NCBI GenBank assembly: GCA_028873845.1 | Contig: JAPPNO010000101.1 | Coordinates: 1 to 50,311 of the forward strand | DNA: 50,311 bases | Reading direction: 5' to 3' | DNA from: Gemmatimonadota bacterium | GTDB taxonomy: Bacteria > Gemmatimonadota > Gemmatimonadetes > Longimicrobiales > Gaopeijiaceae | Shown: piece after piece, positions 1 to 50,311 of the stretch | Position numbering within the stretch: the first letter of the stretch is position 1 | Layout of the letters: each line of letters starts with the position of its first letter | Program-made: the position numbers and the translations under genes | The notes under the pieces: model-generated | Database searches by the model: none | The model's input: only the letters and a program-made list of their open reading frames with translations | Told to the model about the DNA's origin: nothing

Positions 1-106
1 GCGTTGCTCCTCGGGCGAATAGCGCTGCTATTCCCCCTTCGTCGCGCCTTGCCACCCCGGCGCCTCGCCACTCTCGGTGCTCGCGGGGCTTTATCCACGG
101 ACTGCG
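1..106 (-). repeat. GC-rich intergenic repeat, copy 1
   Basis: The reverse complement of this stretch matches 17647-17760 almost base for base over about 105 bp. It carries a small hairpin (stem gaatagc/gctattc, 3-nt loop, around positions 17-33). The copy probably continues beyond the window edge. It runs right up to the start codon of the TRAP permease. A shorter copy in the opposite orientation begins at that gene's stop codon. Confidence 0.8.
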
Positions 107-107
107 A

Positions 108-1421
108 GTGATGGACGGGTCCGTGATCGCTCTGCTCGGTATCGCCCTCATGCTCGCCCTGATCCTGATGCGGGTGTCGGTCGGGCTGTCCATGCTCATC
201 GCGGGAGCGGCCGGCATCGCCCTGATCCGGCCTCAGGCCGTTCTCGCCGTCATCGCGGGGGAGACCTTCTCCGTGTCATCGCAGTACACGCTCATCATCC
301 TCCCGCTCTTCATGTTGATGGGGAATCTGACCGTCGTCTCGGGAATGAGCCGGGATCTTTACCTCGCAGCCAACCGTTGGCTGGGCCGCATCAGGGGCGG
401 CCTCGCCGCGGCATCGGTCATCGCCAGCGCGGGCTTTTCGGCGCTTTCCGGGTCGTCGCTGGCGACCGCGCTGACCATGGGGCGCGTCGCGCTGCCCGAG
501 ATGCGGCGCTTCAACTACGACAAGTCGCTCGCCGCGGGAGCCGTCGCCGCAGGAGGGACTCTCGGCATCCTCATTCCGCCGTCGGCCGGGCTGGTCTTCT
601 ACGGCATCCTGACCGAGCAGAGCATCAGCCGTCTTTTCATGGCCGGATTGCTGCCCGGGATTATGCTCACGGCGATCTTCGTCCTGACCGTCGTCATCAT
701 CGCAACGCGTCACCCCGACAGGGCACCCCGGGGCGGTCGGACCTCCACCACCGAACCCGGGCCGCGCGGCCGCCGGCCCACCGGGGCCTACTGGATCCTG
801 GGACTGGCCGCCGTGACCCTCGGAGGCATTTACGCCGGAATCTTCTCCGCACTGGAGGCGTCGGGTGTGGGCGCGTTCCTCACCCTGCTGGTCGCACTGG
901 GCCGCCGCTCACTGACCCGTGATACCTTCGCCGAGTGCCTGCTCTCGACGCAGAGGGCATGTGGCACCGTGTTCCTGATCCTCATCGGCGCCTACGTCTT
1001 CAAGGTGTTCCTGGGCTACACCCAAACACCGCTCGCCATGGCCCGCTGGGTTGGAGAGCAGGGATGGTCGGGGCCCCAGGTGGTTGCCGTGGTGCTCGCC
1101 ATGTTCATCGTGCTGGGCACGTTTCTCGACGTATTCGCGATCCTCGTGCTGACGGTCCCGCTGATTCAGCCGATCCTCACGTCACTGGGCGTCGACATGA
1201 TCTGGTTCGGCGTCATGCTCGTGATAACCCTCGAGATGGGGCTGATCTCGCCGCCGGTCGGACTGAACACCTTTGTCGTGAAAACCGTGGCCCCGGATAC
1301 CCCAATGCGTTCGATCTATCGCGGCGTTATACCCTTCTGGTTCGCAATGCTGGCGCTGCTGGTCCTGCTCTCACTCGTCCCCGGACTCGTCACATTCCTT
1401 CCCCGGACGATGTTCGGCTAG
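108..1421 (+). CDS. dctM: TRAP transporter large permease (DctM type)
   Basis: This is the large membrane subunit of a tripartite ATP-independent periplasmic (TRAP) transporter, which imports organic acids or similar solutes with a sodium gradient. The 437-residue length fits DctM proteins. Hydrophobic segments run throughout. The family-typical stretch with SGSS, 'MGRVALPEM' and 'GILIPPSAG' lies at about residues 110-165. A second half-motif, 'ISPPVGLNTFVVK', lies near residue 385. The start is GTG at 108, directly followed by ATG at 111; either may be used, and no strong ribosome site precedes them. The small subunit and binding protein would be expected upstream, outside the window. The substrate cannot be told. 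The gene is bracketed by inverted copies of the GC-rich repeat. Confidence 0.93.
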   Translation: MMDGSVIALLGIALMLALILMRVSVGLSMLIAGAAGIALIRPQAVLAVIAGETFSVSSQYTLIILPLFMLMGNLTVVSGMSRDLYLAANRWLGRIRGGLAAASVIASAGFSALSGSSLATALTMGRVALPEMRRFNYDKSLAAGAVAAGGTLGILIPPSAGLVFYGILTEQSISRLFMAGLLPGIMLTAIFVLTVVIIATRHPDRAPRGGRTSTTEPGPRGRRPTGAYWILGLAAVTLGGIYAGIFSALEASGVGAFLTLLVALGRRSLTRDTFAECLLSTQRACGTVFLILIGAYVFKVFLGYTQTPLAMARWVGEQGWSGPQVVAVVLAMFIVLGTFLDVFAILVLTVPLIQPILTSLGVDMIWFGVMLVITLEMGLISPPVGLNTFVVKTVAPDTPMRSIYRGVIPFWFAMLALLVLLSLVPGLVTFLPRTMFG

Positions 1422-1474
1422 CAGGCCGCTGATAGAGCCGCCCGAGCACCGGGAGCGGCGAGGCGCCGGGCTGG
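1417..1474 (+). repeat. GC-rich intergenic repeat, partial copy 3
   Basis: This stretch, beginning inside the stop codon region of the TRAP permease (gctagcag), matches the first half of the copy at 17647. It is identical over most of the block gagccgcccgagcacc and gaggcgccgggctgg. It diverges after about 57 bp, so the hairpin half is missing. Its orientation is opposite to that of copy 1. Confidence 0.7.
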
Positions 1475-1520
1475 TTTCCGCCCGATGGAGGCTGGCAGCT
1501 GAACCGCCGGACGCCTCGGG

Positions 1521-1808
1521 TCAGGCGTCGTCCCCCAGAAGGATGGCGTGGAACGTACAGCATTCGGACGTAGCGTCTCGAAGGTTCCGGCGTTCCTCAC
1601 TCTCGTAGAAGCCCCGGGCCGAGTCGGCATCGGGAAACCGTTGGACCACGACCCTGCTGGGGCATTCGCCCTCCAATGCGATGCACTCGGCGCTGCCGAC
1701 CACGATTTCCCCGCCCCACTTCCTGAACAGTGGCATCGCTGCCGCCAGGAACTCCTCATATTCATCGGGATCGTGCACATGAACGTGCGTCACGACGTAA
1801 GCTGACAT
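1521..1808 (-). CDS. DUF1330 family protein
   Basis: This is a small cytosolic protein of about 95 residues in the DUF1330 group, which has a ferredoxin-like alpha+beta barrel fold and no firmly assigned reaction. Family traits visible are 'YVVTHVHVHDPDEYEEF' near the N-terminus, then 'GGEIVVGSAECIALEGE' and 'VVVQRFPDADSARGFYESEE'. The start was placed at ATG 1808 because gggag lies 6 nt upstream; the reading frame extends further but without family similarity. The C-terminus has two adjacent cysteines (ECCTFHAILLG). It stands alone between the TRAP permease and the TonB receptor, both apparently separate units. Confidence 0.85.
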   Translation of the reverse strand: MSAYVVTHVHVHDPDEYEEFLAAAMPLFRKWGGEIVVGSAECIALEGECPSRVVVQRFPDADSARGFYESEERRNLRDATSECCTFHAILLGDDA

Positions 1809-1914
1809 CTGTTTCTCCCTATTCGGATTGATGGGTGTGCGACGACTATAGTATACATTCTCTTTCTTCCAGGGCTGACCCGGCCGTCCCGTCCAGCGCA
1901 CGGAACACTCCCCC

Positions 1915-4323
1915 TCACCAGCTGTACTCCACCGACACGGACCATTCCCGCGGCCGCCCGTAGACCAGCTCCACGTACGACCCTCCCGTGTTGAAGGCGG
2001 AGTTCCCGGTTACGAGGTAGCGCTCGTCCATCAGGTTGCGCGCCGTCCATTCCACCTGCCAGCGCCCGCCACCGGTCCGGGCCCGCAACGCCGCGTTCAC
2101 CAGGCGATAGCCATCCTGCAGCAGATGCGACGAGTTGGTCGCGTCGTGGTACTGTGATCCCGTGAACGACCAGTTGAGCCGTGGTGTCAGCACCACACCG
2201 CGTGGGGCGGCCAACGCCTTGGACACACTGATGGAGTAATTGAAATCCGGCGTCTTGGCGAGCCGGTAGTCGGGAAGGATCGGGGTCGAATTGTTCAGCA
2301 CACTCTCGCCGAGTTCGTCGTACTCGGCTCGGATCGTACCCAGATTGGCTCGAATACTCCATCCGTCGCCGGGCACCCACGCGGTCTCCACCTCGGCACC
2401 GGAGATGTTGGCGGTCCCTCCGTTGAACGTCTTCGGGATGAAGGTCTCACGTACGATGATATGCATGTCGTCGTAGTAGGCCTGGAACAGCGCGACGTTG
2501 AACAGCAGCCTGCCCTGGGCCAGAAGCGACTTCAGTCCCAGCTCGTAGCTGGAGACCGCCTCCGGCTCATAGGTGTCGGGGGCCGCGGTCGGGGAATTCG
2601 GTTCGTGGCCGGGCGGCGGCGCCGGAAAGCGCCCATTGAACCCGCCGCTCTTGAACCCTTCGGAGTATCCGGCGTAGACCATCACGCCGGGCGTGAAGTG
2701 GTACGCCGCCTTTGCCGTCACCGTGAGCGCGCTGAAATTCTCGGTGAAATCCCTGCGGGGAAGCATCCGGTCTCCCGGGCGCATCGGACCCCCTGGCGAA
2801 AGGAAGATCCCTTCAAGCAGCGGCCACGTGGGACCGAAGATGCTGCCCCTGCCCTGCGAGGCGTCGCCAAGGGCGTACATGTCGGGGTTCAGGCCCTTGC
2901 GGTCCCGTGTGTATCGTCCACCAACAGTCAGCGACACCCTGTCCGTCACGTCGGCGGTAACCTGGCCGAACCCCGCCACCGACCGGTTGTCGTAGTCGCG
3001 TCCGATTACCGACGCGCCTACAGGAATGGTCACGTAGCCGGCTTCGTATCCGGATTCTCGGAACAGGTAGAGGCCGGTCTGCCAGTGTATTCGCCGCCCC
3101 GCGGCCGGTCCGCCGATCTGCAGTTCCTGGGTCAGCTGCTCGTGGTCCCAGTCCTGTTGGTTGCTCACGATGTTGGCCGGGGTGTTATCCGCGTCGCGCG
3201 AGGTTCTCAGCCTGAACCCACGGTAACCGGTGAGCGACCTCAGCGTACCCCAGGCTCCCAGCGACCAGGACAGCTCGGCACTGCTTCCCCAGGAGTCAAG
3301 GTCTTCAAAGGCGGGGAACGTGCCCTCCGATTCGAATGCGCCCGCAAGGCTGTGCGGCCCGTAGCAGCCTGCCGCGTCGCCGGTCCCGGTCCCTGGAGGG
3401 GGGAAGGTCGGCGGACCCGCACGGGGAAAGTTGGGGTTTATCGAGACCGCCGCGCATTCGGCCAGAAGGGCATTGGCAAAGGTAGCGAAGGCCTGGCGGT
3501 CATTGATTCCCCCGGAGACGGTTGGCGCTCCGTTTTCCCGTAGCCGGGCGTAGTCCGCCGCGACGAACAGCTCGATGTCGTCCGACGGCCGCCACACTAG
3601 GGATCCCCGACCCGCCAGCGCGTTGTCGTCGCCCATATCGAGTCCGTCCTGCACGCGCGTGACGTGGCCGTCCCGGTGGCGGTAGGAAATCGCCGCGCCT
3701 CCGTACAGACCCTCCGCGATCCGGCCGCTCCGCGTGGCGGTCGCGTACACCATGCCGTTGCCGCCGAGTCGCTGGCGGACGGTACCGCGCGGCTCCTCGC
3801 CGGGCCGTCTCGAGTGCACGGACACCGCACCCCCCACCGCGTTTCGTCCGAAGAGCGTGCCCTGAGGCCCCCGCAGCACTTCGACGCGCCCGATGTCGAG
3901 CAGATGCATGAGCGGACCAACCGACCGGGCCATGTAGATGCCGTCCAGATAGACTGCTACTCCGGGATCCGTCGTGGGTATGTAATCGGTCTGGCCCACA
4001 CCCCGAATGAAGACCTGCGATGCCGACTTGGCGCCGACGAATGCGCCCGATGAATTGAAGGTGAGGTTGGGCGTGACGTAGGAGAGCTGATCGGTCGCCT
4101 CGACCTGCTGAAGCCGGAGCTCCCTTCCCGACAACGCCGATATGGCGATGGGGACATCCTGCAGGGCCTCCGCCCGGTTCCTGGCAGTGACCACGATGGA
4201 GTCCAGCACTACCAGGCTGTCGGGATCCGGAGGGGGAGGGTCCTGCGCACCGAGGCGCGGGGCAGGGGCGGCAAGAAAGGCGACCACCAGGAGGGGGGTC
4301 CCGCGAAGGGCAACAGGTGTCAT
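1915..4323 (-). CDS. TonB-dependent outer-membrane receptor
   Basis: This is an 802-residue outer-membrane receptor for energised import of a ligand that cannot be named from sequence. The start at 4323 gives a signal peptide of about 27 residues ending in LGAQ. A TonB-box-like 'DSIVVTARN' follows, then the plug domain ('DVPIAISALSGREL', 'FIRGVGQTDY', 'VEVLRGPQGTLFGRNAVGG' at about residues 60-160). The rest is a long beta-barrel ending in the aromatic residue W. The plug motif 'LRGPQGTLFGRN' is common in receptors of the sugar/siderophore/vitamin type. The open frame continues upstream of 4323 but reads through non-family sequence. A TonB gene lies far away at 26101. Confidence 0.93.
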   Translation of the reverse strand: MTPVALRGTPLLVVAFLAAPAPRLGAQDPPPPDPDSLVVLDSIVVTARNRAEALQDVPIAISALSGRELRLQQVEATDQLSYVTPNLTFNSSGAFVGAKSASQVFIRGVGQTDYIPTTDPGVAVYLDGIYMARSVGPLMHLLDIGRVEVLRGPQGTLFGRNAVGGAVSVHSRRPGEEPRGTVRQRLGGNGMVYATATRSGRIAEGLYGGAAISYRHRDGHVTRVQDGLDMGDDNALAGRGSLVWRPSDDIELFVAADYARLRENGAPTVSGGINDRQAFATFANALLAECAAVSINPNFPRAGPPTFPPPGTGTGDAAGCYGPHSLAGAFESEGTFPAFEDLDSWGSSAELSWSLGAWGTLRSLTGYRGFRLRTSRDADNTPANIVSNQQDWDHEQLTQELQIGGPAAGRRIHWQTGLYLFRESGYEAGYVTIPVGASVIGRDYDNRSVAGFGQVTADVTDRVSLTVGGRYTRDRKGLNPDMYALGDASQGRGSIFGPTWPLLEGIFLSPGGPMRPGDRMLPRRDFTENFSALTVTAKAAYHFTPGVMVYAGYSEGFKSGGFNGRFPAPPPGHEPNSPTAAPDTYEPEAVSSYELGLKSLLAQGRLLFNVALFQAYYDDMHIIVRETFIPKTFNGGTANISGAEVETAWVPGDGWSIRANLGTIRAEYDELGESVLNNSTPILPDYRLAKTPDFNYSISVSKALAAPRGVVLTPRLNWSFTGSQYHDATNSSHLLQDGYRLVNAALRARTGGGRWQVEWTARNLMDERYLVTGNSAFNTGGSYVELVYGRPREWSVSVEYSW

Positions 4324-4571
4324 CACGATGCCTTCAAGTCGACAAGGGACATTGGAGTGCTGAAAAGCCAAGCTGCGTTTGGCGTGAGGTTGACCACCAT
4401 GGTAGCCCGGCGACTTGGCCGTCGCAACACGAGCGTTGTTCAATGAGGAATGAGCATGAGCAGGGGCCGGTTTCCAACGGAAAAGAGCATGAGGCGGGGT
4501 GCTTTGACACCTCCGACAAATGGGACGCCAACCCACGGAAACACCTGGAAGAACCGGCCCTTCAACGGGTG

Positions 4572-4979
4572 CTACCCCCGCTTCAACACCACCGTCGCCA
4601 CCGCCCCCGCCACCCCCCACAGCACCACCGACACGACCGCGTCGACCAGCGCCGCGTTCATCGTGCTGGTGTTCATGGTGCCCAGGGTCATGAACCCGAA
4701 ATAAAGACTCAGCAGGAGGCCCACCAAGGCCCCGCCCTTGACCCCGGCGGCCGCGTTCTCCACACCCTTCCACGAGAGCGCGCAGACCAGCAACGTCGCC
4801 CCGCAGAGCTGCCCCACGATGATCTGCCAGAAGACCGGAGCCTCTTTGATCACCCCGGTCGCGGTACCCGCGTTGTCCGCGAAGAAGCCGCCCAGCAGCG
4901 GCTCGTACGCGACGTAGCCGAGCACGAACATCGTGACGAAGGAGGCGAGAATCGCAAGGACGCAGTTCTTGTTCACCAT
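4572..4979 (-). CDS. small four-helix membrane protein, unknown function
   Basis: This protein of about 135 residues has four predicted membrane segments. The first is 'CVLAILASFVTMFVLGYVAY', then segments around 'QIIVGQLCGATLLVCALSW', 'GALVGLLLSLYFGFMTLG' and 'AVVSVVLWGVAGAVATVVL'. The pattern of a helix ending in LGYVxYEPLLGGFF resembles DUF1761-like proteins, but this is a loose likeness. The start at ATG 4979 was preferred because ggggg lies about 11 nt upstream; ATG 4988 is the alternative but sits too close to that site. The gene ends in KRG. It is read in the same direction as the TonB receptor, with about 250 bp between them that hold no other gene. Confidence 0.7.
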   Translation of the reverse strand: MVNKNCVLAILASFVTMFVLGYVAYEPLLGGFFADNAGTATGVIKEAPVFWQIIVGQLCGATLLVCALSWKGVENAAAGVKGGALVGLLLSLYFGFMTLGTMNTSTMNAALVDAVVSVVLWGVAGAVATVVLKRG

Positions 4980-5079
4980 GGATCGCATTTCCCCCGGTTT
5001 GGGTCTGAAGCCGCAGTGAGTCCACAGCCTCAGGGTGAACTTGCGGATCGGGTGACGAGCGTCGCAAGCCCACCGGTCG

Positions 5080-6240
5080 TCACTCCACGATGCCATCCCC
5101 CCACAGCCGCTCCAGAAACCGCTCCCACGGCAGAATCCAGATACCGTCCGCCGTTCTCCGGGGAGCGCTCCCGTTGCAGACCACGATCGCCCGCCGCGGG
5201 CCGTGCTCGTCCACGAACGCCCTCAGTCCCCGCAACTCCCGCGACCCCGGGTTCGCACCACCCTTCACCTCGATCGCGACGCCCCCCTCCCGGCCCAGCA
5301 CGAAGTCGCACTCCAGCCCGGACTTCGTCCGCCAGAACCGTACCCGAAAGTCGTGCTCGCGATACGACCGATAGGCGAGGATCTCCATCAACACGAAGTG
5401 CTCCAGCGCCCGTCCGAAGTCAGGCCCGGCAGCGCGCTCGATCCGCCGGCCCGTCACGTGCCCCGCGACACCCACGTCGAACAGGTAGAACTTCGGTGCC
5501 TTCGTGATGATCGCGCGCGAACGGCGCCGGCTGAACGGCTCGACCATCACGCCGATCAGGGTGTCCACGAGGATCTGGAAGTACTCCTTGACCGTCTTGG
5601 AACTCACACCGCAGTCCCTGGCGACGTTGCTGTAGTTGACCAGCTCGCCGTGGCTGAACGCGAGTGCCTCGAAGAACCGCGCGAAGGCGGGCGCGTTGCG
5701 CGTCAGACCTTCCTCGAACACTTCCTCCCGGAGGTGGTCGTCGACGTATCCGGCGAGCGTCCGCCGGGGTGATGCGGAGTCGTAGTGTGACGGAATCAGT
5801 CCGTTGTTCAGTGCCCTGAGCAGGTCGAATCCGGGGACCTCGGGCCAGGTCAGAGGATGAAGGGCGAAGCGCCACGCTCGGCCGCCCAGCAGGTTCGCGC
5901 GGCCGCGCTTCAGCTTCCTCGCACTGGAGCCGCACAGAACGAAGCCGAGGCCGTCGTCCTCGATGAGGCGGTGAACCTCGTCGAGGATCGCCGGGACTTT
6001 CTGCACCTCGTCGATGAGGATGGGCAGCTTTCGCTGGGCGGGGGCCAACGCACGGACGCGTTCCGGCAGAGTCCACGGGGCGCGGGTGAACTCGAGCATC
6101 AGCCGGGTGTCGAGAAGGTCGAAGCGGGCAGACAGCGGAAACCGCCGCCTGAGCAGCGTCGACTTGCCGGTCTTGCGCGGGCCCCACAGGAAGGCGGACT
6201 GGCCGGGTGGCAGCTCGATGTTGAGGGTGCGGGCGTACAT
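5080..6240 (-). CDS. AAA+ ATPase with C-terminal DUF4143 domain
   Basis: This is a 386-residue ATPase of the AAA_14/DUF4143 group. The Walker A motif is 'GPRKTGKST' (about residues 20-28), Walker B is 'PILIDEVQ' (about 73-80), and a sensor-like 'LCGSSARKLKRG' follows. A winged-helix-like stretch ('VNYSNVARDCGVSSKTVKEYF') precedes the C-terminal domain. That domain carries a PD-(D/E)xK-like pattern, 'LECDFVLGREGGVAIEVKGG' (about 310-330). The family is very common in bacteria; its cellular role is not settled. A second, unrelated-context member lies at 12033. No partner gene is obvious; the next gene downstream is a small membrane protein 100 bp away. Confidence 0.92.
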   Translation of the reverse strand: MYARTLNIELPPGQSAFLWGPRKTGKSTLLRRRFPLSARFDLLDTRLMLEFTRAPWTLPERVRALAPAQRKLPILIDEVQKVPAILDEVHRLIEDDGLGFVLCGSSARKLKRGRANLLGGRAWRFALHPLTWPEVPGFDLLRALNNGLIPSHYDSASPRRTLAGYVDDHLREEVFEEGLTRNAPAFARFFEALAFSHGELVNYSNVARDCGVSSKTVKEYFQILVDTLIGVMVEPFSRRRSRAIITKAPKFYLFDVGVAGHVTGRRIERAAGPDFGRALEHFVLMEILAYRSYREHDFRVRFWRTKSGLECDFVLGREGGVAIEVKGGANPGSRELRGLRAFVDEHGPRRAIVVCNGSAPRRTADGIWILPWERFLERLWGDGIVE

Positions 6241-6354
6241 TGCGCGACTTTTCCGCAGGTTACGTCAGAATAGGTGAACTAATTTGAAGTGCGCTACGAG
6301 TTAGGCAAGATGGCCCGATCACAAGTGCGGGCTATCGACGAGCAGCGGGACTCC

Positions 6355-7479
6355 TCACCGCCACTCGCCGATGTCGTACCAGTCGACCGCGCGCTCGGCG
6401 ATTCCGTCCGCATCTTCCGGCGGTAGCGGCCGCTCAACCACCACAACCAGCGTCGAGCCCAGCGCGTCGAACCCCATGATGCGATCATCGACCCTGATGC
6501 TGCCGATGAACGCGGCCTCTCCAGGATCGTAAACATCCAGATACGAGAACTCGTCCCGGTCACGCTGGGTGGCAATCCAGAGCCGGCCCTGTTCGTCGAA
6601 GATCTGCTCTCCGAGGAGCAGGTGGTAGTTCTTGGGGGTGTTCCGGTACCGGTCCAGCCGTTCCTCATCCAGGGGAATACCGGCGGTCGCCAGGAACTTC
6701 ATGCCCTCGAGCCGCTCGGCCACATCGCGGTCATTCGGCAGCTCGCCGGTGTACGTGGGTGCCCGGACCACCGTCGGTTCACCACCGACCCCGACGAAGA
6801 CCAGATGCCCCTCGCAGGCGATGAAGACCCAGCCGCCGCCGGGACCCGGGAAACCGTACAGGATCCTCCCGCATTCAACTTCGGCGTCGACCGGCGGGAC
6901 CTCTTCCTCGCGCACCAGCTCCGCCGAGGCGATATCGACCTCGAACAGGGTCATATACCCTCCGGGTCCGGCCCCGGCCTGCATTGCCACGGGATCGAAG
7001 ACCGTGATCGCGACACCAGCCAGAGTCTCCGCGAAGCGCCGGATCGGGCTCAGGCCGACGGCGGCGCCGGGAAGCGGCACCTCGGTCAGGAGGGTTCCAG
7101 ACGGGTGGTATACACCGAACCGGTCGTTGCCGATGTCCAGCGCCCCCACGGTTCCGTCTGGGCCGCCCAGGACATCCGACAGGCTTTCGAACTCACCGGG
7201 GCCCTCCCCCTCGCGCCCAAAAGTCCCGACAACCGCACCGCTTCGGTCCACGCAGCTGACCTGGACTTCGTAGGAGTTGATGACGCATGCGATGGTCTCA
7301 TCCGAGAGCAGCGCGACATCCCCATCCGCGCTCGGTGGCACCTGCACAGTGCCGATTCTCTCAGGGGCAAAGGTCCGGCCAAGGTCTCCGGCATCGTCCC
7401 CGCCGTCGGCGCCGCACCCGAGCGCGAGCGCGACAACGAGCATGTGTGGTGGTCGCAAATCCGATCTGAGTTCCTTCAT
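6355..7479 (-). CDS. 6-bladed beta-propeller lipoprotein
   Basis: This is an exported lipoprotein of 374 residues. The signal peptide ends in the lipobox LALG-Cys22. The family signature 'GREGEGPGEF' falls near residue 90, followed by blade-like repeats ('LGGPDGTVGALDIGNDRFGVY', 'FDEQGRLWIATQRDRDEF'). The fold is known for 6-bladed beta-propeller (DUF5128-like) proteins; the function is unknown. It is the most divergent of the window's propeller lipoproteins compared with the tandem array at 30.7-39.9 kb and lacks the array's EDRWL motif. Its 3' neighbour is the ATPase at 5080. The pterin dehydratase gene starts upstream with only 1 bp between stop and this start, so the two are probably co-transcribed. 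Confidence 0.85.
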   Translation of the reverse strand: MKELRSDLRPPHMLVVALALGCGADGGDDAGDLGRTFAPERIGTVQVPPSADGDVALLSDETIACVINSYEVQVSCVDRSGAVVGTFGREGEGPGEFESLSDVLGGPDGTVGALDIGNDRFGVYHPSGTLLTEVPLPGAAVGLSPIRRFAETLAGVAITVFDPVAMQAGAGPGGYMTLFEVDIASAELVREEEVPPVDAEVECGRILYGFPGPGGGWVFIACEGHLVFVGVGGEPTVVRAPTYTGELPNDRDVAERLEGMKFLATAGIPLDEERLDRYRNTPKNYHLLLGEQIFDEQGRLWIATQRDRDEFSYLDVYDPGEAAFIGSIRVDDRIMGFDALGSTLVVVVERPLPPEDADGIAERAVDWYDIGEWR

Positions 7480-7480
7480 C

Positions 7481-7825
7481 TCACCCTCCCCCGAATGCCG
7501 CGTCCGTCTTCGCGGCCATCACGAAGTCGTTCACATGCAGATTCCCGATCTTGTGCGTCCACCAGGTCACCGTCACCCGCCCCCATTCCGTCAGCAGCGC
7601 GGGATGATGGCCCTGCTCCTCGGCCAGCTCGCCCACCCGGTTGGCAAACGCCATCGCCTCGACGAAGTCCCCGAGCCGGAAAACCCTTTCCAGCGCCGGA
7701 ATCCCGCCCCGGTCCACGATCTCCCACTCCGGAATCTGCTTGCTGAACTCGGCGATCTCCGCCTCCGTTGCCGCCGGCGCACCCCTGCGGCACGCCTCGC
7801 ACCTTTGCCCGGCAAGCTCGATCAT
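7481..7825 (-). CDS. phhB: 4a-hydroxytetrahydrobiopterin dehydratase (pterin carbinolamine dehydratase)
   Basis: This cytosolic enzyme of 114 residues dehydrates 4a-hydroxy-tetrahydropterin, recycling the cofactor of aromatic amino acid hydroxylases; some homologs have other pterin roles. The catalytic pattern is intact: His73-His74-Pro75 in '[10 protein letters not shown]' and His91 in '[10 protein letters not shown]'. The N-terminus has an extra 'CEACRRG' stretch with two cysteines, seen in many bacterial members. The start ATG (7825) overlaps the stop of the upstream membrane protein gene as ATGA, so translation is probably coupled. No phenylalanine hydroxylase is visible in the window. 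Confidence 0.93.
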
Positions 7826-8382
7826 GGCCACAGCCACCCGAAGGCGCCTCCGGTCAGCAGTGCGTAGATCAGCCCGTCCAGCATGCTGCGCAGCGTCGCG
7901 GGCCACCCCTGCGACATCCAGATCGCGTCCTGCGCGTGCGCCAGCGCGTACCCCATGAAGGCGGTGGTCGACGCGATCTTGAAGACCGCCATGTAGTCGG
8001 CGCCGGGTCCGACCGCCAGCCCGGTGACGTACCCGGCGAACAGGCCCACCACGACGCAGTAGACGAACCACAGGACGAACTGCTTGCCCATGTCCGACGG
8101 ATCACCCGCGCGCAACACGGTCATGAATGCGCAGGGACCACGCTTGGCCCTGGCCTGGAATTCCTCGCTCCGCATCACCTCGCGGCTCTCCGGGCGAGGG
8201 AACAGGTAGTTGCCCGGAGGGAGCTCAAAACCGCGCAGGGCGTCCATCAGGCCGTCCTCGTCGGGGACGCTCCGGAAATCGTTCTTGTGCCAGTTGAGGA
8301 ACATGTGGATCAGCGAACTCGCGACGAAGACGAGCAGGGCCGACAGCAGGATGGGTGCCCAAAGGCTGAGGGCGGAAACCAT
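7822..8382 (-). CDS. conserved membrane protein, unknown function
   Basis: This 186-residue inner-membrane protein has an N-terminal helix ('[23 protein letters not shown]'). A soluble segment of about 70 residues follows, containing '[16 protein letters not shown]'. Three more helices follow ('[19 protein letters not shown]', '[20 protein letters not shown]', '[16 protein letters not shown]'). I do not recognise a named family. The stop codon overlaps the start of the pterin dehydratase gene by 4 bp (ATGA). A ggagg-like site precedes the ATG at 8382. The tight coupling suggests joint expression, but no functional link to pterins is evident. Confidence 0.8.
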
Positions 8383-8461
8383 GGCGGATCCTCCAGGTTG
8401 AGGGTGACTTGCCGGGACGCGGTGAAGGATAAGCCGCGGGCGGGGCCGTGACCAATCTCCC

Positions 8462-9322
8462 CTACCAGTTCGGCTTCTCCAGCCCCTCGATCACGTCGGC
8501 GTACACATGCTGCAACCCGTCCCCGATGATGAGCGGCATCACCGTGAAGTGGTCGCGGTCGGTGTAGAGCCGGGTGTGCAGGTCCAGACCGGGGTAGCCG
8601 CGCAGCCGCAGGTTCTCGGCGAGCAGCGTGGTGCGGCTCACCAGCCGCTGGGCGGAGAGCTCGGTGTGGTTGAGTTCGCCGTCGGCCATGCCGATGAAGA
8701 CCCTGGCGGGCAGGTCGTCGTGGTCCTTCGCGTACTCGGCCTCCAGGTCGATCGTCAGCCCGTTGGTCCCGCTGCCGATGATGAAGCGGCCGAACGCGCC
8801 CGGGCGGGCCAGCAGGGCATAGCTGGCGAACCCGCCGCCCGCGGAGTGGCCCCAGAGCGTGTGATCGTCGGCCATGCGGTATTTCCCGCCCAGCGAAGGC
8901 CGCAACTGGTCCACCAGGAAGTCGAGGAACAGGTCTCCCTTCATGAACGGGAGCGCCATGTCGAAGTCGAATCCCATCCCCTTCATGTGGTCGCGCGCCA
9001 GGCCCGGATCCGACCAGACGCTCCCCGGCGGGAACAGGTCGAAGGTGCGGTTGGCGAACCCCAGCATGCCCGTCTCGCTTCGGTGCCCGACCCCGACCAC
9101 GATGATCTCCGGAATGCGCTTGCCCACCGTGTAGAGGTTGACGATGCCGGAGGTCACGGCGAACGCCATCGCGCCGTCCATCGACCAGAGCACCGGATAG
9201 CTCTGCTCGGGCGACACGTGGTAGGACGGGGGGAGGGCGACCAGGATCTCGTGGTCGTGGTCGTATCCTTCGGCCCGCGCACAGGCGGGCTTCTCCCAGG
9301 ACATGGCGTAGGGGATGGTCAT
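8462..9322 (-). CDS. alpha/beta hydrolase, esterase D/Fes-like
   Basis: This 286-residue protein has the layout of the putative esterase family (esterase D, siderophore esterases). The nucleophile is in 'LWGHSAGGGF' (Ser160). A probable acid residue lies in 'GMADGELNH' (Asp214 or Glu216), and the histidine is His258 in 'TDRDHFTVMP'. An oxyanion-hole-like 'YPVLWSMDG' is at about residues 42-50. No signal peptide is seen, so it is probably cytosolic as annotated. Start at ATG 9322; an in-frame ATG at 9304 is an alternative and neither has a clear ribosome site. The substrate is unknown. Divergent from the metallo-beta-lactamase-fold gene, with a 146 bp gap between them. Confidence 0.88.
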   Translation of the reverse strand: MTIPYAMSWEKPACARAEGYDHDHEILVALPPSYHVSPEQSYPVLWSMDGAMAFAVTSGIVNLYTVGKRIPEIIVVGVGHRSETGMLGFANRTFDLFPPGSVWSDPGLARDHMKGMGFDFDMALPFMKGDLFLDFLVDQLRPSLGGKYRMADDHTLWGHSAGGGFASYALLARPGAFGRFIIGSGTNGLTIDLEAEYAKDHDDLPARVFIGMADGELNHTELSAQRLVSRTTLLAENLRLRGYPGLDLHTRLYTDRDHFTVMPLIIGDGLQHVYADVIEGLEKPNW

Positions 9323-9468
9323 TCGCGGATGGGACTCGGGGGGCTCGGGAAAGGTGCCACTTCATCTTGCCGTCCCCGGGTCGGACCGCAAGTGTGAGCG
9401 GTCCGTGGTGGATATCCGCCGCGGGCCGCCAGGCTGATCCGAGTTCACCCCGACCCCGAGTCTCCGCC

Positions 9469-10530
9469 ATGCGCATCCCCCGACTGAGCCCTCTAGCCAC
9501 CATCTTCATCCTCGCCGCCTGCCAGGCCGGCGAAACGCCTGCCGAGGACCCAACTCCACCCCCCGGCTCCGACTATGAGGGCCCCGCGTTCGAATTCGAG
9601 GAAGTCGTCCCAGGCGTCTACCACGCGCGCGGGACCGGCAGCCTCGCGGTGGGCTCGCACGGCGCCGTCATCGTCAACGAGGAAGACGTCCTCCTGGTCG
9701 AATCGCACATCTCGCCCGCGGCCGCATACGCTGTCGTGGACGAGATCGAGGCCCTCACCGACAAGCCGGTCCGGTACGTGGTCAACACCCACTACCACTT
9801 CGACCACGCGCACGGCAACCAGATCTACCCGCCCGACGTGCATGTGATCGGCCACGAGGTCACCCGCGAGATGCTCGTGGGCGGCGGCTCGATGGGCCGT
9901 TCGTACCAGACCTACCTCGGTGGCCTGCCCGCACAGATCGCCGCGCTCGAGGAACGGATCGAGGGGATTGAGGACGAGGAGGAGCGTGCCGGGGCCGAAG
10001 GCACGCTGGCCTACATGAAGAACTTCAAGGCCGGGCTGGACGCGACCGTGCCGACCGGGCCCAACACAACCCTGTCGGAACGATTGACCCTCTTCCGTGG
10101 CGACCGCGAGATCCGGCTGCTCTTCTTCGGGCGCGGGCACACGGGGGGCGACGTGGTGGTGTATCTGCCGGCCGAGCGGGTGATCGTCACGGGCGATCTG
10201 CTCGTGCCGAGCCTGCCGTACATGGGGGACGGCTACCTCGAAGAATGGGTCCGGACCCTGGAGCACCTGAAGGGATTGGAGTTCGACTGGGTGCTGCCCG
10301 GTCACGGCAATCCGTTCCAGGACAGGGAGCGGATCGGGTATCTGCAGGATTATTTGCGTGATCTGCACGCGCAGGCGGTTGCCCTGCACGCGGTGGGATT
10401 GTCGTATGAGGAAGCGGCCACGCGGATCGACATGACGGCTCATGCCGAGCGCTATCCGGTGGTTGAAGGGTCGGGGGTACCGGCGGTGGCGGTGCAGCGC
10501 ATCTTCGAGTTGCTGGAGGGGGGGAGGTAG
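9469..10530 (+). CDS. metallo-beta-lactamase-fold hydrolase, lipoprotein
   Basis: This exported enzyme of 353 residues has a lipobox (LAA-Cys18) after a short signal peptide. The zinc-binding motif HxHxDH is complete at His108, His110, Asp112 and His113 ('NTHYHFDHAHGN'). Further ligand motifs are 'GRGHTGGDVVVYLP', 'IVTGDLLV' and 'VLPGHGNPF'. This pattern fits the subclass B3/quinoprotein-relay-like MBL hydrolases; the substrate is unknown and a true beta-lactamase activity is not implied. The ATG at 9469 was chosen because it begins the signal peptide; the open frame starts earlier. A 46-residue secreted ORF follows after 2 bp. Confidence 0.9.
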   Translation: MRIPRLSPLATIFILAACQAGETPAEDPTPPPGSDYEGPAFEFEEVVPGVYHARGTGSLAVGSHGAVIVNEEDVLLVESHISPAAAYAVVDEIEALTDKPVRYVVNTHYHFDHAHGNQIYPPDVHVIGHEVTREMLVGGGSMGRSYQTYLGGLPAQIAALEERIEGIEDEEERAGAEGTLAYMKNFKAGLDATVPTGPNTTLSERLTLFRGDREIRLLFFGRGHTGGDVVVYLPAERVIVTGDLLVPSLPYMGDGYLEEWVRTLEHLKGLEFDWVLPGHGNPFQDRERIGYLQDYLRDLHAQAVALHAVGLSYEEAATRIDMTAHAERYPVVEGSGVPAVAVQRIFELLEGGR

Positions 10531-10532
10531 CT

Positions 10533-10673
10533 ATGCAGCCAAGAGGCCCGTCGGTTGGTTCGATCCTGTTCGCAGTGTCGACAACCGTGATGTTGCTGGC
10601 CCCGCCCGGGGTACTGCACGCGCAGCACGGAAGCCCTGCAGGGCCACCCCACTGTGGCTCGAACCGCGTGTGA
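10533..10673 (+). CDS. 46-residue secreted peptide or truncated gene
   Basis: A short open frame begins 2 bp after the MBL-fold gene, behind a strong ribosome site (ggagggggggaggt, ending 4 nt before the ATG). It encodes a signal peptide (core 'ILFAVSTTVMLLAPPG', cleavage predicted after HAQ) and then only about 16 residues with one cysteine (PHCGSNRV). The context and the signal make translation plausible. It could be a genuine small exported peptide, or the surviving 5' end of a longer secreted protein whose body was lost by rearrangement next to the propeller gene. Confidence 0.5.
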   Translation: MQPRGPSVGSILFAVSTTVMLLAPPGVLHAQHGSPAGPPHCGSNRV

Positions 10674-10682
10674 TGCAACCCT

Positions 10683-11951
10683 GTGTTGACCCCGGCGTGT
10701 CGCCTTGACATCCACTCCGGTCGCCCCGATCCCGTTTCGCCCGACACCGCCCGGGAGCTGATCATCAAAGCACCGAAGGGCACTCCCCCGTCTCCGCTCC
10801 CTCTTGCGGTGCTGACGCCCGCGCTTCTCACGACGTCGCTCACAGCTGTATCATGCGACGCCCGCACGGGCCATGATTCGACGGACACCCTCGAACGCTG
10901 GACCCTGTCCGCCGAGCCCACCGTCGTCATCGGAGGCGCCGACGAGCGCGAGGGCTATCTCCTTCACGGGGTCGTCGGCGCGACACGCCTTGCAGACGGC
11001 CGCATCGTCGTCGCGAACGAGGGTACCCTGCAACTGAGGTACTATGACCCGGAGGGGGAGCACCTCTACGACGCCGGGGGCCCGGGCGAGGGGCCGGGCG
11101 AGTTGGAATCGCTCAGCGGCATCGTCCGCCTTCCCGGAGACTCGGTCCTGGTGGATTCCTGGCTTGGACTCACGCGATTCGGACCCGATGGCCGGCACGC
11201 GAGTTCGATTCCGTACGACCTGCCGCCATACTACGGAGAGTGCAGGTGGAGTGTCGAAGGTGGCCAACACCCACTCGCCGATGGTTCGATCGTGGCGGTT
11301 GCGCTGGTCTATGTCGGCATCTTTGGCGGCCGGAGATGTCCGCAGCCCAGCGAGTCGCAACCTCCGGCGGTGATCGGGCGATTCATTCCCACCACCGGGG
11401 TCTTCGACACGATCGCCGAGGTGCCGGGGACGGAGGAATCGTACCCGGACGACGCGTACGCCTATCCGAAGACGGTGGTCTTCGCGGTCGGGGACGACCG
11501 GATCTATCTCGGCCAAACCGGGTCGGACACCATCCTTGCGATGAGCGTCACGGGTGACACCGTCGCCACCCTCCTCGCTCCCTTCGAACCGGTTCCCGTG
11601 CCCGCGGACGCCAGGGTGTCGGGGTCCGCCCGCTTGAACTGGACCTACCCGGATCACTATCCCCGCTATGCGCGACTGGCGGCAGCTCCCAGGGAACGGG
11701 TTTGGGTGATGGCCTATCCGACGTTGAAGGAGCCGGTGGCGTACCCGGAGTTGATGAGTCCGACGACCTTTCGCCGCCTGGAAGACGGCGGGGCGAGGTG
11801 GAGGGTGGTGGACCGTGATGGACTGTCGATCGCCGAGGTGCGAATGCCCGAGGGCTTCTTTCTGCTCGAGGTGGGGGACGACCACGTCCTGGGACTGCAC
11901 AAGGACGAACTCGAGCGGGAGAGCGTGCAGGTCTATCAACTGATCCGCTGA
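10683..11951 (+). CDS. 6-bladed beta-propeller lipoprotein, subgroup 2, copy 1
   Basis: This is the first of three closely related plus-strand propeller lipoproteins (others at 13402 and 14842). The lipobox is LTAVS-Cys, about 58 residues into the open frame. Shared subgroup motifs follow: 'VVIGGADEREGYLLHGVVGA', 'YYDPEGEHLYDAGGPGEGPGE', 'GDTVATLLAPFEPVPVPADA' and a C-terminal 'EVGDDHVLGLHKDELERESV'. The true start is uncertain. GTG at 10683 gives an overly long leader, and no clear ribosome site was found between 10683 and the hydrophobic core. About 420 residues. A hairpin terminator follows. Confidence 0.83.
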   Translation: MLTPACRLDIHSGRPDPVSPDTARELIIKAPKGTPPSPLPLAVLTPALLTTSLTAVSCDARTGHDSTDTLERWTLSAEPTVVIGGADEREGYLLHGVVGATRLADGRIVVANEGTLQLRYYDPEGEHLYDAGGPGEGPGELESLSGIVRLPGDSVLVDSWLGLTRFGPDGRHASSIPYDLPPYYGECRWSVEGGQHPLADGSIVAVALVYVGIFGGRRCPQPSESQPPAVIGRFIPTTGVFDTIAEVPGTEESYPDDAYAYPKTVVFAVGDDRIYLGQTGSDTILAMSVTGDTVATLLAPFEPVPVPADARVSGSARLNWTYPDHYPRYARLAAAPRERVWVMAYPTLKEPVAYPELMSPTTFRRLEDGGARWRVVDRDGLSIAEVRMPEGFFLLEVGDDHVLGLHKDELERESVQVYQLIR

Positions 11952-11968
11952 GCAATCGCGGGTTTCGC

Positions 11969-12000
11969 CCCTCCGGAAGACGGAGGGTGTGGTGTCTTTT
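11969..12000 (+). terminator. hairpin terminator after propeller gene
   Basis: A perfect 7-bp stem (ccctccg/cggaggg) with a 5-nt loop lies 18 bp after the stop codon. It is followed by a T-rich tail ending in tctttt. The T run begins about 9 nt after the stem, so efficiency may be modest. Confidence 0.5.
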
Positions 12001-12041
12001 CATTCACACTATGAATGATTATCATTCACATCATGAATGAT
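12000..12041 (+). promoter_or_regulatory. twin palindromic operator at AAA+/DUF4143 start
   Basis: Two nearly identical dyads, tcattca-N5-tgaatga (12000-12018) and atcattca-N5-tgaatgat (12021-12041), have centres about 22 bp apart, close to two helical turns. The 19-bp units differ only at two inner bases. The second covers the likely ATG at 12033. The arrangement fits a repressor binding cooperatively at the start of its target gene. The binding protein is unknown. Confidence 0.55.
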
Positions 12042-13292
12042 CTGATGCTCTCACGCGCCGTCTCTCCCCACCTCGACGCCATGATGCGCGTCATGCCTGC
12101 CGTTGTCGTTTGCGGAGCGCGGCAGACCGGCAAGACCACGCTCGCCCGTGCTCTCGGTTCGCGCGGAGGTGACGATGGCCAGGCGTCTCCCCCGGCTGCC
12201 ACCGGCCGCCAATTCGCCTCACTCGACGACGTGGACGTACTCGGTCTTGCCCGCCGCGATCCCGATGCCCTCGTCCGCGGCACCCGTCCGGTCACCCTCG
12301 ATGAAGTTCAGCGCGAGCCGGAACTCCTGGGCGCCGTCAAGCGCGAGATCGACCGAGAGCGTGTGCCGGGACGCTTTCTCCTGACCGGTTCCGCCAATCT
12401 GCTCCTGATGCGAAGGGTCTCGGAGTCGCTGGCGGGCCGCGCCACCTATCTGACCCTCTGGCCAATGACGCGGCGGGAGCAACTGGGGCTCGGACAATGC
12501 GGGATTTGGGAGAAGTTGCTGGAGGTGCCGGACCGGGATTGGCTGGATGTCGTCGCGGCCCATGGCGGCGAGCCGGAGGACTGGAGGACATGGGCGCGCA
12601 GCGGCGGATTCCCGTTCCCGGCCGTCCACCTCCGCACACCCGAGGAAAGGGCGATCTGGTACGCAGGCTATGTGCAAACGTATCTCGAGCGAGACCTCCA
12701 GGTGCTTTCCTCGATTGCCGCCCTGCCCGACTTTCGCCGACTCATCCGGGCCGCCTGCCTGCGCCTTGGATCACCGGTCAACCAGAGTGACCTGGGCCGG
12801 GACATCGGACTGCCGCAACCGACGGTACACCGCTATCTCAACCTGCTCGAGACCTCCTATGTGCTCGTTCGTGTTCCCGCCTACTCGGTGAATCGCACCA
12901 AGCGGCTCATCAAATCACCCAAGCTGTATTGGAGCGACACCGGGCTGGCCATGCACCTGTCGCAGGAGGAGCCGCGCGGCGCTCACCTGGAGAACCTGGT
13001 CCTGCAGGACCTGCTGGTGTGGCGCGACTCACGGTCCGACCAGGCCGAGATCCTGCACTGGCGAACGACCGCGAATGACGAGGTGGACTTCGTGATCGAA
13101 GCGGGCGGAGCACTGGTGCCGGTCGAAGTGAAAGCCACCCGGCGGCCGAGACTGCGCGACGCGGCCCACCTTCGGACGTTTCGCAAGGAGTACGGTCGCG
13201 CCACTCGCTCGGGGCTGCTGCTGCACGGGGGAGATTCGCTGGAGTGGATCACTCCCGAGGTGCTGGCCGCACCGTGGTGGATGGTGATTTGA
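12033..13292 (+). CDS. AAA+ ATPase with C-terminal DUF4143 domain
   Basis: This second AAA_14/DUF4143 ATPase has about 419 residues. Walker A is 'CGARQTGKTT' and Walker B-like is 'PVTLDEVQREPE', followed by a sensor 'LLTGSANLLLMRR'. A helix-turn-helix-like 'VNQSDLGRDIGLPQPTVHRYL' comes next. The C-terminal PD-(D/E)xK-like signature is 'DEVDFVIEAGGALVPVEVKA'. Three in-frame ATGs (12015, 12033, 12045) are possible. None has a ribosome site, and the first two lie in palindromic repeats, so translation may be leaderless or operator-controlled. It interrupts the run of subgroup-2 propellers. It shares the domain layout but little sequence with the ATPase at 5080. Confidence 0.9.
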   Translation: MNDLMLSRAVSPHLDAMMRVMPAVVVCGARQTGKTTLARALGSRGGDDGQASPPAATGRQFASLDDVDVLGLARRDPDALVRGTRPVTLDEVQREPELLGAVKREIDRERVPGRFLLTGSANLLLMRRVSESLAGRATYLTLWPMTRREQLGLGQCGIWEKLLEVPDRDWLDVVAAHGGEPEDWRTWARSGGFPFPAVHLRTPEERAIWYAGYVQTYLERDLQVLSSIAALPDFRRLIRAACLRLGSPVNQSDLGRDIGLPQPTVHRYLNLLETSYVLVRVPAYSVNRTKRLIKSPKLYWSDTGLAMHLSQEEPRGAHLENLVLQDLLVWRDSRSDQAEILHWRTTANDEVDFVIEAGGALVPVEVKATRRPRLRDAAHLRTFRKEYGRATRSGLLLHGGDSLEWITPEVLAAPWWMVI

Positions 13293-13401
13293 GGCCGCTT
13301 GGCCCAGTGACGGACGCCCCTGTTGCCACAAGGTGCGCCGCTTCATCTTGACTGTCCGCACGATACTGCCTGATCCGCGAGGATTGTGACTGGGGAGGGA
13401 G

Positions 13402-14793
13402 ATGAGTACACCGAATCGCGCAGCCCCCGTGTTGCCCGTGCGCCGGCCGCTGGCCATGAAGCTTCTCCTTCTCGCGTGCGCGCTCACGGTCATGTCATGT
13501 CGTGACGACCCGCGTTCCGGTGCACACTCTGACCCCGGGACGCGACACCTGCCCGAAGAGCCGGGCGGAGTTGCAGGGACCGACGTGCGCGAGGCCACGC
13601 TCGAAACCCGGCGGCCGGCCGAGGAGCCCGCTGTTGCCGCTGGAGAGGCGGACGAGCGCGAGGACCAGGTCCCCCACCGCGATAGCGACAACACCGGTTT
13701 GCAGGATCGTCTCCAGAGATGGAGTCTGTCCGAGGAGCCCAGCGTCGTGATCGGGGGTGGCGACGAGCGCGAGGGCTATCTTCTCCACCACGTCGTCGGC
13801 GCTGTCCGGCTTGGGGACGGCCGCATCGTCATCGCGAACCTGAGCAGTCTGGAACTGAAGTACTACGATCCGGAGGGGCGCCACCTCTTCGATGCAGGAG
13901 GCAGGGGCGACGGTCCGGGCGAGTTCAGGTCGTTCGATCAACTGGTACGCCTTCCCGGGGACTCGATTCTGGTACTCTCCTGGCATTCGGGACTCACCCG
14001 TTTCGGGCGCGATGGACAGTACGCGAGCTCGAGCCTCGCGGCTCTGCCGCCGCGTGGGCGCTGCTGGTACACCGAGGGTCAGGACTATCTGCTTTCGGAC
14101 GGTTCAATCCTGTTGCGCTACGCGTCCACCGCCGGTGCGACACCAGCCGGTCAACCGTGTCTGGATCCGCACGCAGGGAGGCCGCCGGCAGTGATCGGGC
14201 GGTATGTCCCCGCTACGGGGGATCTCGACACGATCGCCGTGGTGCCTGGCGTGGAGCGGACGGAAGACCCGACAGAGAGCATGCACGCCTATCCGAGGCA
14301 CCCGGTTGTCGCGGTCGCGCACGACCGTATCCATGTCGGCGAAACCGGTTCCGGCACCATTCTCTCGATGACCTTCCGGGGAGATACGGTTGCGGCCTTG
14401 CCCGTACCCTTCGAGCCGGCCGTCGTGCCTCGAGACGCCAAGGAACGACAGTCCGACGGCGGGTCACTCTTCGAGGGCGTCACCTCCATCTATCCGGACT
14501 TCTATCCCCGGTACGCCAGACTTGTGGCGGCTCCCGGGGACCGGCTGTGGGTGATGGCCTATCCGCCGTTGAAGCAGCCGGTGATCTCGATGGAGCTGGA
14601 CGATCCCGTGAGTTCCCGGCGTCTCGATGAAGGGGCATGGTGGAAGGTGATCGGGCCCAATGGCCTCCCCATCGCCGAACTGCGAACGCCGCCGCGATTC
14701 TTCCTGCTCGAGGTGGGTGACGACCATGTCCTGGGCATATCCATGGACGGGTTCCTGCGCGAGAGCGTCGAGGTCTATCGTTTGATCCGGTAG
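13402..14793 (+). CDS. 6-bladed beta-propeller lipoprotein, subgroup 2, copy 2
   Basis: This 463-residue paralog of the genes at 10683 and 14842 has the lipobox LTVMS-Cys at about residue 33. The start ATG has ggggaggga 4 nt upstream. It is about 45 residues longer than its sister at 14842. The extra N-terminal part contains 'EEPAVAAGEADEREDQVPH', a decayed copy of the following 'EEPSVVIGGGDEREGYLLHH', so a small internal duplication has occurred. Propeller motifs ('YYDPEGRHLFDAGGRGDGPG', 'YPRYARLVAAPGDRLWVMAY') are intact. It is followed 48 bp later by copy 3, probably in one transcript. Confidence 0.85.
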   Translation: MSTPNRAAPVLPVRRPLAMKLLLLACALTVMSCRDDPRSGAHSDPGTRHLPEEPGGVAGTDVREATLETRRPAEEPAVAAGEADEREDQVPHRDSDNTGLQDRLQRWSLSEEPSVVIGGGDEREGYLLHHVVGAVRLGDGRIVIANLSSLELKYYDPEGRHLFDAGGRGDGPGEFRSFDQLVRLPGDSILVLSWHSGLTRFGRDGQYASSSLAALPPRGRCWYTEGQDYLLSDGSILLRYASTAGATPAGQPCLDPHAGRPPAVIGRYVPATGDLDTIAVVPGVERTEDPTESMHAYPRHPVVAVAHDRIHVGETGSGTILSMTFRGDTVAALPVPFEPAVVPRDAKERQSDGGSLFEGVTSIYPDFYPRYARLVAAPGDRLWVMAYPPLKQPVISMELDDPVSSRRLDEGAWWKVIGPNGLPIAELRTPPRFFLLEVGDDHVLGISMDGFLRESVEVYRLIR

Positions 14794-14841
14794 ACGGTTT
14801 CCTTGGTCCAAGCACAAAGAAGCGTAAGAGTGGAGAAGAGA

Positions 14842-16098
14842 ATGAGTGCCCTGAATCACTTGTCCCCGATGTCGTCAGCGCACCGACTCGTGGCAGCGCA
14901 GTTCCTTCTCCTCGCGTCCGCTCTCGCCGCCACATCATGCGGCGATGAAGCAGGCCTGGATCCGGCGGACACCCTCTCCACCTGGAGCCTGTCCGAGGAG
15001 CCCACCCTCGTCATCGGGGGGGCCGACGAGCGCGAGGACTACCTCCTTCACAAAGTCGTCGGAGTGGCGCGCCTTGGGGACGGCCGCATCGTCGTCGCGG
15101 ACGAAGGCAGTCTGGAACTGAAGTACTACGATCCGGAGGGGAAGCACCTCCTTGACGCCGGAGGCCCGGGCGAGGGCCCTGGCGAGTTGCAACCGCCCCT
15201 CTCCTACTTCACACGACTGCCCGGAGACTCGATCCTCGTCGCCTCCTGGCGCTCCGGATTCATTCGGTTCGGGCCTGACGGCCGGTACGCGAGTTCGATT
15301 CCGTACGAATTGCCTCCGCGCGGACGTTGCTGGTACTTCGAGGACAACGACCTGCTTCCCGATGGCTCGTTCCTGCTGCGCTACTCTGGAATCACCCGTT
15401 TCACGGACACCCACGAGCCGTGCCCCGAACCCGCCACGGGGCGGCCCCCGGTTGTGATCGGGCGGTACGTCCCCGCCACTGCGATGGGTATCGACACGAT
15501 CGCGGTGCTGCCCGGTTCCGAGCGGACCGGCGACCCCTTCAACCTGCACGCCTACGAGAAGGATCTGGTCGTGGGGATCGCGCCCGGTCGCCTCTATCTC
15601 GGCGACACCGGCTCCGACACCATCCTCGTGATGAACTTCCACGGCGACACCATCGGCGCGCTTCCCGTTCCCTTCGAACCGGCTCCCGTGCCCGCCGACG
15701 CCCGAGAGAAAGCGTTCGAGGACGTAACTGTCACCGGACTACACATGTCGGACGCGGGAGAGCGGCTGACCACGACAGAGCGCATGACCTTCATCTATTC
15801 CGATCACTATCCCCGCTACGCCAGACTCGTTGCCGCTCCACGGGATCGGGTTTGGGTGATGGCCTATCCGCCGTTGAAGGAGCCGGCGTTCCGGTTCGAG
15901 TTGACCATGGCGTCAGTGTTCCGCCGCCTGGAAGGTGGTGCGTGGTGGAGGGTGCTGGACCATGACGGACTGGTCATCGCCGAACTGCGCACGCCTCCCG
16001 GTTTCTTCGTGCTCGAGGTGGGCGACGAGCATGTCCTTGGTCTGCATAAGGATGAGTTGGAGCGCGAGAGTGTCCGGCTCTATCGGTTGATTCGGTAA
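14842..16098 (+). CDS. 6-bladed beta-propeller lipoprotein, subgroup 2, copy 3
   Basis: This 418-residue propeller lipoprotein has the lipobox LAATS-Cys33. The start ATG at 14842 is preceded by ggagaagag. The subgroup opening 'SLSEEPTLVIGGADEREDYL' and the signature 'GGPGEGPGEL' are intact, and it ends 'HVLGLHKDELERESVRLYRL', nearly the same as copy 1. An insertion unique to this copy ('FEDVTVTGLHMSDAGERLTT') lies before the last blade. The end faces the ABC permease gene; an AT-rich element lies in the convergent gap. Confidence 0.87.
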   Translation: MSALNHLSPMSSAHRLVAAQFLLLASALAATSCGDEAGLDPADTLSTWSLSEEPTLVIGGADEREDYLLHKVVGVARLGDGRIVVADEGSLELKYYDPEGKHLLDAGGPGEGPGELQPPLSYFTRLPGDSILVASWRSGFIRFGPDGRYASSIPYELPPRGRCWYFEDNDLLPDGSFLLRYSGITRFTDTHEPCPEPATGRPPVVIGRYVPATAMGIDTIAVLPGSERTGDPFNLHAYEKDLVVGIAPGRLYLGDTGSDTILVMNFHGDTIGALPVPFEPAPVPADAREKAFEDVTVTGLHMSDAGERLTTTERMTFIYSDHYPRYARLVAAPRDRVWVMAYPPLKEPAFRFELTMASVFRRLEGGAWWRVLDHDGLVIAELRTPPGFFVLEVGDEHVLGLHKDELERESVRLYRLIR

Positions 16099-16142
16099 GA
16101 ATTCCGTCTTACCGAGTCGCGTCGGGCCGAATGCCGACAATC

Positions 16143-16186
16143 AGTCAACTGCGCTTGACAAAATGTAATTCGCAGTTGACATATCG
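16143..16186. repeat. AT-rich palindromic element A
   Basis: A perfect 10-bp inverted repeat (gtcaactgcg at 16144-16153, cgcagttgac at 16171-16180) flanks a core with aaaatgtaatt. The right side, cagttgacatatcg, matches the equivalent part of element C at 30670. It lies between two convergent genes, where a promoter for either would not be expected. Confidence 0.65.
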
Positions 16187-16215
16187 ACCCGGACACTCGG
16201 CAATCGCCACCCGAC

Positions 16216-17646
16216 TCAGTCCGCCCCGCGAACCCGCCCCAGCCCCACCCCCGCCCCCACTCCCACCAGCAGGACCAGTCCGCCCAGGACCACCAGCGGC
16301 AGCACGGCACGACTTGCCGCATCACCACCCGTCTCGTCCGCAAGCCGAAACCTCGGCACGTCGGGAAGCACGCTGGCGCTCATCAGCTCGTCGGCCATGA
16401 TCGCGGGCACGAAGAACTGCCGCCATTGTTCGGCGAATGCCCGCACCTGCGACTGAAAGAGCGCGAAACGCGCATCCCCCGTTCCGGCGGCGTCGATCAG
16501 CACCTCCTGGGCCAGAAGCGCCGGCGACAGGAAGCGGTAGCGGCTCACCAGGACCATCTGCTCGGTGCGGCGGGCGTCGTGCTCCGCCGTCACTTCCTCC
16601 AGACGGCCGTTTACGGCGTCCGTCGCGGCCCACGCCAGCGCTCCCAGACCGGGTTCGTCCTCGACCACGCCCTCGGACATTTCGGGGTGGTCCTCCAGGT
16701 AGCGGGCGAGCAGTTCGCTGCGGCGGTTCACGGCGTCGTTCGACGCCTCGCGCTGAGCGGTGATCATCTCGACACGGGACGGCAACGGGTGCAGCAGGCC
16801 CGCCGCGATGTTGACGGCCGCCGGCAGCACGACCACCAGGACCAGCCATGTTCCCACGAGGACCGTGGCGTTCCACGCGGAGGATCGCCGCAGGGTGTTC
16901 ACCCACGCCGCCAGCGCGAACCAGAAGAGCGCGTAGGTGACGACCGCCCCGCACCAGAGCACCACCCGGCCGGGCGAGCCGAAGCCCCCCGTGGCCAGAA
17001 CGCCCGCCAGTGACACCGCCAGCACCATTCCCACCACCAGCACCGCGCGGAAGGCCAGCTTCGCCACTACGACACTGCGCGCCGACACGGGTTGCGAGAG
17101 AGTAAGCGCCAGCGTCCCCTGCTCGCGCTCTTCGGAAAGCACGTTGAAGCTGAGTGCCAGGACGAGGAGCGGCAGCAGATAGATCACCACGAACGCCAGG
17201 TCGAAGCGCCCGACCATCAGGTTGAGGGGGTTCTCGACCTCGCCGTTCTGCTGGAACGACGCCTCGTTGGTGTAGATGTTCACGTCGTAGTAGTAGGGCA
17301 GAATGTCGCTCTGCCCGACGGCGAGGGCCGCGAGTGGACCCGGCTCCAGCACCACGGTCCGGCTCCCGCTGGGTCCGCCCAGCACCGAGGGTGACCTCGG
17401 ATCCGCGAAGCGCGAGGCCGGCTCCGCGCCGTTTGCGATCTCGACCAGTTCCTGCTCGAGGGCGCGCACGCGTTCGACGCCGCCGGCATGTACGGTCTCG
17501 GCGGTGCGTTCCTGAAAACGCTTCCAGACCATGCCGTTGGCCAGCGCGTAGACGAGCAGGCCCGCGAAGAGCCCGAGCACGATCCGGAGCGCCCGGTCGG
17601 CCATCAGCAGACGCCATTCGTTTCGGAGTACGGTTTGGATGGTCAT
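16216..17646 (-). CDS. ABC-2 type transporter permease (DUF3526-like), second subunit
   Basis: This 476-residue inner-membrane subunit has the ABC-2/DUF3526 layout. There is one N-terminal helix after 'RNEWRLLMADRAL', a periplasmic domain of about 120 residues, then a membrane block beginning 'DLAFVVIYLLPLLVLALSF'. The conserved cytosolic turn 'SEEREQGTLALTLSQPVSAR' follows. After the membrane block lies a large extracytoplasmic loop, and a last helix ('VLPLVVLGGLVLLVGVGAGV') ends the protein. ATG 17646 was chosen; its upstream side is directly occupied by the GC-rich repeat. It is the last gene of the exporter operon but is separated from the other permease by about 240 bp holding two repeats. 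Confidence 0.87.
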   Translation of the reverse strand: MTIQTVLRNEWRLLMADRALRIVLGLFAGLLVYALANGMVWKRFQERTAETVHAGGVERVRALEQELVEIANGAEPASRFADPRSPSVLGGPSGSRTVVLEPGPLAALAVGQSDILPYYYDVNIYTNEASFQQNGEVENPLNLMVGRFDLAFVVIYLLPLLVLALSFNVLSEEREQGTLALTLSQPVSARSVVVAKLAFRAVLVVGMVLAVSLAGVLATGGFGSPGRVVLWCGAVVTYALFWFALAAWVNTLRRSSAWNATVLVGTWLVLVVVLPAAVNIAAGLLHPLPSRVEMITAQREASNDAVNRRSELLARYLEDHPEMSEGVVEDEPGLGALAWAATDAVNGRLEEVTAEHDARRTEQMVLVSRYRFLSPALLAQEVLIDAAGTGDARFALFQSQVRAFAEQWRQFFVPAIMADELMSASVLPDVPRFRLADETGGDAASRAVLPLVVLGGLVLLVGVGAGVGLGRVRGAD

Positions 17647-17760
17647 GCTAGCAGTCCATGGACAGAGCCGCCCGAGCACCGAGAGTGGTGAGGCGCCGGG
17701 CTGGCAAGGCGCGACGAGAGGGGAATAGCAGAGCTATTCGCCCGAGGAGCAACGCAGAGC
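17647..17760 (+). repeat. GC-rich intergenic repeat, full copy 2
   Basis: This is the only complete copy in the window. It begins with gctagcagtcc immediately next to the permease start codon. It continues with the conserved gagccgcccgagcacc and gaggcgccgggctggc blocks. It then has a gaatagc/gctattc hairpin (about 17722-17740) and ends near gaggagcaacgc. Reverse-complement copy at 1-106, partial direct copy at 1417-1474. Confidence 0.8.
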
Positions 17761-17778
17761 GGAGCCCTTGGAGTGACA

Positions 17779-17830
17779 GAATGTATAGCAGACATGACAT
17801 AATGTAATGTTATCTTTACATTGTGATCAG
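17779..17830. repeat. AT-rich palindromic element B
   Basis: This short AT-rich island contains gacataatgtaatgt, shared with element C. It also has an inverted repeat, aatgtaa (17801-17807) and ttacatt (17816-17822). It lies in the 240-bp gap between the two ABC permease genes, next to the GC-rich repeat. The gap holds no other gene. Confidence 0.55.
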
Positions 17831-17887
17831 GCAAAGCGACGCGCCCAGCGCGGATGCATCGCCGCTCGAATGCCGGGGGGATTCTGT

Positions 17888-19306
17888 TCATGGGCTGCCT
17901 ACCTCCACGCGGCGTACCCGGGCCCGGGCGAAGAGGATCGCTCCGGCCAGCCAGGTCCCGAGAACGAGGATCGACAGCATCCGGTTGCCCAGCACCCAGC
18001 CGAGCGTCGGGGCAGCGTACTGAAGCGGCGGCACCGCGGTCCAGAGATCGGCGTCGGCAACGTACGTGAAGTCACCCGAGCGGGAGTTCTCGGCCATGTC
18101 GACGTTCATCATCCGCACCAGGTCCCTGCGGTAGGTCTCGGCGGCGACCGCGAAGTGCCGGTGCTGCTCGACATCGGTTCCGGCCAGGCCCATGGAGAGC
18201 GCTCGCACCGCCAGCAGGGGCGCCGCCACCGCGAGCGTCTCGTGGACGGTGCTCTGGCGCTCGAAGGTGTCCCACAGGGCGCCGTAGTTGTGGTCGAACA
18301 CCACGTTGCCGTACTCCTCGAGTTCCTGCAGGTAGACGCCCGTCAGGTTGATCGGCAGATCCTCGACCCGCTCGACTCCGTGCTCCGCCAGAAGGCGCTG
18401 GGTCAGCGCGGCCCGGTCCGGGGGCGACAGGTCCCCCACGCCGGTGGCCATCTCGGCTTGCACCGTACGGGCGAACTCGAAGGCGGAGGGCGTCGGGTGG
18501 AGCCACTTGGACAGATCCACCGCGGCTCGCGGCGCCACGAGTCCGTTCACCACCCACACGGCCAGCAGGATCACCAGCGCGGTACGCGCCGGGCGCGCCC
18601 AGGCGGACACGGCCAGTGAGAGCGCCAGGAAGGCGCCGAAGTAGGCCAGGTAGACGCCGGTCAGGGTCACACCCCGGACCAGGGGGGATGCCGCCGGGCC
18701 GGGACTGCCCACGACCAGGGCCGCCGCTCCCAGCACGGCCGCCGGCACCAGCAGCAGCGACAGTGCGCCGGCGACGCCCAGCGCCTTGCCCACGGCGAGG
18801 TCGTGCCGCCCGATTCCGGAGGCCAGCAACTGGCGCAGCGTGCCCCGTTCCCGCTCGCTGGCGAGTGCGCCGAAGGTCAGCAGGATGATGAGCAGTGGCA
18901 CGAGGTGCTGCAGTACCTGCGCCGCCGTGAGTGCCCCGATTCGCTGGGCCGCCGTCGCGTCCTGTGCCGGGCGCAGAAGGAAGTCGTTCTGCCGGTGCGC
19001 CTCGAGCCACACCGTCGTGCCGGTGTAGGGGTCCACGCCCTCGTCGATGAAGGACAGCGCCAGGCGGGGCTTGAACGCGTAGATGCCGTAGTGCGCCGCC
19101 GAATGGGGGTTCTTCTCACCCTGGGTCTCCCAGTGCTCGCGGGCCGTGGCCTGTGCGGCCGCGTGCTCCTGCTGCACCTTCCGCGCCTGGACCCATCCGT
19201 GACCAAGCGAGACGAGCAGCAGCGATCCCACCAGGACCGTGCACCAGCGGAAGCGGCCGTCCCGAACGACGTCGGTGAACTCCTTGCGGATGATATGCCT
19301 GATCAT
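17888..19306 (-). CDS. ABC-2 type transporter permease (DUF3526), first subunit
   Basis: This 472-residue membrane subunit opens with 'MIRHIIRKEFTDVVRDGRFR', typical of DUF3526 permeases, then one helix and a periplasmic domain. The membrane block contains 'LVPLLIILLTFGALASERER' and 'GTLRQLLASGIG', the coupling-helix region expected to contact the ATPase. A large loop (about residues 270-430) and a final helix close the protein. It sits 10 bp after the ATPase gene and is paralogous to the permease at 16216. The pair probably forms a heterodimeric channel. Substrate unknown. Confidence 0.9.
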   Translation of the reverse strand: MIRHIIRKEFTDVVRDGRFRWCTVLVGSLLLVSLGHGWVQARKVQQEHAAAQATAREHWETQGEKNPHSAAHYGIYAFKPRLALSFIDEGVDPYTGTTVWLEAHRQNDFLLRPAQDATAAQRIGALTAAQVLQHLVPLLIILLTFGALASERERGTLRQLLASGIGRHDLAVGKALGVAGALSLLLVPAAVLGAAALVVGSPGPAASPLVRGVTLTGVYLAYFGAFLALSLAVSAWARPARTALVILLAVWVVNGLVAPRAAVDLSKWLHPTPSAFEFARTVQAEMATGVGDLSPPDRAALTQRLLAEHGVERVEDLPINLTGVYLQELEEYGNVVFDHNYGALWDTFERQSTVHETLAVAAPLLAVRALSMGLAGTDVEQHRHFAVAAETYRRDLVRMMNVDMAENSRSGDFTYVADADLWTAVPPLQYAAPTLGWVLGNRMLSILVLGTWLAGAILFARARVRRVEVGSP

Positions 19307-19316
19307 CGGTGTCTCC

Positions 19317-20057
19317 TCAGTCGTGCATGTGTTCCAGGTAGATGCGCTCGAGATCGGCGTGGCCGATTTCGTCCGTGCTCAGCTCGGTGACCAGGCGTCC
19401 GTATCGCATGATGCCCACACGGGTGCCGGTCTCCTTGGCGCGAAACAGGTCGTGGGTCGCCATGAGCACCGCGACGCCGCGATTCCTGAGCCGCTCCACC
19501 AGCGCCGAAAACTCGTTCGAGGCCTTGGGGTCGAGACCGGAGGTCGGCTCGTCGAGGAGCAGCGCGTCCGCCTTCTTGGCGATCGCGATCGCGACGCCGA
19601 CCTTCTGCCGCATGCCCTTGGAGTACTCGGACACGCGCCGGTCGACCACGTCGCGCTCCAGGCCCGCTTCGACCAGGATGTCGGTGAGACGTTCCCGGCC
19701 CAGCGACCCCCTCCCGCCCAGCGCGGCGAAGTACTCCAGGTTCTCGAGTCCGCTGAGGTTGCGGTACAGCATCACCTGCTCGGGGATGTACGCGATCCGC
19801 TGCTTCGTCTGGCGGTCGTTGGTCGACACGTCCGCGCCGCCGATCAGCGCCTGTCCGGCCGAGGGCGCGACGAAGCCGAGGAAGAGGTTGATCGTGGTGG
19901 TCTTGCCCGCCCCGTTCGGTCCCAGGAGGCAGTAGACCTCTCCGGGCGCTATGGCCAGGTCGAGGGAGTCAAGGGCTTGCGTGGCACCGTAGCGCTTGCT
20001 GAGGCCGCGCGCCTCGAGAAGGGGCGCGGGCCCCGTCTGCGCATTGTTGTTCTGCAT
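19317..20057 (-). CDS. ABC transporter ATP-binding protein
   Basis: This 246-residue ATPase powers the two adjacent ABC-2 permeases. Walker A 'GPNGAGKTTT' is near residue 47, the signature is 'EYSKGMRQKV', Walker B is 'ALLLDEPTSGLDP', and the switch histidine is in 'LMATHDLF'. The signature reads SKGMRQK rather than the classical SGGQ, as is usual in ABC-2 export ATPases. The N-terminal lead 'MQNNNAQTGPAP' is short and variable. Spacing to the permease gene downstream is 10 bp, so they share a transcript. Confidence 0.95.
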   Translation of the reverse strand: MQNNNAQTGPAPLLEARGLSKRYGATQALDSLDLAIAPGEVYCLLGPNGAGKTTTINLFLGFVAPSAGQALIGGADVSTNDRQTKQRIAYIPEQVMLYRNLSGLENLEYFAALGGRGSLGRERLTDILVEAGLERDVVDRRVSEYSKGMRQKVGVAIAIAKKADALLLDEPTSGLDPKASNEFSALVERLRNRGVAVLMATHDLFRAKETGTRVGIMRYGRLVTELSTDEIGHADLERIYLEHMHD

Positions 20058-20148
20058 GGGTCTCCATCTCTCGCGGGTGCGCCGTCACCCGGCGCAACCC
20101 GTGCACAAGTCGTCTCGCCGACTCGCGGGTCGGCCGTGGGGCGTTTGG

Positions 20149-20463
20149 CTACAGAGAGATGGGGAGAGGGGGAGCCCGGCTCTGGTACGGCAAGAGATGG
20201 ACGATGCCGGGAATGAGCCGGTGTCCGGGAAGCGCGGGGGCCGCAACCGGGCTGGTTGGGATGACGACCGGTGCGCCGGGCGTGGACGCCGGCGCACCAT
20301 GGTAAGGAAGCGTGCACACGCTGCAAACGGCGGCCAGTTCGGTCGCATCGTGCGCGTGCGCCGCCTCGACGGTGATACCGAGGATCAGCGAGAGGCCAAT
20401 GGCGACTCCCACCAGCGCACGCACGCCCCCCTGCGATCCTCGAAGACCGATCAGGTGGGCCAT
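20149..20463 (-). CDS. small exported CxxC protein, DUF2946-like
   Basis: This 104-residue protein has an N-terminal membrane/signal segment ('LVGVAIGLSLILGITVEAAH') and then 'HDATELAAVCSVCTLPYHGA'. That CxxC...H motif is common in short exported proteins of the DUF2946 kind, often found beside metal- or heme-related transport genes. The remainder is proline- and alanine-rich. It is read in the same direction as the ABC exporter and ends 91 bp before the ATPase, so it may be its first gene. A metal role is only inferred from the motif. Start ATG 20463 has a gagagg site upstream. Confidence 0.65.
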   Translation of the reverse strand: MAHLIGLRGSQGGVRALVGVAIGLSLILGITVEAAHAHDATELAAVCSVCTLPYHGAPASTPGAPVVIPTSPVAAPALPGHRLIPGIVHLLPYQSRAPPLPISL

Positions 20464-20616
20464 GGTTCGTTTCGCCTCTCGTCGTGGACTGACACACCGG
20501 CCATGGAGACCGACGCTGACGGGTACGTCACTCTAGGGGGTGCGGGCAAGCCGGTCAAGCGAGCCGCTCCACCTGAGCCGGAGCGAACCGGAGCGGACGG
20601 GTTGATGTGATCGCAT

Positions 20617-20633
20617 TGCAATCATAGATTGCA
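20617..20633 (+). promoter_or_regulatory. palindromic operator before FitAB-type genes
   Basis: An inverted repeat tgcaatc-ata-gattgca lies about 43 bp upstream of the antitoxin start, in a short AT-rich stretch. Its position and symmetry fit an operator bound by the ribbon-helix-helix antitoxin, as is known for FitA-type systems. Confidence 0.5.
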
Positions 20634-20675
20634 TTTCGGCAAATGCTCCTGTGGAGGACGGGAAGGAGAACCAGC

Positions 20676-20918
20676 ATGGCCAGCATCACGATCCGCAACC
20701 TCGACGACGGGGTGAAGGCGAAGCTCCGCGTGCGCGCGGCGGCCAACGGCCGCTCGATGGAAGAGGAGGCACGCATCATCCTGCGTACGGCGGTCAACCA
20801 GGAGGACTCGCGACGGGGGCTTGGGACGAAGCTCCACGAGTTGTTCAAGCCTTTCGGTGGGGTGGAGCTGGAGATTCCGCCAAGGGAGGCGATGCGCGAA
20901 CCCCCACGCTTCGGCTAG
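20676..20918 (+). CDS. FitA-type antitoxin (ribbon-helix-helix)
   Basis: This antitoxin of 80 residues has an Arc/FitA-like N-terminus: 'MASITIRNLDDGVKAKLRVR' supplies the beta strand that binds the operator, followed by 'AAANGRSMEEEARIILRTAV'. The C-terminus ('LHELFKPFGGVELEIPPREA') would wrap around the toxin. The ATG at 20676 was chosen for its ggaaggag site 7 nt upstream and its fit to the family. The toxin gene starts 10 bp after its stop, forming one operon. Confidence 0.92.
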   Translation: MASITIRNLDDGVKAKLRVRAAANGRSMEEEARIILRTAVNQEDSRRGLGTKLHELFKPFGGVELEIPPREAMREPPRFG

Positions 20919-20928
20919 GCCGTCGGGG

Positions 20929-21351
20929 ATGTTTGTTCTCGACACGAACGTGGTCTCGGAACTCATGCTGGACCGACCGCATTCGGCGGTGCTGCGCTGG
21001 CTGGACGATCGGCTGGAGCGTGACCTGTTCGTCACGGCGGTGACCCAGGCCGAGGTGCTGACCGGCATTGCCATTCTGCCCGCGGGCACTAGGCGACAGG
21101 GCCTTGCCGCGGCGGCCGATCACGCATTTGGCAGGATGTTCGCGGACCGCGTGCTGCCGTTCGACAGATTGGCCGCACACAGCCACGCGGCCATCGCCGC
21201 CGCACGACGAGCGGCTGGCAGGCCAATCTCGCAGGCCGACTGCCAGATCGCCGCGATCGCGGTCGCTGGAGGTGGGACTTTGGTGACCAGGAACGTTCGC
21301 GATTTCGACGGGATCGAGATCGCCGTCGTCAACCCCTGGGAGAACGCGTAA
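20929..21351 (+). CDS. FitB/VapC-type PIN-domain toxin
   Basis: This PIN-fold ribonuclease of 140 residues is the toxin partner of the antitoxin just upstream. Acidic residues of the Mg2+ site are present: Asp5 ('LDTNVVSELM'), Glu in 'VTQAEVLTGI', Asp in 'PISQADCQIAAIA' and Asp in 'TRNVRDFDGI'. The motif order and the ending 'VVNPWENA' fit the FitB branch. ATG 20929 was chosen; the open frame continues upstream only in overlap with the antitoxin gene. No sign of decay. Confidence 0.93.
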   Translation: MFVLDTNVVSELMLDRPHSAVLRWLDDRLERDLFVTAVTQAEVLTGIAILPAGTRRQGLAAAADHAFGRMFADRVLPFDRLAAHSHAAIAAARRAAGRPISQADCQIAAIAVAGGGTLVTRNVRDFDGIEIAVVNPWENA

Positions 21352-21388
21352 CCAGGTTGGCCAGCCAGAGCCGGAGGATCGGCCGCAT

Positions 21389-24300
21389 CTACCCGCCCGG
21401 CACCCTCACCACCTCACCCACCGCTGGCCTCACGCCCTCCGCGTAGAGCCGCGCATTGAGCGCCGGCACACGCGACGTGATCAGCTGGTTGAGCGGCTCG
21501 ACCAGCTCTTGCATGACCTCCCAGGCGCGGTCGACCTGCCACATCTGGTCCTCGGTCGGCAAGGTGGACGATTGCTCGATGGCCCCCGCGGCTCCCGCGT
21601 GACGGCTCGCCTCCTGCAGGTCGTCCTGGACCTCCTCAAGCGCGGCACGGATAGAATCCAGCTCCTCCTTGACGCCCACGGGAGGTTCGGCTGCCGCGCC
21701 GATCAGTTCCTCGGCCGCGTCCAGCTGCTTCCCGAGCTTCTCGATCGCGCGGCCCGCTTCGTAGAGGGGCACTGCCAGCGTGTGCAGGCGCATCAGCTCA
21801 TGCTGGCGTGCCTTGCGGTCGGCGGAGGCCATGGGGCGACGCGGGTCGGCATGGACCTCGAACTCGGCGGAGAAGGTCTCGTTGGCGACCGTCATGCTGA
21901 CCCTGTAGTAGCCGGGCAACACGATCGGGCCCTGCGGTGCGCCACCGCCCTGGCGCGGTTCCGGCTCATACGGCGGGTCGTGGCGCCAGTCCCAGATGAC
22001 CTCGTTGATGCCCGCCTCGGACGGGGCCTCGAGGGTGCGGATGTGGTTGCCGTGCGCGGTGGTGATGGTGAGGGAGAAGGTGGCCTCGGCGGAGCCGCCG
22101 CCGTCCGCGCCCGAAGAGGCTGCCGTGCTTCCCGCAGGCTCAACGGCACCCACAACGCCGCCGTCTCCGGCGCCGGAACCGTCGTCGCCGCCTGAACCGT
22201 CGCCCTCCTCCCCACCCCCCTCCTCCGCCACGACCGGCGCCTCCCACTCGTCACGCAGGTAGTAGCGGATCCTCGCTCCCCGGGGCGGGTTCGGCGCGGA
22301 ATACGTCGCGCCCTGGAACGGCCAGTCGCCGCGCTCGGCCCACATGATCGATTCGCGCGCGGGCGGGAAGACGCGCCCCGCCTCGGCCAGCATCTCGTCG
22401 GACAGATGCTCGAGCGCGGTCACGTCGGCGAGGATCCAGAACGAGCGGCCGTGGGTGCCCACCAGGAGGTCGTTGTCGCGGGGGTGGATCAGGATGTCGT
22501 CGACCGGGACCGTGGGCAGGTTGTTCTTGAGCTGCACCCAGCGACCGCCGCGGTCGACCGAGACGAATACGCCGACCTCGTTGCCGACGAAGAGCAGGTT
22601 GGGGGCGCGGTGGTGCTCGGTGATCACGTTGATGGACCAGCCGTCGGGGAGGCCTTCGGTGATTTGGGCCCAGTTGTCGCCGTAGTCCTCGCTGACGTAC
22701 ACGTATGCCGCGTAGTCGCCGTTGCGGTGGCCGTCGAAGGTGGCGTAGACGCGGGCTTCCTCGTGCGCGGACGGTTCGAGGCGGCTGACGTAGGTGCGCT
22801 CGGGGAGTCCGGGGATCCGGTCGACGACATTGGTCCAGGTCTCGCCGTCATCGCGGCTCACCTGAACATTGCCATCGTCGGTGCCGACATAAAGCAGCCC
22901 GGGGACGACCGGCGATTCCGCGAACGCCGTAATGTTGCCGTAGCCCGAGATCCCGTCGTTGGCCGACATCTGCGGCTCCGAGCCGGGGACGCCCATGATC
23001 TCCAGCTCGGTGCGGTCGATCTGTCTGCTGAGGTCGATGCCCCCCACCTCCTCCCACGACATCCCCCGGTCGCGCGAGCGCATGAGGTAGTTGGCGCCGA
23101 GGTACACCGTGGACGGGTCGTGGGGCGACAGCTGGAGCGCCGAGTTCCAGTTGAAGCGGTACGTCTTGGCGGTGTCGCCGTCTTCGCGCGGGCCGGTGAT
23201 GGGACGCATGCGCGTCTTCTCGCCGGTGTTGAGGTCGTAGCGGTTCATGTTGCCGCCCTGCGACTCGGAGTAGACGATCGACGAGTCGGTGGGGTCGACG
23301 ATGGTGAAGAAGCCGTCGCCGTAGACGGTCTCGTACCAGTCCTGGTGGCGGATGCCATGGAAGGAGCGCGTGTTCGACGGGCCGCACCAGGCGTCGTTGT
23401 CCTGGAGGCCGCCGCAGACGTAGTACGGGTCGCGCATGTCGTAGCCGATCGCGTAGAACTGACCGAGTGCGAGGTTGTCGAACATGCGCCAATGCGCCGT
23501 GCCATCCCACGAGGCGGAGACGCCGCCGTCGCTGCCCAGGATGAGGTGGTCGGGGTCGTTCGGGTTGATCCAGAGGGCGTGATGGTCGACGTGGATCTGC
23601 GTGGCGCCGTCGCGGCGGAAGGTGCGGCCGCCGTCGTCGGAGACCATGAGCGAGGTGCCCAGGACGTAGATGCGGTCGGAGTTGCCCGGGTCGATGCGGA
23701 CCTGGGAGTAGTACATGGGGCGCGGGTTGGTGTTCGACATGCGCTCCCAGGTGTCGCCGCGGTCGAGGGAGCGGTAGAGGCCGCTCTGGCGCGGGCCGCC
23801 TCCTCCGCCGCCGCCACCAGCACCGGGCCGCCGGGGAGTGCGCGCGTCGGCCTCGATCAAGGCGTAGACCACGTTGCCGTCCTGGCGGAAGACGTCGACA
23901 CCGATCCGGCCCTTGTCGCCCTTGGGCAGCCCCTCGGTGAGCTCGGTCCAACTGTCGCCGCCGTCGAAGGTGCGGTAGAGACCGCTCCCCGGACCGCCCC
24001 CGTTGAAGCCCCATCCCGTGCGCTGCCGCTGGTACATCCCCGCGAAGATCGTGTTTGGGTCGCCCGGGTCCATGGCGAGGTCGATCGCGCCGGTGTGGTG
24101 GTCGATGTAGAGGACCTTCTCCCACCTTGCGCCGCCGTCTTTCGTGCGGAAGACGCCGCGTTCCTCGTTCGGCCCCCACAGGTCGCCCACCGCCGCCACG
24201 TACACGACGTCCGGATTGCGCGGGTGGATCAGGATGCGCCCGATGTGCTTCGTCCCCTCGAGCCCCATGTGCCGCCAGGTGTTTCCGGCGTCGGTCGACT

Positions 24301-24676
24301 TGTAGACGCCGTTGCCCCAGCCGGAGGACTGGCGGTTCTGCGGCTCGCCGGTGCCGACCCAGACGAGGTTCGGGTTCGACGGGTCGAGGGTGACGTCGCC
24401 GATGGAGCTCGTGGGCTGGTCGTCGAAGAGGGGCGTCCACGAGGTCCCGTGGTTCTCGGTTTTCCAGACGCCGCCGGTGCCGGTCGCGATGTAGAAGACC
24501 TGGGGCTTCGACTCGACCACCGCGAGGTCGGCGATGCGGCCGCCCATGAGCGCGGGGCCGAGCTCGCGGTACCGGAGGTGCGAGATGGCGGTCTCGAGGG
24601 TGGTCTGGGCGTTAGCGCCGGCTGGGGCCAAAACGGCGGCGCCGATGCACAGAACGAAGAAGCTACGGGTTTTCAT
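21389..24676 (-). CDS. exported Vps10/BNR-repeat protein
   Basis: This 1095-residue exported protein has a signal peptide ending in GANAQ. It is followed by about ten Asp-box (BNR) motifs of the S-x-D-x-G-x-T-W type, for example 'KSTDAGNTW', 'RTFDGGDSW', 'RSLDRGDTW', 'VSDDGGRTF' and 'VSRDDGETW'. These form the sortilin/Vps10-like multi-bladed propellers. A polyglycine linker lies near residue 290. A Gly/Asp/Glu-rich low-complexity stretch near residue 810 separates the propellers from a C-terminal beta-sandwich and an alpha-helical tail. Related proteins are often called glycosyl hydrolases, but no catalytic residues can be assigned. The start overlaps the upstream propeller gene by 14 bp, implying translational coupling. 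Confidence 0.9.
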   Translation of the reverse strand: MKTRSFFVLCIGAAVLAPAGANAQTTLETAISHLRYRELGPALMGGRIADLAVVESKPQVFYIATGTGGVWKTENHGTSWTPLFDDQPTSSIGDVTLDPSNPNLVWVGTGEPQNRQSSGWGNGVYKSTDAGNTWRHMGLEGTKHIGRILIHPRNPDVVYVAAVGDLWGPNEERGVFRTKDGGARWEKVLYIDHHTGAIDLAMDPGDPNTIFAGMYQRQRTGWGFNGGGPGSGLYRTFDGGDSWTELTEGLPKGDKGRIGVDVFRQDGNVVYALIEADARTPRRPGAGGGGGGGGPRQSGLYRSLDRGDTWERMSNTNPRPMYYSQVRIDPGNSDRIYVLGTSLMVSDDGGRTFRRDGATQIHVDHHALWINPNDPDHLILGSDGGVSASWDGTAHWRMFDNLALGQFYAIGYDMRDPYYVCGGLQDNDAWCGPSNTRSFHGIRHQDWYETVYGDGFFTIVDPTDSSIVYSESQGGNMNRYDLNTGEKTRMRPITGPREDGDTAKTYRFNWNSALQLSPHDPSTVYLGANYLMRSRDRGMSWEEVGGIDLSRQIDRTELEIMGVPGSEPQMSANDGISGYGNITAFAESPVVPGLLYVGTDDGNVQVSRDDGETWTNVVDRIPGLPERTYVSRLEPSAHEEARVYATFDGHRNGDYAAYVYVSEDYGDNWAQITEGLPDGWSINVITEHHRAPNLLFVGNEVGVFVSVDRGGRWVQLKNNLPTVPVDDILIHPRDNDLLVGTHGRSFWILADVTALEHLSDEMLAEAGRVFPPARESIMWAERGDWPFQGATYSAPNPPRGARIRYYLRDEWEAPVVAEEGGGEEGDGSGGDDGSGAGDGGVVGAVEPAGSTAASSGADGGGSAEATFSLTITTAHGNHIRTLEAPSEAGINEVIWDWRHDPPYEPEPRQGGGAPQGPIVLPGYYRVSMTVANETFSAEFEVHADPRRPMASADRKARQHELMRLHTLAVPLYEAGRAIEKLGKQLDAAEELIGAAAEPPVGVKEELDSIRAALEEVQDDLQEASRHAGAAGAIEQSSTLPTEDQMWQVDRAWEVMQELVEPLNQLITSRVPALNARLYAEGVRPAVGEVVRVPGG

Positions 24677-25940
24677 GGTTGCTGGCAGTCTCCACAGGGG
24701 TGATCTTCGCGCGCACCACGTACGGCACGTCCAGTTCGTCGAACACGACCGTCCAGTAGTAGTCGCCCCGGATCACGGGTCTCAGCCAGAACAGGGTCTC
24801 CAGCGCCGCCGGGGCGGTGCTGCCCAGGTAGGCGCCGTCCGGGGCCAGGACATCGTAGGTGATCCCACCGCCCGCCGACGAGGTCCGGACCCACAGATTC
24901 CCCTCCGCCGAGGTGACCAGGCCGAGCACCGCCGGCTTCACACCGGGGATCCTGGACCAGTCCTCCTCGGTCTCAACGCCCTGCTCGCGGAGCCACGCAC
25001 GCACCTCCGCGACCGCGGAGTCGCGCTCGGCGCCGGTGACGGGCAGCGGCGGCCGCTGCGTCTCCACGACCAGCAGGGTGTCGCCCCCGGGCATCCATTT
25101 CCGGACCCGGTGCGCGGGGTCCCCGAACGCGGCCGACCACATCGCTCCGGACGGGTCGAACGCGGTGGCTCCACCGGGATAGAACGGCACCTGGCGCACC
25201 CTCCACCCGCCGTCCGACTCCACGAGGAAGATGCTCGGGTCTTCGTCGCCAACGTCTTCGGCCGCGGGGGGAAGCGTGAGCGACGGCAACTCGGTCATCG
25301 TGGAATCGAAGACGCGCATCGTATTGCTCGAGTGCTTCAGGATGCGTCCGTCGGCGGTCATGGCGCCCGTCCAAACCCAGCCCCGCACGAAGCTCGTGAA
25401 CGGGAACGACTCGACGAACCCGCCTTCGGGATCGAAGACGGACATGCGTGCAGCGTAGGAGTCCGGCACCCAGATGCGCCCCGACGGGTCGAGCATCAGT
25501 CCGTTCGCGCCGACGAACTCGCCGGGGCCCTCTCCCCGCTGGCCGTGGGTGGCCACATGGGACCCGTCGGGGGCGAAGACGCGGATCTCCAGCGACTGGG
25601 ACTCGAGCACGGCGAAGCCACCACCCGCCAGTCCCACCAGACCCTTGATCTCTCCGAAGGATTCGGCCAGACCCGCCTCCACCGTGCCGACGCGGATTTC
25701 CTCGACCAGCGTCCAGATGGGAGCTGTCTGCGGGGGCGGGGTGTTGGTGACCTGCACGACGCCCGAGGGAAGCGTGTCCCTGACGACGGTCCAGTCGTTC
25801 GCCGGGGCCGATTCCGAGCAGGCGGTGGTCGCGATGGCCGACGCGGCCAGGATGCCGGGTACAAACCCGCGCGGGCGTCGAGAGCGACGGGGAGCCGGGA
25901 TGGCAGGACGGTTCGAAACAGGAATGGTGGCACTATTCAC
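24663..25940 (-). CDS. 6-bladed beta-propeller lipoprotein
   Basis: This 425-residue propeller lipoprotein starts at GTG 25940, chosen because ggggagg lies 8 nt upstream. The open frame runs 147 bp further but without a ribosome site. A twin-arginine-rich leader (RRSRRPRG) precedes the hydrophobic core and the lipobox ATTA-Cys41. The signature '[20 protein letters not shown]' and blade repeats ('LDPSGRIWVPDSYAARMSVF', 'TSAEGNLWVRTSSAGGG') are clear. Its end overlaps the start of the Vps10/BNR gene. The two exported propeller proteins are thus probably made together. Confidence 0.87.
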   Translation of the reverse strand: MNSATIPVSNRPAIPAPRRSRRPRGFVPGILAASAIATTACSESAPANDWTVVRDTLPSGVVQVTNTPPPQTAPIWTLVEEIRVGTVEAGLAESFGEIKGLVGLAGGGFAVLESQSLEIRVFAPDGSHVATHGQRGEGPGEFVGANGLMLDPSGRIWVPDSYAARMSVFDPEGGFVESFPFTSFVRGWVWTGAMTADGRILKHSSNTMRVFDSTMTELPSLTLPPAAEDVGDEDPSIFLVESDGGWRVRQVPFYPGGATAFDPSGAMWSAAFGDPAHRVRKWMPGGDTLLVVETQRPPLPVTGAERDSAVAEVRAWLREQGVETEEDWSRIPGVKPAVLGLVTSAEGNLWVRTSSAGGGITYDVLAPDGAYLGSTAPAALETLFWLRPVIRGDYYWTVVFDELDVPYVVRAKITPVETASNHENP

Positions 25941-26100
25941 CGGACAACCTCCCCGAGGTGATGGGAATTCTGTGTGAGTGGGACGCACACCGGAACATCG
26001 GAATCCGCGCCGCGGTACGAAAGACCATGGCGCGCATCCGGGACGCGCCCAACGACATGGCTCCCGCCCAGGCCCACGCTCCATCACGAGGGAGAGACCG

Positions 26101-26814
26101 ATGATCGATCAGAATCAGGCCACAGCAGCCCCGCTACCCAGCGGCTCCGCCAACCAGGACTTCAAGCACTCGTTCTCCCCCTGGTTCTGGGGTTCGCTTT
26201 CCGCGGCCACGGTCATGCACTTCCTCGTGTTCGCGTTCTGGCCCTCGATGTCGGTCGCGGACGTCGGCACCGACACGACGGAGACGCCGATCATCAACCC
26301 TCCGACCGAGGTCAGGCCTCCCGAACCCCCGCCACCCATCACCCGGCCGGCCTTTCCCGTTGTCGCCGAAGCTCTGGCCGACTCGGATGTCACGCTCCCG
26401 GACTTCGACTTCAACGATCCTCCGCCGCCCCCGCCGCCACCGCCCGACGCTGTTGACGGGAACATCTCGGACGCCCCCACCTGGACCGACTTCGATATCT
26501 ACCCCTTCATCAGGAACCGGGAGGAACTGCAGCAGGCCCTGGAGCGCGAGTATCCGCCCTTCTACCGGGACGCGGGCATCGGCGGCACCGCCAGGGTATG
26601 GTTCTTCATCGACGAGACCGGCAAGGTGGTGAAGACCCAGATCCACACGTCATCGGGATTCGAGGCTCTCGACGAGGCGGCACTGAGAGTCTCCCACCTG
26701 TACGAGTTCTCCCCGGCGATGAACCGGGACAAGCCGGTGCCGGTTTGGGTATCAATCGACATCACCTTCAGGACCCGGCAGGAGCTCATGCCCCGGGCCG
26801 GTGCGGCTGTCTGA
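26101..26814 (+). CDS. TonB energy transducer
   Basis: This 237-residue protein couples the proton gradient to outer-membrane receptors such as that at 1915. It has an N-terminal membrane anchor ('SLSAATVMHFLVFAFW', about residues 32-48). Periplasmic proline-rich spacers follow ('PPEPPPP', then a run of nine prolines). The C-terminal TonB domain contains 'YPPFYRDAGIGGTARVWFFI' and 'VKTQIHTSSGFEALDEAAL'. The usual YP motif is present. The ATG at 26101 has gggagag 5 nt upstream. No ExbB/ExbD genes adjoin it. It faces the serine hydrolase gene. Confidence 0.93.
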   Translation: MIDQNQATAAPLPSGSANQDFKHSFSPWFWGSLSAATVMHFLVFAFWPSMSVADVGTDTTETPIINPPTEVRPPEPPPPITRPAFPVVAEALADSDVTLPDFDFNDPPPPPPPPPDAVDGNISDAPTWTDFDIYPFIRNREELQQALEREYPPFYRDAGIGGTARVWFFIDETGKVVKTQIHTSSGFEALDEAALRVSHLYEFSPAMNRDKPVPVWVSIDITFRTRQELMPRAGAAV

Positions 26815-26835
26815 GGGGCGGCCAACAAACGCCCC
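26815..26835. terminator. hairpin between convergent genes
   Basis: A 6-bp stem (ggggcg/cgcccc) with a 9-nt loop begins directly after the tonB stop codon. No T-tract follows on either side, so a role as terminator is only suggested by its position between convergent genes. Confidence 0.3.
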
Positions 26836-26875
26836 CAACCGCCGCGGCACCGGACTGATAACACGCCCGACCCGC

Positions 26876-28336
26876 CTACCGCACCCTCCGCGAGTAGTTT
26901 CCGTGCACGCTGAGCCGGTCGACCACGCCGCCCTCACGGTGGAAGACGTACGCCTCGCCCAGCTCGCCATCATCCCGCACGCGCCGGAAGGTGTCGTCCC
27001 CCGCGCGGCGCAGCTTCGTCATCGCCTCCATCGGGTCGCTGGTGGGCACGCGCAGCGCGATCAGGCTGTCATCCCAGCGCAGGATCACCGTCTCGCCCCA
27101 AGTCGACTCGTAGAGCCCCTCGTACCCGGCGAGCGCGGCCGGTCGCGGCGTTCCACCACCCGGATCGCCCTGCACCGTCTCCAGCGCCGAACCCACCGTC
27201 TCCATCATCTTCGAGTAGACGTCGCCCGGGTTCGTCCCCTGCGCGTTGATCATCACCACCCCGGCCATCTTCTTCGCCGGCACCAGCTGCAGCGTCGACC
27301 GGAACCCGGGACAGCTGCCACCGTGCCCCACCGTGCGCCCCGCGTCGCGCCGTGACACCGCGAACCCGAGCCCCCACATCGTCTCGAAGTCGGGATCGAC
27401 CCAGTGCACCCGGTGCATTTCGCGCAGCGTGTTGACCCCGAGCACCTCGTCGCCCCCGTTCTCGAGCAACCGGAACTGCCACGAGGCAAAGTGCGCCAGG
27501 TCCTCGACGGTGGACGAGAAGCCGGCGGCCGGCGCGATGCCGTGGGCCTGGAAGAAGGTGGCTTCCGCGCGTTGGCCGTCGCGTCCCAGGCGGGTGTAGC
27601 CGGTGGCGAAGCGGTCGCCCCGGTGTTCGGCGGGGATGTCGGTGTAGGTGTCGGACATGCCCAGCGGGTCGAGGATCCGGCTACGCACATACGCGTCGAA
27701 GTCCATCCCCGACGCCTGTTCGACGAGCTGCCCCGCGAGCGCCATCCCCAGGTTCGAGTACTGGAAGTAGCGGTCGGCCGGGTAGAGGGTCTCCTGGTCG
27801 GCCAGGCCCTCGATGATTTCGTCGCGGGTCGGGAATGGGAATTCGGGGCCGGTCCAGTAGGGTTGGGCGGACTCGCGGGGGAGACCGGAGGAATGGGTGA
27901 GGATACCCTCGACGCTCACCGTGGGGCCGTCGCCGAAGGCCTGTTCGATGTCGTACCAGGGAAGCAGGGAGGAGACCGGGTCGTCCAGCCGCAGATTGCC
28001 CTCGTCGCGCTGCTGCATGACCCCGATCGAGGTGAAGAGCTTCGAGATCGAGCAGACCGAGTACATGGTGGACGGAGTGGCCGCGACGCCTTCCTCCCGG
28101 TGGGCGAGTCCATAGCCCTTTGCCCACACGAGGTCCTGGTCGTGGATGAGACCCACCGACATTCCGGGGATCTTCTCGTAGTCCATCTTCGCGTCGAGCC
28201 AGGCTTCGAAGAGGTCGACGGCCTGCTCGAAGCGGGGATCGCCGGTGGGGTCGCCGGACTGGGCACAGGCGGTGGTGGGCGCCACCAGGAGGGCGAGAAG
28301 GGCGGCGGGGGGGCGGAGGGGGCAGCGGCGGTACAT
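26876..28336 (-). CDS. class-C beta-lactamase-family serine hydrolase
   Basis: This 486-residue exported hydrolase is related to class C beta-lactamases, esterases and D-aminopeptidases. The signal peptide ends near TTACAQ. The active-site motifs are complete: S96-x-x-K99 in 'VCSISKLFTS', Y-S-N in 'RYFQYSNLGMALAG', and HGG in 'RTVGHGGSCPG'. A C-terminal lipocalin-like beta-domain (about residues 390-486) follows, as in many non-lactamase members; the substrate cannot be named. The ATG at 28336 has ggag 7 nt upstream; the longer open frame lacks similarity. A small ORF precedes it by 14 bp. Confidence 0.92.
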   Translation of the reverse strand: MYRRCPLRPPAALLALLVAPTTACAQSGDPTGDPRFEQAVDLFEAWLDAKMDYEKIPGMSVGLIHDQDLVWAKGYGLAHREEGVAATPSTMYSVCSISKLFTSIGVMQQRDEGNLRLDDPVSSLLPWYDIEQAFGDGPTVSVEGILTHSSGLPRESAQPYWTGPEFPFPTRDEIIEGLADQETLYPADRYFQYSNLGMALAGQLVEQASGMDFDAYVRSRILDPLGMSDTYTDIPAEHRGDRFATGYTRLGRDGQRAEATFFQAHGIAPAAGFSSTVEDLAHFASWQFRLLENGGDEVLGVNTLREMHRVHWVDPDFETMWGLGFAVSRRDAGRTVGHGGSCPGFRSTLQLVPAKKMAGVVMINAQGTNPGDVYSKMMETVGSALETVQGDPGGGTPRPAALAGYEGLYESTWGETVILRWDDSLIALRVPTSDPMEAMTKLRRAGDDTFRRVRDDGELGEAYVFHREGGVVDRLSVHGNYSRRVR

Positions 28337-28350
28337 GGCAGACTCCGGTT

Positions 28351-28545
28351 TCAGAATGCGTCGCTGAAAAGGGCTTCGACGATCGCTCTGAGGATGCGTC
28401 GGACGATGCTGAAGACACCCTTGAGGACGAGCGCGATGGCGCTTGTGAATCCGTTCACAATCCCGGCACCCCATGAGCGACGCCGCGGCGGGCGGCCAGA
28501 GTCGGATCTGCCGATCTGCGGATGCTTGATTTGGGCGCGGGTCAT
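28351..28545 (-). CDS. possible small protein, 64 residues
   Basis: An open frame of 64 codons lies just upstream of the serine hydrolase and in the same direction. Its N-terminal half is basic ('GRPPRRRSWG'). Its C-terminal half is hydrophobic and amphipathic ('GFTSAIALVLKGVFSIVRRI'), ending EALFSDAF. No ribosome site is evident and no family is recognised. It is kept because of its position and composition. Without it the stretch 28337-28650 would hold no gene. Confidence 0.3.
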   Translation of the reverse strand: MTRAQIKHPQIGRSDSGRPPRRRSWGAGIVNGFTSAIALVLKGVFSIVRRILRAIVEALFSDAF

Positions 28546-28650
28546 GCGGGGGGGTCCTGTCGCCGGGGATGATCGAGGGCGAATGTAAGGGGGACTGCGG
28601 ACAGTCTTCCAGAGAGCACCCGCAACAGTCCACCTCCCGGAGGATCGCGC

Positions 28651-29844
28651 TTGGCCGACTACGGCGGCATTCCGACTTCACCGCGGGCGTCGGTGCGGAT
28701 GCCCGGACCGGTTGTATCACGGCTGGTCGCTGTCATTGCCCTCACCCGATCACCATCGTGGACGTTGGCCCGCCTGCCGCGACTCGTTGCCGCCGGACTC
28801 GTCACGGCCCCGGTCCTCGCCCCCTCCCCCACCCTGTCCGCCCAGCAACCCGTCCCCGTGTCCGGCGAGGTCACCTGCGCGGACTGCGTCATCACAATGG
28901 ACACCGTCGCCACGATCGGCGGACGAGAGGACTTCGGCAACCATGTGATCACCCCGTTCTCGCAGGTGGCGGTCGACCGCCGCGGCCGGGTCCTGATCAC
29001 GCACCTCAGCTACCCCGAGATCTCCATCTTCGACCTGGACGGCGACTTCCTCGGGACCGTGGGCCAGGAAGGCGACCGCCCCGGCGAGTACGACGGAATC
29101 GCCCACGTCAACGCCGGCCCCCGCTTCGTCCACGTCTTCGAGTTCCACCGGGGACGGACGATGCTCGACCTCGGCTTCGAGGTGGCGCGCACGGACCGTT
29201 CGCTCGGGCAGGTCCTTTCGTCGGTGGTGATCGGCGCCGACGAAGTCGCGTTCGCGGTCCCGGTTCCCGAGCCGGCCACGGTAGGTCACCAGCTGCGCAT
29301 CCTTGACGCGAGGGGCCGAATCTCGTCCTTCGGCGGCGAGGATCCCGTGGCGCCCGGGCCGCAGCCGCACAGATTCGTGGTGGCAGGCGACGAGGAGACC
29401 TTCTGGGCCGTGCGCCAGCAGGTGAACCGCGTGGTGCGCTGGAACCTGGAGCCGGAGCCGGTCGTCGCGCGGGTGTTCGACCGGACCGTCGAGGTGTTCG
29501 AGCGGGACAACCCGTCGGCGCAGCTCTGGCCGCGCGCCCTCAATGTGGGGGCCATGCTCGACGACGATGGCCTCTGGATCGCGTGGCAGACGCCCGATCC
29601 CGGGTGGACGGAGCGAATCAGCCCCGGCGGCGAGATCCCCGAAGTGCCGTGGCAGACCGTGCTGGACGGCTGGCTGGACCTGGTCGACCCCTCAACGGGA
29701 CAAACGCTGGCCCGCTACCGCGGCGACGACGCGCTGCTCGGCTTCGCGCATGGTTCGAGGTACGTGGTGTCATACCATGAGCCGAACGCGGGGGGGGCGT
29801 ATATTCGGCTGCTGGAGCCGAGGGTGATGCGGGGGACGCCGTAG
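28651..29844 (+). CDS. divergent 6-bladed beta-propeller protein, secreted
   Basis: This 397-residue exported protein has a signal peptide ending in LSAQQ rather than a lipobox, so it is probably soluble in the periplasm or released. TTG 28651 was chosen because ggagg lies 7 nt upstream; ATG 28699 is the alternative. After the signal comes 'VTCADCVITMDTVATIGG' with a CxxC pair. The signature is altered to 'GQEGDRPGEYDG'. It then has 'AVDRRGRVLITHLSYPEISI' and later blades. It is distinct from both the tandem array and the subgroup at 10.7-16.1 kb. Confidence 0.8.
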   Translation: MADYGGIPTSPRASVRMPGPVVSRLVAVIALTRSPSWTLARLPRLVAAGLVTAPVLAPSPTLSAQQPVPVSGEVTCADCVITMDTVATIGGREDFGNHVITPFSQVAVDRRGRVLITHLSYPEISIFDLDGDFLGTVGQEGDRPGEYDGIAHVNAGPRFVHVFEFHRGRTMLDLGFEVARTDRSLGQVLSSVVIGADEVAFAVPVPEPATVGHQLRILDARGRISSFGGEDPVAPGPQPHRFVVAGDEETFWAVRQQVNRVVRWNLEPEPVVARVFDRTVEVFERDNPSAQLWPRALNVGAMLDDDGLWIAWQTPDPGWTERISPGGEIPEVPWQTVLDGWLDLVDPSTGQTLARYRGDDALLGFAHGSRYVVSYHEPNAGGAYIRLLEPRVMRGTP

Positions 29845-29876
29845 GAACGTGCGGGGGACAAAGGGGGCTGCGGTCC

Positions 29877-29908
29877 GACCCGCATCGGACAGGCGGTCGG
29901 TGCGGGTC
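29877..29908. terminator. hairpin between convergent genes
   Basis: An 8-bp perfect stem (gacccgca/tgcgggtc) spans the gap between the propeller gene and the end of the PIN toxin gene. It overlaps the toxin stop codon by 2 bp. It has no T-tract. Position is the main support. Confidence 0.3.
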
Positions 29909-30296
29909 AGGGCAGATCCCAAAGCGGGATGCCGAGGGCGCTGGCGGCGTTCGTCATTCGAGCGTCGTAGCTGGCGAGTTCGACGCGCTGCCCCCGGTCC
30001 CGTAGAAACAGGCACGATGCAAGGTGCAGCGCGTCGAGTGTGCGGACGGACACCGGGAACGGGTCAAGCGCACGGGCCAATACGATGGGAGCCAGCTCGA
30101 GCAACGAGATCCGAGCGATCACCTCCCGCGCGGCCTCGGCGCGCGACGCCTTCGCCTGCCGGGCGTGCAGGCGAGTCCAGATCTCGTACTCCAGCAGACG
30201 GCTCGAAACGAGGGTTTCGGTCCAGAACGAAGCCGGGGGTCGCCGGTCTTCCGCGAACATGTGGGCCAGGACGACCGAAGTATCGGCGTAGATCAC
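29907..30296 (-). CDS. VapC-like PIN-domain toxin
   Basis: This PIN-domain ribonuclease of 129 residues is paired with the antitoxin just upstream. The metal-site acids are Asp5 ('MIYADTSVVLAHM'), Glu in 'SRLLEYEIWTRLH', Asp in 'RTLDALHLASCLF' and Asp in 'LASYDARMTNAA'. It is intact and of usual length. The start codon overlaps the antitoxin stop by 4 bp (ATGA), giving coupled translation. It differs in sequence from the FitB-type toxin at 20929, so the two systems are independent. Confidence 0.92.
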   Translation of the reverse strand: MIYADTSVVLAHMFAEDRRPPASFWTETLVSSRLLEYEIWTRLHARQAKASRAEAAREVIARISLLELAPIVLARALDPFPVSVRTLDALHLASCLFLRDRGQRVELASYDARMTNAASALGIPLWDLP

Positions 30297-30586
30297 CGGT
30301 CGCTACGATCGCCTTCCAGTTCACTGAGCAACACGCAGAGTGGCGCCTCCGGCGGCCCGCCACGAGGGGGCTCGGATCCGGGAGAGAGTGCGGGTGTCAA
30401 CCAACCCTTCCGCACGGCATCGGCGAGCAAGGCATCCGCCAGTACAGGACTCCTCGTCTCTCGCGGAGGGCCGATCTCGGCGACGACGCGGCCCCGATCC
30501 GTGACGAGAACGGTCTCGCCACCGGCCGCCAGGCGCACGTACTCACTGAGCCTGCTGTTCAACGCCCTGATTCCGATGGATCGCAT
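30293..30586 (-). CDS. Phd/YefM-type antitoxin
   Basis: This 97-residue antitoxin has the Phd/YefM N-terminus 'MRSIGIRALNSRLSEYVRLA', followed by 'GGETVLVTDRGRVVAEIGPP', the fold that binds DNA as a dimer. The C-terminal part, rich in Pro and Gly ('ALSPGSEPPRGGPPEAPLC'), would be the flexible toxin-binding tail. A Phd-type antitoxin joined to a PIN toxin is a known combination. A perfect palindrome lies 9 bp upstream of the start and is the likely autoregulatory site. Confidence 0.9.
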   Translation of the reverse strand: MRSIGIRALNSRLSEYVRLAAGGETVLVTDRGRVVAEIGPPRETRSPVLADALLADAVRKGWLTPALSPGSEPPRGGPPEAPLCVLLSELEGDRSDR

Positions 30587-30594
30587 GATAAAAT

Positions 30595-30612
30595 GTAGCT
30601 ACATGTAGCTAC
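30595..30612 (-). promoter_or_regulatory. 18-bp perfect palindrome, antitoxin operator
   Basis: The sequence gtagctacatgtagctac is its own reverse complement and also contains the direct repeat tgtagctac twice. It begins 9 bp upstream of the Phd-type antitoxin start codon. The position and symmetry are as expected for autoregulation by a Phd-family dimer. Confidence 0.7.
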
Positions 30613-30669
30613 TTCAATCAATTCGCAAAGCCGACCGCCGCAAAGCCGACCGCCGAGCTCCTTAGGTCG

Positions 30670-30720
30670 ACAATAAGTCAACTATGATTTACATAATGTA
30701 ATGTGTGATTGACTTTATCG
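30670..30720. repeat. AT-rich palindromic element C
   Basis: Outer arms aagtcaa (30675-30681) and ttgactt (30709-30715) enclose a central near-palindrome, ttacataatgtaa (30689-30701). The right part, gtgattgactttatcg, matches element D at 36211 in 14 of 16 positions. It lies between the Phd-type operator and the end of array member A1. Confidence 0.7.
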
Positions 30721-30746
30721 GCCCGAACATCCGACCACGCGAGTCC

Positions 30747-32042
30747 TCAGTTCACCTCGCGCGGCACCCTTTTCACCACCACCGTCTCCACGCCCAACTC
30801 GTCCCTTTCGATGAAGGCGGCCAGGCCATCGGGGCCGAAGGCACCCGGAATCTCGGTCTCGCCGGTTCGATAGCTGCCCACGTACCGGCCCGCCGCGTCC
30901 AGCACGTCGATGGGACTGACACTCACCGGTTCATCGCCGCGCCGCCGGACCCAGATCATGCCGTTCCATGTCGTGTGGAGGCCGCGGATGACGGGGACCA
31001 CGCTCCAGTACTCCAGATCCTCGATTCTCTTGCGCTGCCTGTTCCGCTCCTCCGCAGGATCAACATCCCCGGCCCGGATGTTCATGAAACTTCGCGGCCT
31101 CAGTTCGTCGTCCGGCCTGGCCGCCAGTTCCTTAAGGCGGCGGTCCTTGTCCGCCCTGATCAGACGATCGGTCATCGGCTCGACCGGAACGGGCCGTGTC
31201 AGGATGCGCGCCACCGTCCCCCCCAAGGCGATCTTGACGGCGTAGGCCGACGAGTCCGAAAACGCCACCGCTCCGTCGGGAAGAACGCCCCAGTGCAATC
31301 CGGGAACGAGCTGGGGCGGCAGAGTGATGGTCACTCCGCCCTCGGGTGTTTCGCTCATGCGCATCGTCCCCCCGGGTGGCAGCCACGCTTCGGCGATCGT
31401 GTCCCGAGCGACCTCCTCACCGGACAGATCCACGCGTTCGATGGGTCGCGACGCATGCTCCGGCAGTTCGGGCAATCCGGCCTCGTCCAGGGCCCGAACG
31501 GTCGTGACGGTCCTCGACCCCCCCGACATGCTCGTGACCACTGCATCGGTACCTCGAACGGGCACATGGGACCCGACGGCCGTGTAGGACGGATCCCCAC
31601 CCATCCGCACCATCCGCTCGAAGTCGCCGTTTGCATCGAAGAGGTGGTAGGCGCGGTGTTCCAGGTCGGCTACCGCGACGCGCCCGTCCTCCAGGGCCAC
31701 GAAATCAACCGCCATGCGGAACTCCCCCGGGCCTTCTCCCTCCCGCCCGATCTCGCGGATCAACGAGCCGTCGGTGTCCACGACGAAGATCCGCTCGGCC
31801 TGACCGTCGAACACATGGAGTCGGCCCGCACCGTCGAACATCACCTTTTGCACTTCGCCGAACTGTTCCCACTCCTCGCCCATCAGGGACCCTATCCGGA
31901 ACACCTCCTCGAAGTCGGCGTCGAGCCAGCGGTCTTCGCCGGGTAGTTCGATGGTCTTCTGGGCGCTGAGGGAGGCGGCTGCCAGCCACCCCAGTGTGAT
32001 CGGAGACAGAATGCGCGTGGTCGCTTGCCCAATCCTGATCAT
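30747..32042 (-). CDS. array 6-bladed beta-propeller, member A1
   Basis: This is the most downstream intact member of the tandem array. Its 431 residues start with a 28-residue signal peptide ending SLSAQ, with no lipobox. The array hallmarks are all present: '[20 protein letters not shown]' directly after the signal, 'WEQFG', 'GREGEGPGEF' (99-108), '[20 protein letters not shown]', 'DRLIRADKDRRLKELA', and the C-terminal '[20 protein letters not shown]' followed by '[20 protein letters not shown]'. An insert with 'SFMNIRAGDVDPAEERNRQR' is unique to it. A ggaag/ggagc-type site precedes the ATG at 32042. The closest relative by eye is A3, sharing the ending KRVPREVN. Confidence 0.9.
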   Translation of the reverse strand: MIRIGQATTRILSPITLGWLAAASLSAQKTIELPGEDRWLDADFEEVFRIGSLMGEEWEQFGEVQKVMFDGAGRLHVFDGQAERIFVVDTDGSLIREIGREGEGPGEFRMAVDFVALEDGRVAVADLEHRAYHLFDANGDFERMVRMGGDPSYTAVGSHVPVRGTDAVVTSMSGGSRTVTTVRALDEAGLPELPEHASRPIERVDLSGEEVARDTIAEAWLPPGGTMRMSETPEGGVTITLPPQLVPGLHWGVLPDGAVAFSDSSAYAVKIALGGTVARILTRPVPVEPMTDRLIRADKDRRLKELAARPDDELRPRSFMNIRAGDVDPAEERNRQRKRIEDLEYWSVVPVIRGLHTTWNGMIWVRRRGDEPVSVSPIDVLDAAGRYVGSYRTGETEIPGAFGPDGLAAFIERDELGVETVVVKRVPREVN

Positions 32043-32071
32043 GTCTCTCGGCTCCTTCCGCAGCGATTCTC

Positions 32072-32120
32072 GTAGTACGACAACATTCGTAACTACTCAC
32101 CACCGCCTACCAATTGTCAA
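32072..32120 (-). promoter_or_regulatory. possible promoter with dyad upstream of A1
   Basis: Reading towards A1, a perfect -35-like TTGACA (32115-32120) is followed by an imperfect dyad, gtagt(t)acga-N6-tcgtactac (32072-32096), 30 bp before the start codon. No good -10 hexamer is seen at the normal spacing. The 108-bp gap upstream of A1 is larger than the one above A2, so a separate promoter is plausible. Confidence 0.3.
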
Positions 32121-32150
32121 GTCACCAACGACCCCTCCACTGCTTCCGGC

Positions 32151-33404
32151 TCAGTTCACCGGGCGCGCGGCCAGCCTCTTCACCACCACCGTCTCCACAT
32201 CCAGTTCATCCGTCTCGATGAACGCGACCAGCCCGTCGGGCCCGAAGGCATCCGGAATCTCCGTGGCACCCGGGCGGTAGCTGCCCAGGTATCGGCCATC
32301 AGCCGTGAGCAGGTCGATGGGGCCGTCGCTGACGGGTGCCTCACCCCGCCGCATCACCCAGATGTCGCCGTCCAGCGTCACCGCGAGTCCACGGATCACC
32401 GGGATCTCCGTAAAGAATCTCAAGTCGTCGATCCGGTCGCGCTCTTCCCGCAGGTCTTCCCCCGGCTCGGCCTCCTCCTCCAATTCCGCCAAGCGCCGTC
32501 CTTTTTCGCCGCGAATCACGCCGTCCGTGACCGGTTCGGGCGGGATTGGGCGCGTCAGGATCCGCACGACGCCGGTTCCCGCTTCGGCGATCTTCACCGC
32601 GAAGGTCGTGGAGTCCGAAAACGCCACTCTGCCATCGGGCATGACTCCCCAGTACAGGCGTGGCGCGAATGTGCGCAGCCGCGGTCGCTTGAACTCGTAA
32701 CCGTTGGGCATCCGCCCCAATGACACGGAGTCCACAGGCGGAAGCCAACCCACTGAGACGGTGTCCTTCACGGCCTCCGTTCCGGTCAGCAGGACCCGCT
32801 CGACGGACCGGGACGTGGCGGGGCGCGGCCGACCGCTTTCATGGCTCCATTGGGCGGTAAAAGCGCCCAGTCCCCCCGTGGACACCGTGATCAGCGCGTC
32901 GGCACCCGGCTGGGCGGCGATCGGCTCAAGCATGGCAGAGCCGGGATCGCCCCCCATCTTCACCGTTCTCACGGGGTCGCCATTGGCGTCGAAAATGTGG
33001 AATGAACGACGACCCAGCTCCGCTACCACCACTCGTCCGTCCGGAAAAACCGCCATCCGGTCGGCACCCTGGAACTCGCCCGGTCCCTCACCCTTGCGCC
33101 CAACGCCGTGGACCAACGCTCCCCCCCTGTCCACAACGACGATGCGGCCGGCGCCCCATCCCTGCCGGTCGAAGATGTGGAGCCGTCCCGCAGCGTCGAA
33201 TGCCACGGTACGCACATTGCCGAACTGTTCCCACTCCTCGCCCATCAGCGACCCGATTCGGTACACCTCCTCGAAGTCGGCGTCGAGCCAGCGGTCCTCG
33301 GCGGGGAGTTCGACGATCTCCTGGGCCGGCAACGGCACCGTGGGCAGCCAGAGCGCCGAGACCAGGGAAACGATGTGGACACTCGTTACGCCGAATCGGT
33401 TCAT
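32151..33404 (-). CDS. array 6-bladed beta-propeller, member A2
   Basis: This 417-residue member has the start ATG at 33404, with gagagag 3 nt upstream and a signal peptide ending in PLPAQ. The mature protein opens '[20 protein letters not shown]'. The second blade differs from the sisters in an insertion ('[20 protein letters not shown]'), and the signature is '[16 protein letters not shown]'. Near the C-terminus it has '[20 protein letters not shown]', and it ends KRLAARPVN. The gene lies 58 bp downstream of A3. Confidence 0.9.
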
Positions 33405-33462
33405 GTCTCTCTCTTTCCAATGTCTTTCACCGAGCGTGACCTGGCCCGCCATCGGCTCGTCC

Positions 33463-34782
33463 TCAGTTCACCTCGCGCGGCACCCGCTTCACCACCACCG
33501 TCTTCACCTCCAGCTCATCCTCCTCGATGAAGGCCACCAGCCCGTCGGGGCCGAAGGCGTCGGGGATCCCGGTCTCGCCCGTGCGGTAGCTGCCCACATA
33601 CCGGCCCGCCATGTCCAGCACATCGATGGGCCCGTCGCTGTCGGGTTCCTCACCCGGCCGCTGCACCCAGATCATCCCGGCCCAGCTTGCACCGAGATCG
33701 CGAATCACGGGGATTTCGGTGAAGAACTGCAGGTTTTCGATGTCCTCGCGCCTGGACTTCCTCACCTCGTCGGCGTCAATGGCCATGACCTCCCCGTTCA
33801 AGACGATTCGGGGCCCGCCCAGATCCTCGTCCGGCGTCTCCGCCAGCTCCTTTAGACGGCGACTCCTTTCCGCCCGCACAAGGCGATCCGTCACCGGTTC
33901 CGGGGCGATGGGCCGGGTCAGGACACGCTCAACGCCAATCCCGACCGTCACGATCCTGACGGCGTACGTGGAAGAATCCGAGAACGCCACAGTCCCGTTC
34001 GGGAGTGCGTCCCAGTGCAGATCGGGGCTGAATTCGGGCGGGCCGCTCAATCCGCCCAGACTGAAACTTGTTCCGCCGGCCGATCGCGTGATTCCGGACG
34101 TCGGATCCGCACTGGCTGGCAGCCACGCTTCCGCGACCGTGTCCTTGGCGATCTCGTCGCCGGACAGGTCGACGCGCTCGATTACCCGGGTCGTCGGGTC
34201 CGGCCGTTCAGCGGGTTCCGCGCCGGCAACGCTCCTGACCGAAATCGCCATCGTCCCGCCCTCCGTACTCGTGATCAGACCTTCCGCGCCGCGCAGGGGC
34301 ATGTGAGTCCCGATGACCGTGTACGTGGGGTCCCCTCCCATCCGGACCATCCGCTCGAAGTCGCCGTTGGCATCGAAGATGTGATAGGCGCGGTGATCCA
34401 TGTCGGCCACGACGACCCGCCCGTCATCCAGGACAACGATATCGGCCGCGTGGCGAAACTCACCCGGACCTTCGCCTCTTCGCCCGATCTCCCGGATCAG
34501 CGCGCCGTCGCTACCCACGACGAAGATCCGCTCGGCCTGGTCATCGAAGACGTAGAGCCGGCCGGCGCCGTCGAACGCCACCCTCCGCACATCGCCGAAC
34601 TGTTCCCACTCCTCGCCCATCAGCGACCCGATTCGGAACACTTCCACGAAGTCGGCGCCGAGCCAGCGGTCTTCGCCGGGGAGTTTGATGGTTTCCTGGG
34701 CGGAGGCTGCATGTACGATCAACGTACCTGCCGCCACGATGGTAAACGCCATACCTGACCAACGCTTGGCGATCCTGCTCAT
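33463..34782 (-). CDS. array 6-bladed beta-propeller, member A3
   Basis: This 439-residue member has a signal peptide ending in HAASAQ. It opens '[20 protein letters not shown]', with the signature '[20 protein letters not shown]' and '[20 protein letters not shown]'. It is the longest array protein; a segment '[20 protein letters not shown]' before the fourth blade is extra. It ends KRVPREVN like A1, and the last 150 bp of the two genes are very similar. ATG 34782 was chosen; the open frame runs on upstream in antisense to A4. An in-frame ATG at 34752 would remove the basic part of the signal. Confidence 0.9.
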
Positions 34783-34877
34783 TGGGGCACTGTCCTCGTC
34801 TGTTGGTTTCTCCCAAAACAGCCAGCCGCTGACGGTTGGACGCCTGTTCGAGTGGAATGGTTGGCAGGGTGCTGCCC

Positions 34878-36128
34878 TTACGGACCGGGAGTCTCCGCCA
34901 CTACCCGCTTCACCACCACCGTCTGCACGCCCAACTCGTTCCTCTCCATGAAGGCGACCAGACCGTCCGGACCGAAGGCATCCGGGATCCTGGTCACGCC
35001 CGCCCGGTAGCTGCCCAGGTAGCGGCCATCCGCGGTGAGCACATCGACCGGCCCGTCGTCGTGCGGGCCATCGCCTCGGCGGAGCACCCAGATGTGACCG
35101 TCCCAAGTGGTTCCCAAACCCCGGATGACGGACAATTCGTTGTGGAATTCGAGCCTCTCGATCCTTCTGCGCCGTCCCTCGAGGTTGGCCCCCGGCGCGG
35201 CCGTTTCCTCCAGCCGGCGCAGCCGCCGGTCCCTCTCGGCGCGGATCACCCGACCAGTCACCCGCTCGGGCGCGAAGGGACGTGTCAGGATCCGCACCAC
35301 CCCCGCCCCCACCTCGGCGACCTTCACCGCATACGTTGAGGAATCCACGAACGCCACGCGGCCGTCCGGAAGGACTCCCCAATGGAGCTCCGGGCTGAAT
35401 TCGGGCAGGTCGTCGGTCGGTCTCGGAGCTGCGTTCACCAGGGCCGTATGGTCCAGACCCTCGAGGTCGATTGGAGGCAGCCAGGCTTCCGCGATGGTAT
35501 CCGTGACGGACTCCTCACCGGACAGCACCGTTCGTTCGAACGGATGCGACGTGGGGAATCTGGCGGGTTCGCTGAACGCTGCTCCCGTGATCGTCCATGC
35601 GGTAGCCAGCGTGGGCACTCCGATGATCGCATCCGCGCCCGACCAGGCGACCACACGCCCGACCCCGAATGCGCCGGCCGGATTGGCCATGCGCACCATG
35701 CGCTCGAATTCTCCGTCGGCGGAGAAGAGGTGGAAGCCACGGCGGCTGATGTCGACGACTGCCACGCGCCCGTCGGCAAAGACCGCCATGGCGCCCGAGG
35801 TGGAAAACTCTCCAGGACCGTCGCCCGGCCCACCCAGCTCGCGGACCAGCCTGCCATCGATGCCCACGACATGGACCACCTGGGCCTGCTCGTCGAAGAT
35901 GTGCAGGTTGCCCGCGCCATCGAAGGACACGCTTCTGACCCGCCCGAACTGCTCCCATTCCTCACCCGTCACGGCCGTGCCCACCCGGTACAGCTCCTCG
36001 AAGTCGAGCGCCAGCCACCGATCCTCGGCGGGGAGGTCGACGACCTGCTGGGCAGTGGTCGGAGCCGCGACGACAAACCAGGCCAGCGTGGCCCCCCAAC
36101 CCATTCTCCGGCTCGCAATCGATTTCAA
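34878..36128 (-). CDS. array 6-bladed beta-propeller, member A4
   Basis: This 416-residue member starts at TTG 36128, chosen because ggagg lies 8 nt upstream and this gives a signal peptide of the same length as its sisters (basic '[11 protein letters not shown]', cleavage after PTTAQ). The first motif is '[19 protein letters not shown]'. The signature is altered to '[10 protein letters not shown]'. The fifth blade has '[20 protein letters not shown]'. The C-terminus reads '[19 protein letters not shown]'. Element D lies in the 130-bp gap upstream. The open frame continues to an ATG at 36218, but that start would put 30 charged residues before the signal. Confidence 0.87.
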
Positions 36129-36210
36129 TCTCTTTGCCTCCAATTCATCCCCCACCGGGGACCGAGGTGGCTTCAGCGACCTGGCGCCATCGGCTTCGCG
36201 CCCCGTTTTG

Positions 36211-36263
36211 CAACTCATATGTAAACTGCAGCTGACATTCTGTAAACTGTGATTGACTCTATC
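36211..36263. repeat. AT-rich palindromic element D
   Basis: Two direct copies of tgtaaactg (36220-36228 and 36241-36249) lie 21 bp apart. The second runs into gtgattgactctatcg, shared with element C. The end of the element overlaps the stop codon of array member A5 (TAG on the minus strand at 36259-36261). It is upstream of A4. Confidence 0.7.
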
Positions 36264-37521
36264 GCGATTCGTTCATGATTCGCTTGACAGCCACCGTCTG
36301 CACGTCCAGCTCGTTCGTCTCGATGAAGGCGGCCAGGCCATCCGGACCGAAGGCATCCGGAATCACGGTCGCACCTGCGGGAATGCTGCCAAGGTAGCCT
36401 CCCGCGGCCGTGAGCACATCGATGGGACCGTCATCGTCGGGCCCGTCACCGCGCCGCAACACCCAGATGCGCCCGTCCCAGGTCGTTGCCAGGCCACGTA
36501 TCACCGGCACTTCGGGGAAGAACTCGAGGTTGTCGAGGCGCTCGCCCGGGTCGAGCATGGTCCAGCCTTCGCCGACGTCGTCCGGTTTCTCGCGACGCCG
36601 GTCCCTCTCGGCGCGCATCGTGTGCTCCGTCACCGGCTCGGGCGGCAGCGGACGTCTCAGCACGCGCACGACCCCCGGGCCCGCCTCGGCGATCTTCACC
36701 GCATAGTCGGAGGAGTCCGAATACGCCACGCGCCCATCGGGCAGCACACCCCACTGCAAGGCGGGGGTGAAGGCGCGCTGCAGTCCCGGGAACATCGAAG
36801 GGAAGGCCAGGAACATGCCGCGGACCTGATCGTACCTTTCGGGAACGGCCGCGTCGTCGAGCGGATAGAGCCGCGGCTCGGCGATCGTATCCGTCTCGGC
36901 CTGCTCCCCGGTCAACATCGTGCGCTCGATGGCATGGCCGGTGGCGGGTGGCGGCGGGCCTCCCGGGCCGCTGACGAAATAGCTCTGCGACGCACTCGGG
37001 ATGCCGATGACTTCATCCACACCCGACAGGACCACGATCCTCCCACCCCTCAATGTCCCGTGCATGACGTTCATGCGCGACCGGTGCCCGGGGTCCCCGT
37101 TCGCGCCGAAGATGTGGAAGACGCAGTGCCCGACATCGGCCACGACCGCCCGGCCATCGCGCGCAACGGCGAGTGCCGTCGCCTGCCTGAACTCTCCGGG
37201 TCCCTCGCCCCTGCGGCCGAATCCGCGGATGTAAGACCCGTCGACACCGACGACGACGATTCGTTGGGCGCGGTTGTCGAAGACATGGAGGTTGCCTTCG
37301 CCGTCGAACCCCACGTCCGTGACGCTCCCGAATTGTTCCCATTTCTCTCCGCCGAGTGACCCGACGCGATAAAGGTCCTCGATGTTGAGGTCCAGCCAGC
37401 GATCCTCGGCGGGGAGGTCGATGATTTCCTGGGCGTATGCCGAAGGAGCGAGGAGCAGCCAAGGCAGGAGGATTCTGCATCCCGAATGTAAACTGTGATT
37501 TCCAAACTGTAACGTTTGCAT
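36259..37521 (-). CDS. array 6-bladed beta-propeller, member A5, with repeat-derived N-terminus
   Basis: This 420-residue propeller opens its mature part with '[20 protein letters not shown]' and has '[20 protein letters not shown]'. In the fifth blade it has '[20 protein letters not shown]'. The C-terminus is '[20 protein letters not shown]'. The first dozen residues ([12 protein letters not shown]) are encoded by AT-rich element E, so the start codon and the front of the signal peptide appear to come from the repeat. ATG 37521 has no good ribosome site. The frame is open further upstream and continues into a decayed paralog (A6) whose stop codon is lost, so a longer fusion protein is possible. 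Confidence 0.82.
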
Positions 37522-37526
37522 TACTA
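37484..37526. repeat. AT-rich palindromic element E
   Basis: It contains atgtaaactgtgatt, identical to the core of element D, then aaactgtaac and gcattact. On the minus strand it reads agtaatg near one end and agtttaca near the other, the same pattern as element F. The agtaATG supplies the start codon of A5. Confidence 0.7.
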
Positions 37527-37542
37527 TCCGGCAGCAAGGATC

Positions 37543-37660
37543 CCTGTTCACGACTCCACCAGCCTCCGTAACTACCGTCTCCACATCCAGCCCGTTCCGC
37601 TCGATGAAGGCGTCCAGTCCCCGATTGGCGTCGAACATGCGCTACGCGCGGTGTCCCGGC
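37543..37660 (-). pseudogene. array propeller remnant A6, internal deletion
   Basis: On the minus strand this stretch reads a fragment of the third blade (HR.AH, then FDAN) joined directly to the family C-terminus ('[15 protein letters not shown]', ending VVN). About 220 codons of the normal protein are missing between the two pieces. A frameshift separates HRVAH from FDAN. The terminal 'gttcac' (Val-Asn) is followed by cct where A3 has tca, so the stop codon has become a sense codon and the frame runs into A5. It is evidence that the array recombines. Confidence 0.65.
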
Positions 37661-37669
37661 GAGGCGGAC

Positions 37670-38071
37670 CTACTGGCGCCGCAATCCAAGGTGGCCGACC
37701 TGGAACTCACGGGCATCGCGCACACACACCGTCTCACCGGACAAGACCACCTCGTCTCGCAGCCTCGCGTTGTACCGGCACGTGGCTGTTCCCGCGGCGA
37801 TTTCGACGTTGAACTCGATCCATACATCCAGGAAGTCGCGAGTAGTGGCGAGGCTGGAGCCAGTCAGTGATCCGCTGACCTCCGAAGGCTCTTCGTCCCA
37901 TTGAATCCGATAGGTGCCCGACAGACGGCCATGCGAATCGTCGATCGTCAGGGTCCACACATCGGTTTCGAAGCGACTGCCCTGCCATGTTCCGGTTACG
38001 CGTCCTTCTTCGGAGTCGCAGCTCGCGAGCACCGTCATTGCGAGCAGGATGGAAGGGATGGATGATCGCAT
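37670..38071 (-). CDS. small lipoprotein, unknown function
   Basis: This lipoprotein of 133 residues is not a propeller. The ATG at 38071 starts a signal with lipobox LAS-Cys18 ('ILLAMTVLASCDSEEG'). The mature part has the regular beta pattern 'VTGTWQGSRFETDVWTLTID', 'GRLSGTYRIQWDEEPSEVSG', then 'CRYNARLRDEVVLSGETVCV', suggesting a small beta-barrel or lipocalin-like fold. I do not recognise the family. It interrupts the propeller array, same strand, and ends only 9 bp before the A6 remnant, so its last residues (REFQVGHLGLRRQ) may have been altered by that rearrangement. Confidence 0.7.
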   Translation of the reverse strand: MRSSIPSILLAMTVLASCDSEEGRVTGTWQGSRFETDVWTLTIDDSHGRLSGTYRIQWDEEPSEVSGSLTGSSLATTRDFLDVWIEFNVEIAAGTATCRYNARLRDEVVLSGETVCVRDAREFQVGHLGLRRQ

Positions 38072-38140
38072 TCTGGCACACTCCTGTCCAAACGGTGTCA
38101 AATGATCCTCATACCCGCAGTATCGTCTGTGGACTCCCGC

Positions 38141-38680
38141 TCACAACCCCACCGGCCTCCGTACTACTACCGTCTCCACATCCAGCTCGTTCCGCTCGAT
38201 GAAGGCGACCAGGCCGCCCGGTCCGAAGGCATCCGGCATCGCCAACGCACCCGCCGGACAGCTCCCCAGGTACCGGCCGTCCATCGTCAGCACGTCGATC
38301 GGGCCCTGGTCGTCGCTCGGTTCGTCGCCGTGTCGTTGCACCCAGATCTCGCCGCCCAAACCCGTCCTCAGGTCGCGAACCATCGAAACTGCGTCGTAGA
38401 ACTCCAGATTCGCGATCCGTTCACGTGTCGCTCGATTGACGACCTGCGAACGCTCTTCGGCCATCCTCAAGCGACGTTCCCGTTCGGCAGTCCTGAAGCG
38501 GCGCGTCACGGGGATCGGCTCCAGCGGCCGCTTCAGGATCCGCCATACACCTGACCCCGGCCGCGCGATCTTGATGGCGTACGCCAACGAATCCGAAAAA
38601 GCCACGACTAAGCACGCCACGCCGAGCGCCTTTACCGCTCCGCTATGCGACATGAACTCAGCAAGGTGTAAACTTCTCAT
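38141..38680 (-). pseudogene. array propeller A7, C-terminal half only
   Basis: Only the last 165 or so residues of a propeller survive. The match starts at '[20 protein letters not shown]' and continues through '[20 protein letters not shown]' to '[20 protein letters not shown]'. The N-terminal 240 residues, including the EDRWL motif and the GPGEF signature, are absent. In their place is a new front, '[20 protein letters not shown]', whose first residues are encoded by AT-rich element F. The new front is hydrophobic enough to act as a signal, so a truncated exported protein could be made, but no ribosome site is seen. The nearest full-length relative is A8. Confidence 0.7.
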
Positions 38681-38707
38681 TACATAGTGGAAATCACACA
38701 TTACTTT
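38665..38707. repeat. AT-rich palindromic element F
   Basis: The element reads gtgtaaac, then attacatagtggaaatcacacattact. On the minus strand it begins agtaatg and has agtttaca 33 bp later, as in element E. The start codon of the truncated propeller A7 (38680) lies inside it, at the exact place where homology to other propellers is lost. Confidence 0.65.
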
Positions 38708-38747
38708 TCGCTCGCCGTCCAGACGGGAGATTGTGGGTCGTGCCCGA

Positions 38748-39929
38748 CTATCTTCCCCACGGTGCAAGCCGTCTCACTACCACCGTCTTCACGTCCAACT
38801 CGTCGGTCTCGACAAACGCAACCAGACCATCAGGGCCGAACGCGGCCGGCATCGCGATCGAACCCGCGGCATAGGTTCCGACGTAGCGCCCGTCCATCGT
38901 GAGGACATCGATCGGACCGAAGTCGTCGGTCGGTTCCTCTCCGTGGCGCTGCACCCAGATTTCCCCGTCCCAACTGGTCCCCAGTTCGCGGACGATCGGG
39001 AATTCATCGGAGAACCTCAAATTGGCGAGATGCCGGAGTTCGAATTCCCGCAAGCCGGGATCGAGTCCCTGCAGCCGCTCTCGCCGACGGTCCTTCTCGG
39101 CTTCCATCATCCTGCCGGTCACGGCGACCGGCTGGAGCGGCCGGGTCAGAACGCGCACCACACCGGCCCCCGGCCGCGCGATCCTGATCACGTACGCCGT
39201 CGAGTCCGAGAAGGCCACGCTCCCGTCCGGGAGCATACCCGCCGACATCCGCGGCCCGAACGCGATCGGCTCTCGCAATCCGTTGTAGAGTTCCCCGTCC
39301 GGGGGTAGCCAGCCGTCGGCAACCGTGTCCCGGCTCACCACGTCGCCGCTGAGGTCGTGGCGCTCGATTGGCCGGGTGGTGGGCGATGGGGCGTTGGCAA
39401 CGAAGCTGAAGGACAGCATTTGAGCGCCCACCGCGGAGAATACGGCGTCGCCGAGGGGATCGGGCATGAAGTTCCACAACACCATGGCCTCCAGCCCCTC
39501 GCCCATGCGTACCCGGCGTTCGTAGTCCCCGTTCGCGTCGAAGATCTCGTAAGCGCGGTCCGCCTGATCCGCGACCACCACTTTGCCACCAGGCGTGACC
39601 GCGAACCAATGCGCGTTCCTGAATTCACCCGGGCCCTCGCCCCGGCCTCCCAGTGTGCGGTGCAGGCCGCCGCTCCGGTCCACCACGAAGATCCGCAAAG
39701 CCTGCCTGTCGAAGACATGGAGCCGCCCGGCACCGTCAAAGGCCACGTTGCGGATGTTTCCGAACTGCTCCCAGTCCGCGCCCGCCAAGGACCCGATCCG
39801 GTAGAGTTCCTCGAACATGGGCTCCAGCCGGCGGTCACCGGAGGGGAGCTGAATGATCTCCTGGGATTCAGCCGACGCCGCGAACAGCAACGCCGCCCCC
39901 GCTATTGTCGAGAGAGAATGGATCTTCAA
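38748..39929 (-). CDS. array 6-bladed beta-propeller, member A8
   Basis: This is the first gene of the array in transcription order: 393 residues, starting at TTG 39929 with ggggaggag just upstream. The signal peptide ends in ASAESQ. The N-terminal motif has drifted to '[20 protein letters not shown]', but '[20 protein letters not shown]' and '[20 protein letters not shown]' are clear. The fifth blade is '[20 protein letters not shown]'. The C-terminus is '[20 protein letters not shown]'. It is shorter than A1-A3 by 25-45 residues. About 270 bp without a recognisable gene separate it from the HupE/UreJ gene upstream, room for a promoter. Confidence 0.9.
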
Positions 39930-40202
39930 TGCTCCTCCCCTGACGGGTCAAGGCACGCCAGCCCCCCTCGGCCTGTTGCTGGCTCCGGTGATAAGCCTAT
40001 CACCATGATGCTGGAGAGCGAATCGCAAGCTTGAAGGGTGCCGACGGCAGACCTCCAGCCGGATTGTCGGTAGAGGGATATCCGGTCTCCCACACCGGCA
40101 AGGTAATGGAGGTCGCCGTCCGAAGACCATCAGCGGCAAGTACTTCTGCCGCGCGCTTTCGGTAGTCAGCCCCTGGCATGGCGCGGGCCGATCCACGCGT
40201 CG

Positions 40203-41642
40203 CTATCCACTTGCCGCCTTCCCCCCTCGTCCCCCTTCACCACCCCCGAACCGCGCCGCCAACCGCCCGTACACCACCCCCAACCCCCACCCCACGCCCA
40301 CCACAATCAGCGCAAGCAGCACCCAACGCAGCACCACCGCCCAGAACCCCGCATCCATCACCGGCCTCACGAACTCGTACGCCCTCAGCACCCCCCACCG
40401 ATCCGCCATCCAGTGCAGGCTCGTGTGCGCCACCAGCGCAGACACCACGATCGCCCCGATCCGCGGCTTCATCACCTTCGAGAAGAGCAGCGCGAGCCCC
40501 GGCACCATGAACACCAGCACCACCAGCTGCCCCAGCTCCACCCCCACATTGAACCCCAGCAGCGACGTGAACAGGTGCGACCCCGCGAACTGCAGCGACT
40601 CGCTCAACTGGAACGAGAACCCGAACCCGTGCACCAGCCCGAACCCGAAGGCCCACGCCCACCGCCGCCCCAGCGTCTTCCCCACGATGTTCTCGAGCGC
40701 CATGAAGACGATCGAGGCCGCGATCAGCATCTCGATGAGCGGGGGAAACCATAGCGCTTTGGGCGCCAGCCCCATCACCGAAGCGACCAGTGTGATCGAG
40801 TGCGCCACGGTGAAGGCGGTGACCACGGACACAAGCGGCCAGATGCGCCGCAGCGGGATCACCAGGCAGAGCAGAAACAGCAGGTGGTCGATCCCGTCCA
40901 GGATGTGCGCGAAGCCGAGCGCGACGAAGCGCAGCAGCGCCTGGTGCCAGCGCGGATCGAGGCGGACCCGGCCGGGATTGCCCTGGTACTGGAAGACCCG
41001 CTCCGCGCCGTCCGGGGTGATGAAGCGCAGCACGGTCGTGGTGCGGATCCCCAGGTGGGCCCAGGCGGGGTCGATCGAAAAGCGTGACTCGGGGGATGTG
41101 ATCGGGGTGCGGAGGACCACGTCGAGCATGGCCTGTTCCAGCATCAGCTCGGTGGCGGGGGGGAGGGGCGGGGCGGCGATGTGCGCGACGGCGCGGTCGT
41201 AGTCGGCGAAGGAGGGGTCGGAGGGGAGAGAGATGCGGGCGCCGGTGACGACGGGCGCGGGGAGGCGGACGGCCTCTTCGTAAAGGGTGACGTAGTCCGC
41301 GATCCACACCTTCGCCTGGTCCGCGAGAAGCTCCGTGGCTTCCTCGATTTCGACGTAGCCGGGGCCCCGCACGGGGAAGTCCACGTCGCGCATCGAGGTG
41401 AGGGGGACTCGGAGGACGAGGTGGAGCGCCCCCGCCTCGGCTTTGACGAGGGCGCGCACGATCACGTCGGCGGGGATTTCGTGCGGGGCGGGCGGAGGAA
41501 TGGCGGCAACGCGTGCGGTGGCCGGGTGCGCGGGCCGGGTGGCCGTGCCCGGGCTGCCCACCCCTCCCGCAGGCGCAACGAGCATCCATATCGCCGCCGC
41601 CAGCGCGGCAATCGCACCGCTCCGAAGTGTCCGTCCTTTCAT
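40203..41642 (-). CDS. HupE/UreJ-type membrane protein
   Basis: This 479-residue protein has an N-terminal signal/anchor ('SGAIAALAAAIWMLVAPAGG'), a periplasmic beta-rich domain of about 180 residues, and a membrane part of about seven helices. The membrane part carries the HupE/UreJ hallmark 'LGFAHILDGIDHLLFLLCLV', with His and Asp spaced as in nickel/cobalt permease relatives. Further histidines are in 'TAFTVAHSITLVASV', 'FGFGLVHGFGFSFQL' and 'LVAHTSLHWMADRW'. Longer HupE_UreJ_2 proteins of this kind have no settled substrate; metal transport is inferred. ATG 41642 has ggaggg 5 nt upstream. The tail is Gly/Arg-rich. Confidence 0.88.
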   Translation of the reverse strand: MKGRTLRSGAIAALAAAIWMLVAPAGGVGSPGTATRPAHPATARVAAIPPPAPHEIPADVIVRALVKAEAGALHLVLRVPLTSMRDVDFPVRGPGYVEIEEATELLADQAKVWIADYVTLYEEAVRLPAPVVTGARISLPSDPSFADYDRAVAHIAAPPLPPATELMLEQAMLDVVLRTPITSPESRFSIDPAWAHLGIRTTTVLRFITPDGAERVFQYQGNPGRVRLDPRWHQALLRFVALGFAHILDGIDHLLFLLCLVIPLRRIWPLVSVVTAFTVAHSITLVASVMGLAPKALWFPPLIEMLIAASIVFMALENIVGKTLGRRWAWAFGFGLVHGFGFSFQLSESLQFAGSHLFTSLLGFNVGVELGQLVVLVFMVPGLALLFSKVMKPRIGAIVVSALVAHTSLHWMADRWGVLRAYEFVRPVMDAGFWAVVLRWVLLALIVVGVGWGLGVVYGRLAARFGGGEGGRGGKAASG

Positions 41643-41869
41643 CCAATCCCTCCAACAGGCCAGTCGCTGAGATCCGGCGTCGGCGCACTCCTTCGCGGAC
41701 GCGCACCCTCGCGGCAGCGACACGATACCCGGTCGCGCGGGGCCGCCTTCGCCGCCGACGACTACGCCGACGCTTCAACCCTGGCCTTCCCACCCTTGGC
41801 TGACAAGCGGTCGGCGCCGTACCTTGCCCCGAGTCGTCCCCCATGCCCCCCTGCCGAGGGAACCATCCC

Positions 41870-43042
41870 ATGAAGCGCAAACAGCTTCTCATCGTCGGCC
41901 TGGTCGTGGCCGCCGCGGCCATCTACGTCGCCCAGAACCGCCTCCAGGCCGCGGCCGACCGCGCCGCCGAGGCGCCGATGTTCGAAGTCGACCCGTTCTG
42001 GCCCCAACCGCTTCCCAATCACTGGGTTCTGGGGTCCGTCGTGGGGGTCGGCGTGGACTCGCGGGACCACGTCTTCATCGTGCACCGACAAGCGCCGCTC
42101 AATGAACGAACCGAGATCGGAGCGGCCCAGGATCCGCCCACCGGCGAGTGCTGCGTGCCGGCCCCGTACGTGCTCGAGTTCGACCCGGAGGGCAACCTGG
42201 TGAACTCGTGGGGCGGGCCCGGCGAGGGGTACACCTGGCCCGCATCCAACCACGGGATCACCGTCGACCCGATGGACAACATCTGGATCGGGGGCAACGG
42301 CGCGGACTCGCACGTCCTCAAGTTCTCGCGCGACGGGGAGTTCCTTGCGTCCTACGGCGAGGTGGGCGCCGACATGCCCAACAGCAACAGCACCAACTCC
42401 TTCGGGCGCGTGGCCAAGATCTCCTTCGACGCCGCGGCCAACGAGGCGTACCTGGCCGACGGCTACGTCAACAAGCGCGTGGCCGTGCTGGACATCAACA
42501 CGGGCGAACTGAAGCGCTTCTGGGGCGCCTACGGTAACACCCCTGACGACACCCGCCTGGGCCCCTACGACCCCGACGCGCCGCTGCCGCAGCAGTTCCG
42601 CAACCCGGTCCACTGCGCCGATCCGTCGAACGACGGCTTCGTGTACGTCTGCGACCGCCAGGCCAACCGCATCCAGGTCTTCCGCAAGGACGGCACCTTC
42701 GTGGACGAGGTCCGGATCGCGCCGCGCACGCTGGGCGACGGGTCCACCTGGGACATCGCGTTCTCGCGCGACCCCGAGCAGCGCTACATGTACGTGGCCG
42801 ACGGGAAGAACATGAAGGTGTACGTGATGGACCGGCTCAACCTGGAGGTGCTCACCAGCTTCGGGGACGGGGGGCGCCAGCCGGGGCTGTTCTTTGCAGT
42901 GCACAGCATCGCGACGGACTCGGAGGGCAACATCTACACGACCGAGACCTACGAGGGGAAGCGGGTGCAGAAGTTCGTCTACAAGGGGCTGGGGCCGGTG
43001 ACGGCGATGAACCAGGGGGCGCCCTGGCCGAGGAACAACTGA
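41870..43042 (+). CDS. NHL-repeat protein, peptidyl-amidating-lyase-like
   Basis: This 390-residue protein has an N-terminal anchor or signal ('QLLIVGLVVAAAAIYVA'). Six-bladed NHL-type repeats follow, such as 'VVGVGVDSRDHVFIVHRQAP', 'HGITVDPMDNIWIGGNGADS', 'VYVCDRQANRIQVFRKDGTF' and 'HSIATDSEGNIYTTETYEGK'. The layout fits bacterial proteins related to peptidyl-alpha-hydroxyglycine alpha-amidating lyase, but enzymatic activity cannot be claimed. It opens a four-gene plus-strand cluster; the lectin-like gene starts 16 bp after its stop. ATG 41870 was taken because the signal begins there. Confidence 0.87.
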   Translation: MKRKQLLIVGLVVAAAAIYVAQNRLQAAADRAAEAPMFEVDPFWPQPLPNHWVLGSVVGVGVDSRDHVFIVHRQAPLNERTEIGAAQDPPTGECCVPAPYVLEFDPEGNLVNSWGGPGEGYTWPASNHGITVDPMDNIWIGGNGADSHVLKFSRDGEFLASYGEVGADMPNSNSTNSFGRVAKISFDAAANEAYLADGYVNKRVAVLDINTGELKRFWGAYGNTPDDTRLGPYDPDAPLPQQFRNPVHCADPSNDGFVYVCDRQANRIQVFRKDGTFVDEVRIAPRTLGDGSTWDIAFSRDPEQRYMYVADGKNMKVYVMDRLNLEVLTSFGDGGRQPGLFFAVHSIATDSEGNIYTTETYEGKRVQKFVYKGLGPVTAMNQGAPWPRNN

Positions 43043-43058
43043 GGGGAGACCGACAACC

Positions 43059-43745
43059 ATGAAGATTCGAGCGATTGCAGCCACCGTCGTGCTGGCCGGC
43101 GCGGCGACCGGGGCCACCTGGCTGGGCGGGCCCACGACAGAGTTGGGCGACGAGACCCCGCAGGAGGCGATGACCTTCTTCATCACCAGCGCGGGACCGG
43201 GTGACGGGGCCAACCTGGGCGGGCTCGAGGGGGCCGACGCGCACTGCGAAACCCTCGCGGCCGCGCAGGAGGCCGGTGGGCGCGGGTGGATGGCCTACCT
43301 GAGCACGATCAACGACGACGGGAGCGCGGCGGTCAACGCCCGCGACCGGATCGGGAGCGGCCCGTGGCACAATCACGGCGGCGTGCTGATCGCCGACAAC
43401 GTCGACGAACTCCACTCCGACGCGGCCAACCTGACAAAGGAGACGATCCTCACCGAGATGGGGGACATGGTCAACGGGCGCGGCGACGACCCCAACATGC
43501 ACGACATCCTGACCGGGTCGAACATGGACGGGACCGCCTACACCGGCGAGGGCTACGACAACTGCGGCAACTGGACCAGCAACAGCGCCGACGGGAGCGC
43601 CGCGGTCGGCCACCACGACCGGACCGGCGGTGGCCAGAATCCGACCTCGTGGAACTCCGCCCACCCGTCGCGGGGCTGCGGCCAGGCGAACCTGCAACGG
43701 ACGGGGGGCAACGGGTTCTTCTATTGCTTCGCGGCGGGCGGGTGA
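43059..43745 (+). CDS. secreted lectin-like protein
   Basis: This 228-residue exported protein has a signal peptide at residues 1-24. The mature part has 'MTFFITSAGPGDGANLGGLE', 'GADAHCETLAAA' and 'GWMAYLSTINDDGSAAVNAR', continuing with 'DRIGSGPWHNHGGVLIADNV'. This is the pattern of short proteins annotated as lectins with a C-type-lectin/endostatin-like fold. Four cysteines (in AHCETL, DNCGNW, RGCGQA and FYCFA) could form two disulphides. Ligand unknown. The ATG is preceded by gaggggag. Its stop codon overlaps the next gene's GTG by 3 bp (GTGA). Confidence 0.82.
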   Translation: MKIRAIAATVVLAGAATGATWLGGPTTELGDETPQEAMTFFITSAGPGDGANLGGLEGADAHCETLAAAQEAGGRGWMAYLSTINDDGSAAVNARDRIGSGPWHNHGGVLIADNVDELHSDAANLTKETILTEMGDMVNGRGDDPNMHDILTGSNMDGTAYTGEGYDNCGNWTSNSADGSAAVGHHDRTGGGQNPTSWNSAHPSRGCGQANLQRTGGNGFFYCFAAGG

Positions 43746-44566
43746 CGGGAAAGGTGACCCGGGCCGCCTGGGCGGGTGCTGCGGCAGCGGCGCTCGCGGC
43801 GTGCGCTCCCGGCGAGGAGGGCACTCCGGCCCAGCCCGTCGACACCGTCTTCATCGAGGAGATGACGTGGACCGAGGTGCGCGACGCGATCGCAGGCGGC
43901 GCCACCACGGTGATCATCCCCACCGCCGGCACCGAGCAGAACGGCCCTCACATGGTGACCGGAAAGCACCGCTACATCATCGAGGCGGCCAGCGACCGGA
44001 TCGCGCGCGAACTGGGCAACGCGCTGGTGGCCCCGGTCGTGACCTATGTGCCCGAAGGGAACATCGATCCGCCGTCGGGCCACATGCGCTACGCCGGGAC
44101 GGTCACGCTGCCGAACGAGTTCTTCATGAAGCTGCTCGAGTACGCGGCGCGCAGCTTCCGGGTCCACGGGTTCACCGACATCGTCCTGATCGGCGACAGC
44201 GGGGGGAACCAGCGCGGCATGGAGGAGGTCGCGACCCTGCTGAACGGGGAGTGGGGGGGCGAGGGGGCGCGCGTGCACTTCGTCGGCGACTACTACGGGG
44301 CGAACGGCTACCGCGAGTGGCTGGCCGAGCAGGGTGAGACCCCGGAGAGCATCGGGCGGCACGCGGGAATCACCGACACCTCGCTGCTGCTGTACGTCGC
44401 GCCGCAGCACATCCGGCAGGACCAGCTCGCGCCGGGGGGCGGGTTCGAGGGGAGCGGGGTCTCGGGGGATCCGACGCGGGCGTCGGCGGAGTACGGGGAG
44501 ATGGGGATGCGGCTGCGCGTGGACGCGGCCGTGAGGCAGATCCGGGGTGCGGTCGGGGGAGGTTAG
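43742..44566 (+). CDS. creatininase-like lipoprotein with altered metal site
   Basis: This 274-residue protein belongs to the creatininase amidohydrolase superfamily, preceded by a short signal with lipobox ALAA-Cys21. The family core is clear ('VIIPTAGTEQNGPHMVTGKH', then 'VLIGDSGGNQRGMEEVATLL'). The known metal ligands of creatininase are Glu34, His36, Asp45 and His120. Only the Glu is kept (Glu65); the other positions read Asn67, His76 and Ser153. It may bind metal differently or not at all. GTG 43742 was chosen because it overlaps the lectin stop as GTGA. The carboxypeptidase-regulatory-domain gene follows after 7 bp. Confidence 0.85.
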   Translation: MTGKVTRAAWAGAAAAALAACAPGEEGTPAQPVDTVFIEEMTWTEVRDAIAGGATTVIIPTAGTEQNGPHMVTGKHRYIIEAASDRIARELGNALVAPVVTYVPEGNIDPPSGHMRYAGTVTLPNEFFMKLLEYAARSFRVHGFTDIVLIGDSGGNQRGMEEVATLLNGEWGGEGARVHFVGDYYGANGYREWLAEQGETPESIGRHAGITDTSLLLYVAPQHIRQDQLAPGGGFEGSGVSGDPTRASAEYGEMGMRLRVDAAVRQIRGAVGGG

Positions 44567-44573
44567 GGTGGTG

Positions 44574-45362
44574 ATGCGTGGTTTGGTCCGGTTGGCGACG
44601 GTTGCAGCGGTCGTCGGGCTCGTGGCGACGCCGGCCGGGCCGCGGGCCGCCTCCGCCCAGGAACCCCCTCCCCCCACCGACACCGCAACCTTCACTCTGA
44701 CCGGCGAGATCCTCGACGGGCTCATCGACGCGCCGGTGATCGCCGCAGTCATCAAGGTCCCGGCGCTGCGCCGCTTCGCCTTCACGGACGTGACCGGGCG
44801 GTTCTTCTTCACCGACTTCCCCGAGGGCACGTGGGAGATCATCGTCGAGCACCTGGGATACAACACGGTCGAGGGCACGGTCACGCTGACCGAGGGGAAC
44901 GGCCTCTTCCTGCGCATGACCCCCAACCCGGTGGCGCTGGAAGGACTCAAGGTGATGACGCGGTCGGACCGGCTGCTGGCCGAGAGGCGGCAGCGCTTCC
45001 CCTTTCGGGTCACCAGAATCTCCCCCACGATGCTCGCCGACGCAATCAACGCGGATCCCGCCGCCATCTTCCGGCGCAATTCGCTCTCCTACATCAGCGC
45101 CTGCCCCACCGGCCCGACCCGCGCGACCGACTGGATGACCCCCGACTGCGTCATGAAGAGCGGGGGCGCGGCCCGGATCCGGGTCTACCTGGACGAGTTC
45201 CCCATGGCGGGGGGGATGACCCACCTGAGCGCGATAGCCAGGGAGATGATCCACTCCATGGACTGGATCCCGGAGAAGGCGGAGTTGCGGGTCTACACCA
45301 AGGCGTTCATCCAGCGTCTGGACGAGGGGGCGTACAGCCTGGAGCCGCTGATCTGGGAGTAG
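44574..45362 (+). CDS. exported protein with carboxypeptidase regulatory-like domain
   Basis: This 262-residue protein has a signal peptide ending in AASAQE. A transthyretin-like CarboxypepD_reg domain follows ('FTLTGEILDGLIDAPVIAAV', 'FAFTDVTGRFFFTDFPEGTW', 'EIIVEHLGYNTVEGTVTLTE', about residues 38-125). The C-terminal half resembles the plug region seen after such domains in SusC/TonB-type proteins, with two cysteines (SACPTG, PDCVMK) and 'RIRVYLDEFPMAGG', but there is no barrel. It closes the four-gene cluster. ATG 44574 was chosen; gggggagg lies upstream, somewhat far. Confidence 0.83.
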   Translation: MRGLVRLATVAAVVGLVATPAGPRAASAQEPPPPTDTATFTLTGEILDGLIDAPVIAAVIKVPALRRFAFTDVTGRFFFTDFPEGTWEIIVEHLGYNTVEGTVTLTEGNGLFLRMTPNPVALEGLKVMTRSDRLLAERRQRFPFRVTRISPTMLADAINADPAAIFRRNSLSYISACPTGPTRATDWMTPDCVMKSGGAARIRVYLDEFPMAGGMTHLSAIAREMIHSMDWIPEKAELRVYTKAFIQRLDEGAYSLEPLIWE

Positions 45363-45409
45363 GGGTTCGATCCGCTAGCAACAGGTGCTGGCACCGCCTG
45401 GTGGGCCAG

Positions 45410-46537
45410 CTACCCGGGACGCTTCCCACGCCGCAGCCGCCACATCACCAGGGCCACCGTGAATCCCGTCCACGCCAATACCACCACGGCCAGCGCGGAG
45501 AGTCCGGCGAGCGCCTGGCCGGCCAGTCCCCAGTACTCGCCCGTATGTGCGTAGCGGAGTAATTCCTGGGCACGGTGGTTCGGCGATTCGTCGCGGAACG
45601 ATTCGGCGGAGACGACGGCACCGGTTTCCCGGTCGACTGCGAGCACAGCTGCCTTCTGCGGCTGGCCGGAGCGCCCGGTCCGCACCTCCACGCGAACTTC
45701 CGCGTGGTCCGGGCGGGGGAGCGTGAGCACGATGGTTCGCCATCCGGGGACCTGCGCCCTGGCAGCCGCCAGGGCACCGGCGAGACCCTGTCCCCCACCC
45801 ACTCCCCGCCCCTCCCCGGCCGTCTCATCGCCCCCACCCCCCATCACCGTCCCCACCACCGGATAGACCCTGTCCCCCACCCCCGGGTACGACATCACCA
45901 CACCAGTCACCGAAATCACCGCCAGCGGGACGAACGACCAGATCCCCACCACGTAGTGCCAGTTGAGTTTCCGCGCCGGCCCGCGAACGCCACGCCGAAA
46001 GACGAGGTTCTCGGTCAGGTTCCTCCGTGTGATCCGGCGTGGCAGCCACAGCAGCGGCCCGGTCAGCAAAAGAAACAGGAAGGCAACGTTGGCCGCGCCC
46101 GTCACCGCCCGCCCCTTGCGCATCGCACCCCCCGACACGCCCAGCCAGCGATGCACCCCCCGCACGCCCTCGAAGAAGCCTTCCAAGAGCGGGAAACCCC
46201 CGCCCACCACCTCGCCCGTGTACGGATCCACGAAGACGCGCCGGTCCCGTCCCGCATGGACCTGCACGGCTGCGCCGGGACGGTTCCGGTACTCGATGGA
46301 GGTGGCCGTGACGGCGACGCCCGACCGCTCGCCCCACACCGCGGCCGCCCCCACGATTTCGTCCGGAGACAGACGCGGGGTGTCCTCCCGCACAGCCACC
46401 GAAAGACGCCTTTCCGCCACCGACATCACCACGTCCTCGCAAGCCAGAACGACCCCGGTCGCGGCCATCGTCACGATCAACAATCCGGCGGCGAGCGCCA
46501 CCGACAGGTGGAGGCGAAAGAGGACCCCGCGTATCAA
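45410..46537 (-). CDS. PepSY-associated membrane protein
   Basis: This 375-residue inner-membrane protein is of the PepSY_TM (PiuB/FecD-neighbour) type, common beside iron and siderophore uptake genes. The four helices are at 'LHLSVALAAGLLIVTMAATG', 'VTGAANVAFLFLLLTGPLLW', 'HYVVGIWSFVPLAVISVTGV' and 'LAGLSALAVVVLAWTGFTVA'. Between them are PepSY-like segments 'FVDPYTGEVVGGGFPLLEGF' and 'AVLAVDRETGAVVSAESFRD'. The histidine in 'GVHRWLG' and 'YAHTGEYWG' are conserved family features. Role: probably reduction or handling of imported iron; inferred from the family. Confidence 0.88.
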   Translation of the reverse strand: MIRGVLFRLHLSVALAAGLLIVTMAATGVVLACEDVVMSVAERRLSVAVREDTPRLSPDEIVGAAAVWGERSGVAVTATSIEYRNRPGAAVQVHAGRDRRVFVDPYTGEVVGGGFPLLEGFFEGVRGVHRWLGVSGGAMRKGRAVTGAANVAFLFLLLTGPLLWLPRRITRRNLTENLVFRRGVRGPARKLNWHYVVGIWSFVPLAVISVTGVVMSYPGVGDRVYPVVGTVMGGGGDETAGEGRGVGGGQGLAGALAAARAQVPGWRTIVLTLPRPDHAEVRVEVRTGRSGQPQKAAVLAVDRETGAVVSAESFRDESPNHRAQELLRYAHTGEYWGLAGQALAGLSALAVVVLAWTGFTVALVMWRLRRGKRPG

Positions 46538-46627
46538 TTCCCGGAACCGCTGACGCAGGGGGTCCGGGGCGGAGGCCTAGCCCGTGGAGAGAATCCCCCC
46601 GGCATTCGCACGGCGATGCACTGACTG

Positions 46628-47164
46628 CTAGTCGAGTTTGACGTACCGCTCCAGCCGGGCGACTTCCTCTTCGTCCACGTACTTCCCGATCTCGCGGCGG
46701 AACTGGTCCATGTCCACGTACGGGCGGTACTCCTCGAACTCGTGTGCCATGCGGTCACCCACGCCGGGTATGAGAAGGATTTCCTCGGTGGAGGCGTCGT
46801 TCAGGCTGAGGGGCAGCCAGAGCGATTCGTAGGCCGCCAGCGCCGCTTCCTCGCCGATGGTGCCGCTCAGGACGGTGTGGACATCGACCATGTTCGCGAA
46901 AGGCCGGGCCGCCGTGAGGGCCGCTACCGCGTCCTCGGTCATGCCCGCCACGGCGCCGAGAGCCTCGGCGGAGGCGTCGTTGGGGTTGAGGAGCCCATCC
47001 GCTTCGGCCGCATCCGTAGCGGGCGTCAGGGCCGCCGCCTCCATGGTCTCGGCCGGGGCGGCTTCTTCGGCTTCGCCGGAATCGGTGTCGGCACCGCCGC
47101 ATGCGAGCGCGAGGGCCGGAAGGAGGAGAAGGCCGACGGGAAAAAAAGGACTATTGGCGCGCAT
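46628..47164 (-). CDS. helix-hairpin-helix (ComEA-like) lipoprotein
   Basis: This 178-residue lipoprotein has the lipobox LALA-Cys22. An acidic, Ala-rich linker contains AETMEA, followed by two HhH-like units: 'LNPNDASAEALGAVAGMTED' and 'LSLNDASTEEILLIPGVGDR'. The second has the classical hairpin (IPGVGDRMA) of DNA-uptake protein ComEA. It ends 'DEEEVARLERYVKLD'. A DNA-binding role at the cell surface is possible but not shown; such lipoproteins are also found without competence genes. The leader and linker closely resemble those of the His-rich lipoprotein at 47416. ATG 47164 was chosen, with aaggaa upstream. Confidence 0.82.
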   Translation of the reverse strand: MRANSPFFPVGLLLLPALALACGGADTDSGEAEEAAPAETMEAAALTPATDAAEADGLLNPNDASAEALGAVAGMTEDAVAALTAARPFANMVDVHTVLSGTIGEEAALAAYESLWLPLSLNDASTEEILLIPGVGDRMAHEFEEYRPYVDMDQFRREIGKYVDEEEVARLERYVKLD

Positions 47165-47415
47165 GGTTGCTTTCCTTGTGAGTTGGGGATACGACGAACG
47201 GATGCCCGGACGCACGTCCATTCACGGGCACGCTCGTGCACCCGAAACGGGCAGCCAAGATAGACGACGATTCGGGCCATGCCAAGGCGCAACCCTCACG
47301 TCATCCGCGAAACGGTCCGGCCCTCCGTCCGGCCCGGGCGGCCCGCCGTCCGCGAAGCACTCCCGGGCTCACCGCGCGCCGCTCATCAGCGCCGGCGTTT
47401 CTCGAGCTGCGCCGG

Positions 47416-47706
47416 CTAGTTTCCAGTCGCGGCCGTGTCGGGCTGTGTTTCGTCGCCCTCGACGTGTTCGTGACCTTCCTCGCCGTGACCCGGATTGCCT
47501 TCGTCGCCCTCAACGTGTTCGTGGCCTTCCTCACCGTGACCCGGATCGTCACCCTCTTGAGCGGCGGCCTCGAGCGGTGTCGCCTCCATGGTCTCGGCGG
47601 AGGCGTCCGCATCATCGGAATCGGCGTCGCTTCCGCCACAGGCGAGCGCAAGCGTGGGAACGAGAACGAATGCAAGCAGCAGGGTCAGGGTTCCGTGTCG
47701 CATCAT
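47416..47706 (-). CDS. His-rich repeat lipoprotein
   Basis: This 96-residue lipoprotein has the lipobox LALA-Cys23. A short acidic linker with AETMEATPLEAA leads to two tandem copies of a 17-residue unit (PGHGEEGHEHVEGDE core), and the tail is TQPDTAATGN. Six histidines among many glutamates suggest binding of divalent metals at the cell surface; this is inferred from composition only. No known family is recognised. ATG at 47706 or 47703. The 250 bp between it and the HhH lipoprotein hold no recognisable gene. Confidence 0.65.
   Translation of the reverse strand: MMRHGTLTLLLAFVLVPTLALACGGSDADSDDADASAETMEATPLEAAAQEGDDPGHGEEGHEHVEGDEGNPGHGEEGHEHVEGDETQPDTAATGN
47451..47546 (-). repeat. 51-bp tandem repeat in His-rich lipoprotein gene
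   Basis: Two head-to-tail copies of a 51-bp unit (47451-47501 and 47502-47546, the second slightly incomplete) differ at only a few bases. The unit is a multiple of three, so copy-number change would keep the frame and alter the number of His-rich modules. Confidence 0.8.
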
Positions 47707-47909
47707 TTCTCTCCTCTCGGCGAGTAGTGTGACTGCATGAGCTGCGGGATGCGAATCTGCATACCGAGCCTCATCCTGGCGACGAAAAATACGGGCGCGG
47801 GCGCCCGCGCGCCAACGAACGTGCCTTCAGAGGTGTCATTTACGCTGTCAGACGGAAGTTGCGCTTCTACAGGTCCCCCCCAAGCCGAGTGCTGAAGACG
47901 AAGGCCGAC

Positions 47910-50201
47910 GTGAACCGAAGACCGCCTCTGTTCTCCCTGCTTCTCCCCGGCATGCTCCTGATCCCGCCGGTCACACCGGCCGCGGCGCAGGAGTCCAACG
48001 GCTCCGACACCGATGCGGTGGCCCTGGTGGCGCTTCCCATTGCCGACGAGGTAACCATCCGGCTCGACGGCCGGCTCGATGAGACGGCATGGCGAAACGC
48101 CACCCCCATCACCGATTTCACCCAGCAGGAACCCGTCGAGGGCGGGGAGCCTTCGGAGCGGACCGAGATCCGCGTCGTCTTCGACGAGGACCACCTCTAC
48201 ATCGGCGCCATCCTCTACGACGATCCCTCCGGCATCCTGGCCTACCAGCGCCAGCGCGACGCCGGCCTGGGCACCGACGACCGCTTCATGTGGATCCTGG
48301 ACACCTTCCTGGACGGGCGCACGGGGTACTTCTTCGAGATCAATCCGGCGGGACTGATGGGGGACGGGATCCTGACCGGGGGCGGTGGACGGGGTGGGGG
48401 CGGGTTCGGCGGGGGAGGCGGCAAGGCGTGGGACGGGATCTGGGAGGCCCGTACCGCAGAGCGTCCGGACGGCTGGTCGGCCGAAATCAGGATCCCCTTC
48501 CGGACCCTCAACTTCAACCCTGACCTGGACACCTGGGGGATCAACTTCCAGCGCACCATCCGGCGCCGCAACGAAGAGATTCTGTGGCGCGGCCACCGAC
48601 GCAACGAGGGACTCTTTCGGCCGGTCAGTGCCGGGCGCCTGACGGGCCTGCAAAACCTGTCGCAGGGGCTGGGGCTGGAGGCCAGGCCCTCGGCCGTGGC
48701 GAGCTGGCGCAACGTCCCGGACAACACCGACCCCACCACCTTCCCCCGGGACATCAGCCTCGACGTGAACTACAGCCTCACCTCGAGTCTGCGCGCGTCC
48801 GCGAGCATCAACACCGACTTCGCCGAGGTTGAGAGCGACCAGCGGCGCGTGAACCTCACTCGCTTCCCGCAGCGATTCCCGGAGCGGCGAGACTTCTTCC
48901 TGGAGGGCTCGGGCGTCTTCACCTTCGCCCCCCGGAGCGGTCCGTCCCCCTTCTTCTCACGGCGGATCGGACTCAGGTCGGGCGAACAGATCCCCATCCG
49001 GTACGGAACGCGCCTGACCGGACAGGCGGGCAGGTACGAGCTCGGGTTCTACCAGATCGGGACCAGTGCGCATACGTACCTGCCCTCGGGCGCTGAAGCC
49101 GATCTGACCGTTCCCGGCGAGAACTTCACGGTCGCGCGCGTCAAGCGCTCGATCCTGGAGCAATCGGCCATCGGCGCCATCTACACGCGCCGGTCCGCAG
49201 CCGCCGACCCCACGGGCCAAACCCCGGAAGTCGGCCACACCGTGGGCTTCGACCTGCAGCTCAACACGCGTCGCTTCCTGGGCGACAACCGGGCCGAAAT
49301 GGAGGCCTTCTTCGTCTGGAACTCCAACCCGGATCCCACCGTGGACCGCTCGCTCGGCGATCTGACCGCGCGCGGCTTCCGCTTCAACTTCCCCAACGAT
49401 GTCTGGCAGGCGCACCTGTCCTACCGCGAGTTCGGTGACGACTACCGGCCGACCCTCGGATTCGTGGCCAGGAACGGTTTCCGCCGGGTGGAACCACGCA
49501 TCGGCTGGGCCCCGAGGCCCGCAAGCATCGACTGGATCCGGCAGCTGGAATTCGCGGTCCAGTTCCGCAACCTGACCCAGCTCGGCACCGGCATCCTGGA
49601 GGAACGGGAGTGGCAGCTGGACCTGTTCGACATCGAATTCGAGAGCGGCGACAACTTCGAGGTGGGAGCCACCCGGACGCTGGAATACCTGGACAACGGC
49701 TACGAGGTCAGCGAAGGCATCGACATCCTGCCGGGCGAGTACACGACGTGGGAGTGGAGCGCGAGAGGCCGCACAGCGTCGCGGAGGCGCGTGTCGGGGG
49801 GTGGCAGCGTGAGCCGGGGAGGGTTCTGGGACGGCGACCGGACCCGATACGATCTGCGCGCGTCGTTTCGGCCCAACCCGGGTGTGAGCATCTCGCTCAA
49901 CTTCGAGCACAACGCGGTGACGCTGCCACGGGGCGAGTTCACGGCCGACGTGTACGAGGTCGAAGGCGAATGGAACCCCAGCCAGTGGGTCGGCCTGACC
50001 AACCAGATCCAGTACGACAACGACAGCGACATCGTGGGACTGTTCGCGCGCCTCCGCTGGATCGTGCGGCCCGGCAACGATGTCTTCCTCGTATACACGC
50101 ACAACTGGCGCAACCTGGGCCTCGACATCCTCGACGACCGCGACCTGATCACCCTGTCGCGCGGCGGCGCGGTCAAGGTCAACTACACCTACCGGTTCTG
50201 A
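47910..50201 (+). CDS. DUF5916 outer-membrane protein with CBM9-like domain
   Basis: This 763-residue exported protein starts at GTG 47910 (gaagg 5 nt upstream) with a signal peptide ending in PAAAQE. An N-terminal CBM9-like beta-sandwich ('IRLDGRLDETAWRNATPITD', 'RVVFDEDHLYIGAILYDDPS', 'WSAEIRIPFRTLNFNPDLDT') is followed from about residue 240 by the DUF5916 part. That part has 'DFAEVESDQRRVNLTRFPQR', 'FPERRDFFLEGSGVF' and a barrel-like series of strands ending in the aromatic F (VNYTYRF). A Gly-rich loop interrupts the first domain near residue 165. Family role unknown; probably an outer-membrane protein that binds glycans or acts on them. Confidence 0.9.
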   Translation: MNRRPPLFSLLLPGMLLIPPVTPAAAQESNGSDTDAVALVALPIADEVTIRLDGRLDETAWRNATPITDFTQQEPVEGGEPSERTEIRVVFDEDHLYIGAILYDDPSGILAYQRQRDAGLGTDDRFMWILDTFLDGRTGYFFEINPAGLMGDGILTGGGGRGGGGFGGGGGKAWDGIWEARTAERPDGWSAEIRIPFRTLNFNPDLDTWGINFQRTIRRRNEEILWRGHRRNEGLFRPVSAGRLTGLQNLSQGLGLEARPSAVASWRNVPDNTDPTTFPRDISLDVNYSLTSSLRASASINTDFAEVESDQRRVNLTRFPQRFPERRDFFLEGSGVFTFAPRSGPSPFFSRRIGLRSGEQIPIRYGTRLTGQAGRYELGFYQIGTSAHTYLPSGAEADLTVPGENFTVARVKRSILEQSAIGAIYTRRSAAADPTGQTPEVGHTVGFDLQLNTRRFLGDNRAEMEAFFVWNSNPDPTVDRSLGDLTARGFRFNFPNDVWQAHLSYREFGDDYRPTLGFVARNGFRRVEPRIGWAPRPASIDWIRQLEFAVQFRNLTQLGTGILEEREWQLDLFDIEFESGDNFEVGATRTLEYLDNGYEVSEGIDILPGEYTTWEWSARGRTASRRRVSGGGSVSRGGFWDGDRTRYDLRASFRPNPGVSISLNFEHNAVTLPRGEFTADVYEVEGEWNPSQWVGLTNQIQYDNDSDIVGLFARLRWIVRPGNDVFLVYTHNWRNLGLDILDDRDLITLSRGGAVKVNYTYRF

Positions 50202-50260
50202 GGGAATCCGCCCAGGCCGGGCGGGCCGGGCGGGCGGTGGGATTCGCCGCCGCCACCGAG

Positions 50261-50311
50261 TGGAGCCAACCGGGATCGAACCGGTGACCTCTGGCTTGCA
50301 AAGCCAGCGCT
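50261..50311 (-). tRNA. tRNA-Ala (UGC), 3' part
   Basis: The 3' portion of a tRNA is read on the minus strand and cut by the window edge. The anticodon stem ctggc/gccag encloses the loop tttgcaa, with anticodon TGC. The T-arm accgg/ccggt with loop ttcgatc and the 3' acceptor strand tggctcc plus discriminator A follow. The CCA end is not encoded. The DUF5916 gene ends 60 bp away, facing it. Confidence 0.92.

Follow-up and report, generated by a model that had tools for sequence, protein, structure and literature searches.

The window analysed here, a stretch of 50,311 nucleotides from a Gemmatimonadota bacterium, carries at positions 30747-39929 a family of six intact open reading frames (ORFs) and two decayed units, which stand head to tail on the minus strand and code for predicted exported beta-propellers. 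This array is a birth-and-death family, shaped by the differential gain and loss of old gene lineages rather than by gene conversion or continuing local amplification: a syntenic locus varies in copy number, orthologous lineages are older than the species that carry them, and decayed members are present. On balance, we favour a reading in which the array belongs to a genus-wide expansion and its proteins serve as extracytoplasmic modules for ligand binding or sensing, with a specificity that differs from copy to copy.

Organization of the array

The intact proteins share 44-62% pairwise identity, with E values down to 1e-164, far beyond chance. They are M1 (30747-32042; 431 amino acids, 682 bits against the array profile), M2 (32151-33404; 417 amino acids, 686 bits), M3 (33463-34782; 439 amino acids, 708 bits), M4 (34878-36104, with an alternative start up to 36218; 408 amino acids, 676 bits), M5 (36259-37521; 420 amino acids, 681 bits) and M8 (38748-39929; 393 amino acids, 626 bits), all on the minus strand. 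Just upstream of M5 lies the first decayed unit, a minus-strand tail fragment (37567-37620) holding 18 C-terminal residues of a lost copy that are 83% identical to the tail of the other decayed unit, F7 (E 0.001; tblastn with F7 as query); the ORF-caller start of M5 falls within this fragment, and 37521 is its likely start. F7 itself (38141-38767, minus; 208 amino acids, 222 bits) retains the C-terminal half only (profile positions 263-412), preceded in frame by a short hydrophobic stretch resembling a signal peptide, and is 61% identical to M8 across 154 amino acids. A small lipoprotein ORF (37670-38101; 143 amino acids), unrelated to propellers and without a reliable family match, separates the two decayed units.

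ORF coordinates, identities and profile matches thus agree with the original prediction of six intact and two decayed tandem paralogues on one strand. The alignment of the array proteins displays a conserved motif after the signal peptide, a GEGPGEF loop and, as had been claimed, an almost invariant C-terminus. The two signatures thought to be common to all members are less strict: the EDRWL motif that follows the signal peptide in M1-M5 is replaced by GDRRL in M8, and the GEGPGEF signature, although general, reads GDGPGEF in M4.

At the array, lost propeller genes have left short, isolated C-terminal tails in at least six species (37567-37620 in the window, 4289-4372 in locus L010, 3603-3734 in L091, 3023-3160 in L096, 14388-14606 in L111 and 4529-4693 in L117), isolated short N-terminal pieces being rare there. 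The retained tail perhaps carries something needed by the next gene.

Export and predicted fold

All six intact proteins start with a hydrophobic segment that ends in an Ala-x-Ala-Gln or similar cleavage site and lacks a lipobox cysteine, features read from the sequence that are suggestive of proteins probably Sec-exported and soluble. When the whole-protein score is held against the gathering score (22.9) of the Pfam six-bladed beta-propeller family PF17170 (DUF5128), M1 (36.7), M3 (42.5) and M8 (31.1) lie above it and M2 (14.0), M4 (15.6) and M5 (19.8) below, the match being partial and covering about 50-105 of the 321 profile positions. The NCBIfam ScyF NHL protein family (NF035926) yields scores of 20-40 against the required 350, and no enzyme family of Pfam or NCBIfam matches the array proteins.

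For M2, AlphaFold2 run with 20 relatives gave a model with a pLDDT of 83 and a pTM of 0.82, least confident in the variable regions (pLDDT under 50 at residues 177-193). Its list of strands and its match to solved NHL propellers point to a six-bladed NHL-type fold. The best structural match is the NHL domain of Brat (1q7f; Z 19.1, rmsd 4.2, 264 residues), and comparison with the Bacteroides DUF4221 protein 3s9j gave a Z of 17.5; a Foldseek search with the same model retrieved 4raa, and its list also includes SMP-30/Drp35 lactonases and a peptidyl-amidoglycolate lyase. With the six blades assigned from the order of the predicted strands and not from measured coordinates, the N-terminal strand 44-50 would join strands 392-398 and 404-411 to form blade 6; a closing blade built in this way from N- and C-terminal segments would account for the constancy of both protein ends. 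By prediction and comparison, the family thus appears to be one of Sec-exported six-bladed NHL-type propellers.

Copy number and orthology at the syntenic locus

A HupE/UreJ-like membrane protein gene (PF13795; 40203-41636, minus) upstream and a beta-lactamase-fold serine hydrolase gene (PF00144; 26876-28336, minus) downstream bracket the same locus in most congeners. Copies were counted in 12 species with both anchors on one stretch, arrays running off contig ends being left out and most of the relatives compared being metagenome-assembled genomes (MAGs). Full-length copies number nine in G008, six in the window, five each in G034, G012 and G014, three in G009, two each in G018, G032 and G033, one in G004 and none in G001 and G006. 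The zero count of G001 is reliable because this is a single-contig assembly; G006 has no full copy, yet retains a C-terminal tail. Decayed propeller units are present in most of the loci sampled. Copy number therefore does shift between relatives, from zero to nine, as had been anticipated, and the stable one-to-one set of orthologues in all relatives that had been named as the contrary outcome is not what these species hold.

The window genes do not group together in a tree of 110 family members. For each of M1, M2, M3, M5 and M8, one of G007, G013 and G034 supplies an orthologue, and M4 forms a clade with genes of G005 and G012. Identity to the orthologue is 85% for M1 (G007), 87% and 82% for M2 (loci L009 and L010), 88% for M3 (G013) and 86% for M5 (G007), and M8 has orthologues in both G007 and G013. 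The order M8-M5-M4-M3-M2-M1 is found again, with gaps, in G007, G034 and G013. When nearest relatives are sought segment by segment, they lie within the same genome for just 2-6 of the 79 genes at the locus (2 of 77 at the C-terminus); the single clear case of a recent tandem pair is in G008. Between the window paralogues, dS is about 0.8-1.6. The family is thus, as originally proposed, a tandem one with intact and decayed copies, and its copy number changes between relatives; the window copies, however, do not stem from recent duplication. Amplification still under way in this genome is not supported, given the paralogue dS, the orthologues that most copies have elsewhere and the scarcity of nearest relatives in the same genome. 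On the same scarcity, seen in every segment, gene conversion of the constant ends was rejected.

Variation along the proteins

Identity between window paralogues is 0.67-0.75 at the two ends and 0.57-0.65 in blades 1, 2, 4 and 5, and falls to 0.28 in blade 3, 0.35 in the insertion between blades 3 and 4 and 0.41 in the helical insertion between blades 4 and 5. The expected pattern of constant ends and a variable middle was therefore found; divergence is not uniform along the proteins but concentrates in blade 3 and the two insertions. Between orthologues, identity is 0.85-0.91 along the whole mature protein, and dN/dS (0.17-0.42 per copy; 0.16-0.29 per segment, and never above 0.3 for a segment of the mature protein) gives no sign of ongoing positive selection. 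Among the strands, variability is highest in the inner strands A lining the channel (mean entropy 1.69 versus 1.07-1.40), and many of the invariant residues are glycines and aspartates of the NHL turns.

For the window genes, the ratio of amino-acid difference in the middle to that in the framework is 1.02 (0.82-1.29) between orthologues and 1.80 (1.58-2.06) between paralogues. A wider control with reciprocal best hits across all congeners gave a ratio of about 1.5 at low divergence, and the strong form of the proposal that the middle is equally constrained, which the first sample had suggested, was dropped. Since the middle is also faster among orthologues in this wider set, part of the pattern reflects weaker constraint. 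The youngest same-genome pairs have ratios of 2.86, 2.46 and a median of 1.89 (n = 1, 1 and 6), a comparison made on only eight pairs below 0.25 framework divergence that are not independent of each other; at framework divergences of 0.15-0.35, the medians are 1.80 for same-genome pairs versus 1.67 (Mann-Whitney p 0.0007, with pairs again not independent). The middle is thus in general somewhat less constrained, changes further after duplication and then settles. Because young paralogues exceed orthologues and orthologue dN/dS is low, diversification looks tied to duplication and subsequently held by purifying selection. Selection for diversity in the middle, as first put forward, is only partly supported: by the greater difference of young paralogues than of orthologues when framework divergence is equal (2.9, 2.5 and 1.9 against about 1.5), but not by the orthologue dN/dS values.

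Neighbouring genes and an intergenic element

A divergent secreted propeller-like gene on the plus strand (28699-29844, also given as 28651-29844) adjoins the array in most congeners, and the match of its product to NCBIfam ScyF is restricted to the NHL part. A PIN-domain toxin and Phd/YefM-like antitoxin pair (29907-30586) lies between this gene and the array; an antitoxin homologue is kept at the same place in G013. Elsewhere in the window, ORFs at 24663-26087, 6355-7479 and 13402-14793 match the array profile weakly, and those at 10683-11951 and 14803-16098 have distant BLAST similarity to a propeller-type domain. A 1095-amino-acid Sortilin/Vps10-type multi-Asp-box propeller (21389-24676) is strongly conserved next to the array in congeners. 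No M56 peptidase, TonB receptor or transporter gene adjoins the array, sigma-70 promoters and terminators are no more frequent in it than in shuffles, and an Rfam scan of the window matched a tRNA at the window edge as sole hit.

An AT-rich palindromic element (consensus AATGTAAAgc..ACTTTACATAATGTAAACT..AGTTTACATT, with half-sites every 21 bp) occupies intergenic positions centred at 16162, 17801, 30695, 36239, 37506 and 38686 of the window and many loci besides. Its matrix found 64 sites at 16 bits in 0.72 Mb versus one in the reversed control. The element is genus-specific: perfect cores TTACANNNTGTAA number 4-51 per genome in eight congeners and 0-2 in 73 other Gemmatimonadota. Four window sites sit 20-62 nt past propeller coding ends. 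The occurrence of the element in tandem, convergent and divergent gaps leaves its reading as an ordinary promoter unsettled; operator, promoter and REP-like element are candidate roles.

Expansion in the genus and association with M56 peptidases

The array profile has 131 matches in this 4.05-Mb genome, and the exact GEGPGEF codon pattern occurs at 89 sites, the reversed pattern at none. In a survey of 150 genomes of the phylum, including ten of this genus, the motif was found 38-134 times per genome in the genus, against 0-21 times in other genera of the family and 0-15 elsewhere in the phylum (reversed control, 0 or 1). From the published taxonomy (PMC10469786) and the names of close relatives, we infer Palauibacter or a close sister, known chiefly from sponges, as the probable genus, and a sponge association as probable for the bacterium. 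We found no literature report on DUF5128 or six-bladed propellers in Gemmatimonadota, nor of their expansion. An exported propeller family that sister families almost lack accounts for around a hundred genes of one 4-Mb genome, and one locus documents the gain and loss of such genes over at least a dozen species; this makes a tractable system for finding out what all these propellers recognise, in a genus that is probably known chiefly from sponges.

Six of the 12 M56 (BlaR1-type) peptidase genes of this genome lie within 2.5 kb of a propeller gene, versus 1.5 expected (binomial p 0.002, two genes on one contig being counted as separate), and an M56 ORF of 785 amino acids ends in a propeller-type domain 79% identical to the neighbouring propeller-type lipoprotein. 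This ORF, on contig C78 (locus L079, 8230-13416), is followed by the gene of that lipoprotein and by an array-type propeller gene, likely a sensor operon. This proximity and fusion suggest that some family members are sensor domains. None of the 12 M56 genes is found on the contig of the window (C18).

Discussion

We propose that each gene of the array encodes a rigid framework made of blades 1, 2, 4 and 5 and of a closing blade 6 that would combine C-terminal strands with one N-terminal strand, and that a variable patch, different in each copy, is made up of blade 3 together with the insertions that follow blades 3 and 4. Once a gene has duplicated, this patch would change fastest while the framework stays; later, the copy would either decay through truncation and deletion or persist under purifying selection as an orthologous lineage of its own. 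The array may be one hot spot of the genus-wide propeller expansion. Its proteins plausibly bind or sense ligands outside the cytoplasm, with specificities differing by copy, as the combination of variable channel-lining strands and invariant structural turns fits differing ligands better than one shared catalytic chemistry. For sensing, the related propellers that adjoin M56 peptidases elsewhere in this genome, one of them as a fusion, lend indirect support.

Secreted, eukaryotic-like NHL proteins might instead act on the sponge, each copy with its own host partner, a possible if unlikely alternative. Animal NHL domains are the best structural matches of the M2 model, NHL repeats are counted among the eukaryotic-like domains of sponge symbionts (PMC5524777), and the close relatives are MAGs that we place in a sponge-associated genus (PMC10469786). 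The propeller fold is, however, common and not confined to eukaryotes, and free-living relatives of sponge archaea have NHL repeats as well (PMC7848895). Beyond Sec, the proteins showed no secretion signal, and dN/dS bears no mark of an arms race.

That the proteins are propeller enzymes of the lactonase, lyase or hydrolase type, with a substrate differing by copy, we consider unlikely. The presence of six-bladed lactonases and a lyase in the Foldseek list and the flanking beta-lactamase-fold hydrolase, retained in most congeners, speak for such a role. In six-bladed propeller enzymes, strands A carry the channel-lining ligands, and SMP-30/Drp35-type hydrolases have a conserved Glu/Asn/Asn/Asp metal site in the channel. 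The array proteins match these enzymes at the level of the fold only; their strands A are the most variable ones, many of their invariant residues belong to NHL turns, and Pfam and NCBIfam enzyme families fail to match them.

It is quite unlikely that the copies are functionally equivalent, their number drifting through neutral duplication and loss and their middle being merely less constrained. The decayed units at most sampled loci, the absence of full copies from two species and the faster middle of orthologues in the wider set are consistent with such drift, but the orthologous lineages are retained from species to species, in a common order and under low dN/dS, the middle of the window genes is as conserved as the framework between orthologues, and young paralogues differ more than orthologues do. 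A cassette system for antigenic variation, in which duplication continues and gene conversion acts on the constant ends, is extremely improbable: the ends are constant, the middle is variable and synonymous divergence among paralogues is slightly lower at the ends, but paralogue dS is near 1, the layout is without silent cassettes, and in every segment, the C-terminus included, few genes have their nearest relative in the same genome.

Returning to exported binding or sensing modules, we may speculate, with little confidence, that the genus has built about a hundred exported propeller receptors with copy-specific patches, partly coupled to signal transduction of the M56 type and accompanied by the genus-specific palindrome next to many of the genes, as the analogue of a chemoreceptor repertoire inside an animal host.

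Several known systems resemble the array in part. Elsewhere in this genome, a propeller-type domain replaces the extracytoplasmic sensor domain of BlaR1/MecR1-type sensors (peptidase M56), whereas the array itself includes no M56 gene. The PF17170 (DUF5128) proteins are likewise exported six-bladed propellers, and M1, M3 and M8 pass the gathering score of this family; M2, M4 and M5 fall under it, and the profile match is partial. The TRIM-NHL propellers (Brat, TRIM2, TRIM71) share the six-bladed NHL fold, with Z up to 19.1, and are matched in sequence profile searches down to an E value of 1e-31, but these proteins are eukaryotic, cytoplasmic and RNA-binding, whereas the array proteins are bacterial, probably exported and bear long insertions after blades 3 and 4. 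Bacteroides BF0058 (4raa) and BVU_1028 (3s9j, DUF4221), finally, are exported bacterial six-bladed propellers of similar fold and unassigned function, which differ from the array proteins in sharing just 10-11% identity with them.

Follow-up and report, generated by a model that had tools for sequence, protein, structure and literature searches.

A divergent HupE permease and amidating-lyase-like propeller pair with lineage-specific neighbours in a putative envelope gene module of Gemmatimonadota

Genes and signals of the block

The window analysed here is the whole 50,311-nucleotide stretch of contig JAPPNO010000101.1 from a Gemmatimonadota bacterium, and all positions refer to it. The features of interest are as follows.

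40203-41585, minus strand: HupE, a permease of the HupE/UreJ_2 type (PF13795, E 1.9e-41) whose N-terminal domain is putatively exported, divergent from NHL
41796-41825, plus strand: TTGGCTGACAAG-N9-CCSTACYTT, an element resembling a promoter or operator, ahead of NHL
41870-43042, plus strand: NHL, 390 aa (Pfam PF01436, E 6e-10)
43059-43745, plus strand: LEC, 228 aa, originally called a lectin, with an endostatin fold by model
43742-44566, plus strand: CRE, 274 aa, GTG start (Pfam PF02633, E 3e-39)
44574-45362, plus strand: CPD, 262 aa, a CarboxypepD_reg-like variable accessory (Pfam PF13715, E 5.1e-9)

The four open reading frames from NHL to CPD, and the gaps of 16, -4 and 7 bp between them, are exactly as the original prediction gave them. 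Its boundaries for a four-gene cluster are wrong, since they omit the divergent HupE_UreJ_2 gene, which is the most conserved neighbour. The start of this gene is uncertain, and the list of open reading frames permits upstream starts as far as 41723. Export of NHL, LEC, CRE and CPD is putative, the N-termini having been judged by eye, and a lipobox-like LAAC recognized in the same way makes CRE a putative lipoprotein. A PepSY_TM gene flanks the cluster in the window.

Taken together with the comparisons below, the sequences indicate that these four genes make up the right arm of an envelope module with two divergent sides. HupE and NHL form its ancient core. LEC is an old, optional third member, while CRE and CPD joined later and in particular lineages.

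In most of the genus, this right arm appears to begin at one conserved promoter-like element. A single exact match occurs in each of 14 of the 23 genus genomes, and in all 14 it lies 43-46 bp upstream of the NHL start. The five other matches to the element have three mismatches each, and a control with the reversed pattern gives four matches. The element is missing from the other nine genus genomes, six of which carry the NHL gene of the block. Between 40100 and 46700, no sigma-70 consensus promoter was found (0.3 expected), and terminator-like sites number five against 3.1 expected. One of these five, a weak site (43703-43721, plus strand), is located at the end of LEC, between LEC and CRE. 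No Rfam family reaches its gathering threshold in 40000-46000, and hence no known metal riboswitch is present there.

Conservation of the gene neighbourhood

Adjacency in other genomes had been set beforehand as the refuting test of the grouping, and under this test the grouping holds up as more than an accident. In the genus itself, NHL is no more than 5 kb from CRE in all 19 genomes that have both, and no more than 5 kb from LEC in 19 of 19. NHL and CRE occur together at each of 20 block-bearing loci (L036-L055), with LEC between them at 19; the gap between LEC and CRE is -1 at 11 of these 19, with starts taken from the analysis's own gene caller. Conservation of the block within the same genus is partly a matter of descent.

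The unity of the four genes breaks down at greater distances. CRE was searched in 79 relatives, and it is near NHL, LEC or HupE in only two of the ten genomes outside the genus that have both. NHL, LEC and CRE occur together in g1, g13, g23 and g51, and elsewhere CRE is separate in eight of ten genomes. Placement of CRE beside module genes was observed in only four genera of one family. The counts in the genus and the relatives set use NHL rows with identities from about 55% upwards (and a fragment in G029), CRE rows from 54% upwards, and LEC rows without several weak fragments. In all adjacency counts of this section, two genes on separate contigs are scored as not near, so a few such cases may be contig breaks; G158, with NHL at a contig end, is one. 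CPD comes and goes, with zero to five copies nearby in relatives, and G003 and G013 lack CRE and LEC, respectively, while keeping the remainder. The proposal of one pathway of four genes is thus not supported in its original form. In G034, a uracil-DNA-glycosylase-type gene lies between the CRE and CPD genes.

The association between HupE and NHL is far more regular. Among the 246 genomes of a class sample, 104 contain HupE, 106 an NHL orthologue, 102 both and 108 at least one of them. The two genes are within 5 kb in 98 of the 102 genomes with both, divergently in 97, and the median gap is 279 bp; one NHL row per genome was counted (two for G045), and the omission of second copies can only lower adjacency. 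Outside the genus, the relatives set gives 16 of 19. Across 39 HupE-NHL intergenic stretches, no common perfect palindrome was seen, and full-text literature searches found no description of this pairing.

LEC, present in 126 of 298 genomes of the phylum, has a looser association with the pair. Of 82 genomes with LEC and HupE, 43 have the two no more than 5 kb apart, counting genomes common to both samples and one LEC row each (two for G189), with fragments omitted. Linkage is nearly all-or-none per lineage: 13 of 13 in g79, which belongs to another family, and 7 of 7 in g12, against none of 17 genomes in family f5 and none of eight in g6. In the relatives set, HupE and LEC are linked in 8 of 17 genomes, a count that includes G071, where LEC is partial, and G040, where the two are 4.3 kb apart. 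Among 65 LEC loci, HupE (17) and NHL (15) are the commonest recurrent neighbours, although these loci cannot be treated as independent, since g12 contributes six of them and some were retrieved on account of an NHL gene already known to be close by. Many LEC genes have neither HupE nor NHL adjoining.

Where they are linked, LEC and the HupE-NHL pair occur in several gene orders, with LEC on either side in different genera. A third order is found in a genome labelled Acidobacteria (L312). Record labels were taken as given, and one 28-genome set includes four named Gammaproteobacteria or Gemmatimonadetes. In three of these four (G332, G333 and G335), the LEC places match those in G310, G264 and G211, which belong to g12, and this casts doubt on the Acidobacteria label of L312 as well. 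The endostatin-like fold seems to travel with HupE-NHL in several families.

Relationships of the individual proteins

NHL had been called amidating-lyase-like, a description that is supported at the level of residues. A profile of 25 NHL sequences matches 3fvz, a structure of PAL (the animal peptidyl-alpha-hydroxyglycine lyase), at E 7e-14, and NHL R73, H128, Y199 and R263 share profile columns with PAL R533, H585, Y654 and R706. Two further histidines are less exactly placed: H248 is one column off PAL H690, and H345 corresponds to H786 by eye only, outside the aligned stretch. All six NHL residues are invariant in 25 of 25 sequences, and NHL homologues without an adjoining HupE retain them. 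We take R533, Y654 and R706 to be the catalytic residues of PAL, and H585, H690 and H786 to be its zinc ligands; a single offset of +491 to chain numbering fits all six. The same profile matches the NHL-domain proteins Thin (E 3e-22) and TRIM71 (E 5.4e-14) above PAL, so the profile match alone is not PAL-specific. NHL thus resembles PAL (3fvz, 3fw0) in its propeller, in the equivalents of R533, H585, Y654 and R706, and in having histidines at or beside H690 and H786. Unlike animal PAL, it is bacterial and divergently paired with HupE, and its PAL-like activity is putative.

CRE was described as a divergent amidohydrolase, which is supported, and it proves to have a creatininase fold with changed metal ligands. 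It scores 135.3 bits against PF02633 (cut-off 31.3), and its structure model (mean pLDDT 90) matches 3a6k by Foldseek at E 1.1e-14. CRE shares this fold and family with creatininase (1j2t, 3a6k) and MftE, but it misses the NCBIfam cut-offs for both (70.4 versus 235 bits for creatininase, 71.8 versus 172 bits for MftE) and its metal site is altered. The metal ligands of creatininase are presumably E34, H36, D45, H120 and E122. Four of these five residues are replaced in CRE, where N67, H76, S153 and G155 stand for H36, D45, H120 and E122, while E34 is retained as E65. CRE residues E65, H76, D152, S153 and H207 are present in 42 of 42 sequences. A distant CRE paralogue encoded by this genome has the sequences EQHGPHLPLLVD and SHGGN. 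These replacements suggest a creatininase subfamily with a rebuilt metal site. Outside the clade, CRE showed no conserved partner: among the 71 loci examined, no neighbour cluster recurred at more than 10.

The lectin label given to LEC was not sustained. Its match to DUF1554 (PF07588) is sub-threshold (E 0.0018, 18.6 bits versus a cut-off of 27.5), and 'lectin' is therefore not a family call. With a LEC structure model of mean pLDDT 77, Foldseek returned five chains, all endostatins, with a best E of 4.5e-5. VIA comparison, which covers listed families only, superimposes the model on endostatins with Z 15.1-16.3 over 158-167 residues (rmsd 2.9-3.2, 16-17% identity). LEC is therefore endostatin-like (collagen XVIII/XV) by fold model, and it has four invariant cysteines (C63, C169, C207 and C223, in 40 of 40 sequences). 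Leptospiral LenA and LenB are also described as endostatin-like proteins (PMC2063517). LEC differs from endostatins in its low identity and matches LenAB weakly, far under the cut-off (NF047482, E 5.6e-5, 22.6 versus 300 bits). LEC has no match among PDB sequences up to E 5.

HupE contains the PF13795 membrane domain, and its exported N-terminal domain starts near a conserved histidine. This residue (H35) is the same in all 16 sequences chosen for comparison and present in 24 of 28 aligned rows, the other four being called from a later start. HupE has no match among PDB sequences up to E 1. Its signal-like region, putatively His-leading exported domain and PF13795 domain resemble those of the HupE/UreJ_2 permeases of anglerase types Ang-1 and Ang-2 (PMC12537917). 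Neighbours named in the passages considered from that source are DUF4198, indigoidine synthase A-like and PfkB proteins for Ang-1, and metallophosphatases and DUF916 for Ang-2; a PAL-like propeller is not among them. The same source also states that anglerase domains bind copper and nickel, and proposes that anglerases capture and import a transition metal.

Functional interpretation

The reading that we tentatively prefer, and that may quite possibly be correct, is an envelope module for metal capture and PAL-like lyase activity with lineage-specific additions. By analogy with the role proposed for anglerases (PMC12537917), HupE would capture and import a transition metal. NHL would be a metal-dependent lyase that converts alpha-hydroxyglycine-type hemiaminals, N-acyl or peptidyl, to an amide and glyoxylate. 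LEC might bind the substrate or a surface polymer, CRE might act on amides via its non-standard metal site, and CPD might aid transport or assembly at the outer membrane. The regular divergent pairing of HupE with NHL, the conserved PAL residues, the linkage of LEC to HupE in several gene orders, the fixed spacing of the upstream element and the Amidohydro_3 gene behind CPD in G044 speak for this reading. Several points count against it. Conservation within the genus is partly due to descent, and LEC linkage is all-or-none by lineage. PAL H690 and H786 have less exact counterparts in NHL, Thin and TRIM71 match its profile at least as well as PAL does, and NHL homologues lacking an adjoining HupE carry the residues too. 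Nine genus genomes lack the element, and a weak terminator-like site separates LEC from CRE. HupE imports to the cytoplasm and would not obviously supply an exported enzyme with metal. The near-obligate divergent pair connects a recently named class of permeases, proposed to capture metal, with a PAL-like family of enzymes, and it yields a testable substrate-plus-metal hypothesis for both proteins.

Rather less probable is a metal-acquisition module in which the three NHL histidines serve an exported metal-binding carrier or sensor for HupE, with no lyase, and LEC is a further binding protein. The constancy of HupE as partner of NHL, the PepSY_TM gene beside the cluster, and the copper and nickel binding given for anglerase domains (PMC12537917) would all suit such a module. 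However, the non-metal PAL-type residues R73, Y199 and R263 are invariant as well, and a carrier would not need them. The absence of any Rfam family, and so of a known metal riboswitch, from 40000-46000 also counts against it.

It is unlikely that proximity is neutral, with the block kept by descent and LEC, CRE and CPD hitchhiking on the divergent HupE-NHL pair. Links to CRE and CPD are indeed seen in close relatives only, LEC linkage is all-or-none by lineage with many LEC genes lacking either neighbour, and the G034 block has admitted a UDG-type gene. Hitchhiking does not readily accommodate LEC flanking HupE-NHL on either side by genus and taking a third order in the Acidobacteria-labelled genome. 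These several positions imply that LEC was placed more than once, or moved without leaving.

The originally favoured view, that all four genes act in a single pathway on a glycan or an amidated peptide, is quite improbable. Tight packing in the genus, g13, g23 and g51, the single upstream element, and an Amidohydro_3 gene behind CPD in G044 are in keeping with it. The two-in-ten association of CRE outside the genus, the variability of CPD and the natural losses of LEC and CRE argue the other way, and none of the four proteins matches a glycan-cleaving Pfam family at E up to 0.1.

A more speculative and very improbable version of the lyase chemistry would make HupE and the propeller two halves of an unrecognized bacterial PHM-PAL counterpart. 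The copper-binding His-leading HupE domain would hydroxylate, or serve hydroxylation of, surface glycine-type amides; the propeller would complete cleavage, LEC would present the substrate and CRE would hydrolyse the released amide. A PF03712 search for a PHM-type copper hydroxylase in the genome itself gave no match, with controls equally silent, and so carries no weight here or for the lyase reading above.

Ureidoglycolate chemically resembles hydroxyglycine amides. A ureidoglycolate-lyase-like NHL that yields urea, with HupE/UreJ supplying nickel to urease, would also suit the family name and the 7 of 79 relatives above the urease-alpha cut-off of 23 bits, but it has almost no chance of being right: the only full match is in G050 (E 1.5e-49), the other ten genomes with a match have partial ones at E 3.1e-5 or worse, and the window's own genome has none (controls positive in 4 of 14). 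The one partial match that was checked, in G044, is an Amidohydro_3 protein, and together with the survey of 79 relatives it brings the urease link close to rejection. The Amidohydro_3 gene near the block in G044 (E 3.1e-23) begins 6 bp after CPD and represents a further amide-type enzyme.

The HupE-NHL pair and its putative control region

Four open reading frames on the plus strand occupy the places given in the original prediction, and their gaps of 16, -4 and 7 bp are confirmed. NHL, CRE and CPD passed Pfam cut-offs in a family search of the window proteins. The genome is a 4.05 Mb assembly of 137 contigs, and the named CRE matches at 80-93% identity are records titled Gemmatimonadetes, Gemmatimonadota or Longimicrobiales MAGs.

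20676-21351, plus strand: small pair, by eye resembling antitoxin and PIN-type toxin genes
30747-39890, minus strand: tandem six-bladed-propeller-like genes (NHLb type), differing in number among relatives
40203-41585, minus strand: HupE, a HupE/UreJ_2 gene (PF13795, E 1.9e-41), separated from NHL by 284 bp with the start adopted here
41870-43042, plus strand: NHL, an NHL propeller
43059-43745, plus strand: LEC
43742-44566, plus strand: CRE, a creatininase
44574-45362, plus strand: CPD, a CarboxypepD_reg protein
45410-46537, minus strand: PepSY_TM gene (E 9e-44) converging on CPD, retained next to the block in only part of the genus
47889-50201: DUF5916 gene, 2.5 kb past CPD; genus g12 has such a gene after NHL (L270, L276, L278, L199)

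HupE (E <= 1e-40) and NHL (E <= 1e-130) are seldom apart and seldom single at these thresholds. In a class sample of 246 genomes, HupE occurs in 104 and NHL in 106; 102 carry both, two HupE alone and four NHL alone. The two genes lie within 5 kb in 98 of the 102, divergently in 97, with a median gap of 279 bp, although these genomes are related, so that a Fisher test of the pairing makes them look more independent than they are, and the pair counts come from transcribed tables. HupE and NHL very probably form a functional module.

The element TTGGCTGACAAG-N9-CCSTACYTT, which resembles a promoter of the right-hand arm, is exact and single-copy in 14 of 23 genus genomes, always 43-46 bp upstream of NHL on the same strand. 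Five other matches each have three mismatches, and a reversed control gave four matches. Among the 23, the element is absent from G005, G008, G009, G012, G020 and G022, all with the block's NHL, from G010, with only a 72% NHL homologue, and from G011 and G015, with no NHL match. A scan of 40100-46700 for consensus sigma-70 promoters found none; the end of LEC carries a weak terminator-like site.

Recurrence of the wider block

The original prediction took the close spacing of the four genes to suggest one pathway. Among 79 relatives (own genome included), matches at E <= 0.001 number 70 for CRE, 46 for LEC, 52 for NHL and 54 for HupE. Counted at orthologue level over genomes holding both genes, the grouping recurs: inside the genus NHL-LEC (19/19), NHL-CRE (19/19) and LEC-CRE (18/18) always lie within 5 kb. 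Outside it, the figures are 16/19 for HupE-NHL, 8/17 for HupE-LEC, 6/17 for NHL-LEC and 2/10 for CRE with each of NHL, LEC and HupE. The block also varies in content. CPD has zero to five copies in relatives. In G013, whose genome gave no match to LEC, CRE comes directly after NHL; G003 has HupE, NHL and LEC without a CRE match, and the block of G034 is broken by a UDG-type gene. The CPD gene of G044 is followed after 6 bp by an Amidohydro_3 gene (L177:9127-10869), which fits an amide theme.

Of 298 phylum genomes, 126 have LEC; so do 24 of 28 genomes that were found by way of CRE loci, most of them carrying unchecked labels of other phyla. Over 65 LEC loci, its commonest neighbours are HupE (17) and NHL (15), the next cluster reaching seven. 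LEC and HupE lie within 5 kb in 43 of the 82 genomes holding both in two samples, and this linkage follows lineage: 13/13 in g1 and in g79 (family f7), 7/7 in g12, 2/2 in g4 and g15, and 1/1 each in g19, g23, g29, g51, g52 and g61, against 0/17 in family f5, 0/8 in g6 and 0/14 in others of the family. The order HupE(-) NHL(+) LEC(+) occurs in g1, g4, g13, g15, g23 and g51 (where G210 has CRE too), and LEC(+) HupE(-) NHL(+) in g12, g29, g52 and g61. L312, from a genome labelled Acidobacteria, has LEC facing NHL beside HupE; G116 (g79) has two NHL copies and HupE, then LEC 3.1 kb away. LEC probably belongs to the HupE-NHL module, a judgement that the lineage-wise linkage strengthens slightly.

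One genome of the genus carries a second LEC copy (L180, G022:C24:8000-23000). Its neighbour block is common to five loci (L315, L318-L321) from genomes with CRE records under the label Acidobacteria, which suggests lateral transfer.

Residues and folds of the proteins

A profile of 25 NHL homologues matches the rat peptidyl-hydroxyglycine lyase (PAL, 3fvz) at E 7e-14. Other NHL-domain proteins match this profile equally well, so the likeness to PAL rests on residues. In the profile alignment NHL R73, H128, Y199 and R263 align with PAL R533, H585, Y654 and R706; H248 is one column off H690, and H345 was matched to H786 by eye. All six NHL residues are invariant in the 25 sequences. A single offset of +491 fits all six PAL residue numbers. 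From these residues, lyase chemistry for NHL is a tentative proposal.

The original 'lectin' label does not hold for LEC, which fell below the Pfam cut-offs and whose AlphaFold model (mean pLDDT 77) resembles endostatins: the five PDB chains found by Foldseek are all endostatins (best E 4.5e-5), with VIA Z scores of 15.1-16.3.

CRE is modelled with a creatininase fold (pLDDT 90). Of the creatininase metal ligands E34, H36, D45, H120 and E122, it keeps only E34, the others being N, H, S and G. E65, H76, D152, S153 and H207 never vary in 42 aligned subfamily sequences; 41 of these share N67, and at position 155, 37 have G and five have P. This conservation of altered residues argues that the predicted metal site is a rebuilt one common to the subfamily rather than the product of decay in a single gene. 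The standard motifs are retained by a distant CRE paralogue of this genome. Two creatininase domains in a single open frame recur in relatives, as a 963-aa frame and a 504-aa gene (G001:C1:120445-122133; L077:8049-9560).

Close to where the exported part of HupE begins, one His is invariant in 16/16 sequences, as in the anglerases, His-leading HupE/UreJ_2 permeases that bind Cu and Ni and are proposed to capture metal for import (available part of PMC12537917). The anglerase neighbours named in that part include no PAL-like protein, whereas HupE here pairs with one.

A possible pathway and its novelty

Beside the observed associations and conserved residues of the module genes, a mechanism can be proposed in which HupE would capture metal, NHL would cleave a hemiaminal to glyoxylate and an amide, LEC would bind, CRE would act on amides and CPD would serve at the outer membrane. 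That CRE is a functional part of the module is rather doubtful.

PMC full text, with subscription literature outside it, gave no paper on HupE with an amidating lyase or UreJ with an NHL repeat, and no literature was found on creatininase with Gemmatimonadota and sponge. Every module part has a known fold or is like one, and the pairing and additions seem undescribed. The available portion of PMC12508155 describes a methylguanidine lyase not homologous to PAL, and that of PMC12636437 is on hemiaminal lyases or amidation.

A urease link to the module is unlikely: seven of the 79 relatives pass the urease-alpha cut-off, and G050 has the sole full match. The weak match in G044 is its Amidohydro_3 gene after CPD.
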